Positions 1 through 45,905 of a DNA stretch of 45,905 bases are shown here, piece by piece. The notes under the pieces were generated by a model that worked only from the letters and a program-made list of their open reading frames with translations, searched no databases and had not been told where the DNA came from. A program made the position numbers and the translations under genes. Origin of the DNA: Rhodanobacter sp. (GTDB lineage: Bacteria; Pseudomonadota; Gammaproteobacteria; Xanthomonadales; Rhodanobacteraceae); contig DZCM01000008.1 in assembly GCA_022730295.1 (NCBI GenBank), forward strand, positions 1 through 45,905, written 5' to 3'. How positions within the stretch are numbered: position 1 is the first letter of the stretch; each line of letters opens with the position of its first letter.

Positions 1-103
1 GACACGCAAGCTGGCGAGCGCAGCAGGTTATACGGCGGGCCGGCGAAAGTTGTGGGATCGGCGCGTCTCCACCCTGCGAGGGAGGGCGGCGGCGCGCTGG
101 TCC

Positions 104-2817
<2,714 letters not shown>

Positions 2818-2821
<4 letters not shown>

Positions 2822-5244
2822 CGTTTGCTCCTGGGTGGCACCTTGTGCGCCGGCTTTTTGGTGTGTGTGGATTTCCTGGTGGCGCGGGTCGCGCTCACCG
2901 TGGCCGCGGGCTGATCGCGGCGGTTCAAGGCGCGCGAGGCGCGGGCGTGGACCTTCTTCAACTGGCCTTGCGCGCGAATCTGCGCCTCGACGCAGGCGAG
3001 CGCGCTCACGTTGACCACGCGCCGCACGGTTGCCTGTGGCGTCAACACGTGAGCGGGTTTGGCCGCGCCCATCAGGATCGGGCCGATCACCACGCCGTCG
3101 GACATCGAACGAGTGATGTTGAAGGTCGAATTGGCGGCGGCGAGGTTGGGGAACACGAAGACGTTGGCGTGGCCGGTCAGTCGGGAATTGGGGAAGATCC
3201 GTTGGCGCAGTTCGGGATCGAGCGCGACATCGGCCTGCATCTCGCCTTCGACCTCAAGCCCGGGTGCGCGTTCGCGCAAGATGCGCAGTACTTCCTGCAT
3301 CTTCAGCGTGGTCGCGGTGACCCGGCTGCCGAAATTGGAGCCCGAGATCAGCGCGACCTTGGGTTTGATTCCGAACAGTTGCAGGCGCGTGGCGGCCTGC
3401 AACGTGGCTTCGGCAATCTGCGCCGCGGCCGGGTCGTGCTGCATGTGGGTGTCAAGGAAGAACGTCAGGCCCTTGTCGTTGGACACTGCTGCCATCGATG
3501 CCAGTTCGTGCACGCCGGAGTCCAGCCCGATGATGTCGCGGATGTAGGCGGCCTTGCGCTGGTAGCGGCCGACCAGGCCGCAGATCAACGCGTCGGCGTC
3601 GCCGCGCGCGACCATCAGTGCCGCCACCGCGGTGGGGCGCGAGCGCACCACCGATTTGGCGAGCGCTGGCGTGATCCCGCGGCGCTGCATCAGCTCGTAG
3701 TAATGCCGCCAGTAGTCATCGAAACGCGGATCGGAATGCAGGTTGACCAGTTCGAAGTCGCGGCCTTCTTCGAGGCGCAAGCCGATGCGCTCGATGCGGC
3801 GCGCGATGATGTCCGGGCGGCCAATCAGGATGGGTTTGACCAGCCCCTCGTCGACCAGGGTTTGCACCGCGCGCAGCACGGTTTCTTCCTCGCCCTCGGC
3901 GTAGGCAACTCGCATCGGCTGTGCGCGGGCCCGCTCGAACACCGGCTTCATCACGAGACCGGTGCGGAACACGAACTGGCTGAGCTTGTCGATGTACGCG
4001 TGCAGGTCCTTCAGGGGGTGCGTGGCCACGCCCGAATCCATCGCGGCCTTGGCCACCGCCGGTGCCACCTGCACCAGCAGGCGTGGATCGAACGGACGCG
4101 GGATCAGGTATTCGGCGCCGAAATGGGGCACTTTGCCGCCATAGGCGCGTTGCGCAACGTCCGATGCCTCGCGGCGCGCCAATTGCGCGATTGCGTGCAC
4201 GCAGGCAACCTTCATGTCCTCGTTGATCCCGGTCGCGCCAACATCCAGCGCGCCGCGGAAAATGTACGGAAAACACAGGGCATTGTTGACCTGGTTCGGA
4301 TAGTCCGAACGGCCGGTCGCGATGACGGCATCAGGTTTTGCCGCGCGCACTTCCTCGGGCGTGATTTCCGGCGTGGGGTTTGCCAATGCCAGGATCACCG
4401 GGCGATCGGCCATGGTCGCGACCATGGCGCGCTTCAGCACGCCGCCCGCCGATACGCCGAGGAACACGTCGGCGCCCTTGACGATATCCGCCAGCGTGCG
4501 GGCTTTGGTCTTGCGCGCGTAATGTTTGAGGCTGGCGTCGAGGCCGGGCCGGCCCTCGTAGAGCACGCCATCCTTGTCGCTGACCATGATGTTGGCGGGC
4601 TTGACCCCTAGTCGTACCAGCATGTCGAGGCAGGCGATACCGGCCGCGCCGGCGCCGGATGCGGCCACCTTTACCTCGCCGATTTGCTTGCCGACCACGA
4701 TCAGCGCGTTGGTGAGCGCGGCGCCGACGATGATCGCGGTGCCGTGCTGGTCATCGTGGAACACCGGAATGTGCATGCGCTCGCGCAGCTTGCGCTCGAC
4801 GTAGAAGCACTCCGGGGCCTTGATGTCTTCGAGGTTGATGCCGCCGAAGGTGGGCTCCAGCGCGGCGATGATCTCGACCAGCTTGTCCGGATCGCGCTCG
4901 TCGATTTCGATGTCGAACACGTCGATGCCGGCGAACTTGCGAAACAGCATGCCCTTGCCTTCCATGACGGGCTTGCCGGCCAGTGGGCCGATGGCCCCGA
5001 GGCCCAGTACCGCGGTGCCGTTGGTGATCACGCCCACCAGATTGCCACGCGCGGTCAACGCGTGGGCTTCGTTGGGGTCGTCCACGATCGCCTCGCAGGC
5101 CGCGGCCACGCCCGGTGAATACGCCAGCGACAAGTCGCGCGCCGTCAGTAGCGATTTGGTGGGCGTGATGCGGATTTTTCCGGCGGGCGGGTGCCGGTGA
5201 TATTCCAACGCCGCTTGCTTGAGTTCCTCGGGAAGACTGGCCAT
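2818..5244 (-). CDS. maeB: NADP-dependent malic enzyme with phosphotransacetylase-like domain
   Basis: This is a MaeB-type malic enzyme of about 808 residues that oxidatively decarboxylates malate to pyruvate with NADP. The N-terminal half carries the malic enzyme domain ([19 protein letters not shown]-like DDQHGTA, and an NAD(P)-binding GAGAAG). The C-terminal half resembles phosphate acetyltransferase, which in this family is usually regulatory and senses acetyl-CoA. I placed the start at [16 protein letters not shown] because family members begin just before this helix. In-frame starts at 5274 and 5304 are possible, and no start has a strong ribosome site. The last 45 or so residues form a basic, Thr/Ala/Lys-rich tail that is unusual for the family. 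The stop overlaps the aceE start by 4 bp. Confidence 0.95.
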
Positions 5245-5370
5245 GTTGCGTGCACGCGATTTCGGACCGTTCATCCTAACACTTCGGTGGGTTTGGACCG
5301 GCATGCCCCCTGCCGGAAAACCCGCTACAGTCGACCCCGATATCCGTCGATGGCCGGGGGGCGCGGACGC

Positions 5371-7050
5371 ATGGATCGTGGCTGGTTACGTTGGGGGCTG
5401 CTGCTGTTGCTGTGCTGGCCGTTGGCGGCCTGGGCGGGCAGTGCGAGTGTTCGCGTCGCCAAGCTGTCCGGGCCACCTGCCGCGATGGGCACGCTGGCGC
5501 CGCCGCCCGCAAACGCTGACCGCGGGGCCACGATCACCTGGCTGCACGCCCCGCACGGCCGCACCGTCTGGCGCGCGCTATACCTTGCCGGCGACTGGAC
5601 GCAGGCCAGCCCGCCGTTGCTGTCGATCGGCGGCAACACGCGCGCGCGCGCGACGGTGTACCTGCCGCCTGACTATCGGCCGCACACCGATACCATTTTC
5701 GAGGCGTCGCTGAATCCGACCTTGTCGCACCACGAGGTGGTGTACCGCCTGCCGCCGGATCTGCGCGCCGACCAGCCGATCTATGTGGAACTTGGTGATC
5801 CCGGCCAGACCCAGCCGCTGCGAGTCCGGATCACCGACGAGGCGACCTATCGGGTGGGGGATTTGTGGCACGTGCGCCTGAGCACGTTTTTCAACAGCGT
5901 GCAGTTGTCGATGGTGCTGGTGATCGTGTGCTTCTGGATCGTCCTGCGCGACCGGATGTTCCTGTATTTCATCGTCTACGTCGCGGCGCAGATTGTGTAC
6001 GTGCTGGCGGCGTCCGGCGAGCTGTACGCACTGCCGGGCGCGGCGCTGTTGAGCCCGCTCGGCTACCACGTCGGCCAGTGTGCGGCGGCGCTGGCGGCGG
6101 CCTTCTCCGTCTGGTTCATCCTCGATTTTGCGGACCTGCGCGCCAATACCCCGAGGCTGGCGGCGTGGCTGGGCGCGCTGCGCTGGCCGTATATTGCGAT
6201 GGCTGTGCTGATCTGGCTGCCGTTCCTGCGGCCGGATGCCTGGCTGCCCAACACCGTCAATATGTTGTTGATCGTGACCACGGTGCTGGCCCTGACCTCG
6301 GCCTGGATGGCCTGGCGCCAGGGCAACCGCCAGGCCGGGTTCTTCCTGCTGTCGTGGGTGCCGTTGATGGCGCTCACCGTGATCCGGGTGGTGCAGTTGA
6401 TCGCTGGATTGCCGCTGCCGGCGTGGCTGGAGTACGGTTTTCCGGGCAGCATGGCATGGGCCGCGGTGATCATCACCGTGGGCCTTGCCGATCGCACCCT
6501 GCAAGCGCGCAACGAACGCGACAAGGCCACCCGCATGGCGCAGTTCGATCCGCTGACCGGCGTGTTCAACCGCCGCGCGATCATGGAAAGGTTGCACGAG
6601 ACCTGGCAAGGCGGGTCGGCCACACCCGAACCGCTGGCGGTGTTGTTCCTCGATCTCGATCACTTCAAGCAGATCAATGACAGCCGCGGCCACGCCGCAG
6701 GCGATGCCTGCCTTGCGGCAGTCACGGAAGCCATCCGCGCCGAACTCGGCGAGGCCGATCGCGTGGGCCGCTATGGCGGCGAGGAATTCGTGGTGGTACT
6801 GCGCGGCGACAGTGCACGGATGGCAGCGCCGCTGGCCGGACGCATTGCCACGCGCGTGGCCGCATTGCGGGTGGCGGCGGGCGAGCGCCTGATCGCGTTG
6901 ACGGTCAGCATCGGCGTGGCCGTGCGCGACGCCAACATGGCCAGCCCCGAGGCGTTGGTCGATCACGCCGATGCGGCGCAGTACCAGGCCAAAGCTGAAG
7001 GGCGCAACCGCGTGGTGGTGTACCAGCCGGTTGCGGCGGCTGCGCGCTGA
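5371..7050 (+). CDS. Membrane diguanylate cyclase with 7TMR-DISM sensor
   Basis: This 559-residue inner-membrane protein is predicted to make cyclic di-GMP from two GTP. It has an N-terminal signal peptide (GLLLLLCWPLAAWA), a periplasmic beta-rich domain to about residue 165 of the 7TMR-DISMED2 type, and seven hydrophobic segments (7TMR-DISM). The C-terminal GGDEF domain begins at FDPLTGVFNRR. The active-site motif is GGEEF at residues 469-473, and the metal/substrate motif LDHFKQIND is present. The allosteric I-site RxxD, expected five residues before GGEEF, is replaced by GEAD, so product inhibition at that site is unlikely. The start at 5371 gives a clean signal peptide and follows a GGGGG run; an ATG at 5350 is also possible. 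It is divergent from maeB, with a hairpin at 5298-5316 between them. Confidence 0.9.
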   Translation: MDRGWLRWGLLLLLCWPLAAWAGSASVRVAKLSGPPAAMGTLAPPPANADRGATITWLHAPHGRTVWRALYLAGDWTQASPPLLSIGGNTRARATVYLPPDYRPHTDTIFEASLNPTLSHHEVVYRLPPDLRADQPIYVELGDPGQTQPLRVRITDEATYRVGDLWHVRLSTFFNSVQLSMVLVIVCFWIVLRDRMFLYFIVYVAAQIVYVLAASGELYALPGAALLSPLGYHVGQCAAALAAAFSVWFILDFADLRANTPRLAAWLGALRWPYIAMAVLIWLPFLRPDAWLPNTVNMLLIVTTVLALTSAWMAWRQGNRQAGFFLLSWVPLMALTVIRVVQLIAGLPLPAWLEYGFPGSMAWAAVIITVGLADRTLQARNERDKATRMAQFDPLTGVFNRRAIMERLHETWQGGSATPEPLAVLFLDLDHFKQINDSRGHAAGDACLAAVTEAIRAELGEADRVGRYGGEEFVVVLRGDSARMAAPLAGRIATRVAALRVAAGERLIALTVSIGVAVRDANMASPEALVDHADAAQYQAKAEGRNRVVVYQPVAAAAR

Positions 7051-7079
7051 ACGGTTGCTTGCGTGGCACACTTGCGCGC

Positions 7080-7865
7080 ATGACCGACAAGCAAACCATC
7101 GTCAACGACTGGCTGCCGCGCTACACCGGCGAGCGGCTGGAAAACTTCGGCAACTACGTGTTGCTGACCAACTTCATCGGCTACCTCGAACGCTTCTGCG
7201 AGCTGACCGGTGCCGCGATCGTCGATCGCGAACGGCCGATGCCATGCGCAACCGCCGATGGTCTGACCATGATCAACTTTGGCATGGGCAGTCCGAACGC
7301 CGCGACGGTGATGGACCTTTTGACCGCGGTGATGCCCAAAGCAGTGCTGTTCCTCGGCAAATGCGGCGGCTTGAAGCGCAAGAACCAACTCGGCGATTTG
7401 ATCCTGCCGATCGCCGCGATCCGCGGCGAAGGTACCAGCGACGACTACCTTCCGCCCAAGGTACCGGCGCTGCCGGCCTTCCAGTTGCAGCGTGGTGTGT
7501 CCACCATGATCCGCGACCTCGGCCATGATTACTGGACCGGTACGGTGTTCACCACCAACCGGCGCGTGTGGGAATTCGACGATGACTTCAGGGCATACCT
7601 GCGCACGCTGCGCTGCATGGCCATCGACATGGAAACCGCGACGATCTTCGCCGCTGGCTTCGCCAACCGCATTCCGTCCGGCGCGCTGCTGCTGGTGTCC
7701 GATCAGCCTATGGTTCCCGAAGGCGTCAAGACCGCCGCCAGCGACGCCAAGGTCAAGGCACAATTCGTCGACGACCACCTGCGCATCGGCATCGAGGCAC
7801 TGAAACTGGTGCGCCGCAACGGCCGCAGCATGAAGCACCTGCGCTTCGAAGATGAGTTGGAGTGA
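7080..7865 (+). CDS. AMP nucleosidase-like protein (short form)
   Basis: This 261-residue protein is of the nucleoside phosphorylase fold. It resembles the short AMP nucleosidase-like family, which would hydrolyse AMP to adenine and ribose 5-phosphate. The N-terminal segment KQTIVNDWLPRYTG and the phosphorylase-type segments GMGSPNAATVMDLL, LFLGKCGGLKRKN, ATIFAAGFANRIP and LLVSDQPM support the family. It is much shorter than enterobacterial Amn (484 residues) and lacks the N-terminal regulatory domain. The start at MTDKQ was chosen by family similarity; an upstream in-frame start exists at 7059. It follows the diguanylate cyclase by 29 bp, so the two could share a transcript. A strong hairpin follows the stop. 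Substrate specificity is inferred from the family only. Confidence 0.85.
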   Translation: MTDKQTIVNDWLPRYTGERLENFGNYVLLTNFIGYLERFCELTGAAIVDRERPMPCATADGLTMINFGMGSPNAATVMDLLTAVMPKAVLFLGKCGGLKRKNQLGDLILPIAAIRGEGTSDDYLPPKVPALPAFQLQRGVSTMIRDLGHDYWTGTVFTTNRRVWEFDDDFRAYLRTLRCMAIDMETATIFAAGFANRIPSGALLLVSDQPMVPEGVKTAASDAKVKAQFVDDHLRIGIEALKLVRRNGRSMKHLRFEDELE

Positions 7866-7880
7866 TGTTGTAGCATCCCC

Positions 7881-7909
7881 CGCTGCGATTGCCTGCGGCA
7901 AACGCAGCG
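7881..7909. terminator. Hairpin after AMP nucleosidase gene
   Basis: CGCTGCG (7881-7887) pairs with CGCAGCG (7903-7909), and an inner TTGCC/GGCAA stem closes on a TGC loop. It lies 16 bp after the stop codon. No good T-run follows on either strand, so it may be a weak intrinsic terminator or an RNA 3'-end stabiliser. Confidence 0.5.
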
Positions 7910-7961
7910 CCCCCTTCGTTTCGAAGGCGGTGAAAGCTGTGCCCGTTGTCCTTTCCATATC

Positions 7962-8084
7962 GTGTTCCTGTGCGTGATCGCGTGGGTGGTGTTTTACGTC
8001 GCGACCATGTGGGACGTGCCCGCGAAGTACCAGTACTCGCCGACCTTCGGTGCACCGGCCCCGGTGTCCGCCCCGGCGAAGTAG
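7962..8084 (+). CDS. Possible small membrane peptide
   Basis: A GTG-initiated reading frame of 40 codons encodes one hydrophobic helix (VFLCVIAWVVFYVA) followed by a Pro/Ala-rich tail ending in VSAPAK. The composition looks protein-like, and the frame stays open upstream of the GTG. No ribosome site is visible and no homologue is recognised. It could be the surviving end of a decayed gene. Its stop lies 3 bp from the end of the convergent SirB-like gene. Confidence 0.22.
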   Translation: MFLCVIAWVVFYVATMWDVPAKYQYSPTFGAPAPVSAPAK

Positions 8085-8087
8085 GTT

Positions 8088-8483
8088 TCACAACCCCGCG
8101 AAAATTCCCAACGGGTTGTGCGCACGCGCGACCGTGACGATGAACAGGAACACGACGACCGCAGCGCCGAAGCAGGTTGCGCGGATCACCCGCGTGCGTC
8201 CGCGCCGCAGTGCGAACACGCCGAGCACGATGTAGGCGACCAGCAGCAGCACCTTGACGGTGAGCCACGCCTGCACGAACGGATACTGATGGATGATCAT
8301 GGTCAGCGCGATCGCCGCGGCCAGCAAGGTGACATCGATCGCAACCGAGATGCGCCGCAGCGCCTTGTGATTGGCGAGCGGCAGTCCGGCCAGCATCATG
8401 CAGCCGCGCGCGAAGAACAGAGTGCCGGACACGATCACGCAGCCGATGTGGGTCCAGAGGATTTGCAGGTACCATGCGGCCAT
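8088..8483 (-). CDS. SirB-family integral membrane protein
   Basis: This 131-residue, very hydrophobic protein has four predicted transmembrane helices. It resembles the SirB/SirB2 family: a first helix with LQILWTHIGCVIVSGTLFF, a central DVTLLAAAIALTM helix, and a VKVLLLVAYIVLGVFALRRG segment. The name comes from a Salmonella regulator of invasion, but the molecular function is unknown and no virulence role should be read into it here. It stands alone on the minus strand between a plus-strand gene and the FNR-type regulator. The length matches the family (about 125-130 residues). Confidence 0.82.
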   Translation of the reverse strand: MAAWYLQILWTHIGCVIVSGTLFFARGCMMLAGLPLANHKALRRISVAIDVTLLAAAIALTMIIHQYPFVQAWLTVKVLLLVAYIVLGVFALRRGRTRVIRATCFGAAVVVFLFIVTVARAHNPLGIFAGL

Positions 8484-8565
8484 GGCGGGCGGGTTCGCAT
8501 GGGGACGGGCCCGAAGTATGGCTGCGGGTGCGGGGGCGTGGATTGACCTTGCTCATGCAGATGCT

Positions 8566-8590
8566 GGATCCCGGGCTGCGCCGGGATGAC
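8566..8590. repeat. REP-like palindromic unit
   Basis: ATCCCGG (8568-8574) and CCGGGAT (8581-8587) form a perfect 7-bp stem around GCTGCG, followed by GACGG. This has the form of the REP/BIME units common between proteobacterial genes. It lies between the FNR-type gene and the SirB-like gene. Confidence 0.6.
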
Positions 8591-8617
8591 GGAAATCCGA
8601 AGTTGCAGCGACTCGAC

Positions 8618-9391
8618 TTATACGCCCAGCACGCAGCGCGCCAGTTCGCGCAAGCGCGGCGGATCCAGCAGCTCGACGCTGCGGCCTTCGATTGCGATCA
8701 ACTTCTGCTCGCGGAAACGCCCGAGCACGCGGCTGACGGTTTCGGCGGCAAGGCGCAGGTAATTGGCGATGTCGGCGCGCGCCATGCTGAGCCGGAAATG
8801 CGTGCCGGAAAGCCCGCGCGCAGCGTAGCGGTCGCCGAGGTCAATCAAGAACGCGGCCATGCGCTCGTCGGCCGAATGGTCGCAGGCCAGCAGGGTGGCC
8901 GAGCCGAGTTCCTTGCTGAGCAGGCGGAACAAGTGCTGCTGCACGCGCGGTTGCCGTGATGCCAACGCACTCATGGCCGGGAACGAAAACCGGCAGCACT
9001 GGGTGACTTCCAGCGCGATCGCGTCGCACGGATAGTGTTCCGGATAAATCGCGTCGAGGCCGACGAGTTCGCCCGGCAAATAAAACCCAAGTACCTGCTC
9101 GCGGCCTTCCGCGTCGACCAGGGTGGTTTTCACCATGCCCGAACGCACGGCGTAGAGCGCGCGAAACGGATCGCCGTTGCGGAAGATGTGGTAGCCGGGC
9201 TCGAACGGCCCGACGTGTTCGACGAGGCAGTGCAGTTCCGACAACTCGGTTTTGCCGTAGCCCACGACCACGCAGGATTCGGCGAACGCGCAACTGGTGC
9301 AGAAATGTTCGGCGTCGCCATCGTTCGACGGCATGCTGGTGCCGAACTTCGATGTCGTGCCGGTGCGGGAGGGTGAGGTGCGCGATTCCAT
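8618..9391 (-). CDS. fnr: FNR-type oxygen-sensing transcription regulator
   Basis: This is a 257-residue Crp/Fnr-family regulator. The N-terminal cysteines follow the FNR pattern C-x2-C-x5-C (C31, C34, C40). A fourth cysteine is at the expected place after the cNMP-like barrel (CC132-133, aligning with E. coli C122), so a [4Fe-4S] oxygen sensor is likely. The C-terminal helix-turn-helix has the recognition motif ETVSR, as in FNR, which predicts binding to FNR-type TTGAT-N4-ATCAA sites. I saw no such site in its own upstream region. The start is uncertain; MPSNDGDAE at 9334 would still include all cysteines. It lies 66 bp downstream of the FAH-family gene on the same strand. Confidence 0.88.
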   Translation of the reverse strand: MESRTSPSRTGTTSKFGTSMPSNDGDAEHFCTSCAFAESCVVVGYGKTELSELHCLVEHVGPFEPGYHIFRNGDPFRALYAVRSGMVKTTLVDAEGREQVLGFYLPGELVGLDAIYPEHYPCDAIALEVTQCCRFSFPAMSALASRQPRVQQHLFRLLSKELGSATLLACDHSADERMAAFLIDLGDRYAARGLSGTHFRLSMARADIANYLRLAAETVSRVLGRFREQKLIAIEGRSVELLDPPRLRELARCVLGV

Positions 9392-9457
9392 GGGATATCT
9401 GGCGCGGGTACGTTGCGGTACCGATGGGAGCAGTTTAGCGCAGGCGCCAGGGCGCGC

Positions 9458-10453
9458 TCAGGCACCCGGCGCCGCGATTTCCTGTTCGATGGCCCCGAAG
9501 ATCGAATTGCCATCCGCATCGTGCATGTCGATCTTCACCGTGTTGCCGTATTTCAGGAACGGTGTCTTCGGTTCACCGTCACGCAATTTTTCAACCGTGC
9601 GTTGCTCGGCGAGGCACGAAGCGCCGCGGCTGGTGTCCTGATTGGCGATGGTGCCGGATCCCACAATGGTGCCGGCCGTGAGCGGGCGCGTCTTGGCGGC
9701 ATGCGCGACCAGTTGGGCAAAGCTGAACTGCATGTCTTCGCCGGCTTCGGCTTCGCCGAACCACTGGCCGTTGATCCAGGTGCGCATCGCCAGGTGCACC
9801 TTGCTGCCCTTCCACGCATCGCGCAGCTCGTCGGGTGTCGCCAGCACCGGCGACAGCGCCGAACGCGGCTTGGATTGCAGGAAACCGAAGCCCTTGGCGA
9901 GTTCGCCCGGAATCAAGTTGCGCAAGCTCACGTCGTTGACGAGGCCAATCAACTGGATGTGCTCGGCGGCCTGTGCCGGCATCACCGCCATCGGCACGTC
10001 GTCGGTGACGACGACCACTTCGGCTTCGAGATCGATGCCGTAGTCTTCGCTTGACACGCGCACCGGGTCGCGAGGACCGAGAAAGCCGGCGCTGGTGGCC
10101 TGGTACATCAGCGGATCGGTGTAGAAGGATTCCGGCACCGTCGCGCCACGTGCCTTGCGCACGCGCTCGACGTGCGGCAGGTAAGCGCTGCCGTCGACGA
10201 ATTCATAGGCGCGCGGCAGCGGCGCGGCGAGTGCGTGGAAGTCGATGGCGAAAGCGTTGGCCACGGCAAGGTTTCGGTGCAGGCACAGCGCGTCATACAG
10301 CGCGTGCAGGCGCGGCGCGGCATTTTGCCAATCATCCAGCGCGGCCTGCAGGGTCGGCGCGATGCCGGTGGCGCGCACGCCGTGGGCGAGGTCGCGGCTG
10401 ACCACGATGAGGGTGCCGTCACGGCCACCTTCCTTGAGTGATGCAAGTTTCAT
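9458..10453 (-). CDS. Fumarylacetoacetate hydrolase family protein
   Basis: This 331-residue FAA-hydrolase-family enzyme would cleave fumarylacetoacetate to fumarate and acetoacetate, the last step of tyrosine breakdown, or a related diketone. Family signatures are GIDLEAEVVVVTDDVP (metal ligands), GLVNDVSLRNLIP, LQSKPRSALSP and GSGTIANQD. The ATG start at 10453 is preceded at good spacing by AGGAA; a GTG six bases upstream would leave no spacing. It follows hmgA by 69 bp on the same strand, with hppD further upstream, so the three probably work as one pathway. The length is shorter than mammalian FAH but normal for this bacterial type. Confidence 0.88.
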   Translation of the reverse strand: MKLASLKEGGRDGTLIVVSRDLAHGVRATGIAPTLQAALDDWQNAAPRLHALYDALCLHRNLAVANAFAIDFHALAAPLPRAYEFVDGSAYLPHVERVRKARGATVPESFYTDPLMYQATSAGFLGPRDPVRVSSEDYGIDLEAEVVVVTDDVPMAVMPAQAAEHIQLIGLVNDVSLRNLIPGELAKGFGFLQSKPRSALSPVLATPDELRDAWKGSKVHLAMRTWINGQWFGEAEAGEDMQFSFAQLVAHAAKTRPLTAGTIVGSGTIANQDTSRGASCLAEQRTVEKLRDGEPKTPFLKYGNTVKIDMHDADGNSIFGAIEQEIAAPGA

Positions 10454-10522
10454 GGGCACGTTCCTGTTTGCTGTGTGCCAGCCGGGGCCGGCGCGCGTGA
10501 ACTGTTCCGCTGCCGCCAGGCG

Positions 10523-11830
10523 TCAGCGCCGCGACGGATCGAACTGTTTGGCCAGATCCTGCCAGCACTGCCAATAGTTGCGCTGGCGCTGCGGGGCATC
10601 CAGGGCTTGGGCCGTGGGGTGGATCACCGCGCGGGTTTCGAACATGAAGGCCATGGTATCGACGATGTGCTGGGGTTGCGAGGTGTCCACCGCAAGGCCC
10701 TTCGCGTGGCTGGCCGCATCCGGCCCGTGCCCGGTCATGCAGTTGTGCAGGCTTGCGCCACCCGGCACGAAGCCGCCCTCGGCGGTTGCATCCTTGGCGT
10801 CGTATTCGCCGTGGATCAGGCCCATGAACTCGGAGGCGATGTTGCGGTGGAACCACGGCGGGCGGAACGTGTGTTCGGCCACCAGCCAGCGCGGCGGGAA
10901 GATCGCGAAATCCATGTTGGCCGTGCCGAACGTATCCGACGGCGAGGTCAGCACCGTGAAGATTGACGGGTCGGGGTGGTCGTAACTGATCGAACCGATG
11001 GTGTTGAAGCGGCGCAAGTCGTAGCGATAAGGCGCGTTGCTGCCGTGCCAGGCCACCACATCCAGCGGCGAGTGGCCGATGGGCGCGCGCCACAGATTGC
11101 CCTGGAACTTGGCGAGCAGTTCGAACTCACCTTCGACATCTTCGCAGGCCGCAACTGGCGCTTCGAAATCGCGCGCGTTGGCGTTGCCGTTGGTGCCGAT
11201 GGGGCCCAGCTCCGGCAGGCGCAGGTGCGCGCCGAAGTTCTCGCACAGCCAGCCGCGCGCGCTGCCATCCAGCGGGTCCACTGTGAAACGCACGCCGCGC
11301 GGGATCAGGGCAATCTGCTGCGGCTCGATGTCGAGCACGCCGAATTCGGTGGCGATGCGCAAGCTGCCCTGCTGCGGCACGATCAGCAGCTCGGCGTCGG
11401 CGTCGTAGAAGTAGCGCCCCGCCATCGGCTGATTGCAGGCGTACAGGTGGATGCCGATGCCGGATTGGCTGGCCGGCGAGCCGTTGCCGGCGATGGTGAA
11501 AAGGCCGTCGATGAAATCGGTAGGCGCAGAGGGCAGCGGGAACGGGCTCCAGCGGTAACGCTCCGGCGATGTCGTGCCGTCGTCGAAGTGGTTGTGGAAG
11601 CGCGGCTGTGCGTGTGCTTCGAAGCGGCCGTGCGTGGCGCCGGGGCGAATCCGGTACAGCCAGCTGCGGTGGTTGGCGTGGCGCGGCGCGGTGAAGGCGG
11701 TGCCGGACAACTGCTCCGCGTACAGGCCGTAGGGCACCTTCTGCGGCGAGTTCTGCCCAACGGGCAGCGCGCCTTCCAGCGCCTCGCTCGCGTGTTCATT
11801 GCCGAAACCTGTCAGGTACATCAGCGTCAT
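10523..11830 (-). CDS. hmgA: Homogentisate 1,2-dioxygenase
   Basis: This 435-residue iron dioxygenase opens the ring of homogentisate to maleylacetoacetate in tyrosine and phenylalanine catabolism. The iron ligand segment [18 protein letters not shown] supplies the first His and the Glu, and the GHGPDAASH segment supplies the last His. The N-terminus [13 protein letters not shown] is typical. The start at 11830 has GAGGA about eight bases upstream, which decides against the in-frame codon at 11881. It is transcribed in the same direction as hppD, 101 bp away across a short repeat. No maleylacetoacetate isomerase gene is visible nearby, so that step is encoded elsewhere or is non-enzymatic. 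Confidence 0.96.
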
Positions 11831-11854
11831 GACGATTTCCTCGAAGAGCCTTGG

Positions 11855-11923
11855 CCACGGATCACCACCGATCAACGCCAAAGGGGTCCTGATTTATCCG
11901 TGGGTATCCGTGTAAATCCGCGG
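11855..11923. repeat. ATCCGTG-type intergenic repeat
   Basis: Three ATCCGTG-like units start exactly 10 bp apart at 11896, 11906 and 11916. An inverted CCACGGAT copy is at 11855-11862 and a weaker one about 10 bp later. The whole could fold into a long imperfect hairpin between hppD and hmgA. Confidence 0.55.
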
Positions 11924-11931
11924 TAAAAAAA

Positions 11932-13020
11932 TTACAGGACGCCGCGCTTCATCTGGTCCCGCTCGATCGACTCGAACAGGGCCTGGAAGTTGCCTTCGCC
12001 GAAGCCTTCGTTGCCCTTGCGCTGGATGATCTCGAAGAAGATCGGGCCGATGCAGTTCTGGGTGAAGATCTGCAGCAGCAGTTTCTTTTTCGTTTCCAGG
12101 TCGGCGTCGATCAGGATCTTGTTCTTCGCCAGTCGCGGCACGTCCTCGCCGTGGTTGGGCACGCGCACGTCGATCACCTCGAAGTAAGTGGCTGGCGTAT
12201 CGAGGAACTCGACGCCGGCGCCGCGCATCGCTTCCACGGTGTCGTAGATGTTGTCGGTGAACAGCGCGATGTGCTGGATACCCTCGCCCTTGTACTCGTC
12301 GAGGTATTCGTTGATCTGCGATTTGGGATCGCTGGATTCATTGAGCGGGATGCGCACCATGCCGTCCGGCGCAGTCATCGCCTTGGACACCAAGCCGGTC
12401 TTGGCGCCCTTGATGTCGAAGTAGCGGATCTCGCGGAAGTTGAACAGTCGCTCGTAATAATCGGACCACTTCGCCATCTCGCCGAAATAAAGATTGTGGG
12501 TGAGGTGGTCGATGAAGGTCAGTCCGAAGCCCTTCGGGTTGCGCGCAGCCGCCGGCACCAGCCACTCGTAATCGTCGAACACCGAGCCTTGGTCGCCGTA
12601 CTTGTCGACCAGATACAGCATGCAGCCGCCGATGCCTTCGATCACCGGCGCGTCGATCGCGCGGGTAGCAATTTTGTGGGTGACTTCGGTGGCGCCATTG
12701 GCGAGGGTGGCTTTCAGCACGTCGGCCGCGGGATGCGAAAAGCGGATCGCGAAGCCACATGCGCTGGGGCCGTGCTTGGCGGCGAAGTCGGACGCAAACG
12801 AATCCGCCTGCTCGTTCACCAACAGGTTGCAACCGCCCTGGCGGTATAGCGTGATCGCCTTGCTCTTGTGTTTCGCAACCGCAGTGAAACCCAACCGCTT
12901 GAACAATACGTGCAGTTGTTTCGGATCGGGTGCGGCGAATTCAACGAACTCGAAGCCGTCGACCCCTATCGGATTGGCGAACGTGGTGGCGTGCATACCG
13001 GTGTTGGGCTGGGCGTTCAT
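11932..13020 (-). CDS. hppD: 4-hydroxyphenylpyruvate dioxygenase
   Basis: This 362-residue enzyme converts 4-hydroxyphenylpyruvate to homogentisate, the substrate of the neighbouring HmgA. The iron ligands are visible as H172 (IDHLTHNLYFG), H250 (GIQHIALFT) and E330 (GPIFFEIIQRKG), with the conserved C-terminal GFGEGNFQALFESIE. The start at 13020 has GGAG seven bases upstream. The same frame is open further upstream, but that part does not resemble the family. The 272-bp gap to the divergent MarR gene holds two REP-like hairpins and a perfect palindrome, so regulation by that MarR protein is likely. Confidence 0.96.
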   Translation of the reverse strand: MNAQPNTGMHATTFANPIGVDGFEFVEFAAPDPKQLHVLFKRLGFTAVAKHKSKAITLYRQGGCNLLVNEQADSFASDFAAKHGPSACGFAIRFSHPAADVLKATLANGATEVTHKIATRAIDAPVIEGIGGCMLYLVDKYGDQGSVFDDYEWLVPAAARNPKGFGLTFIDHLTHNLYFGEMAKWSDYYERLFNFREIRYFDIKGAKTGLVSKAMTAPDGMVRIPLNESSDPKSQINEYLDEYKGEGIQHIALFTDNIYDTVEAMRGAGVEFLDTPATYFEVIDVRVPNHGEDVPRLAKNKILIDADLETKKKLLLQIFTQNCIGPIFFEIIQRKGNEGFGEGNFQALFESIERDQMKRGVL

Positions 13021-13044
13021 GAGTGTCTCCAAGAGCAAGCTGTT

Positions 13045-13080
13045 GTGAAAAGTCAGGCCACGGATGGCCGTTCTGGTGTC
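13045..13080. repeat. REP-like unit, copy 1
   Basis: A 36-bp unit of the form GTGAAAAGTCAGG-hairpin-GTTCTGGTG. The hairpin is GGCCA/TGGCC with a CGGA loop. A second copy lies 108 bp further on with a different but still paired stem. Confidence 0.6.
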
Positions 13081-13152
13081 GGGGGTACCAAGAGCTCGAA
13101 GTGTGCGGGTGATCCTGTCGAAACGGCGATCAAGGACGATCGCAAGAGGATG

Positions 13153-13188
13153 GTGAAAAGTCAGGGCAGGATGCCCGTTCTGGTGCCG
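13153..13188. repeat. REP-like unit, copy 2
   Basis: This is a direct repeat of 13045-13080. The stem is GGGCA/TGCCC with a GGA loop. Base changes relative to copy 1 are compensated on both arms, so the folded form appears to be maintained. Confidence 0.6.
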
Positions 13189-13256
13189 CATGGCCGAAAG
13201 CGCCGGTGCTTGCCGGCCGGCTCGGTGATGCCGCAAGCATGGATGATTGCAGTAAC

Positions 13257-13276
13257 ATAGTTTCAATTGAAACTAT
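13257..13276. promoter_or_regulatory. Perfect 20-bp palindrome, probable MarR operator
   Basis: ATAGTTTCAATTGAAACTAT is its own reverse complement. It lies 16 bp before the marR start and about 240 bp before hppD. Size and symmetry fit a dimeric MarR-family site, and the position suggests autoregulation plus possible control of the tyrosine genes. Confidence 0.75.
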
Positions 13277-13292
13277 TTGCAAGTGTCGCGCG

Positions 13293-13769
13293 ATGATCGA
13301 ACACGCCCCCATCGAACTCGAAAAATTCGTGCCGTACCAGTTGTCGATCGTGTCCAACATGGTTAGCCAGGCGATCGCGGACGAATACCAGCAGCGCTTC
13401 GCCCTGGGCACCACCGAGTGGCGGGTGATGGCGGTGCTGGCGCGCTACGACGGCGAAGGCTTGTCGGCACGCGCGGTGGCGCGCCTGACCGCGATGGACA
13501 AGGTGGCTATCAGTCGCGCCCTGGCGCGGCTGGTGGCGAGTGGCCGCGTGTTGCGGCGCGTCCATCACGGCGACAAGCGGCGCTCGGTGTTGCGCCTGTC
13601 GGCCGCGGGCTGGCGTATCCATGATGTGGTAGCGCCGCTGGCACGTCAGCGCGAGCGCGAGTTCCTGGCTCGGCTGGATGCCGAAGAACGCGAGTGGCTG
13701 GCGCGGATCCTCGACAAACTGCTCGACGGCCAAGACGGAGTGATTATTTCACCCCGTGCATCAGCTTGA
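13293..13769 (+). CDS. MarR-family transcription regulator
   Basis: This 158-residue winged helix-turn-helix repressor has an N-terminal dimerisation helix (QLSIVSNMVSQAIADEYQQ) and the core GTTEWRVMAVLARYDG. The recognition region is LTAMDKVAISRALARLVASG, and the wing is DKRRSVLRLSAAG. These are typical of MarR proteins that release DNA on binding an aromatic ligand. It is divergent from hppD, with a perfect palindrome just upstream of its own start, which suggests control of tyrosine catabolism by a pathway intermediate such as homogentisate; the ligand is inference. Its 3' end overlaps the convergent transporter gene by 26 bp. Confidence 0.9.
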   Translation: MIEHAPIELEKFVPYQLSIVSNMVSQAIADEYQQRFALGTTEWRVMAVLARYDGEGLSARAVARLTAMDKVAISRALARLVASGRVLRRVHHGDKRRSVLRLSAAGWRIHDVVAPLARQREREFLARLDAEEREWLARILDKLLDGQDGVIISPRASA

Positions 13770-15228
13770 GGATCCATGGCGCCGCAACCAGGTAGATCAC
13801 TGCGAGAACGCCGCCGCCGATCAGCAGCCACTTGAAGACTTCCGCGTACGCACCGATCCCGCCAGTGGTGGTGAACGCCGCGATTTGGCCGGCGAGGTTG
13901 TAGGACACACTGACGCCGAAGTACCAGCCGCCCATTGCAATGGCCGCTTCGTCGTGCGCGGCGAGCTTGCCGATCACGCCATAGCCGATCGGTGACAGGG
14001 CGAGTTCGCCGATGGTCGAGCCGAGGTAGCACAACAACAGCGTCCACGCCGCGACCTTGCCGCCCGGCAGTTGCAGATAGTTGATGGCGTACAGCATCAC
14101 CCCGTAGCCGAGCGCCACCAGCAACAAGCCGATGCCGAACTTGCGCGGCGTGGAGGGGTTGATGCCGCGCTTGTCGAGCCACGGCCACAGCATCGCCATG
14201 AACGGCGCGAGGGCCAGAATGTACAGCGGGTTCACCGACTGGAACAGGATGTAGTCCCACCTCACGCCGAGGATCGTGCCACCCCACAGCGGCGCTACGT
14301 AGTCGCGGGCGAAGAAATTGAGCGCGCTGGCGGAGAGCAGGCTCATGGCCCAGAACAGCACCATCGCGATGAACAACAGCAGCAACGCGATGTAGCGCTG
14401 GCCCTGTGCGCGGTCACGCCGGCGCAGGCTGCTGGCGACGAAGTAGGCCACCAACACCAGCATCAGGAAGTACACGAATGCATCCATTGCGTGGGGGTGG
14501 GCGAGCAGCCATGCGCAGGGGAATATCAGGGCCAATGTCACCAGCAGCACGAGCGGGGTCGACCACGCGCGCTTGTATCGAACCTGCTCGCCGGCACCGG
14601 GCATCGCACGCTGTTTCCATTCGAAGACCGCCGCCGCAAAAAGCGCGCCGACTGCCGCGGCCATGAAACCCCAGCGGTACCCGTAGGTCGCGCCGATCCA
14701 TGTCGCGCACACGAACGGTGCCACGAACGCGCCGAAATTGATGGCCATGTAGAACAGGGTGTACCCGGCCTCGCGCTTGGGGTCATCCTTCGCATAGTTG
14801 CGGCCGATCAACACCGTCAGCGGGATGTTGAGACCCGCGGCGAGCACGAAGAACGCCAGCGACAGCGTGAAGGCCTCGCGATTCGGCATCACCATGCCGA
14901 CGAGGCCCGCGATCACCAGCCACAGCGAGAGCCGCAAGGATTGCACTTCGCCAAGCACGTTGTCGGCGACCCAGCCGCCGAGGATTGCAGTGGCGTAGGT
15001 CATCGAACCGAATCCGGCGAACAGGAAGTTGGCCTGGTTGAGCGCCTCATCGTGGGGTAGATTGGCGAAAAAGGTTTCGGCGGCATACGGTGCGAGGAAG
15101 GCGCGGAAGCCGTAGAAAGCGAAGTTAACGCCAACCGTCACCCACAGCAGCATCCACAACATGCGCGGGTGGCCAAGGAAGGAGCCGCCCTGTGGCAGCG
15201 GATACGTCGTCTCGTCACTGGGGTGCAT
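13744..15228 (-). CDS. POT/PTR2-family oligopeptide transporter-like protein
   Basis: This 494-residue membrane protein has about 12-14 hydrophobic helices and is related to proton-coupled oligopeptide transporters. The PTR2 signature around residues 155-170 is recognisable (GYTLFYMAINFGAFVAPF), as is the early segment GFRAFLAPYAAETFF. The ExxERF motif of helix 1, which couples protons in most POTs, is replaced by a segment reading TVGVNFAFYG. Coupling or substrate may therefore differ from classic peptide symport. The first residues MHPSDETTYPLPQGGSFLGHP fit a cytosolic N-terminus. Its 3' end overlaps the convergent marR gene. Confidence 0.85.
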   Translation of the reverse strand: MHPSDETTYPLPQGGSFLGHPRMLWMLLWVTVGVNFAFYGFRAFLAPYAAETFFANLPHDEALNQANFLFAGFGSMTYATAILGGWVADNVLGEVQSLRLSLWLVIAGLVGMVMPNREAFTLSLAFFVLAAGLNIPLTVLIGRNYAKDDPKREAGYTLFYMAINFGAFVAPFVCATWIGATYGYRWGFMAAAVGALFAAAVFEWKQRAMPGAGEQVRYKRAWSTPLVLLVTLALIFPCAWLLAHPHAMDAFVYFLMLVLVAYFVASSLRRRDRAQGQRYIALLLLFIAMVLFWAMSLLSASALNFFARDYVAPLWGGTILGVRWDYILFQSVNPLYILALAPFMAMLWPWLDKRGINPSTPRKFGIGLLLVALGYGVMLYAINYLQLPGGKVAAWTLLLCYLGSTIGELALSPIGYGVIGKLAAHDEAAIAMGGWYFGVSVSYNLAGQIAAFTTTGGIGAYAEVFKWLLIGGGVLAVIYLVAAPWILKLMHGVK

Positions 15229-15336
15229 CGTCGGCCCTCATGCGGCCGACCCACGCCAGCCCCGCGCGACCATAGCGGTGCGCGCGGGATTCCGACAAGC
15301 TGCGGCGCAACAAGTGCGGTAGTTCGCCGCCGCGGG

Positions 15337-15364
15337 AAAAGCAAATCAAGAGCCTTGAGCTTTT
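15337..15364 (-). terminator. Intrinsic terminator of kynA
   Basis: On the minus strand AAAAGC-TCAAG pairs with CTTGA-(3-base bulge)-GCTTTT around a GCT loop, 7 bp after the kynA stop. The T-rich 3' arm is consistent with an intrinsic terminator. Confidence 0.65.
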
Positions 15365-15371
15365 CTTCCGC

Positions 15372-16226
15372 TCAGCCCGGCCTGAGCTCGGTGCGCACGT
15401 CCAGAAGCTCGGGGAAGAAGGTTAGGTCGAGGGCCTTTTTGAGGAAGTCGACGCCGGACGAACCGCCGGTGCCGCGGCGATGGCCGATGATGCGCTCGAC
15501 TGCTTTCATGTGGCGGAAGCGCCACAGCTGGAAATTTTCCTCGACGTCGACCAGCGTTTCGCACAGCGCGTATTCGGCCCAGTACTTTTCGGGCGACTCG
15601 TAAATCCGCGTGAAGACGGGCAGCAGCGCTGGCTGGTTGATCCAGCCCTCGCGCACGTCGCGATCGAGGATACCCTTTGGCACCGCATGCCCGCGCCGCG
15701 CCAGCCAGTGCAACACGGCGTCGTACAGGCCGGGTGCTTCCAGCGTCGCACGCAACTTCGCCTGTACCTCGGGATCATGCGCGAACACGGCCAGCATGTC
15801 GGCGTGCTTGTTGCCGAGCAGGAATTCGACGGTGCGGTACTGCGCCGACTGGAAGCCCGATGACGGCCCCAGCGCGTCGCGGAATTTCAGGTATTCGTGC
15901 GGCGTCATCGTTTCCAGCACCGCCCACTCGTTGAAGAGTTGATCCTGGATGCGTTTCACGCGCGCCAGTTTCTTCAACGCCTGTTCGGCACGGTCGGCGT
16001 CGAGGTCGGCGATGGCCGCGCCCAGTTCGTGGATCATCAACTTCAGCCACAACTCGGCGACGTGGTGCTGCACGATGAAAAGCATCTCGTCGTGATAGGG
16101 CGGGTCCGACACCGGACGTTGCGCCGCCAGCAAGGTGTCCAGTTTCAGGTAACTGGCGTAGGTCATGCGACCTTCGAGGTCGCGCTGGATGCCCGCTTCG
16201 AGTTCGCGGCGGTTGTCGTTGGTCAT
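15372..16226 (-). CDS. kynA: Tryptophan 2,3-dioxygenase
   Basis: This 284-residue haem enzyme opens the indole ring of tryptophan to N-formylkynurenine. The family is clear from [16 protein letters not shown] near the start, [23 protein letters not shown], and the C-terminal [14 protein letters not shown] followed by GTGGSSG. The axial haem ligand is the His of RHMKAVE. The start at 16226 begins [12 protein letters not shown]; the frame continues upstream, but that part is not homologous. It is divergent from pdhA across about 250 bp. No other kynurenine-pathway gene is in the window. Confidence 0.96.
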
Positions 16227-16378
16227 GGCGTTGCCCCGGATGTATCCCTGCAAGCGTAACGCAGGATCGTCGGGGATGGCGCGGCATGGCGCGTTGACGC
16301 CAGTCAAACCCAGCCCTGTGCTGCATCGCACCATTCGCCGGCGTATTGCGACGGCTGTGGCCGACGCGGATCGCATGC

Positions 16379-16422
16379 GATAATGGGCGGCCTGCTTGCA
16401 TGGATTGCACGCGTTGCAAGCG
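16379..16422 (+). promoter_or_regulatory. pdhA upstream region: -10-like GATAAT and triple TTGCA repeat
   Basis: GATAAT at 16379-16384 is a good -10 hexamer, without a convincing -35. Directly after it TTGCA occurs at 16396, 16405 and 16414, spaced exactly 9 bp. The first and last also form a GCTTGCA/TGCAAGC inverted repeat. This sits in the likely 5' leader of pdhA and may be a regulator site. Confidence 0.4.
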
Positions 16423-16479
16423 CCAAGGCTGCGCGCCACGAGCGGCAGCCGCATCGAACCGACACCGCTGGAGAAGCCC

Positions 16480-17562
16480 GTGGCCATCGCCGCCAAGTTC
16501 GAAATCGAATACCTGCAATACCTCGACCCCGCCGGCAAGCCGGTCCGCAAGGATCTGCCGAAGTTCGCCGAAGACCTCGATTACATGGTCGAGTTGTACA
16601 AGCTGATGGTGTCGACCCGGGTGTTCGACACCAAGTCGATCGCGTTGCAGCGCACCGGCAAGCTTGGCACCTACGCCTCGTGCCTGGGGCACGAAGCCAC
16701 CCACGTCGGCATTGGTGCTTCGCTGAAGCCCGAAGACGTGTTCGCGCCGAGCTATCGTGAGTACGGCGCGCAGCTCTATCGCGGCGTGCGCCCGCGTGAT
16801 GTCTACATGTACTGGGGCGGCGACGAACGCGGCAACGATTACCCGAACGAACCGGCGAAGCACGACTTCGCGTGGTCGGTTCCGATTGGTACGCAGTGCC
16901 TGCATGCGGCCGGCTCGGCGCTGGCATTCAAGATTCGCAAGGAAAAACGCGTCGCGGTGTGCACCATCGGCGATGGTGGTTCCTCCAAGTCCGACTTCTA
17001 CGGTGCCATCAATGTCGCCGGTGCGCGCGACCTGCCGCTGGTGGCGGCGATCGTCAACAACCAGTGGGCGATCTCGGTGCCGCGCACAATCCAGTCCGGC
17101 GCCAAGACCCTGGCGCAGAAGGGCATCGCGGCCGGCCTGTACTGCATCCAGGTGGATGGCAACGACATCATCGCGGTGCGCAAGGCCATGGGCGACGCCG
17201 TCGAACGCGCGCGCAAGGGCGAGGGCGGCAGCGTGGTCGAGTGCGTCACTTATCGTTTGGGCGATCACACCACCGCGGATGACGCACGCCGTTACCGCGG
17301 CAAGGAAGAAGTCGAAGACGCGTGGAAGAAGGATCCGGTGGTGCGCCTGCGCACCTGGCTGGAAAGCAACAAAGCCTGGAACAAGAAGATGGAAGAAAAG
17401 TACCAGGCTGAGTGCGACGACTGGATGGACAACGAAGTAAATACGTACCTGGAAACCAAGGCGCAGCCGGTCACCGCGATGTTTGATTACACCTTCGCCG
17501 AATTGCCGGCCGACCTTGTGAAACAGCGCGACGAAGCCGTTGCGTTGGACGGGGGCCACTGA
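16480..17562 (+). CDS. pdhA: Pyruvate dehydrogenase E1 alpha subunit
   Basis: This 360-residue alpha subunit of a heterodimeric 2-oxo acid dehydrogenase E1 is most like PdhA (acetyl-transferring). The thiamine diphosphate motif GDGG...NNQWAIS is present ([13 protein letters not shown], then IVNNQW). The phosphorylation-loop-like [16 protein letters not shown] segment is conserved. The start is a GTG with GGAG at good spacing; the family N-terminus [13 protein letters not shown] begins just after it, so the upstream in-frame ATG is not favoured. pdhB follows after 1 bp and E2 after a repeat, forming an E1alpha-E1beta-E2 operon. A branched-chain 2-oxo acid role is possible, but the sequence looks pyruvate-type. 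Confidence 0.93.
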
Positions 17563-17563
17563 C

Positions 17564-18544
17564 ATGGCGGCCATTACCCTGATCGAAGCCGTCACCCAAG
17601 CCCTCGCCTACGAGATGAAACACGACAAGTCGGTCGTGGTGCTGGGCGAAGACGTCGGCGTCAACGGCGGCGTGTTCCGCGCCACGCAAGGCCTGTCGGA
17701 CAAGTTCGGCGAGTGGCGCGTGTTCGACACACCGCTGGATGAAACCACCATTGCCGGCGTTACCGTGGGCCTCGCCGCGCAAGGCATGAAGCCGATTGCC
17801 GAGGCGCAGTTCGAAGGCTTCATTTATCCGATGATGGAGCAGATTTGCTGCCACGCCGCGCGCATGCGCAACCGCACGCGCGGGCGCATCACCTGCCCGG
17901 CGGTGTTTCGCGCGCCGTGGGGCGGCGGCATCCACGCACCGGAACATCATTCGGAAGCCAACGAACATTTGTTTGCGAACGTGCCGGGCCTGCGGGTGGT
18001 GTTGCCGTCATCGCCCGCACGCGCCTACGGTCTGCTGTTGGCCGCGATTCGGGATCCTGACCCGGTAGTGTTTTTCGAACCCAAGCGCATCTACCGCCAG
18101 TACAAGGAAGAGGTGCCCGACGACGGTGAAGCGCTGCCGCTGGACGTATGCTTCGTGCTGCGTGACGGCACCGACATCACCCTGGTGACCTGGGGCGCCG
18201 AGGTGAAGGAAACGCTGGAAGCAGCCGACGAACTTGCGAAGGAAGGCATCAGCGCCGAGGTGATCGACCTTGCCACGCTGACCCCGCTCGATTTCGACAC
18301 CATTGCCGAGTCGGTGCAGAAGACCGGGCGTTGCGTGATCGTGCAGGAAGCCCCGAAGACCGCCGGTTTCGGCGCCGAGATCGCGGCTCGCATCGTCGAG
18401 GAATGCCTCTACGATTTGCTGGCGCCGGTCGTACGCGTGAGCGGCTGGGACATCCACACCCCGCTGTACCGGCTTGAAATGAAACAGCTGCCCAGCACCG
18501 CGCGCATCGTGGATGCGGCGAAGCGAACGCTGGCGGCGGGGTAA
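17564..18544 (+). CDS. pdhB: Pyruvate dehydrogenase E1 beta subunit
   Basis: This 326-residue beta subunit pairs with PdhA to form the alpha2beta2 E1. Conserved segments are TLIEAVTQALAYEM, VVVLGEDVGVNGGVFRAT, RVFDTPLDETTIAGVTVG, RAPWGGGIHAPEHHSE and the C-terminal VSGWDIHTPLYRLE. It begins 1 bp after the pdhA stop with a GGGGG ribosome-site-like run upstream, so translation is probably coupled. The E2 gene follows after a 147-bp gap that is almost filled by a hairpin-rich repeat. Confidence 0.95.
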   Translation: MAAITLIEAVTQALAYEMKHDKSVVVLGEDVGVNGGVFRATQGLSDKFGEWRVFDTPLDETTIAGVTVGLAAQGMKPIAEAQFEGFIYPMMEQICCHAARMRNRTRGRITCPAVFRAPWGGGIHAPEHHSEANEHLFANVPGLRVVLPSSPARAYGLLLAAIRDPDPVVFFEPKRIYRQYKEEVPDDGEALPLDVCFVLRDGTDITLVTWGAEVKETLEAADELAKEGISAEVIDLATLTPLDFDTIAESVQKTGRCVIVQEAPKTAGFGAEIAARIVEECLYDLLAPVVRVSGWDIHTPLYRLEMKQLPSTARIVDAAKRTLAAG

Positions 18545-18555
18545 TTTGGCTTTTT

Positions 18556-18669
18556 CCTTCTCCCTCCGGGAGAAGGTGGCGCGCAGCGCCGGATGAGGGT
18601 CCGGCGGACAAGCGAGCGCCGTACAAAACCCGTACCCTCACCCCTGCCCCTCTCCCGTCGGGAGAGGGG
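18556..18669. repeat. Paired hairpin repeat between pdhB and E2
   Basis: CCTTCTCCC/GGGAGAAGG (18556-18576) and CCCCTCTCCC/GGGAGAGGGG (18647-18669) are strong hairpins. They face each other across TGAGGGT (18594-18600) and ACCCTCA (18634-18640), with a GGCGC/GCGCC stem in the left half. This is a REP-pair or BIME-like element inside the operon, ending 22 bp before the E2 start. Confidence 0.7.
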
Positions 18670-18691
18670 TTCAACGGACAAGGTAACCATC

Positions 18692-20020
18692 ATGGCCGAC
18701 AACAAGACATTCCATCTCCCCGACCTTGGCGAGGGCCTGCCCGACGCCACCATCGTCGAATGGCTGATCAAGGAAGGCGACAGCATCAAGCTGGATGCCC
18801 CGCTGGTGTCGATGGAAACCGCCAAGGCGGTGGTCGAGGTGCCCTCGCCGTTTACCGGCAAGCTGCTGAAGCAGCACGGTGCGGCGGGCGACGTGATCGT
18901 CACCGGCGCGCCGCTGGCCGAGTTCGAGCTTGATCCCAAGGGCAAGCAGCGCGCCGAGAACGCTGCGGGCGGACATCATCATGCGCCCGCTCCGGCCGCG
19001 GCACCCGCGCCAGCACCCGCCGCCGCGAAGACCGCTGATCGCGAAGACGAAGGCACCGTGGTTGGCGCGATGGTCAGCGGCAATCAGGTGATCGTCGAGC
19101 AGGCAGCCAGCGTGGGTGGCGTCAAGGCCGTACCCGCGGTGCGCGCGATGGCGCGCAAGTTGAAGGTCGATCTCACGCGCGTTGCGCCGACTGGCGCCGG
19201 TGGCGTCGTCACCATGCAGGACGTCAAGAATGCCGCGGCGAATGGCAGTGCCGCGCTCGGTGCAGCGCCGGTCGCAGCCCCCGCGGCGGTTCGCGCATTT
19301 GCGCCCGTTGTCGCGCAGCAACGCACGACCGTTTCGCAATCCGGCAAACCCATGCGCACCACGCCGCCGGGCGTGGCCGCAAGCGGCCAGCCGGAACAGT
19401 TGAAGGGCGTGCGCCGTAACATGGCGCGGGTGATGGCCGATGCGCATGCGCAGGTCGTGCAAACCACCATCGTGGACGACGCCGACCTGCACCAGTGGCT
19501 GGGCAAGCAGGACATCACGGCGCGTACCGTCCGCGCGATCGTCGCCGCGTGCAAGACCGAGCCCGCGTTGAACGCGTGGTTCGACGGCAAGAACCTCACC
19601 CTCACCAAACATCCGCACGTTGATCTTGGCATTGCCGTCGACACGCCGGACGGTTTGTTCGTGCCGGCATTGCGCAACGCCGACATGCTGGACGCCCGCG
19701 GCGTGCGCGAAGGCATCAACCGCCTGCGCGCGCAGGTCGAGGATCGCTCGATCCCGGCTTCGGAGCTTTCCGGTTACACCATCAGCCTGTCCAACTTCGG
19801 CATGTTCGCCGGCCGCTACGGCACGGTTGTGGTGGTGCCGCCGTGCGTCGCCATCGTCGGTGTCGGCAAGCTTTCGCACGATGTGGTGGCGGTGATTGGC
19901 GGCATTGAAGTACACCGGCGTCTGCCGATTTCGCTCACCTTCGATCACCGCGCGGCTACGGGTGGAGAGGCCGCGCGCTTCCTGAAGGCGATCCTCGACG
20001 ACCTCGCGCTGCCGCAGTAG
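18692..20020 (+). CDS. Dihydrolipoamide acyltransferase (E2) of 2-oxo acid dehydrogenase complex
   Basis: This 442-residue E2 carries acyl groups between E1 and CoA and forms the complex core. One lipoyl domain lies at residues 1-78, with the lipoylated lysine predicted at K45 in METAK. A His/Ala/Pro linker follows (about 90-125), then an E3-binding domain near 148-180 (VPAVRAMARKLKVDL), another linker, and the catalytic domain from about residue 235. The catalytic histidine is H419 in FDHRAATGG. The usual HxxxDG reads HRAATG, with Thr423 in place of Asp. The start has AAGG upstream. A perfect hairpin overlaps the stop. It belongs to the pdhA-pdhB operon. Confidence 0.93.
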   Translation: MADNKTFHLPDLGEGLPDATIVEWLIKEGDSIKLDAPLVSMETAKAVVEVPSPFTGKLLKQHGAAGDVIVTGAPLAEFELDPKGKQRAENAAGGHHHAPAPAAAPAPAPAAAKTADREDEGTVVGAMVSGNQVIVEQAASVGGVKAVPAVRAMARKLKVDLTRVAPTGAGGVVTMQDVKNAAANGSAALGAAPVAAPAAVRAFAPVVAQQRTTVSQSGKPMRTTPPGVAASGQPEQLKGVRRNMARVMADAHAQVVQTTIVDDADLHQWLGKQDITARTVRAIVAACKTEPALNAWFDGKNLTLTKHPHVDLGIAVDTPDGLFVPALRNADMLDARGVREGINRLRAQVEDRSIPASELSGYTISLSNFGMFAGRYGTVVVVPPCVAIVGVGKLSHDVVAVIGGIEVHRRLPISLTFDHRAATGGEAARFLKAILDDLALPQ

Positions 20021-20027
20021 CGGCAGC
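20008..20027 (+). terminator. Hairpin over the E2 stop codon
   Basis: GCTGCCGC (20008-20015) and GCGGCAGC (20020-20027) form an 8-bp perfect stem with loop AGTA that includes the TAG stop. The tail is only weakly T-rich (CTGCTTTCTG), so termination strength is uncertain. Confidence 0.5.
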
Positions 20028-20307
20028 CTGCTTTCTGCCTGAACCGGCGCAGCGTCCCCCCAGGGCGATTTGTTGGTGTGCGCCCGGGTGCATGTTCACG
20101 TAGCGTGTCGACATTGCCTGTCGATGGGTGGTTGTGGCTTGGCTTGAATCTGGAGCGCCGGAGGAACGATCCCGAGGCGACCCGCATCGGCGCGCGCATC
20201 CGGTGTCTGGCTTTCGGCCCAGCGGCGATCACGCGCGGGTTGACGAGCAGATTGACTGGCGACCGTGCCTGCGGCTTGGGTGCGACTGGTTTCCGGCCTG
20301 TCGCGGA
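20028..20307. other. Gene-free gap at the start of the fluoride island
   Basis: This 280-bp stretch lies between two convergent genes. Reading frames on both strands are out of character, and I see no RNA gene, repeat or attachment site. It marks the junction between the housekeeping block and the fluoride-responsive block. Confidence 0.5.
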
Positions 20308-20733
20308 TCACGAACGCTGTTCCGGGAGCAAATTAATCAGCGCCCCGATGTCGTCGCGCAGGGTCGTCGCCAGCACTTCGAGTTCATCGGCGTCTGCTTC
20401 GGTGAGTGCGCCGTAGCCGCGCAAGTGTCCAGGACCAAGTTCGCTGGCACAGACCATCGCCAGATCCAGTCGCGAGCGCGCAACGTGCGTCGCGCCCAGG
20501 GCGGGCATCGTGGTTTGCAAGTCATACCGTGCCATGAACGCGCGCATGTCCTCGCGTACACCATCGATCGCGTTGGCGACGCGAACGCGGGCAGCAGGAT
20601 CGACATCATCGCGCAGGCGCGTGAACAACGGTCTGCCTGGCTGCGCACCAAGTTGGCGCAACACCTCGGACAAGGTTTCATCGAGGTGGCGGAACGCAAC
20701 CACCAGATGTTGCCGGTGCGGGTCGCTGAGCAT
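20308..20733 (-). CDS. Conserved-looking helical protein of unknown function
   Basis: This 141-residue protein has no family I recognise. It is predicted to be almost wholly alpha-helical, soluble and acidic, with heptad-like stretches (HLDETLSEVLRQLG, ADADELEVLATTLRDDIGALINLL) that could form a coiled coil. It has no signal peptide, cysteine cluster or membrane segment. Codon use looks like the neighbours, so I think it is a real gene. Its start lies 18 bp from the -35 of the divergent crcB promoter, so the two may share a regulatory region. A role in the fluoride response is only suggested by position. Confidence 0.6.
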   Translation of the reverse strand: MLSDPHRQHLVVAFRHLDETLSEVLRQLGAQPGRPLFTRLRDDVDPAARVRVANAIDGVREDMRAFMARYDLQTTMPALGATHVARSRLDLAMVCASELGPGHLRGYGALTEADADELEVLATTLRDDIGALINLLPEQRS

Positions 20734-20751
20734 GTTGGTTGCGGTTATCTC

Positions 20752-20782
20752 TTGACAAGCTTGCCTGCGCTTAGGCTATCAT
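20752..20782 (+). promoter_or_regulatory. Sigma-70-like promoter of the crcB operon
   Basis: A perfect -35 TTGACA (20752-20757) and -10 TATCAT (20777-20782) are 19 bp apart, rather long for sigma-70. Transcription from about 20789 would place the riboswitch at the very 5' end of the RNA. Confidence 0.6.
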
Positions 20783-20795
20783 TGACGCCAGCGAA

Positions 20796-20844
20796 GGGAG
20801 ATGGCATTCCTCCTCGAACCGCCGCAAGGCTAATGATGCCTACC
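20796..20844 (+). promoter_or_regulatory. Fluoride riboswitch 1 (crcB motif)
   Basis: The sequence follows the crcB motif. A first stem GGAG/CTCC encloses ATGGCATTC. Then come AACC and a GCC-GCAA-GGC stem, and then TAATGATGCCTAC. Loop GGCAT pairs with ATGCC to form the pseudoknot. It heads the crcB gene 135 bp downstream. CCTAC (20839-20843), overlapping the pseudoknot, can instead pair with GTAGG (20866-20870) around an ACCGG/CCGGT hairpin (20847-20861), a plausible alternative fold for gene control. Confidence 0.95.
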
Positions 20845-20978
20845 AAACCGGGCAATCCGGTGCGCGTAGGTTTCGCCGTTCCGCGACGAGCCTTGGGCGC
20901 GCAAGCGATTCCCGTTTTGGTAAGGGTCCGACAAATCGATAGATTTGCCGGGGCAACGTGCCGGGACAAGGATTTGAC

Positions 20979-21371
20979 ATGCGGATTGCGGCTTTTCTTG
21001 CCATCAGTTTTGGCGCTTCCCTGGGCGCCTGTCTGCGCTATCTGTTCGCGCTTTGGTTCAGCCCAATTTTCCCGACCATTCCGCTTGGGACGCTGGCAGC
21101 CAATCTGCTCGGCGGCTTTTTGATGGGCTTGACCCTCGGCGCATTTCTCCAGTTCCAGGCGCTGTCGCCGGATACACGTCTGTTCATCGCGACCGGATTC
21201 CTGGGTGGCTTGACCACGTTTTCCACGTTCTCTGCGGAGGCCGTCACGCTGCTGTTTCGGCGTGAGTATCTGTGGGCGCTCGCCCACATCGGCCTGCATC
21301 TGGTCGGCACGCTTGGCATGACGGTTTTGGGCTTCTTTCTGGCGCGAGGCGTCATGAGGGCATGGGCATGA
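20979..21371 (+). CDS. crcB: Fluoride channel/exporter CrcB (Fluc)
   Basis: This 130-residue dual-topology fluoride channel has four transmembrane helices and exports fluoride from the cytoplasm as an antiparallel dimer. Family marks are GACLRY at 17-21, the GTLAANLLGG segment with the pore Asn42, and the central GFLGGLTTFSTFS with the phenylalanine pair F81 and F84. The start at 20979 has AAGGA just upstream; the in-frame GTG-type start at 20958 would lack a site. It is the first gene of the riboswitch-controlled operon. Its TGA overlaps the DUF190 start. Confidence 0.97.
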   Translation: MRIAAFLAISFGASLGACLRYLFALWFSPIFPTIPLGTLAANLLGGFLMGLTLGAFLQFQALSPDTRLFIATGFLGGLTTFSTFSAEAVTLLFRREYLWALAHIGLHLVGTLGMTVLGFFLARGVMRAWA

Positions 21372-21709
21372 GCATGAGTACACGTAACCAGGGTGTGTAT
21401 CTGCGTTTCTTTGTCCACGAGAACCGCCAGCACCACGGCAAGCTCCTGTACGAGTGGTTGCTGGAACAAGCCAAGGACATGGACATCCCGCGCGGAATGG
21501 TGTTCCGTACGATTGCCGACTTCGGGCGGCGCAAGGTGATGCACGAGCAACATTTCTTCGAGCTGGCCGGCGAGAGCACGGTGCGAGTCGATTTCCTGGT
21601 CACGGATGAAGAAAGGGACCAGTTGCTGCAACTCGTCGACGCCGAAATGTTGAATCTCCCTTACACGTTGTCTCCGGTCGAGTACGGCGTCACCCGGGGT
21701 GATCACTGA
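21368..21709 (+). CDS. DUF190 family protein
   Basis: This 113-residue small soluble protein of the DUF190 family has a ferredoxin-like, PII-like fold expected from the family. Visible family features are LRFFVHENRQHHGKLLYEWLLEQAK and RTIADFG, then HFFELAGESTVRVDFLVTDEE. DUF190 genes are often next to crcB, so a regulatory or accessory role in fluoride export is inferred from context; no function is established. The start at 21368 gives an ATGA overlap with crcB and has GAGGG seven bases upstream; an ATG at 21362 is also possible. The first complex-I-like gene follows after 5 bp. Confidence 0.9.
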   Translation: MSMSTRNQGVYLRFFVHENRQHHGKLLYEWLLEQAKDMDIPRGMVFRTIADFGRRKVMHEQHFFELAGESTVRVDFLVTDEERDQLLQLVDAEMLNLPYTLSPVEYGVTRGDH

Positions 21710-21714
21710 TCGCC

Positions 21715-22677
21715 ATGTCGCCACTCGCGCGCTATCTCGTCATCAACCTGATCCAGATTGGATTCCTGTTGGTGTTTGCGCCGTTGCTGCAGGGTGTACT
21801 GACGCGCATCGAGGAGATCATCCAGGGCAAGCACGGGCCCAGTATTTTTCAGCCGTACTACGACATCTGGAAGTTGTTCGGCAAGGACGAGATCGTTTCC
21901 GAAGAAAGCTCGTGGGTGTTCCGGTTTGCACCATTGATCGAGTTCGCCATGCCGATATTCGTGGTGATGCTGATCCCGGCACTCACCGCCTACCCGCTGT
22001 TCTTCGCGTTCGCCGGCGACATGATTGCGGTCGGCTTCCTGTTTGCGGCCAGCGGCTTCTTTGTGGCGCTGGCGGCCATGGATACCGGCAACGTGTACGG
22101 CGGGATCGGCGCCAGCCGCACACGCATGGTCGGCTTCCTCGCCGAACCGGTGTTCATGGTGGCATTCTTCACCCTGTCCTACGTCGCCAACTCCACCATT
22201 CCCTATGTCGTGAACGCAAGCTGGGCGGTGTCCTGGGCAGCGATGTTGCAACCGGCACACTTGCTCGTGATCGTCGCCTTCCTGTTGCTGGTACTGGCCG
22301 ACGAAAAGCGGCTGCCGGTGGACAACCCTGCAGGCAAGGCTGAGACCGCGATGATCGGCCATTCCAAGAATCTCGAATATTCGGGCACTGGCGCCGCGCT
22401 CATGAAGTGGGGCGGTGCGATGAAGTTCATGACGGTGCTGATCGTATTCCTGAACGTGATCATCACGCCGTGGGGACTGGCGGCCACGACGCATTGGAGC
22501 GACGTGTTTTTCGCGATCCCGAAAGTGCTCTGGAAGATGTTCCTGTTCCTGCTCGTGCTCGCGGTGATTGAAACCACCCTGGCGAAACTGCGCCTGTTCC
22601 GAATCAGCGAGTTCCTGGCTTCGGCGTTCGTGATTTGCCTCCTGGCGATGGGCGTGCGCCTGGTGGGGATGGGCTGA
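21715..22677 (+). CDS. HyfC/NuoH-like membrane subunit of a complex-I-type complex
   Basis: This 320-residue protein with about eight transmembrane helices is homologous to HyfC/HycD and complex I NuoH, the subunit linking the membrane arm to the peripheral arm. The diagnostic loop after helix 1 reads KHGPSIFQPYYDIWKLFGKDE. Other conserved parts are GGIGASRTRMVGFLAEP and the ADEKRLPVDNPAGKAE loop near the quinone-tunnel region. It is intact and of family length, so the membrane part of the complex looks functional. Its stop overlaps the next start (TGATG). It lies in the operon led by the fluoride riboswitch. Confidence 0.9.
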   Translation: MSPLARYLVINLIQIGFLLVFAPLLQGVLTRIEEIIQGKHGPSIFQPYYDIWKLFGKDEIVSEESSWVFRFAPLIEFAMPIFVVMLIPALTAYPLFFAFAGDMIAVGFLFAASGFFVALAAMDTGNVYGGIGASRTRMVGFLAEPVFMVAFFTLSYVANSTIPYVVNASWAVSWAAMLQPAHLLVIVAFLLLVLADEKRLPVDNPAGKAETAMIGHSKNLEYSGTGAALMKWGGAMKFMTVLIVFLNVIITPWGLAATTHWSDVFFAIPKVLWKMFLFLLVLAVIETTLAKLRLFRISEFLASAFVICLLAMGVRLVGMG

Positions 22678-23345
22678 TGCCCACGTATCTCGCCATCGAC
22701 GGCTTCCTCGCGGCGCTGTTCGTGGTCTTCAGTCTGGGCGTGATCGCGACGCGCCAGATGCTGGGTACGTTGTACTTGTTCATGCTGAACTCGCTGGCGT
22801 TGACCGCTTCGGCAGTGCTGATCGGCATTGCGCTCGGCAGCCCCCATCTGTTCTGGGTGGCGGCGATTACGTTCAGCACCAAGGTCATCGCGATTCCGCT
22901 GGTGCTGCGCTGGTCGGCCGGCCCGCAAATTTACGAGCGGCGCGAAGTCGAACAGGTGCTGACCATCCCGGTTGCCGTATTGATCGCCGCGGTGCTGGCG
23001 CTGGTCGCCTGGATCGTCTCCGCCCCGTTGGTGCATGCGATCAGCGATCGGCCGTTTGCCGCCATCAATCTTCCGACCGGCTTGGTTGCGATTTTCTTCG
23101 GTGCCTTCACGGTCGCGGTGCGACGCGAAGCCATCGCGCAGCTGATGGGTATCCTGATCATGGAGAGTGGCGCGTTCTTCGCGTCGATTTCCATCGTCAA
23201 TGACCTTTCGATCATCACCGAAGTCGCGGCCGCGGTGGACCTTCCGGTTATCGCGCTGGTGATCGGCCTCCTGATCCGCAACATCCATCGCGTCACTGGT
23301 ATCACCCGTGTCGGCCTGCTCGCCGAGTTGAAGGAGCACCGATGA
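22677..23345 (+). CDS. HyfE/NuoK-like membrane subunit
   Basis: This 222-residue, highly hydrophobic protein resembles hydrogenase-4 component E, which combines a NuoK-like part with extra helices. Recognisable parts are MLGTLYLFMLNSLALTAS, FSTKVIAIPLVLRW, and the NuoK-like MGILIMESGAFFASISI with a buried Glu. The start ATG overlaps the previous TGA, and its own stop overlaps the HyfF-like start (ATGA). HyfE family proteins have about 215 residues, so it is full length. It would sit between the HyfC-like and antiporter-like subunits in the membrane arm. Confidence 0.86.
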   Translation: MPTYLAIDGFLAALFVVFSLGVIATRQMLGTLYLFMLNSLALTASAVLIGIALGSPHLFWVAAITFSTKVIAIPLVLRWSAGPQIYERREVEQVLTIPVAVLIAAVLALVAWIVSAPLVHAISDRPFAAINLPTGLVAIFFGAFTVAVRREAIAQLMGILIMESGAFFASISIVNDLSIITEVAAAVDLPVIALVIGLLIRNIHRVTGITRVGLLAELKEHR

Positions 23346-24793
23346 CGCTTGCGTGGATCCTCATCGTGCCCGCCATCGCGACCTTGGCTGCACTGGCGAG
23401 CCGGCGTGCCGCGCCTTGGGTCACGCTGGCATCCGCAGTGGTTGTGCTGGCGCTGTCGGCCAACGCTGCACTGATGGTCGCGGGCGGCGCGACGCTGCAC
23501 GAAGCTTTCGGCGGGTTGTCGCTCGATGCGCTGTCCGCTGTGTACTTGCTTCTGGTGGCATTCGTCGGCGTGACCGCCGCGTTGTATTCGATCGGCTACC
23601 TGCGCGTGCATGACGCCGGGCACGAAGGCACCACGCCGCGCTACCGTGCCTATTGGCCGCTGTACAACCTGTTCATGATTTCGATGCTGGGTGTGCCGCT
23701 GGTCTCAGACCTTGCGGTGATCTGGATCGCGATCGAATTGACGACCATTTTTTCGGCGTTCCTGGTGGCTTACGAGAACCGTTCCGCGGCACTCGAAGCC
23801 GCCTGGAAGTACGTCGCGCTCACCAGCGTCGGCGCGATGATCGCGTTGTTCGGAATGCTGGTGCTGTATTACGGCATCCACCATGCAGGGCAACCGGTAA
23901 CGTGGCCGGGACTGCTGGCTGCCGCCCCGAGCCTGCCACCTGCCTTGCTGCTGGTGTGCTTCGTGTTGTGGCTGGTCGGCTTTGGTACCAAGGCAGGCTT
24001 GGTGCCGATGCATACCTGGTTGCCCGATGCACACAGCCAGGCGCCAGCGTCGATCTGCGCGTTGCTGTCCGGTGTCGAGGTCAGCGGTGCGCTGTACATG
24101 CTGTTGCGCATCTATCCAGCGCTCGTGCGTAACCCGGGGATCGCGCATCCGGGCAACTGGTATCTAGTGGCCGGCCTGCTCAGCGTCGCCGTGGCCGCGT
24201 TCCTGTTGCTGCAGGTGCATGACTTCAAGCGCCTGTTCGCCTATTCGACGATCGAACACATGGGTGTGATCCTTGCCGCCTGCGGACTTGGCATGGGCGC
24301 GCACGAGCTTGGTACCGTTTACCAATTCTTCGCGCATGCCTTCACCAAGTCGTTCTGCTTCTACGCCGCCGGCATGGCGACGATCGTGTTCGGTACCCAG
24401 GAAATCGCCAAGGTGCGCGGGCTCATGAGTCGCGCGCCTGTGGCCGGTTGGGCGTTGCTGCTGGGCGGCCTCGCGATCGCCGGCGCGCCACCGTTCGCGC
24501 TGTTCATTTCCGAGTTCCAGATTCTCGCGACCGGCTTCGCCACCGGCCAGTACGTCGCGACCGGCTTGTTGACGGCGTTGCTGGTGCTGGCATTCATCGC
24601 GATCCTGTACCAGGTAGGTCGTATCGTGTTTGGCGAACCCGCGCAGGCTGCGCCACGCATGAAACTGCCAGCCAGCAGCCTTGCCGCGATGGCGATCGCG
24701 TTCGTGCCGATGCTCGTTTTCGGGTTTTATCTGCCACCGCCATTGCAAGCTTTGATCCATCAGGCTGCGGCGTTGCTCGGAGGTACACCGTGA
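23342..24793 (+). CDS. HyfF/NuoN-like antiporter-type subunit
   Basis: This 483-residue protein of the proton-translocating NuoL/M/N and Mrp antiporter family has about 14 helices. The channel core looks complete. IWIAIELTTIFSAFLV carries the conserved helix-5 Glu. GFGTKAGLVPMHTWLPDAH carries the Lys and the canonical HTWLPDAH. DFKRLFAYSTIEHMG and FFAHAFTKSFCFYAAG carry further buried charges. Among the three antiporter-like subunits here it is the one with the least altered motifs. It overlaps its neighbours by 4 bp on both sides (ATGA before, GTGA after). Confidence 0.92.
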   Translation: MTLAWILIVPAIATLAALASRRAAPWVTLASAVVVLALSANAALMVAGGATLHEAFGGLSLDALSAVYLLLVAFVGVTAALYSIGYLRVHDAGHEGTTPRYRAYWPLYNLFMISMLGVPLVSDLAVIWIAIELTTIFSAFLVAYENRSAALEAAWKYVALTSVGAMIALFGMLVLYYGIHHAGQPVTWPGLLAAAPSLPPALLLVCFVLWLVGFGTKAGLVPMHTWLPDAHSQAPASICALLSGVEVSGALYMLLRIYPALVRNPGIAHPGNWYLVAGLLSVAVAAFLLLQVHDFKRLFAYSTIEHMGVILAACGLGMGAHELGTVYQFFAHAFTKSFCFYAAGMATIVFGTQEIAKVRGLMSRAPVAGWALLLGGLAIAGAPPFALFISEFQILATGFATGQYVATGLLTALLVLAFIAILYQVGRIVFGEPAQAAPRMKLPASSLAAMAIAFVPMLVFGFYLPPPLQALIHQAAALLGGTP

Positions 24794-26361
24794 GCACGCG
24801 CGCGGCACTGCGGACGTTCTTCGGCACCGGGCATCCAGGGCTGGCAGTGCGCGACGTGGGCATGCGCCTGAGCGTGGATTCCGCGCCTGCGGCGCTGCCG
24901 GACATCGCGGCAGCGCTGATGCACGAGCATGGCTGCGGTTTCGCCACGCTGGTAGTGGAAGAAGACGCTACAGGGTTCGTCGCGCGCTATTTTTTCTATG
25001 CGCGCGACGATGCGACCCTGATCGAGATGGTGACGCATGCACCGCCAGGCACGGAGCTGCCGGCGATCAGCGATCGGGTGCACGCCGCCGATTGGCACGA
25101 ACGCGAGGTGGAGGACCTGTTTGGCATCCGCTTCTCGGGCCATCCGTTCCTCGGCGACTTCGTGTTGCACGACCAGGTTTGGCCGGAAGGCATCACGCCC
25201 ATGCGCCGCGAGTTCGATGCCAGCGTGCGCGTGGCACAACCAGGTTTGGGTGAAGATTGGCGGCCGCGCCGGTTGTTGGAGGAAGAGGGGTCCATCGCGT
25301 TTCCGGTGGGTCCGATCTGGGCCGACTACAACGAGGCCGGGTTATGGTTGCTGGAAACCCCCGGCGAACAAATCTACGCCAGCCAAACGCGCCTGTTCTA
25401 CAAGTATCGCGGCGTCGAGAAAATTGCGGAGGGGCGTTCGCCCGCCGGCGGCCTCCTGTTGGCCGAACGCTTCAGCGGCTGCGCGGCGTTTGCGCACGCC
25501 TGGGCGTATTGCGAGGCGTTGGAACGAATTGCCGGCTGCAAGCTGCCGCCGCGCGCACGCGCGCTGCGCACGGTATTCGCGGAACTTGAACGCATTCGTT
25601 ACCACGCGGCCACGATTGCCGAGCTCGCCGGTGCCACCTCACTCGCGGTCGGCAAGTCGATGTCGCAGGAAATCGAGGAGCGCATGCTGTGCCTCTCGGC
25701 CCAGGTGTGCGGACATCGCTTCCTGTTCGGACTATGCGTGCCGGGCGGGCTGGCATGGGACCCGGCCACCGCCACGCTGGCGACGCTGCGCGCCGGTGTC
25801 ACCGATGCCGCGAAGGAATTCGCCAAGCTCGAACGGCTGTTCGTGCACACCTCCAGCTACCTCGACCGCATCGAGGAAATGGGCACGTTGAAGCCCGATG
25901 TCGCCACCCTGTACGGCGTGGTCGGGCCGGTGGCACGCGCATCGGGGCGCAGCGTCGATCTGCGCCGGTCGCTGCCCTACGGTGCCTACGCGGATCATCC
26001 GCCGGAGGTGCCGTGTGAAATCGAGGGCGATGCTTATGCACGGCTGCGCGTTTACTTCGCCGAAATCCGCGCCAGCACTTCCTTGATCCAGGCGCTGCTG
26101 GGCGAGCTGCCGGACGGCCCGGTTGCCGCCGAATGCGCAGCAGCGCCGGGTACCGCGCTCGCATGGGTGGAGGCTCCCGCCGGCGGCACTTTCCATTGGC
26201 TCAGGATCGATGACGACGGACTGATCCGGCGCTGGCGTATCGCGCCACCCGGATTTCGCAACTGGCATGCGTTTCACCGCGCACTTGAAGGTGCCGCATT
26301 CCAGGACTTCCACATCATCATGGCGAGCTTCGGCTTGTCGGTCGCGGAGAGTGACCGCTGA
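24790..26361 (+). CDS. HyfG/NuoCD-like large subunit lacking the [NiFe] site
   Basis: This 523-residue fusion has a NuoC-like N-terminal domain (WHEREVEDLFGIRFSGHP at 102-119) and a NuoD/hydrogenase-large-subunit domain (YKYRGVEK 205-211, RTVFAELERIRYH 260-272). In [NiFe] hydrogenases the nickel is held by RxCGxC and DPCxxC. Here the first motif reads ERFSGCAAFAH, with Ser and Ala at the two Cys positions, and the C-terminus has no cysteine pair (QDFHIIMASFGLS). It therefore cannot carry a [NiFe] centre and more likely serves as a peripheral scaffold or binds another ligand. The start is a GTG overlapping the previous TGA. Confidence 0.88.
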   Translation: MSTRAALRTFFGTGHPGLAVRDVGMRLSVDSAPAALPDIAAALMHEHGCGFATLVVEEDATGFVARYFFYARDDATLIEMVTHAPPGTELPAISDRVHAADWHEREVEDLFGIRFSGHPFLGDFVLHDQVWPEGITPMRREFDASVRVAQPGLGEDWRPRRLLEEEGSIAFPVGPIWADYNEAGLWLLETPGEQIYASQTRLFYKYRGVEKIAEGRSPAGGLLLAERFSGCAAFAHAWAYCEALERIAGCKLPPRARALRTVFAELERIRYHAATIAELAGATSLAVGKSMSQEIEERMLCLSAQVCGHRFLFGLCVPGGLAWDPATATLATLRAGVTDAAKEFAKLERLFVHTSSYLDRIEEMGTLKPDVATLYGVVGPVARASGRSVDLRRSLPYGAYADHPPEVPCEIEGDAYARLRVYFAEIRASTSLIQALLGELPDGPVAAECAAAPGTALAWVEAPAGGTFHWLRIDDDGLIRRWRIAPPGFRNWHAFHRALEGAAFQDFHIIMASFGLSVAESDR

Positions 26362-26978
26362 TGGCAAATTGGACACTCGCGAGCCTGGTACGCGGCATCC
26401 GTACGGCCCGTTGGCCACGCCGCGATGACCTGCCACCCGGTGCGATTCCTGCACGCTGGCACGGTCTGGTTGCGACACCGGCTGAAGGTGAACGAAGCAT
26501 CCGTGACGCTGTGTGGTTTGCCGCGACACCCACGTCGCGCGGCCCGCTGCCACGGCGGTTCCGGCATTCGGTGCATGTGCGCTTTGTCGATGCCGGTGCG
26601 AGTGGTGCCCTGATCAGCGAAGTGCGGCTGCTTGACGCACCGCCCTACAACATGCACCGTTTCGGCATCTTCGTCACGGCGACACCCCGCGACGCGGATG
26701 TGCTGCTGGTGGGTGGCCCGGTGACCGAGGCCATGCGCGAGCCGTTGCGCAAAGCCTACGAAGCGATGCCCGGGCCCAAGCGTGTCGTTGCAATTGGTGA
26801 CGATGCCATCGACGGCGGGGTGTTTGGAAAAAGTTTCGCCAGTGCCGGTGGCGTGGCGGAGGTCATTCCCGTGGACTTCGTGGTACCGGGTTGCCCGCCA
26901 CCGCCGGCCGCGATCATCCAGGGACTGCTCGCGGCTGCTGGTCGAATCACACCGCAAGCGTTCAAGGAGCGCGTGTGA
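26361..26978 (+). CDS. HyfI/NuoB-like small subunit with lost iron-sulfur ligands
   Basis: This 205-residue protein is homologous to HycG/HyfI and complex I NuoB, which hold the terminal [4Fe-4S] cluster with four cysteines. Alignment by eye with the usual GSCNGCDIE, GDC and VPGCPP motifs gives Ser81 and Leu84 in DAGASGALISE and Asp148 in IGDDAIDGG. Only Cys178 in VPGCPP is kept. The fold-defining parts are well preserved (LDAPPYNMHRFGI, DADVLLVGGPVTEAMREPL). The cluster cannot form in the usual way, so electron transfer through this subunit is unlikely. Start and stop overlap both neighbours. Confidence 0.88.
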   Translation: MANWTLASLVRGIRTARWPRRDDLPPGAIPARWHGLVATPAEGERSIRDAVWFAATPTSRGPLPRRFRHSVHVRFVDAGASGALISEVRLLDAPPYNMHRFGIFVTATPRDADVLLVGGPVTEAMREPLRKAYEAMPGPKRVVAIGDDAIDGGVFGKSFASAGGVAEVIPVDFVVPGCPPPPAAIIQGLLAAAGRITPQAFKERV

Positions 26979-29095
26979 CAGCCTTCGCACTGGCGTTCGT
27001 GCTGTTCGCCGCGGGCGCACTGGTTGCCTTTGCGCCAGTGCGCAAAGGCGCCGTTGGTGCGACGTGGCTACTGGTGACGGCAGGCTGTGGCGTGATGATG
27101 GTGCTGGCGATTTTGGCCATGCTGCGAGACGTCACCCGCCCACTTGTCACGCTGGCTCTGCCATTGCTCGGCGCATTCGGGTTTGAACTGACTGCCCTCG
27201 GCGCATTGTTCGTGGCAGTCACCGTTGGCGTGTTCGCGTTGACGCTGCCGTTTGCGTTGCGGGATAGCGCCAGCTTCGCTCCCGCTCGCCGTGGGGCCTT
27301 CGTCGGTCTGATCGTGTTGACGCTGGCCGGCATGCTCGCACTGTTCACTGCCGCTGGCATCGTGTCGTTCATTTTCGCGTGGGAGATTGCTGCGCTAGGC
27401 ATCTGGGGGCTGGTCGGCTTCGAGACGCGGCGCGCCGAACCGGTAGCGGCCGGAACGTTGACGCTGGCGCTGTCCGAAGTTGGCTCGCTGGCTGGTTTGG
27501 CCGGATTATTGATCTTGGCACATGCCGCAGGTGGCAACGGCCTGGATGCCATCGCCGCGGCTGCCCCCACGCTGCCCAAGGTCCTGGTAGTCGCGGGTTG
27601 CGTGCTGACATTTTTCGGGTTCGGGATGAAGGCCGGGGTGGTGCCGCTCAACCTGTGGCTGCCGGCTGCGCACGGCGCTGCACCACGCTCGATTTCGCCG
27701 ATTCTTTCGGGCGCGACCCTCAATCTTGGGTTGTACGCGTTCCTGCGTCTGGACGCACCGCTTGCGCGCACTGACTTTCGCCTCGGGCTGATGATCCTTG
27801 CCACCGGAGCCGTGACCGCACTGATCGGCATCATGTATGCGATGATCGAGCACGACCTCAAACGGCTGCTGGCGCAAAGCTCGATCGAGAACATCGGCAT
27901 CATCACGGCGGGGTTCGGCGCGGGCTTTGCATTCTCCGCGCTCGGACATCCGGTACTGGGCGGTCTCGCGATCATTCCAGCGCTGTACCACATGCTCAAT
28001 CACTCGGCCTACAAGACCTTGCTGTTCCTGGGCGCCGGTGGACTGGATGTGGCCACTGGCACGCATGACCTGAACCGGATGGGTGGCTTGCTCAGACGCC
28101 TGCCGGTCCTCGGCATGTTGTTCATCGTTGGTGCGTTCTGCATTGCGGGGCTGCCACCGTCGAACGGGTTTGCGAGCGAGTGGATGCTGCTGCAATCACT
28201 ATTGCAGGTGGTTGAAGTGTCCGCGCTGCCGGTTCGAATCGTGTTTGCGCTGTCCGGCGCAGCGCTGGCTTTGACCGCAGGACTCGCGGTGACTTGCTTC
28301 ATCATGGTGGTGGCATCCAGCCTGCTCGGCTTGCCGCGTTCGCGGGAAGCCGCGCAGGCGCGGCGTGCGCCGCGCACGGTGTGGATGCCGATGGCCATAC
28401 TGGCTACCGCCTGTTTCGGTCTCGCGATGGTCATCACCGGCATCATCCCGGCGCTCGGGCGTCTGACCGCGCCGCTGGTGGGTGCCGACGCTACCGATGC
28501 GTTGGCGCCCGCGTTTTTTGGCCATGTGCAGGCACTGTCACAGGCGGCGGTCAACGGGCTCACCGATCTCGGCGCGCAGCTCGGGCGCGGCTTGGTGCCA
28601 CTACGTGGTCTCGTCGTACTACACGCGGTCGGCCCGGCGGACTCGGTCGCGTACGCAATGTCCACCGCGCTCAGCTTCGCGGTGATCGTGTTCCTGTTGT
28701 TTGTTGTGTGGTTGCTTGCACGCGGGCTGCGGCATCATCGACAGGTCGCGCGACGGGTGCCGTGGGCTGCCGGCCTTGTACGCATCCGGCCGGAGATGAC
28801 CTACACCGCTACCACGTTTGCCGCACCAGCGCGGGTGCTGTTCAACAGCGTATTCGACCCGGAGGTTGCGCACCAGGAACAACATCGCGGCGCGTTTCTC
28901 ACGGTGAGCCGGCGTCAGGAAGTGCGGGTGAATGTCGTGGACCGCCTCATCATCCACCCGGTAACCGTGGCAGCGCGCTTCCTCGCGCAGACCCTCGCGG
29001 CCGCACACCACGGGCAGGTGACCAGTTATGCGTCCTACATGCTGGTCGCGCTGTTGGTGGCGCTGCTGGCCGTCCGCTATCTGATTGGTTCATGA
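26975..29095 (+). CDS. HyfB/NuoL-like antiporter-type subunit, copy 1
   Basis: This 706-residue membrane protein has about 16 helices and is related to HyfB/HycC and NuoL. The conserved helix-5 Glu (FIFAWEIAALG), the helix-7 Lys (FFGFGMKAGVVPLN), HDLKRLLAQSSIENIG and the HMLNHSAYKTLLFLGAG segment are present. The canonical HTWLPDA is changed to NLWLPAA. The C-terminal segment RPEMTYTATTFAAP matches the HyfB tail. The GTG start overlaps the previous stop (GTGA) and has AAGGAG just upstream. A second, clearly paralogous copy follows after 13 bp. Confidence 0.9.
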   Translation: MTAFALAFVLFAAGALVAFAPVRKGAVGATWLLVTAGCGVMMVLAILAMLRDVTRPLVTLALPLLGAFGFELTALGALFVAVTVGVFALTLPFALRDSASFAPARRGAFVGLIVLTLAGMLALFTAAGIVSFIFAWEIAALGIWGLVGFETRRAEPVAAGTLTLALSEVGSLAGLAGLLILAHAAGGNGLDAIAAAAPTLPKVLVVAGCVLTFFGFGMKAGVVPLNLWLPAAHGAAPRSISPILSGATLNLGLYAFLRLDAPLARTDFRLGLMILATGAVTALIGIMYAMIEHDLKRLLAQSSIENIGIITAGFGAGFAFSALGHPVLGGLAIIPALYHMLNHSAYKTLLFLGAGGLDVATGTHDLNRMGGLLRRLPVLGMLFIVGAFCIAGLPPSNGFASEWMLLQSLLQVVEVSALPVRIVFALSGAALALTAGLAVTCFIMVVASSLLGLPRSREAAQARRAPRTVWMPMAILATACFGLAMVITGIIPALGRLTAPLVGADATDALAPAFFGHVQALSQAAVNGLTDLGAQLGRGLVPLRGLVVLHAVGPADSVAYAMSTALSFAVIVFLLFVVWLLARGLRHHRQVARRVPWAAGLVRIRPEMTYTATTFAAPARVLFNSVFDPEVAHQEQHRGAFLTVSRRQEVRVNVVDRLIIHPVTVAARFLAQTLAAAHHGQVTSYASYMLVALLVALLAVRYLIGS

Positions 29096-29108
29096 ACCGG
29101 GGGCACGC

Positions 29109-31217
29109 ATGACCATCTGGGCCTTTCTTGCTCTAGCCTTTGCCGTGCTTGCGCTGGCCGCGCCAGCGAGGCGCGTGCAACGTGCCGGCTTCATGCTGGG
29201 CGGCTGGGCAGCCGCGGTACTGGTGCTGACCGGCGCTGCGCAAACGCTCCGTGATGGCGCGTCCGTGAACTTCACTCCGGGGGCGCTGGCGATCTTGCCG
29301 GGTTTCGATTTTGCGCTGGATCCACTGCGTGCATTTTTCCTCACCATCGCAGCTGCCGTGTACGGCTTGTCCGTCGCGTTCGTCGCGCGTGATTCGCAAC
29401 GTTTTTCCCCGGCGCGTGCGCGGCTGGTCCTCGGCTTCACGACGCTGCTGTTCGCGGCAATGCTGACCGTGCTGCTGGCGGCGGGCGTGACCAGTCTGAT
29501 CTTCACGTGGGAGGTGATGTCGCTGTCGCTCGTGGCACTGGTGTTTCTCGGTAGCGCTACCCCGGCTACCGCCCGTGCCGGCTTGGTGACCCTGGCGTTC
29601 TCGGAAGCCGGTGCATTGGCGGCGCTAGCCGGGTTGCTGGTGCTTTCGGGCGCTGCCGGCACGCTCTCGCTTGCGGGTATCGCCGCTGCGGTGCCACACA
29701 TGCCAGCCGGCCTCGCGTGGGCGGGATTCATCCTCACCTTCTTCGGCTTCGGCGTGAAGACCGGCATCCTGCCCGTGAATGGGTGGATGGCCGAAGGCTA
29801 TGCGGCGGCCCCGCGCGGAGTGCTGTCGATTTTCTCGGGGGCGACGTTGAACCTCGGGGTGTTCACGTTATGGATCGTCGACGCTCCGCTCGCGATGCAT
29901 GTGCCGAATATTGCCTTGGTCGTGATGGTGACCGGCGCACTGACGGCCATCCTCGGCATCATGTACGCGCTGGCGACCCATAGCCTGACGCGTCTCCTCA
30001 CGCAAAGCTCGATAGAGAACCTTGGAATCGTGGTGGCCGCATTCGGCGCGGGTTTCACTTTCACCGCGATGGGCCATCCCGCGCTTGGTGGAGTGCTGCT
30101 GGTCGCGGGCCTGTACCACATGCTCAACCACTCGGCCTACAAGACGCTACTGTTCATCGGGTCGGGTGCAATCGGTGCCGCCGCCGGCGATGACCTCGAC
30201 CGGCTCGGTGGCCTGATGCGACGGGTGCCGTTGTTCGGCACGTTGTTCCTGCTCGGCGCGTTCGCGATCGCGGCACTGCCACCCTTCAATGGCTTCGTTA
30301 GCGAGTGGCTGACGCTGGAGTCGTTCCTGCGCGTGGTCGAAATCGGCGCGGTCCCGGTGCGCATTGCCGTGGCCCTGTCAGGCGCGTTGCTGGCCCTGAC
30401 CGCCGGGTTGGCGGTGACTTGCTTCGTGATGCTGGCGGCCTCGTCCCTGCTCGGGATTCCACGTTCGCGTGCGGCCGCTGCGGTGCAGCGGATGCCGGCT
30501 AGCGCGACGGTGCCCATGGGCGTGTTGGTGGCGATCTGTTTCGCTCTCGCGATGCTCGCCACGGCGATCATTCCCTTGCTCGGCAGCTTCGCCGGCAAGC
30601 TCACCGGGGTCGATCCAACGGCTGGCATGGTGCCGGCGTTCTTCGGCCATGTGCAGGTACTCTCGCAAGATGTCGTCGCGGCGCTCACCAGCCTCGGCGC
30701 ACAGCTTGGGCGCGGTCTGGTGCCGCTGCGCGGTCTGGTGGTGTTGCACGCGGGTCCCGGCGGCGACCCGGTGATGTACGCGATGTCCACCGTCCTCAGC
30801 TTTGTGGTGATTGCCTTCCTGCTGATCGTCGTATGGGCCATTGCGCGCGGCGTGCGTCGCCACCGGCAGATCGCGCGGCGCGCACCGTGGGACGCTGGTC
30901 TTGCCCGCATCCGGCCGGAAATGACCTACACCGCCACCACCTTCGCCGCGCCTGTCCGCGTGCTGTTCCACGCCGTGTTCGATCCCGAGGTCTCGCGTGA
31001 GGAAGAACGTCAGGGTGCGTTCCTCACGGCGATGAGTCACCACGAAGTGCGCACGCACCTCGTGGATCGCCTGCTGCTGAACCCATTCACCACCAGGATG
31101 CAGGCGACCGCCGCCTGGCTCGCGCGGCTGCACCATGGCAAGGTCACCCTGTATGCGACTTACGTGCTGGCAGCACTGGTGGTCGCGACGCTGGCTGCTG
31201 CGGCGAGCTTGGCGTGA
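29109..31217 (+). CDS. HyfB/NuoL-like antiporter-type subunit, copy 2
   Basis: This 702-residue paralogue of the preceding gene has the same layout and the same C-terminal RPEMTYTATTFAAPVRVLF block, so the pair arose by tandem duplication. The helix-5 Glu (IFTWEVMSLS), the helix-7 Lys (GFGVKTGILPVN) and SLTRLLTQSSIENLG are kept. The HTWLPDA region is further diverged to NGWMAEGYAAAPRG, and the KR of the helix-8 region is TR here. It would be a third antiporter-like channel in the membrane arm. A GGGGG ribosome-site-like run precedes the ATG. Its stop overlaps the histidine phosphatase start (GTGA). Confidence 0.9.
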   Translation: MTIWAFLALAFAVLALAAPARRVQRAGFMLGGWAAAVLVLTGAAQTLRDGASVNFTPGALAILPGFDFALDPLRAFFLTIAAAVYGLSVAFVARDSQRFSPARARLVLGFTTLLFAAMLTVLLAAGVTSLIFTWEVMSLSLVALVFLGSATPATARAGLVTLAFSEAGALAALAGLLVLSGAAGTLSLAGIAAAVPHMPAGLAWAGFILTFFGFGVKTGILPVNGWMAEGYAAAPRGVLSIFSGATLNLGVFTLWIVDAPLAMHVPNIALVVMVTGALTAILGIMYALATHSLTRLLTQSSIENLGIVVAAFGAGFTFTAMGHPALGGVLLVAGLYHMLNHSAYKTLLFIGSGAIGAAAGDDLDRLGGLMRRVPLFGTLFLLGAFAIAALPPFNGFVSEWLTLESFLRVVEIGAVPVRIAVALSGALLALTAGLAVTCFVMLAASSLLGIPRSRAAAAVQRMPASATVPMGVLVAICFALAMLATAIIPLLGSFAGKLTGVDPTAGMVPAFFGHVQVLSQDVVAALTSLGAQLGRGLVPLRGLVVLHAGPGGDPVMYAMSTVLSFVVIAFLLIVVWAIARGVRRHRQIARRAPWDAGLARIRPEMTYTATTFAAPVRVLFHAVFDPEVSREEERQGAFLTAMSHHEVRTHLVDRLLLNPFTTRMQATAAWLARLHHGKVTLYATYVLAALVVATLAAAASLA

Positions 31218-31873
31218 TCGCAACCCCGGTCGAGCGACCGCCACGGCAACACGACGACAACGTCACGCTCATCCTGGTACGCCATGGACACGTCGACGGC
31301 ATCGATCCGCCAAGTTATCGCGGCCAACGCGAGCTACCCCTGACACCCCTGGGCCAGCGTCAGGCCAAGGCACTGAGTCGCCGGATCGTGGCGGAGTGGC
31401 AACCCGGGGCGGTCTTTACCAGCGCTCTGGGTCGCTGTGTGGAAACGGCCAAGGCGATTGCCAAACCGTTCGACCTGACCCCGGAAGTCATCCCCGGCTT
31501 GATCGACATCAATTACGGTGCGTGGCAAGGGATGACCGACGTGGAGGTGCGCGCCCGGTGGCCAGACGCGTGGGCGCTCTGGCACCACAGCCCGCAGTTC
31601 GCGGAGTTTCCTGGCGGCGAAACGATGCCGGCGTTCGTCAAGCGCGCGACGAACGCGTTGCATGCCATTTTGCATGCGCAGCGTGGCCACACTGTTGTGA
31701 TCGTGACGCACGATAGCGTCAACCGCGTGTTGTTGCTGCACGCATTGGACCTGCCGGTGTCGCACTACCGCACGCTTGCGCAGGCGCCCTGCGCGCTCAA
31801 TGCGCTTGTATTTGACCGCGGACAATTCACGGTTCGCAGCGTGAACGAAACGGGACATCTGCTCGGGCTCTGA
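31214..31873 (+). CDS. Histidine phosphatase (phosphoglycerate mutase-like) family protein
   Basis: This 219-residue protein is of the histidine phosphatase branch. The catalytic RHG is at R23-H24-G25 (LILVRHGHVDG), the second active-site His is H166 (VIVTHDSVN), and LTPLGQRQAKAL is the usual helix. It is last in the riboswitch-led operon and begins in a GTGA overlap with the membrane subunit. The substrate is unknown. Short members are often phosphatases and not true mutases. An extra enolase lies in the opposite operon of the same island, so a link to phosphoglycerate metabolism under fluoride stress is tempting but unproven. Confidence 0.85.
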   Translation: MIATPVERPPRQHDDNVTLILVRHGHVDGIDPPSYRGQRELPLTPLGQRQAKALSRRIVAEWQPGAVFTSALGRCVETAKAIAKPFDLTPEVIPGLIDINYGAWQGMTDVEVRARWPDAWALWHHSPQFAEFPGGETMPAFVKRATNALHAILHAQRGHTVVIVTHDSVNRVLLLHALDLPVSHYRTLAQAPCALNALVFDRGQFTVRSVNETGHLLGL

Positions 31874-31882
31874 TCCGCGCGC

Positions 31883-32773
31883 TCACCAACCGCCACGGTG
31901 GCGCGCAGATTCCGCAGCGCGCCCCGGCAATGCGCCGGCAACCACCAAAGCCAACAAGGCGCGATGGGTAAATGCGAAGTCGGGTAGTGCGTCGGGCGTG
32001 CGCGCAAAGCCGCCGTCGGGGGACTGGCATGCCAGTACGAAGCCGATCGCATCATGCGCGTAACGCAGCCGCAAGTTCAGTACGGCGCAGGCGCGAATGC
32101 CGGCATACACGGTGTCGAGGTTGGCGTAGACCGAGTCGCGTGTCGCGGTGAATCCAAACGACGCGAGCTGCAGGCCGTCGACGAAGTGCCGTGTCGAGTC
32201 ATCGGAAGCGTGCTCGCTACAGGCAGCCAGGATTGCCAGCGCGGACCAGGTGTCGCCGAGATTCGGCTTGTCACCCCAGGCCTCGTCGTGGCGCAGCGCA
32301 CGCACACGCCCGGCGATACCTGCGGGATCGGGCAGGGGAGCGATGCGGCCTTGCAATAGAACGATGCGCAGCGCCTGTGTCAACCGGCCGCTGACCGGGA
32401 CGTGTTCGCCCGCAAGGGTGGCGAGCGCATCGAGCCGTGCAATGCGCTGGTGAAAATCCGCGCCGGGAGCCACAGCGAGCAGGTCAAGCGCCAGGACGAG
32501 GTGGTACAGGTCGTCAAACCCGTCGCCATCGAAGCTGCGCAGAAACGTCAGGGCTGCATCCCGGCGCGGTACCTCGAGGCCCAGCAAGTTGAAGATGGCG
32601 AGTGCGCGCCAGGTGTCGTGAAGCGATGGTTCGTCGATTCCGCCCCAGCGATAGAAACAGAAGCCACCGTTGGATGACTGGTGGTCACGCAGGTATGCGG
32701 CTACGCGCAAGGCAGCATCCTGCGCGCGCGCCAGCATGGCAGGTGGATACTGCTGACGCACGTATGCCGGCAT
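31883..32773 (-). CDS. Prenyltransferase/terpene-cyclase-type repeat protein
   Basis: This 296-residue protein is built of paired helices with GGF-type repeats like those of prenyltransferase beta subunits and squalene cyclases (alpha/alpha toroid). The first repeat is SNGGFCFYRWGGIDEPSLHD and the last is FVLACQSPDGGFARTPDA, each followed by a hydrophobic ThraL helix. No clear zinc-ligand set or cyclase DxDD is visible, so catalysis is doubtful. It may be a scaffold or bind a lipid or peptide. It starts 4 bp after the HEAT-repeat gene, so the two are coupled. The frame is open upstream of 32773, but that part is shadow. Confidence 0.6.
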   Translation of the reverse strand: MPAYVRQQYPPAMLARAQDAALRVAAYLRDHQSSNGGFCFYRWGGIDEPSLHDTWRALAIFNLLGLEVPRRDAALTFLRSFDGDGFDDLYHLVLALDLLAVAPGADFHQRIARLDALATLAGEHVPVSGRLTQALRIVLLQGRIAPLPDPAGIAGRVRALRHDEAWGDKPNLGDTWSALAILAACSEHASDDSTRHFVDGLQLASFGFTATRDSVYANLDTVYAGIRACAVLNLRLRYAHDAIGFVLACQSPDGGFARTPDALPDFAFTHRALLALVVAGALPGRAAESARHRGGW

Positions 32774-32777
32774 ACTC

Positions 32778-33707
32778 CTATTGTCGCTCAGCAAGTCGCC
32801 GCGCAAGCCAATCGGTTTGCTCGAAAGACAACGCCCGCTCGTCGCCGTACAAATCGGGTTCTGCGTCACGGTGCAACGCGCGTTGCACCGGTTCAACGAG
32901 TTCCATGCCGGCTCCGGCCAGCGCTGCGCGGCAATCGTCGGCCAGTCCCCGGTCGAACCCGACCGCGCCGCGCACGAGGCCATCCATGACGGTGGCGTCG
33001 CGTCGCGCTGGCCACGCCAGCAACGCCCCCACCGCGCGCACTCCGGCATGCTCGTCAGCCAACGCGTGTTGAATGACCCGTTGCATCCCGGCCGCATGCA
33101 CGCGTTGCATGATCCTGAACGCGCGCACGACGGCCAGCCGGCGCCGCGCGGAAAATGCGGCTTCACTCAACCACGCATCGAGCCGCGGCGCGATCGCCGC
33201 GGCGGCGCCGGATCCCATCAATCCCAGTGCGTCCATCGCCGTATCGGCCAACACATCGTCGTCGAGAAAATCGACCAGTTGCGTCCCCGCGGCGACAAGC
33301 CGCAAACGCCCGGCCGCTTCCACCGCGATCCGCAGCCGCTCGCCGATGCCGAACGCGACGTCGTCGACAAGCGCTTCGTACGAGCGCGCGCAGAGCGCAT
33401 TCAGCGCGCCGCTCTTGACCACATATTCGGCTTCAGCGAATGCCGGCGGCAACGATTTCAGGGGATGCTCACGCAACACCGAGCGCAAGCACTCGGTCGC
33501 CGCGGTCGCATGCAGGCGCGCCAGCATCGCCACCGCAAAACAGCGCGGTTGCGGGATGACCTGTGGCCCGCGGCGAAGGTAATCGCGGAGGCCGGGAATC
33601 GCGTGCTCGCCCCACTCTGCGAGCGCCTCGGCCGCCTGCGCGTGCTCAGCCGGACTGTCCGCCCATCTCGCGATCTGTTTCGTGAGCGTGTCACTTTCCA
33701 TGGTCAT
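32778..33707 (-). CDS. HEAT-repeat-like protein
   Basis: This 309-residue protein is made of repeated short helix pairs of the HEAT/PBS-lyase type. Examples are AEALAEWGEHAIPGLRDYLR, LVDFLDDDVLADTAMDALGL and ALADEHAGVRAVGALLAW. Such solenoids bind other proteins; no enzymatic residues are visible. It is followed 4 bp later by the prenyltransferase-repeat gene, so the two helical-repeat proteins may form one module. It lies 136 bp downstream of the MFS gene, perhaps in the same transcript. The start could also be the ATG at 33701. Function is unknown. Confidence 0.6.
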   Translation of the reverse strand: MTMESDTLTKQIARWADSPAEHAQAAEALAEWGEHAIPGLRDYLRRGPQVIPQPRCFAVAMLARLHATAATECLRSVLREHPLKSLPPAFAEAEYVVKSGALNALCARSYEALVDDVAFGIGERLRIAVEAAGRLRLVAAGTQLVDFLDDDVLADTAMDALGLMGSGAAAAIAPRLDAWLSEAAFSARRRLAVVRAFRIMQRVHAAGMQRVIQHALADEHAGVRAVGALLAWPARRDATVMDGLVRGAVGFDRGLADDCRAALAGAGMELVEPVQRALHRDAEPDLYGDERALSFEQTDWLARRLAERQ

Positions 33708-33843
33708 TCCGTTACTTGTTGCTGCAGTCCGCTGCGCCGGCAGCGAGCATGTCTCCGCGTGGTCGCAGCATCACGGAGTGTCCGTCTGCACATTGCAATT
33801 GCCATTTCGACATACAAACTCTCGATCGATCTGGATGCGGGGC

Positions 33844-35064
33844 TCAACTGGCCGCGCACAATAGCTCGTGATGCCGGCGGCGCCCGACCCACAGAAAGAT
33901 TGGCACGGCTGCCCACTGGGTCAGCATGCAGAACGCCACCGTCCAGGGAATCGACAGTCCATAGATGAAGCCAATGGCTGCACTGCCAAGGAACCAGAAG
34001 AGGCCGTAGCCAGCGGCAAACAAGCCGAACGCCGACGCACGACGGTCAGCGGGCACCATCGGCGCTAGCGCCGCCGGGATGATGGATTCGTGCACGCCCA
34101 TGCCGATTCCCCACAGCGCCGCGCCCACGAGGGCCAGCGAAAACCCACCCAGAAATGCCAGCGGTGCGAACAAGGATGCGACAGCCGTCAATATCGCGAG
34201 TACCCGGAAGCCGTAGCGGTCGAACAACCTCCCCAGTGCCAGCGAGGCCATGCCGCTGACCGCCATGGCGATCGCGTAGAACACGGCGATCCACTCGATT
34301 GGCATGACGTCTGCCTTCGCGAAGTGGTAAGCGAGCAGCGGGTAGTCGGCAAAACCCGCTGCCACCAAGGCCGCGCCAGCCAGATAAATCCAGAAAGTGC
34401 CGGATAGATGTGCGCCCGTCACGGGGCGGTGCATGCCGGCTTCCATATCCTCCGGTTTGGGGTAGAACAGCCGTGCCGTCAACACCAGCAACACGTTGAT
34501 GATGGCGGGTACCAGCAGTACGGCAAACGCTTCGTGGTAACTGCCGTGGCGTGCAAGCACGAACGCCACGATGAGCGGCCCGAACATGGCACCGAACTGG
34601 TCGCATGCCTCGTCGATTCCGAACGTCCAGCCGTATCCGCCAAGGTGGCCGGCTGCGCAAGACAGCATCGCGTCGCGCGGCGGGTTGCGAATGCCCTTGC
34701 CGGCGCGTTCCAGGACGATGAGGACGGCAGCGGATTTCCACGAGTCCGTCAGCGCCAATGCAGGCACCACCGCCATCTGCAACATGTAACCGAAGATGGT
34801 GATGGGCCAGAAGCGACCGGTACGATCGGCCAGCAGGCCCGAGAAGTAGCGCAGGCCGTAGCCAAGCAGTTCGCCGAGGCCGATGACGGCACCGACCACG
34901 AACGCTGGCGTTTGCAGGGAAGCGAGATACGGGCCAAGGACGCCGCGCGCGCCTTCATAGGTAAAGTCGGCGAAGAAACTCACCGCGGCGAGCATCAGTA
35001 CGAACATCATCGCGCTGCGTGTAGCAGGCGACGTGGATGCGGGGCTCCGTACCTGGCGGCTCAT
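33844..35064 (-). CDS. MFS transporter
   Basis: This 406-residue major facilitator has twelve predicted helices. The loop 2-3 signature region reads GLLADRTGRFWP, and the equivalent in the second half reads LGRLFDRYGFRV, with GKGIRNPPRDAML after helix 4. That last motif occurs in a group of uncharacterised MFS proteins. The substrate is not predictable. The start overlaps the stop of a decayed ABC-transporter fragment by 4 bp (ATGA), and enolase lies just beyond that, so it probably belongs to the minus-strand operon led by riboswitch 3. Export of an inhibitory ion or metabolite is possible but not shown. Confidence 0.85.
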   Translation of the reverse strand: MSRQVRSPASTSPATRSAMMFVLMLAAVSFFADFTYEGARGVLGPYLASLQTPAFVVGAVIGLGELLGYGLRYFSGLLADRTGRFWPITIFGYMLQMAVVPALALTDSWKSAAVLIVLERAGKGIRNPPRDAMLSCAAGHLGGYGWTFGIDEACDQFGAMFGPLIVAFVLARHGSYHEAFAVLLVPAIINVLLVLTARLFYPKPEDMEAGMHRPVTGAHLSGTFWIYLAGAALVAAGFADYPLLAYHFAKADVMPIEWIAVFYAIAMAVSGMASLALGRLFDRYGFRVLAILTAVASLFAPLAFLGGFSLALVGAALWGIGMGVHESIIPAALAPMVPADRRASAFGLFAAGYGLFWFLGSAAIGFIYGLSIPWTVAFCMLTQWAAVPIFLWVGRRRHHELLCAAS

Positions 35065-35435
35065 GCGCTGAGGCTCTCGTCAAACTCGACTGACCGGGGT
35101 GCCAATGGATCTTGCGAGCGGTATTGCAGATGATGGAATACGGCATCTTGGCCCGACTGCGCCATCAGCTCTGCATGCGTGCCTTGCTCCAGAATCCGCC
35201 CGTGGCCGATGAACGTGCCGCCTGAATCGATGCGGCTGCGAAGTACCTGGGGAAGGCGTTCGATGAACTCCATGGCATTCGCGGCCTGCGCTGCGGCGGT
35301 GATCTCCCCTGCGCTGGCGTCCGCCAATACCCCTTGGCGTAGCCAGGCAGGCGTGGATACGTCCGCCACGGGAAGAGGAACATTTGGACAACGCACAGTC
35401 CTCGTTGGACATCCGTTCCGGATCGGATCCGTCAT
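35061..35435 (-). pseudogene. Remnant of a lipid-exporter-type ABC transporter ATPase
   Basis: This 124-codon open frame contains two pieces of an MsbA-like nucleotide-binding domain. AANAMEFIERLPQ comes from the region before the signature motif. GRILEQGTHAELMAQSG comes from the C-terminal end. The part between, which should hold the LSGGQ signature, Walker B and the switch His, is missing, as are Walker A and the membrane domain. The piece starts 10 bp after eno and its stop overlaps the MFS start. It is clearly a deletion product and cannot act as a transporter, although it may still be translated. Confidence 0.75.
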
Positions 35436-35445
35436 CCTGTCGCTT

Positions 35446-36723
35446 TCAACGCATGAACGCCGCGCGCCCGGCAAAGCGCGCGCGCTCGCCAAGTTCGTGT
35501 TCGATGCGCAGCAAGCGGTTGAACTTGGCCGTCCGCTCGCCGCGGCAGCCGGAACCGGTCTTGATGTGGCCACAGCCAAGCGCGACAACGAGATCGGCGA
35601 TGAAAGTGTCTTCGGTTTCGCCGGAGCGGTGCGACACGTAGCAGCCGTAACCGGCGGCCTTGGCCACGGCCGCACACTCCAGGGTCTCGGTGACTGTGCC
35701 AATCTGGTTGGGTTTGATCAGGATGGAATTGGCGACGCCCTCGCGGATTCCCTTGCGCAGCAGCTCGGGGTTGGTGCAGAAGATGTCATCACCCACGATC
35801 TCCACACGGGTCCCGAGTTTCCGGGTAAGTTCCCGCCAGCCATCCCAATCCTGCTCCGCGAGAGGATCTTCAAGCAGGATCACGGGATATCGGTTCAGCC
35901 ATTGTTCCCACAGTGCAGTCATCACGGCGCTGTCGCACTCGTACTGATCCGACTTGAAGAAGCGATAGCGGCCGTCGTGCCACATCTCACTCGCAGCCGG
36001 GTCCAGCGCAATCGAGACGTCGTTACCCGGCTTGTACCCGGCCGCGCCGATGGCCTCCAGGATCAGTTCGATCGCCTGCGCGTTGTTGCCGATGTCGGGC
36101 GCAAAGCCCCCTTCGTCGCCAACGCCGGTGGAAAATCCCTTCGAGTGCAATAGCGATTTGAGGGCATGGAAGACTTCTTCGGCCATACGGATCGATTCGG
36201 CAAAACTGTCCGCGTGATGCGGCACGATCTTGAACTCCTGGAAATCGATCGTGTTGTCCGCGTGGCAGCCCCCGTTGATGACGTTGAGGCAAGGCACCGG
36301 CAGCAAGGTCGCGCTGTCGCCTCCGAGGTGGCGGTACAACGGCAGTTTGCGCGACGCCGACAGCGCGCGGGCATAGGCTATCGAAACAGGGAGGATCGCA
36401 TTGGCGCCCAACCGCGATTTGCCCTTGGTGCCGTCGACTTCGCACAGATACCGATCGAGTGCAGACTGCTCCCCGCAGTCCTTGTTGGTGAGCGCAGCGG
36501 CAATCTCGCCGCGCACATTCGCGACCGCCTTGCGTACGCCCTTGCCTGCGTAGCGAAGCGTGTCGCCATCGCGCAACTCGGCAGCTTCGTTTTGACCAGT
36601 GGACGCGCCGGATGGCGTGATCGCGTGGCCTTCGGAACCATCCTCCAGCCGTACAGCAACTTCGACCGTGGGGTTGCCGCGCGAATCGAGAACCTCGAGC
36701 GCATCGATGTGCGTGATTTTCAT
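35446..36723 (-). CDS. eno: Enolase (second-type copy in the fluoride island)
   Basis: This 425-residue enolase converts 2-phosphoglycerate to phosphoenolpyruvate. All key residues are present: H154 and E163 (GGCHADNTIDFQEF), E204 (GDEGGFAP), metal ligands D241, E285 and D312, K337, the H365-R366-S367 loop and K388. It differs from typical enolases at several normally fixed places: LLEDPLAE instead of SIEDGLAE, PVPCLN instead of PVPMMN, and LIKPNQIG. Fluoride blocks enolase with Mg and phosphate, and enolase genes occur behind fluoride riboswitches. A fluoride-tolerant or extra copy is therefore a reasonable reading. It lies 36 bp downstream of the SNF2 gene; the usual pyrG-eno context is absent. 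Confidence 0.95.
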   Translation of the reverse strand: MKITHIDALEVLDSRGNPTVEVAVRLEDGSEGHAITPSGASTGQNEAAELRDGDTLRYAGKGVRKAVANVRGEIAAALTNKDCGEQSALDRYLCEVDGTKGKSRLGANAILPVSIAYARALSASRKLPLYRHLGGDSATLLPVPCLNVINGGCHADNTIDFQEFKIVPHHADSFAESIRMAEEVFHALKSLLHSKGFSTGVGDEGGFAPDIGNNAQAIELILEAIGAAGYKPGNDVSIALDPAASEMWHDGRYRFFKSDQYECDSAVMTALWEQWLNRYPVILLEDPLAEQDWDGWRELTRKLGTRVEIVGDDIFCTNPELLRKGIREGVANSILIKPNQIGTVTETLECAAVAKAAGYGCYVSHRSGETEDTFIADLVVALGCGHIKTGSGCRGERTAKFNRLLRIEHELGERARFAGRAAFMR

Positions 36724-36759
36724 GGGTGGCTACCGTGCAAGGAAAGGGATGGGTGATGG

Positions 36760-39700
36760 TTACGCGCGCACTGCTGGATCGAACAACTTGTACAGATCGT
36801 CCGGATCGAGGCCTGCCAGGGGTGCGCTTGCACCGTCGAGCATGCCATCTGCCAATTCGCTCTTCTGGCGTTTCATCGCCTCCATCTTGTCTTCGATCGT
36901 GTCCTCGCACAGCAATTTGTAGACGAACACGGGCCGCTCGCGCCCGATCCGGTGCGCGCGATCGATTGCCTGCATTTCGACCGCCGGGTTCCACCACGGC
37001 TCGTAATGGATCACGGCATCGGCTGCAGTGAGGTTGAGGCCGACGCCGCCGGTCTTCAGGCTGGCCAGCAAAATCGGTGCAGCGGCCGACTGGAAGCGGC
37101 GCACCGGAACGGCGCGATCGCCGGTATCGCCGGTAAGCGTCTCGTATTCCAGCTGTTCGCCATCCAATGCCTTGCCAATCAATGTCAGCATCGACGTGAA
37201 CTGGCTGAATACCAGCACCTGCCGGCCGTCCTCACGCAAAGACTGGATCAACTCCAGCAAGGCGTCGAGCTTGGCCGATCCGGGCGGGTCGGCCAGGTCA
37301 GTGAGGAGACGCGGATCGCAGCACGCCTGGCGCAGGCGCAGCAGCGCCGACAGCACGATGATGCGTGACTGTTCATGGTTGTACCGGGAAACAGCTTCGC
37401 GCACATGCTCGGACAAGGCCAGCCGCAACGACTCGTAGAGTCGGCGTTGCGGCTCGCCCATGGCAACGCGCAGTACCGTTTCGGTCTTGGGCGGTAATTC
37501 GGGTGCGACCGTGGCTTTGGCGCGCCGGAGCAGGAATGGTGCAATGCGTTGGCGCAAAATGGCGCGCCGCGCATCATCTGCCTGCTTTTCGATCGGTTGG
37601 CGGAAGCTGCGGTTGAACGAACGGTAATCGCCGAGATAACCCGGCAATACCGCATCGAAATGCGCCCACAACTCGCCGAGATGGTTTTCCAGCGGCGTAC
37701 CAGTAACCACGAGGCGATGTTCCGCGCGCAACTTGCGCGCTGCCCGGGCGGCCCGGGTCAGCGGATTCTTGATCCACTGCGCCTCGTCCATTACCAACAT
37801 CGAATATTCGGTGTCCTGCAACACATCGAGGTCGATGGCGAGCAGGGCGTAACTCGTGACAATGACATGCGCGCTGGCCAGTTGCTCTCGCAACGACGCG
37901 CGCCTGGGTCCGGAATAATTTACGCACTGCAGGGTCGGCGCAAAACGCGCTATCTCGTCCAGCCAGTTGAACACGAGGCTGGTGGGTGCGGTGATGAGTG
38001 CCGGATGCTGCAAGCGCCCGGCTGCGTGCTCGACCAGCAAATGGGCGATGACTTGCACCGTCTTGCCGAGCCCCATGTCATCGGCAAGCACGCCGCCGAG
38101 CTGGCACTGGCGCAGCACTTGCAACCATTGCAAGCCTTCGCGCTGGTAGCCGCGCAGTTGGCCGTGAAAGTCCGGCGGTGGCGCAACCGTGGTTGCGGAT
38201 GACGCCGCGGCGCGCAACGCGGCCAATGTATATGCGACGCTCGCAGCTTTCGCGCCTTCCACGGCGACGCCTTGCTGCTGCAGGGTCTCGCTCAGAACCA
38301 TCGCCTGCGAACGCGTGAGCCGCAGTTGCCGCACTTCGCCATCGCGTGGCCGATCAAGACATTCCATCAATGGCGCCATCCATTCCCGCAGGCGCGCCAG
38401 TGGCACTGGCAGCCAGCGATTGGCGCCGACCGGGGCGAGCCAATGTGCAGCGTGCGATTCGCCCGATTCGGGCGTGAGGGAGAATGCGTGTCGGGCGATG
38501 CCATCCAGTACCAGGGGCAACAAGTCGATAGTCTCGCCCTCGACCTCGGCCGCCAGTTCGAATTGCGCGAAACCGGCGCGCTCGCAGTCGTCGAGCGTGG
38601 CTCTGAGCCTGGTCTCAACCGGCAGCACCGTAAAGGGAAGTTCGGGGTCGTATTCGAGTGTGAAGCCCATATTGCACAGTGACTGCAGCGCGGTTTCCAG
38701 CGCGGCAAAGGTTTCGGCGCCACCCTGGTAATGGCTGCGGTGGCCGAGCGCGCCCTCGCCGGGTACTGGCGCCAGCACGCGGTACGCATCCGGTAACAGG
38801 GTGGACAGGTTGGTGAGCCCGGCTTGAGCGAGTGCGCGCGACGCTACGGCCTCACCATCGATGTCGCGTTGAAAGGTCACGTAGCGATCGCCGACTTTCC
38901 TGGCAACTCGCTGCTGCCACGTCTCATTGGCAAGCGGCAAACGACAGCCGGCGTAATCGGCCCATGCGCGGACGTGGAATACATGATCGCCGCGTTGCGC
39001 GTGGCGTGAGGCGCGCAGTACCACGATTGGTCGCAAAGACGCGTCCAGCGTTTGCATCGGTGCGGGTTGCGGTGGCGGCGGCACGCCGTCGAGCAACCTG
39101 TGCGGTGGCCAGGCGGCTGCCAGTGCTGGAACGCCAGCCGGCGGTACCGGTGGCATCAGTCGCACAATGTCCCAGGCAGTGCGTGAGAGCTGCAAACGGC
39201 CGAGTTCTCCGCTGGCCAGATCGAGATAGTGCAGTCCATCGAGGTCGACCATGTGGACGTCTGACTCCAGCGGCCACTCCAGCGCAACGCGCGTGTCACC
39301 GCGAGCGTCTTGCTGCCAGCGCCACGGCGGCTGGCGCGGGGCCGCAAGCCGGATCGGTTGCAAGGTTGCGGCATGTCTGCAAACACCGGCCTTGAGAAAA
39401 TGGGCAAGGAGACCGGCACCGCTCTTTCCCGCCAGCAGGAAGTGCGGCTCACGCGCACGCTTGCGCGACTGCGTCATGGAAAGTTGTGCCTGCCACAGCA
39501 TGGCCCGCCGGGACAGATGCGGCCGTGCGCGCATCTGTTCCACGGGCAACCAGCACCGCTGATCGGAACCTTGCGCGAGCACCAGCCGCACGCTCAGCTG
39601 CGGCAGTGGATTGCCGTCGTCCAGACCCAGCAGGCAGAGCAGTTGCCAAGTCTCGTGTGATGCAGCCAAGGATGGGCGTGGCGCCGTTGGCTCCTCCAGC

Positions 39701-40086
39701 GCCTGTGCGCACCGCAACCAACGCTCGGCCGGCGTCAGCGCACGTGGCCAATCGAGCAGTTGTTGCAACCGCAGCAGCATGGCAGCGGCATGCACGCAGC
39801 GTTCGCTGGCGCAACTGCACTGAGACTCGAGCGTGTCCTCGCCGAACAACGCGAACAAATAGACCGTGACGCGTTGGCGCTGGCCGCCCGCGTCATCCAC
39901 TTCGCATTGCAGCGCTCGCGCAGTGCTGCCATCTGGCTGAAACCATGCCAGTGGCTGATGCCACCGTGCCGAGCGCGCCGCAAGCGCTTCCGCCTGCTTG
40001 AGCGTCGCGCGGCCGAAGAACGCCGGCAGGGAAAGCCGGCGCACTTCATCCATGAGTACGCAGCGGCGTTCTTCCAGTGGGTTCAT
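36760..40086 (-). CDS. SWIM zinc-finger SNF2-family helicase
   Basis: This DEAD/SNF2-type double-stranded-DNA translocase has about 1108 residues. A SWIM zinc finger (CSC...CVH, about residues 90-99) lies near the N-terminus. Walker A is DDMGLGKT (Lys about 675), the DEAQ box is about 767-770, then LVVTGTPLENHLGELW. The C-terminal helicase lobe has GVGLNLTAADAVIHYEPWWNP and QAIDRAHRIGR. Such proteins remodel protein-DNA complexes or act in repair and transcription recycling. Three starts are possible: GTG 40119 after GGGGG, ATG 40086, and ATG 40053. It is the first intact gene after riboswitch 3, but a MITE-like element sits between. Confidence 0.92.
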   Translation of the reverse strand: MNPLEERRCVLMDEVRRLSLPAFFGRATLKQAEALAARSARWHQPLAWFQPDGSTARALQCEVDDAGGQRQRVTVYLFALFGEDTLESQCSCASERCVHAAAMLLRLQQLLDWPRALTPAERWLRCAQALEEPTAPRPSLAASHETWQLLCLLGLDDGNPLPQLSVRLVLAQGSDQRCWLPVEQMRARPHLSRRAMLWQAQLSMTQSRKRAREPHFLLAGKSGAGLLAHFLKAGVCRHAATLQPIRLAAPRQPPWRWQQDARGDTRVALEWPLESDVHMVDLDGLHYLDLASGELGRLQLSRTAWDIVRLMPPVPPAGVPALAAAWPPHRLLDGVPPPPQPAPMQTLDASLRPIVVLRASRHAQRGDHVFHVRAWADYAGCRLPLANETWQQRVARKVGDRYVTFQRDIDGEAVASRALAQAGLTNLSTLLPDAYRVLAPVPGEGALGHRSHYQGGAETFAALETALQSLCNMGFTLEYDPELPFTVLPVETRLRATLDDCERAGFAQFELAAEVEGETIDLLPLVLDGIARHAFSLTPESGESHAAHWLAPVGANRWLPVPLARLREWMAPLMECLDRPRDGEVRQLRLTRSQAMVLSETLQQQGVAVEGAKAASVAYTLAALRAAASSATTVAPPPDFHGQLRGYQREGLQWLQVLRQCQLGGVLADDMGLGKTVQVIAHLLVEHAAGRLQHPALITAPTSLVFNWLDEIARFAPTLQCVNYSGPRRASLREQLASAHVIVTSYALLAIDLDVLQDTEYSMLVMDEAQWIKNPLTRAARAARKLRAEHRLVVTGTPLENHLGELWAHFDAVLPGYLGDYRSFNRSFRQPIEKQADDARRAILRQRIAPFLLRRAKATVAPELPPKTETVLRVAMGEPQRRLYESLRLALSEHVREAVSRYNHEQSRIIVLSALLRLRQACCDPRLLTDLADPPGSAKLDALLELIQSLREDGRQVLVFSQFTSMLTLIGKALDGEQLEYETLTGDTGDRAVPVRRFQSAAAPILLASLKTGGVGLNLTAADAVIHYEPWWNPAVEMQAIDRAHRIGRERPVFVYKLLCEDTIEDKMEAMKRQKSELADGMLDGASAPLAGLDPDDLYKLFDPAVRA

Positions 40087-40165
40087 CGGCTGTGTTACCG
40101 CGCTTGCCCGCGTGCTCACAGCGCCCCCGGCACGGAGGCATTTCGCGTTAGGGCAGGGGGGTTGT

Positions 40166-40389
40166 CAGGGTGTTGAAAAACACCCTGTTGATGAGGCCCA
40201 TGGACGGGCCGCCGCGGAGCAAGCAAAGCGAGTGCTGGATCCGGCGAAGCCGAGTCCGGACAAATCCGTCGGGAACGGATTTGGACAGTCGCAGGCTGGC
40301 CCGAAGGGGGCATGCCAAGCACGGCATGCACACATGCGCCGGATTCGGCGCGTTGAGCAAGTGCAGGACGGCACTCTTTCAACAATCTG
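40166..40389. mobile_element. MITE-like hairpin-rich element
   Basis: The left end CAGGGTGTTGAAAA and the right end (minus strand) CAGATTGTTGAAAG form imperfect terminal inverted repeats 224 bp apart. Inside is a chain of stems. They are a 9-bp stem with GAAA loop (40166-40187), GGCCC/GGGCC (40195-40210), a 9-bp CAAATCCGT/ACGGATTTG (40261-40283), GCATGCC/GGCATGC (40310-40329), GCGCCG/CGGCGC (40336-40351) and AGTGC/GCACT (40360-40375). No transposase and no clear target duplication are seen. It lies in the leader between riboswitch 3 and the SNF2 gene. Confidence 0.6.
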
Positions 40390-40560
40390 TTAGTCGAAAC
40401 CAGCACCCGTCGAACAGAGCCGGCCACTGGCCGCGGGGTACTTTTGTGCCAGATACAGACGCGCATACTCGTCTCCCAAAGGTCGCAGCCCAAGGGCGCT
40501 TCTCGAAGAGGGCGGTTGCATCGCGGCTGCGATTGACACCCGTAACGCTCGAAAAGCGTC

Positions 40561-40616
40561 CCTAGGCATCATCAGCCTTGCGGCAGTCGAAGTACGCGGG
40601 AGGAATGCCATCTCCC
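40561..40616 (-). promoter_or_regulatory. Fluoride riboswitch 3 (crcB motif, minus strand)
   Basis: Read on the minus strand: GGAG/CTCC encloses ATGGCATTC, followed by a short linker, ACTGCC-GCAA-GGC, and TGATGATGCCTAGG. Loop GGCAT pairs with ATGCC. It is nearly identical to riboswitch 1 in its conserved parts. A small hairpin ACGCT/AGCGT (40545-40559) follows directly. The next intact gene is the SNF2 helicase about 475 bp on, then enolase. Confidence 0.9.
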
Positions 40617-40622
40617 GTGGCA

Positions 40623-40651
40623 AGGATATTCAATTCTGAACGGGATGACAA
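40623..40651 (-). promoter_or_regulatory. Promoter of riboswitch 3
   Basis: On the minus strand, -35 TTGTCA (40646-40651) and -10 TATCCT (40623-40628) are 17 bp apart. Transcription would start about seven bases later, at the 5' edge of riboswitch 3. Confidence 0.6.
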
Positions 40652-40699
40652 GCTTCGTATTGGCGTAATTCTGTCCCACTGCGACGATCCGAGACGCGC

Positions 40700-40705
40700 T
40701 AAAAT
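40700..40705 (+). promoter_or_regulatory. -10 element of riboswitch 2
   Basis: TAAAAT matches the -10 consensus in five of six positions and lies 8-10 bp before the first stem of riboswitch 2. No convincing -35 is seen at 16-18 bp. Confidence 0.45.
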
Positions 40706-40712
40706 GCGCCGG

Positions 40713-40778
40713 ACGGAGGTGGCAATCCTCCTTGCCCGGGTCTTCCGGGCGAACCGCCGCAAGGCCGATGATGCCTGC
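40713..40778 (+). promoter_or_regulatory. Fluoride riboswitch 2 (crcB motif with extra hairpin)
   Basis: GGAG/CTCC (40715-40731) encloses GTGGCAATC. An extra GCCCGG/CCGGGC hairpin follows, then AACC, a GCC-GCAA-GGC stem and CGATGATGCCTGC. The pseudoknot is GGCA with TGCC, one pair shorter than in the other two copies. A CACCCG/CGGGTG hairpin (40780-40795) follows at once. The MutS-like operon begins at 40863. Confidence 0.85.
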
Positions 40779-40862
40779 CCACCCGGAGCCGGGTGTTCGG
40801 GTATGCGCCGTGGATCGCGGGGCACTCGCTCACCCATGCTCCAGTGATGCAGGAGCACGGCC

Positions 40863-42434
40863 GTGAACGACGCATACGCTGGTGCAAACTTCCGCAGCAT
40901 CCTGTGGCGAGCCGATGCGGCCGCTGCCACGAGCGACGACGGTGTCGCCGTGCCCGATTGCTTTCACGATCTCAACCTTGATCAGGTCGTAGACGCCATC
41001 GCGGCCGAGTGGCCCGAGGAAAATCTTGCGCCGTTCTTTCATGTCACATTGCACGACATCGCTGCCGTCCAGTATCGGCAAGCCGTTCTGCGCGATCTTG
41101 AGCGGCCGGCCGTGCAGCGATCCGTGCTTGCCTTCGTGCAACATATGCGCAGCGTGCACGCACGTCTGGCGGGTATCGAAAAACTGCACTACCGACACGA
41201 GAAAGAACGCGCGTTGCTGACCGCTGCGGATGGGTACTGCTCCGCCGTGCAGAACCTCAAGCAGGAGATCGAGAGCCTCGATCCGGCCTCGGCAGGTCTG
41301 CGCGGCCTGTGCGCCTATCTTGTGAAGTACACCACCGAATCCGTCGAGTTCATGAAACTCGCGTCGGATACCCATGAACTGTTGTCGGCACTGGATGCTG
41401 TCCACTATGGGTTGCTGATTCGCAGCGGCAGCGTCACTGTCCGCAAGGACGCAGGCGAAGCCGACTTCAGCGTGGAGGTGGAGGACATCTTCGCCAAGTT
41501 CCAGCAGGATATCGCGCAGGAAGCGCCGCGCAACGCACGCGGGCGAATCGGCATCAACAGCCTCAACCACATCGAAGCGCAGATCCTGGATCGCGTTGCG
41601 CTGCTGTATCCGCAAACTTTCGCGACCCTGGATGCTTTTTGCGCCAAACACGAACTGTTCGCCGATCCAGTCATCGAACGCCTCGCGCGCGAGGCATGCT
41701 TTTATCTCGCGTGGCTGCGCTACACCGAGCCGCTCCGGCGCGTCCCGCTTCCGTTCTGCTATCCAGTCGTTGATACAGAATCAAAAGCCACGGTCTGCGA
41801 GGACGGTTTCGACCTTGCGTTATCCGTGAAGCTGGCGCAGGAACACCGCCCGGTAGTTCGCAACAGCGTCACGCTGTGTGGTGCCGAGCGCATCATCGTC
41901 GTTTCGGGCCCCAATCATGGCGGCAAGACCACCTTCGCGCGGATGTTCGGCCAATTGCACTGGCTGGCAGCACTCGGCCTCAGCGTTCCTGGAGCGCGCG
42001 CACGGTTGTTCCTGTTCGATCGACTGTTTACGCACTTCGAGAAGGAGGAAGACATCGCGACGCTGCGTGGCAAGTTGCAGGACGATCTGGTTCGAATCCA
42101 TCAAATCCTGAAACAGGCGACGCCGCGGAGCGTGATCGTCCTCAACGAAATCTTCGCCTCCACCACATTGAATGATGCGGTGCGGCTGGGCCAGCGAATC
42201 ATGGCGCGCCTCTCGCAGCTTGATGCGTTGTCGGTATGCGTGACTTTTCTTACCGAACTTGCGGACTTCAACGAGAAAACCGTCAGCGCGGTCGCCATGA
42301 TCGAGCCGCGCGATCCGGCGCTGCGCACGTTCAAGGTCGAGCGGCGGCCTGCGGACGGTCTCGCCTACGCGCTGGCGATCGCCAACAAATATCGCGTGAC
42401 GCGTGCAGCGCTGCTGCAACGGATCGCGCCATGA
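40863..42434 (+). CDS. MutS-like ATPase, first of a pair
   Basis: This 523-residue protein has the C-terminal ATPase of the MutS/ABC class and a helical clamp-like middle, but no N-terminal mismatch-recognition domain. Walker A is GPNHGGKT (349-356). Walker B reads SVIVLNEIFAST, with Asn in place of the usual Asp (about residue 428). It is therefore not a classic mismatch repair MutS (about 850 residues). The GTG start has AGGAG seven bases upstream. It is the first gene behind fluoride riboswitch 2, and its stop overlaps the second MutS-like gene (ATGA), so a heterodimer is likely. The role is unknown. Confidence 0.85.
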   Translation: MNDAYAGANFRSILWRADAAAATSDDGVAVPDCFHDLNLDQVVDAIAAEWPEENLAPFFHVTLHDIAAVQYRQAVLRDLERPAVQRSVLAFVQHMRSVHARLAGIEKLHYRHEKERALLTAADGYCSAVQNLKQEIESLDPASAGLRGLCAYLVKYTTESVEFMKLASDTHELLSALDAVHYGLLIRSGSVTVRKDAGEADFSVEVEDIFAKFQQDIAQEAPRNARGRIGINSLNHIEAQILDRVALLYPQTFATLDAFCAKHELFADPVIERLAREACFYLAWLRYTEPLRRVPLPFCYPVVDTESKATVCEDGFDLALSVKLAQEHRPVVRNSVTLCGAERIIVVSGPNHGGKTTFARMFGQLHWLAALGLSVPGARARLFLFDRLFTHFEKEEDIATLRGKLQDDLVRIHQILKQATPRSVIVLNEIFASTTLNDAVRLGQRIMARLSQLDALSVCVTFLTELADFNEKTVSAVAMIEPRDPALRTFKVERRPADGLAYALAIANKYRVTRAALLQRIAP

Positions 42435-44002
42435 AAGCCTTGTTGATGCACGCAGACCGGGATTTCGACGTCGCGCAGCCGTTGCCCGCGCACGCCGGGA
42501 TTGTGCAGCAGGATCTCGAGTTGGGCGCCGTGATCAACGCGATGGCCGCTGGCGATGAGCTCATTGCGAAGGTTGCGCGCAGAGCGCTGCTGAATTCGCG
42601 GGGCAACGATGTTGCCGCGATCCGCTACCGGCAGGCCGTCGTGGCAGACGCCCTTGCCCACCCCGAGCCCGTGCGCCAGATGTATGCGAACGCAGTGGCC
42701 GCGCTGGAGGACAAGCGCAAGAACTACTGGGGGTTTCTGGGCCATCATCCGTCATCGATCCTGTACAGCGCGATTCACGTGCTCGGGATGTTCATGGGTC
42801 GACTGCGCGCGTTGCGCAGTATCGCGGAGGCGCAGGCAGGGCAATTTCAGTCGGCAGGCTTCGGCAACCTGTTCGCGATGGCACAGCGCGAATTCAACGA
42901 TGCCTATCTTGCGCGGGTCGCGGCGCAACTTGATGCATTGAAATTCAGGCACGGCGCTCTTGTGAATGCATGTCTGGGTCCGGATGGCGAGAGTGAACAT
43001 TACGCACTGCGGCGCCCTGGTGAGGTGAATGCAAACTGGCTTCAGCGATTGCTCGAACGCGCGCCGCCGGCTTACACCGTGCGCATCGCCGAGCGTGACA
43101 TGATCGGTGCGAAGACGTTATCGGAAATGCGCGATCGCGGCATCGACAGGGTGGCCAACACGCTGATGCATTCAGTGGACCACATCAACAGTTTTTTCGA
43201 AATGCTGCGCGCGGAACTTGCGTTTCATGTGGGTTGTGTGAACCTGCACGAGCGGCTCACCGCCGCCGGTGTGCCGACTTGTTTTCCGGAGCTGTGGCCC
43301 CCTGGCAACGCGCCCGGTTTCCGCGCGCGTGAGCTGCGGGATGCCTCACTTGTGCTCACGCTGACACACGCGGTCGTTGCCAACACCATCGACGCGACTG
43401 GTCGACAGCTGGTGGTTGTCACCGGAGCGAACCAGGGTGGCAAATCAACCTTTCTGCGCAGCCTGGGGCTTGCGCAGCTGATGTCGCAATGCGGCATGTT
43501 TGTCGCCGCTGACGGGTTTTCCTCCGCGCCGTGCAGCGGCCTTTTTACCCATTACAAGCGGGAAGAGGACGCATCGATGCGGCAGGGCAAGCTCGACGAA
43601 GAGCTTGCGCGGATCGGCGACATCGCCGATGTGATCCGCCCGGGTGCGTGGCTGTTGTGCAACGAATCATTCGCCTCGACCAACGAACGCGAGGGCTCCG
43701 AGCTTGCGCGCCAGATGGTCACGGTGATGCAGGAACGGAGCATCCAGGTCATCTTCGTGACGCACCTGTACACGTTCGCGCGTGCTGCCTATGCACAGCA
43801 ACAGGATGCTGCACTGTTCCTGCGTGCCGAGCGCCTTGCCGACGGCACCCGTACCCATCAGTTGCGCGAAGGCCCACCGCGCGAGACAAGTTACGGCGAA
43901 GACTTGTATCGGGAAATCTTTGGCGCGGATGCGGAGCGTGCAGATCCGGCCGGCGACGAATCTGGTCGCGAACCGCGCACGGCCAGCGTACGGAGAGTAT
44001 GA
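42431..44002 (+). CDS. MutS-like ATPase, second of a pair
   Basis: This is also 523 residues and is related to but clearly different from its neighbour. Walker A is GANQGGKST (332-340), and the Walker B region reads WLLCNESFASTNERE, again with Asn (411) before Glu (412). The segment EDASMRQGKLDEELARI corresponds to EDIATLRGKLQDDLVRI in the first protein, suggesting matched ATPase interfaces. No mismatch-binding domain or endonuclease Smr domain is seen. Start and stop overlap both neighbours by 4 bp, so the three-gene unit MutS-like/MutS-like/dynamin is translated together. Confidence 0.85.
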   Translation: MKALLMHADRDFDVAQPLPAHAGIVQQDLELGAVINAMAAGDELIAKVARRALLNSRGNDVAAIRYRQAVVADALAHPEPVRQMYANAVAALEDKRKNYWGFLGHHPSSILYSAIHVLGMFMGRLRALRSIAEAQAGQFQSAGFGNLFAMAQREFNDAYLARVAAQLDALKFRHGALVNACLGPDGESEHYALRRPGEVNANWLQRLLERAPPAYTVRIAERDMIGAKTLSEMRDRGIDRVANTLMHSVDHINSFFEMLRAELAFHVGCVNLHERLTAAGVPTCFPELWPPGNAPGFRARELRDASLVLTLTHAVVANTIDATGRQLVVVTGANQGGKSTFLRSLGLAQLMSQCGMFVAADGFSSAPCSGLFTHYKREEDASMRQGKLDEELARIGDIADVIRPGAWLLCNESFASTNEREGSELARQMVTVMQERSIQVIFVTHLYTFARAAYAQQQDAALFLRAERLADGTRTHQLREGPPRETSYGEDLYREIFGADAERADPAGDESGREPRTASVRRV

Positions 44003-45762
44003 CCATGAGCGACTCCCCCGGTATTGTCGCAAGGATGGATCCATCCGCCCCGTCAGAGACGCGTCGCGCGCAGTTGTTGCGGGATCTCGATGCGGCCGCA
44101 GCGGTGCCGGATGTCGACGCCACGACGCTCGTGCGACTGCGCGCCAAGCTTGCCGCAAACACTTTCAACCTTGTCGTTGCAGGAGAATTCAAGCGCGGGA
44201 AAAGTTCAGTCATCAACGCATTGTTGGGAGCTGAAGTACTGCCGACGGCGGTGGTGCCTCTGACGTCGGTGGTGACCGTGCTGCAACACGCAGAAACTCC
44301 CTCGGCGACTGTCACCTACGCTGATGGCAGGCGTGAAGCTATCCTGCTTGGCACGCTCGCCGACTACGTCACCGAGCGCGAGAATCCACGCAACCGCAAG
44401 CACGTACAGGAAGTCGAAGTCGCGTATCCGGCAGAGTGGCTGGGACAAGGCATTCGGCTTGTCGATACGCCGGGTATCGGTTCGGCGTACCAGCACAATA
44501 CCGACGTCGCTGTCGGTTATCTGCCGCAGGCCGACGCGGTGATCTTCGTGGCGTCGGTGGACCAACCCGTCAGCCGGGCGGAACTGCAATTTCTTGCAGA
44601 CATTCGCAGCCAGGCGGACCGGGTGTTCTGCCTGCTCAACAAGATCGACCATCTGTCCGAGGCTGAACTTGCGGAGTCGGTCGCCTTCTCGACCTCGGTG
44701 CTGCGTACCGAATTGGGTGACAGCGTGCGCGTGTTTCCGGTGTCCGCAAGAGTCGCGATCAAACTCGCCGCGGATAATGACCCTCACGGGTTCGCGCGGA
44801 GTGGCTTTGCAGAATTCGACGCCGCCCTGCGGCATTTTCTCGCGCGTGACAGTGACGAGGTGTTGCTGAACTCGGTGCGTCGGCATCTGTCACGATTGCT
44901 CGCCGCCAGCCGTCTCGCTGTGGAGCTCGAGCTCAAGGCGTTGACCGCTCCCTTGCAGTCGTTGGATGCAAGCCTGCGCGCGTTCATGGCCAGGAAGGCT
45001 GAAATCATGCAGCAGCGTCTGGATTTTGCGGCGCTGCTGGAGGCCGATTCACGACGGCTGGTGAAAGACACGATTGAGCCCCGGATCGTCGAGTTCAAGA
45101 CTGACTTGGTGCAGTGCCTCGACGCCCGCGCGGCCGAATGGGTACAGCGAGCGTTGCAGCAGCGGGATGTGGCACCACAGGTTGAACTGGAACGTCAAGT
45201 CGTGGCAGATGTCCGGCGTGCGTTCGACACATTTCGCCGGGACCAGGATAACGACGCAGCGACAAAGTTTGATGAAGTCTGCGCACGCTTTCGGCAGCGC
45301 GTTGACCGTTCCGTGGACGAACTCATGACGTGTTCCGCCGAATTGTTCCAGGTGCACTTCGACGCCATTCCAGTGGAGCCGCTGCGCGAGGCTCGCTCAC
45401 GTTTCTATTACAAGTTCTGGGAGGAGCCGGCTAGCCTCGGGCTGCTGGCGGACGCTCTCACTGGCTGGCTGCCGCGGCGCGTGCAACGCCCGATTTTGCG
45501 GCGTCGCGCTCGTCAACGGATCGCCGAGTTGGTGGAGATGCAGGCTGGTCGTCTGCGCCACGATCTGGACGACCGCGTCGCGCGAGCAACGCAAACCGAG
45601 TGCAGGCAGGTGCGCAAGCGGATCGATACGACAATCGCCTCGATTGAATCCGCCATCACGAAGGGCCGTGATCTTCAAATCCGTGATGCAACAGCCGCAG
45701 ACACAAGGCGCCTGCAGCTTGGCGTGGTGTTGGAGCAGATTGACGAACTGGCGTCCGCTTGA
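43999..45762 (+). CDS. Dynamin-like GTPase
   Basis: This 587-residue bacterial dynamin-family protein has a P-loop GEFKRGKSS at 62-70, a G2 threonine region LPTAVVPLTSVVT, DTPG at 156-159 and LNKID at 213-217. Long charged helices follow for the stalk. A short, less polar stretch, LGLLADALTGWLPRRVQRPIL (near residue 480-500), may touch membrane. Such GTPases remodel or protect membranes. It is the third gene behind riboswitch 2, starting in an ATGA overlap with the MutS-like gene; ATG 44005 has better spacing to GGAG and may be the true start. How a membrane GTPase works with MutS-like ATPases is not known. Confidence 0.88.
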   Translation: MTMSDSPGIVARMDPSAPSETRRAQLLRDLDAAAAVPDVDATTLVRLRAKLAANTFNLVVAGEFKRGKSSVINALLGAEVLPTAVVPLTSVVTVLQHAETPSATVTYADGRREAILLGTLADYVTERENPRNRKHVQEVEVAYPAEWLGQGIRLVDTPGIGSAYQHNTDVAVGYLPQADAVIFVASVDQPVSRAELQFLADIRSQADRVFCLLNKIDHLSEAELAESVAFSTSVLRTELGDSVRVFPVSARVAIKLAADNDPHGFARSGFAEFDAALRHFLARDSDEVLLNSVRRHLSRLLAASRLAVELELKALTAPLQSLDASLRAFMARKAEIMQQRLDFAALLEADSRRLVKDTIEPRIVEFKTDLVQCLDARAAEWVQRALQQRDVAPQVELERQVVADVRRAFDTFRRDQDNDAATKFDEVCARFRQRVDRSVDELMTCSAELFQVHFDAIPVEPLREARSRFYYKFWEEPASLGLLADALTGWLPRRVQRPILRRRARQRIAELVEMQAGRLRHDLDDRVARATQTECRQVRKRIDTTIASIESAITKGRDLQIRDATAADTRRLQLGVVLEQIDELASA

Positions 45763-45804
45763 GAACGAAAGAGTAAAAGGGCGAGCGTGGATTGTTCGTG
45801 GCAG

Positions 45805-45905
45805 TCACTCGAGGATCGCGTTGCTCCACACAACCGTAGCGCGCGCGGGCGCAGCCAGCTTGCGATCCGCAGCCATGTCGCGATCCACAGCAGCGCGTGA
45901 AGCGC
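45805..45905 (-). CDS. Possible 3' end of a gene running off the window
   Basis: An open minus-strand frame enters from the window edge and ends at a TGA (45805-45807), giving 32 residues with aromatic and basic character (WIATWLRIASWLRPR). It is convergent with the dynamin-like gene, a natural place for a gene end. It is too short to identify. Confidence 0.22.
   Translation of the reverse strand, partial: ASRAAVDRDMAADRKLAAPARATVVWSNAILE

Follow-up and report, generated by a model that had tools for sequence, protein, structure and literature searches.

Results

The window analysed here, 45,905 nucleotides of a draft Rhodanobacter sp. genome, carries on its forward strand a gene run that opens with a fluoride riboswitch aptamer (RF01734, 20788..20849; Rfam 55.1 bits, gathering threshold 34) and the gene for a CrcB (Fluc) fluoride exporter (20958..21371, start at 20958 or 20979; NCBIfam NF010792 above cut-off and Pfam CRCB). 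A DUF190 gene follows (21368..21709; Pfam PF02641) and then, from 21715 to 31217 and all in one direction, the seven consecutive genes that an earlier note on this DNA had read as HyfC, HyfE, HyfF, HyfG, HyfI and two HyfB relatives, all of which we find in place. HyfC (21715..22677; Pfam NADHdh) is a NuoH-like membrane subunit whose closest solved chain is E. coli FHL HycD (7z0s_D), while the family assignment of the membrane subunit HyfE (22677..23345) has as its sole basis a match to NF008556 (hydrogenase 4 membrane subunit) of 56 bits, below the cut-off of 136. HyfF (23342..24793; Proton_antipo_M) is antiporter-like and matches MbhH (6cfw_H), HyfG (24790..26361, start at GTG 24790 or ATG 24862) is NuoCD/HycE-like (HycE 7z0s_E, 1.2e-54) and HyfI (26361..26978) is NuoB/HycG-like. 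Two more antiporter-like subunits, HyfB1 (26975..29095) and HyfB2 (29109..31217), are assigned by family match, and the hyfB2 stop is overlapped by a histidine phosphatase gene (31214..31873; Pfam His_Phos_1).

Since crcB, DUF190 and hyfC have nearly no spacing between them, they are likely to share a single transcript. Nothing further came of a promoter and terminator scan, which found nothing, or of folding the leader that runs from the riboswitch to a little beyond the crcB start (z -1.65). The DUF190 gene adjoins crcB in L065, L099, L133 and L137 too, and runs of CrcB, DUF190 and phosphatase genes recur in the last three of these. A family search of all ten proteins encoded between crcB and the phosphatase gene, both included, gave no match to ferredoxin or molybdopterin-oxidoreductase families, in agreement with the earlier claim that the run holds no ferredoxin or formate dehydrogenase gene.

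The riboswitch, which lies before crcB and 866 nt upstream of hyfC, is real, as the claim of fluoride control had it, and scores 57.3 bits by our own model, whose training set includes the window copy. Among the relatives sampled (the best 80 matches listed, plus two loci), 64 of the 71 rows that could be tested have a same-strand riboswitch no more than 1 kb upstream of hyfC; with three duplicated contigs and three loci of the outgroup set aside, the count is 61 of 65 loci. Of the 59 R1-positive loci compared, 47 also have an above-cut-off match to the Rfam model at that position, and above-cut-off riboswitches are also seen in the window, L035, L037 and L038. RF01734 is found above cut-off in 27 of 30 and 44 of 50 host genomes, versus 4 of 14 control genomes. 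Fluoride riboswitch control is thus a near-universal trait of the family and does not, as had been supposed, single out this locus. With an RF01734 aptamer ahead of them, the genes belong to a predicted fluoride regulon and would be induced by the ion. Elsewhere in the window, a second fluoride riboswitch (40556..40624, minus strand; Rfam 35.1 bits) precedes minus-strand SNF2 (36760-40119) and enolase (35446-36723) genes (Pfam), and a weak riboswitch-like site (40706..40784, plus strand; 31.3 bits, below the cut-off of 34) precedes two MutS-like genes and a dynamin-like gene (Pfam).

HyfG is without the [NiFe] cysteines, as the earlier note had stated: its RFSGCAA stands against RVCGICG in E. 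coli HycE, placing S and A at the two ligand positions, and its C-terminus (SVAESDR) has no CxxC. This loss is family-wide, the first cysteine pair being present in 0 of 78 HyfG rows and the last in 0 of 73 complete ends; one cysteine of the first pair occurs in 3 of the 78 (L060, L063, L074). HyfG is otherwise strongly conserved (45 invariant positions over 56 rows), and its predicted structure (pLDDT 90.4) matches 7z0s_E with a TM of 0.94. The quinone-reducing His and Tyr of complex I are H38 and Y87 of T. thermophilus NuoD; profile alignments of HyfG to NuoCD, a weak test, show neither to be conserved.

HyfI, in contrast to HyfG, sets the window apart from most of its family. Just as had been claimed, S81, L84 and D148 replace three of the four cluster cysteines and C178 alone is kept, in a protein whose predicted structure (pLDDT 88) still matches the fold of 7z0t_G. 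Over 70 HyfI rows, four cluster cysteines are kept in 45, three in 21, two in one and a single one in three, namely the window, L044 and L045 (Castellaniella caeni and Eoetvoesiella caeni). An N-terminal ferredoxin-like segment with CxxCxxC precedes the HyfI fold in 63 of 70 rows and is missing from the window and from both Castellaniella caeni and Eoetvoesiella caeni. The description of the complex as redox-dead therefore stands for these three members but does not extend to the family: at least three N2-type cysteines remain in 66 of the 70 HyfI rows, and Acidithiobacillus montserratensis (L048) is an example of a cluster-bearing relative. A stand-in, cluster-bearing HyfI encoded elsewhere was considered and rejected, the only matches being NuoB-like (37% in the window genome, 38% in the L044 and L045 genomes).

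The three cluster-free members form a clade (SH-aLRT 99) nested in a 12-row clade (support 100), the other nine rows of which keep all four HyfI cysteines. Among the three, dN/dS is 0.09-0.22 for HyfI and 0.06-0.19 for HyfC, HyfE, HyfF and HyfG, and the clade is under purifying selection. HyfG carries clade-specific changes (SSSF to SSSY, FQDFP to FQDFH), and HyfI is changed too. Draws of 274, 398, 233 and 150 genomes, one queried with HyfG and the other three with HyfI, yielded no further cluster-free member among the matches above threshold, which were examined. Four HyfI matches came from the window's own family, of which L145, L146 and L147 keep four cysteines and L148, whose start is cut off, keeps all three that can be read; the single new match in one draw (L153) has three HyfI cysteines plus Asn. 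A plasmid search returned a distant relative (37%) on two Burkholderia cenocepacia plasmids.

As to the membrane arm, for which we adopt the TM numbering of buried residues from complex I and Mbh work, HyfF (E132, K217) and HyfB1 (E137, K219) both retain the Glu of TM5 and the Lys of TM7, the TM12 Glu is present in both (E391, E402) and HyfB2 has the TM7 Lys as well. The earlier statement that buried Glu and Lys are retained is hence borne out for TM5 and TM7 but not throughout, since HyfB1 has Asn in place of the TM8 Lys seen in MbhH. The ion-path residues are near-invariant across 71 HyfB and 78 HyfF aligned rows; where HyfF rows have a letter, E132 is kept in 71 of 75, K217 in 76 of 76 and E391 in 78 of 78. 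HyfF and HyfB1 also match the Mrp structures 6z16 and 7qru.

Beside 30 loci (156 neighbour ORFs; 25 commonest of 99 and 103 families) no redox partner recurs: among those 25 families, ferredoxin domains match no more than 3 ORFs, and a molybdopterin oxidoreductase match is seen in 1 ORF. With HypD present in 15 of the 31 host genomes given, the hosts are no strangers to hydrogenase maturation; HypD was not found in the genomes of the window, L044 and L045 nor in 13 more, some of them incomplete drafts. Since the window genome is 81.6% complete, a partner gene may be missing from it.

Discussion

Our data are best explained by a fluoride-controlled complex of the complex I/group 4 hydrogenase superfamily that is predicted to translocate ions, an account which, taken as a whole, we regard as evenly poised between right and wrong. 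The clade of three keeps all but the redox parts, from which we infer that the retained task needs no electron transfer. To our minds, the complex may be a fluoride-induced, gradient-driven exchanger of H+ for a cation (Na+ or K+), Mrp-like in action, that protects pH and in this clade operates without electron transfer; we see an even chance that this is so. Fluoride would enter as HF and acidify the cytoplasm, F- would leave through CrcB and the complex would restore internal pH, with the HyfG-HyfI arm retained as a structural or gating piece. The wider proposal that a redox-free, complex I-type machine is run as a fluoride-induced gradient exchanger, and that what is listed in fluoride regulons as 'formate hydrogen lyase' may be an ion-homeostasis complex, we put at slightly under even. 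Cluster loss in the three genomes could reflect changed or reduced function, and the conserved scaffold would fit a regulatory or other catalytic role as well.

As FeS ligands are retained by nearly all relatives, electron transfer is probably of importance to most family members. This brings in a redox-driven pump resembling the Ehr complexes, in which electrons from a donor would power ion pumping on their way through the N-terminal cluster (CxxCxxC in 63 of 70 HyfI rows) and then the N2-type cluster, ending at an acceptor within the cavity of HyfG; the clade of the window would be a reduced offshoot capable of leak or exchange only. We consider this rather unlikely: no redox partner recurs among the commonest neighbour families, the quinone His and Tyr are not conserved, which by the same weak test argues against a complex I-type quinone reductase, and the cluster-free clade is left unexplained. 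Less probable again is a new, non-redox driver, a metabolite or ion (a nucleotide, quinone, Mg-F or phosphate species) that, once bound by the HyfG-HyfI arm, would make it gate the membrane arm through conformational coupling. The strong conservation of HyfG despite its missing NiFe site and the clade-specific HyfG and HyfI changes, suggestive of a re-made cavity, agree with such gating; conservation is all that speaks for it, however, as the only motifs and domains we see are those typical of the superfamily, none of them an added one for binding.

Fluoride export by the complex itself, which the earlier note had entertained, draws on riboswitch control and nothing else; with the exporter CrcB in the same gene run and membrane subunits carrying Mbh/Mrp-type proton or cation residues, it finds no support and appears very improbable. 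A decaying or mis-sequenced operon might be suspected from a draft genome in which residues conserved elsewhere are lost, yet two strains from other genera share the losses, the frames are open and dN/dS values lie well below 1, and we reject this as scarcely credible. The least credible reading is the published one of formate hydrogenlyase as a metabolic response to fluoride. It has the name on its side, given in PMC2864571 and PMC11139923, and the nearest solved chains of HyfG, HyfI, HyfB1, HyfB2 and HyfC are those of E. coli FHL-1; the NiFe ligands, HypD and the neighbour genes, with no formate dehydrogenase in the run, nonetheless make us reject this or any true hydrogenase.

What is already known, from PMC2864571, is a link, dating from 2010, of the fluoride riboswitch to genes named 'formate hydrogen lyase'; PMC11139923 ranks Na+/H+ antiporters as the commonest class of riboswitch-linked genes after exporters. 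New is a fluoride-linked complex that, in a clade of three, is without FeS as well as NiFe ligands; we found no paper on this complex as such in a literature search that took in few subscription papers. How complex I and related machines link their chemistry to the movement of ions has long been asked, and a close relative minus the chemistry, in two named culture-collection strains (Castellaniella caeni NBRC 101664 and Eoetvoesiella caeni DSM 25520), makes drive by a gradient or another ligand testable. If our favoured exchanger holds true, it would be natural evidence that the superfamily's membrane arm can run without electrons, and it suggests that what recurs in the fluoride literature as formate hydrogenlyase, a metabolic response, should be reinterpreted as a defence of pH and ion balance.

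Among known systems, Mrp Na+/H+ antiporters share homologous antiporter-like subunits, the lack of a redox cofactor and the proposed pH or ion role; they are not known to have NuoB/D/H homologues, whereas the window has them as HyfI, HyfG and HyfC. Mbh of Pyrococcus furiosus (6cfw) has MbhH-like subunits with the same TM5 Glu and TM7 Lys but differs by the NiFe and FeS sites lost here and by the TM8 Lys lost in HyfB1. E. coli FHL-1 (7z0s, 7z0t) and hydrogenase 4 provide the best folds for HyfG and HyfI and share a HycC/HycD-type membrane arm, although their NiFe site and their ferredoxin and formate dehydrogenase subunits are absent from our run and HycC has Leu where HyfB1 retains the TM7 Lys. 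From respiratory complex I the window departs in both the cluster N2 ligands and the quinone His and Tyr. Ehr complexes, defined in PMC6349859 as group 4 hydrogenase-related complexes without Ni/Fe ligands, come close, as the earlier note had sensed: group 4 hydrogenase subunits, a HyfG with its Ni/Fe ligands lost and antiporter-like membrane subunits are common to both. The fluoride riboswitch is a difference, and FeS sites for electron transfer, present in most relatives, are absent from the window HyfI and its clade; the Ehr-like, NiFe-less loci L039, L040 and L042 have no riboswitch by our model and lie outside the type I clade. Finally, a type II fluoride-linked Hyf-like complex (L041, L134-L140), recognised here, shares the NiFe-less HyfG but forms a separate clade (support 100) with CNGCESE in HyfI, keeps its readable cysteine motifs and has the riboswitch 28-180 nt ahead of hyfC at 8 of 8 loci.

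Results

In the window, a fluoride riboswitch (55.1 bits) heads a run of + strand genes that extends from 20788 to 31873 in the order crcB, a DUF190 gene, hyfC, E, F, G, I, B, B and a histidine phosphatase gene, so both the riboswitch and the seven consecutive hyf genes claimed in the earlier note were recovered. crcB overlaps the DUF190 gene, which stops at 21709 ahead of the hyfC start (21715), and successive genes from hyfC on overlap by 1-4 bases (that of hyfG only with a GTG start at 24790), the sole exception being hyfB1 and hyfB2, which are separated by 13 bases. The genes from crcB to the phosphatase likely form one transcript. The window corresponds to contig C51 in a draft genome of 2.27 Mb and 81.6% completeness. 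Its right half (35446-45762) has the look of a fluoride island, with a riboswitch (40556-40624, - strand) ahead of enolase and an SNF2 helicase, and a weaker riboswitch-like site (40706-40784, + strand) ahead of two MutS-like genes and a dynamin-like GTPase.

HyfG of the window aligns to E. coli HycE over most of its length, with RVCGICG of HycE changed to RFSGCAA (both ligand positions altered) and the C-terminal CxxC lost. HyfI carries S81, L84, D148 and C178 at its four N2-type cluster positions, so that the reported loss of the [NiFe] cysteines and of three in four cluster cysteines stands as described. Other HyfI proteins (L035-L038) bear a short N-terminal segment in which CP and CxxCxxC make up a ferredoxin-like motif for one cluster, and this stretch is deleted in the window. 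Through these ligand changes, cysteine losses and the deletion, the window complex is, as judged from sequence, without any complete Ni, Fe or FeS-cluster site among those known in the family. Structure prediction, proposed previously to see what fills these sites, gave confident formate hydrogenlyase (FHL)-like folds for HyfG (pLDDT 90.4; top match 7z0s_E, TM 0.94) and HyfI (pLDDT 88; top match 7z0t_G), but the models are cofactor-free single chains, with site occupancy outside their reach.

As for the membrane arm, near-invariant residues in the aligned rows are E132, K217, H332, K336 and E391 of HyfF and E137, K219, E305, H343, K347 and E402 of HyfB, and HyfC and HyfE likewise have many charged positions of this kind. 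The TM7 Lys is kept in HyfB1 of the window, unlike E. coli HycC (Leu), whereas HyfB1 has Asn in place of the TM8 Lys found in MbhH; buried Glu and Lys are thus retained in TM5 and TM7 but not everywhere.

Scanning with the HyfG alignment gave at least 463 confirmed relatives, the best 80 of which (L044-L123) were kept and carry labels of Pseudomonadota, Acidobacteriota, Myxococcota, Nitrospirota, Vulcanimicrobiota, Verrucomicrobiota, Bacillota and others. Cysteines were counted with the window included and without three duplicates and the outgroup loci L118, L119 and L122. On this basis, the first NiFe pair is missing from all 78 HyfG rows with letters there (three have one of its two cysteines) and the last pair from all 73 complete ends; as positive control, outgroups L119 and L122 have the NiFe pair. 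Among 70 HyfI rows, four cluster cysteines occur in 45, three in 21, two in one and a single one in three, namely the window, Castellaniella caeni (L044) and Eoetvoesiella caeni (L045). 'Redox-dead' therefore suits these three members but not most of their relatives. CxxCxxC precedes the HyfI fold in 63/70 and is missing from the window, L044, L045, L105, L076, L077 and L084, the last three of which are possibly truncated or wrongly started (L076 and L077 span just 194 and 166 residues). The fourth HyfI cysteine (GCPPPP) is replaced in 21/70, including L065, L067, L071, L080 and L085, mostly by Asn or Asp and otherwise by His, Gln, Ala or Phe; a three-cysteine cluster is possible in such proteins.

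The three cluster-free members form one clade in a HyfG quick tree (SH-aLRT 99), nested in a 12-row clade (support 100) whose nine other rows have four HyfI cysteines each. Among the three, dN/dS is 0.11, 0.09 and 0.22 for HyfI and 0.06 to 0.19 for HyfC, E, F and G, rough values with dS near or above 1 in window pairs. The cysteine losses appear to be one loss event, not noise. These three are the only cluster-free members known, with no others seen in draws of 274, 398, 233 and 150 genomes. Residues common to them and rare elsewhere include F to Y in SSSFLDR (F in 74/74 others) and P to H in FQDFP (P in 70/70 others) of HyfG, and L84 of HyfI; as a lead, such clade-specific residues may hint at a re-made cavity. 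At a threshold of 1e-45, HyfI has no match in any of the 15 genomes from the same genus, which suggests that the window's operon arrived by transfer. The sole other HyfI relative of the L044 and L045 genomes is NuoB-like. NiFe cofactors require HypD, which was not found in the genomes of the three members and is present in 15 and absent from 16 of 31 genomes (one of the 16 an outgroup's).

The Rfam fluoride riboswitch (RF01734) exceeds its cut-off in 27/30 and 44/50 host genomes versus 4/14 controls. Our own model (R1), built from 21 riboswitches, finds a same-strand copy no more than 1 kb ahead of hyfC in 64 of the 71 rows that could be tested, and in 55 of these the distance is at most 400 nt (14 more loci were not assessable); L049, L055, L100, L104 and the three outgroups lack a match, and 61/65 remain once outgroups and duplicates are removed. 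Since R1 was trained on such copies, 59 R1-positive loci were compared with Rfam at the same place, where 47 lie over the cut-off, three under and nine have none listed. Judged by this upstream element, fluoride control is typical of the family. Similarity to HyfG or HyfI also led to a second Hyf-like lineage without the NiFe site (type II; L134-L140, L041), in which the riboswitch stands 28-180 nt in front of hyfC at 8/8 loci, that of L140 being known before the locus was fetched. None was found at three Ehr-like loci (L039, L040, L042), so fluoride control does set the window complex apart from these, as the earlier note had it, but not from most of its own relatives. In some genomes type II occurs alongside the window's family (type I) or adjoins crcB-DUF190-phosphatase genes. 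A distant HyfG relative (37%) resides on two Burkholderia cenocepacia conjugative plasmids (NZ_CP073671.1, NZ_CP073707.1), and Eoetvoesiella caeni (G275 contig C10, 36802-59119), a named strain, has a dense fluoride island with nine riboswitch matches in ~22 kb, eight over the Rfam cut-off.

Discussion

Fluoride enters cells as a weak acid, lowering internal pH and proton-motive force, and exporters followed by Na+/H+ antiporters are the most common riboswitch-linked classes (PMC11139923). Such acidification would create a need for ion or pH defence, which the window complex would fit. Because one clade discarded the redox parts and kept regulation, scaffold and ion path, the reading we favour is that the task common to the family is ion movement able to run on gradients. 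For the window complex, where genes, regulation site, losses and conservation are observed, we infer function, transport direction, cation and independence from electrons.

Since most relatives retain clusters, however, their pump may well run on electron transfer, and the cluster-free clade could be a changed machine and no guide to the shared one. Besides crcB, DUF190, enolase and pyrophosphatase, the neighbour ORFs (156 of 231 covered; the 25 commonest families from sets of 99 and 103) also comprise a few proteins with ferredoxin domains and a single molybdopterin oxidoreductase. Dynamin-like GTPases account for nine of the 156 (e.g. L076:16455-18500, L085:19038-21062), with one more in the window.

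For a fluoride-linked complex that is NiFe-less or cluster-free, a decisive test is within cheap reach. Our literature search found no paper reporting a missing NiFe site in a fluoride-linked complex, or a cluster-free form. As association of the fluoride riboswitch with 'formate hydrogen lyase' (PMC2864571, PMC11139923) and Ehr complexes (PMC6349859) are both published, the novelty is confined to the level of the variant.
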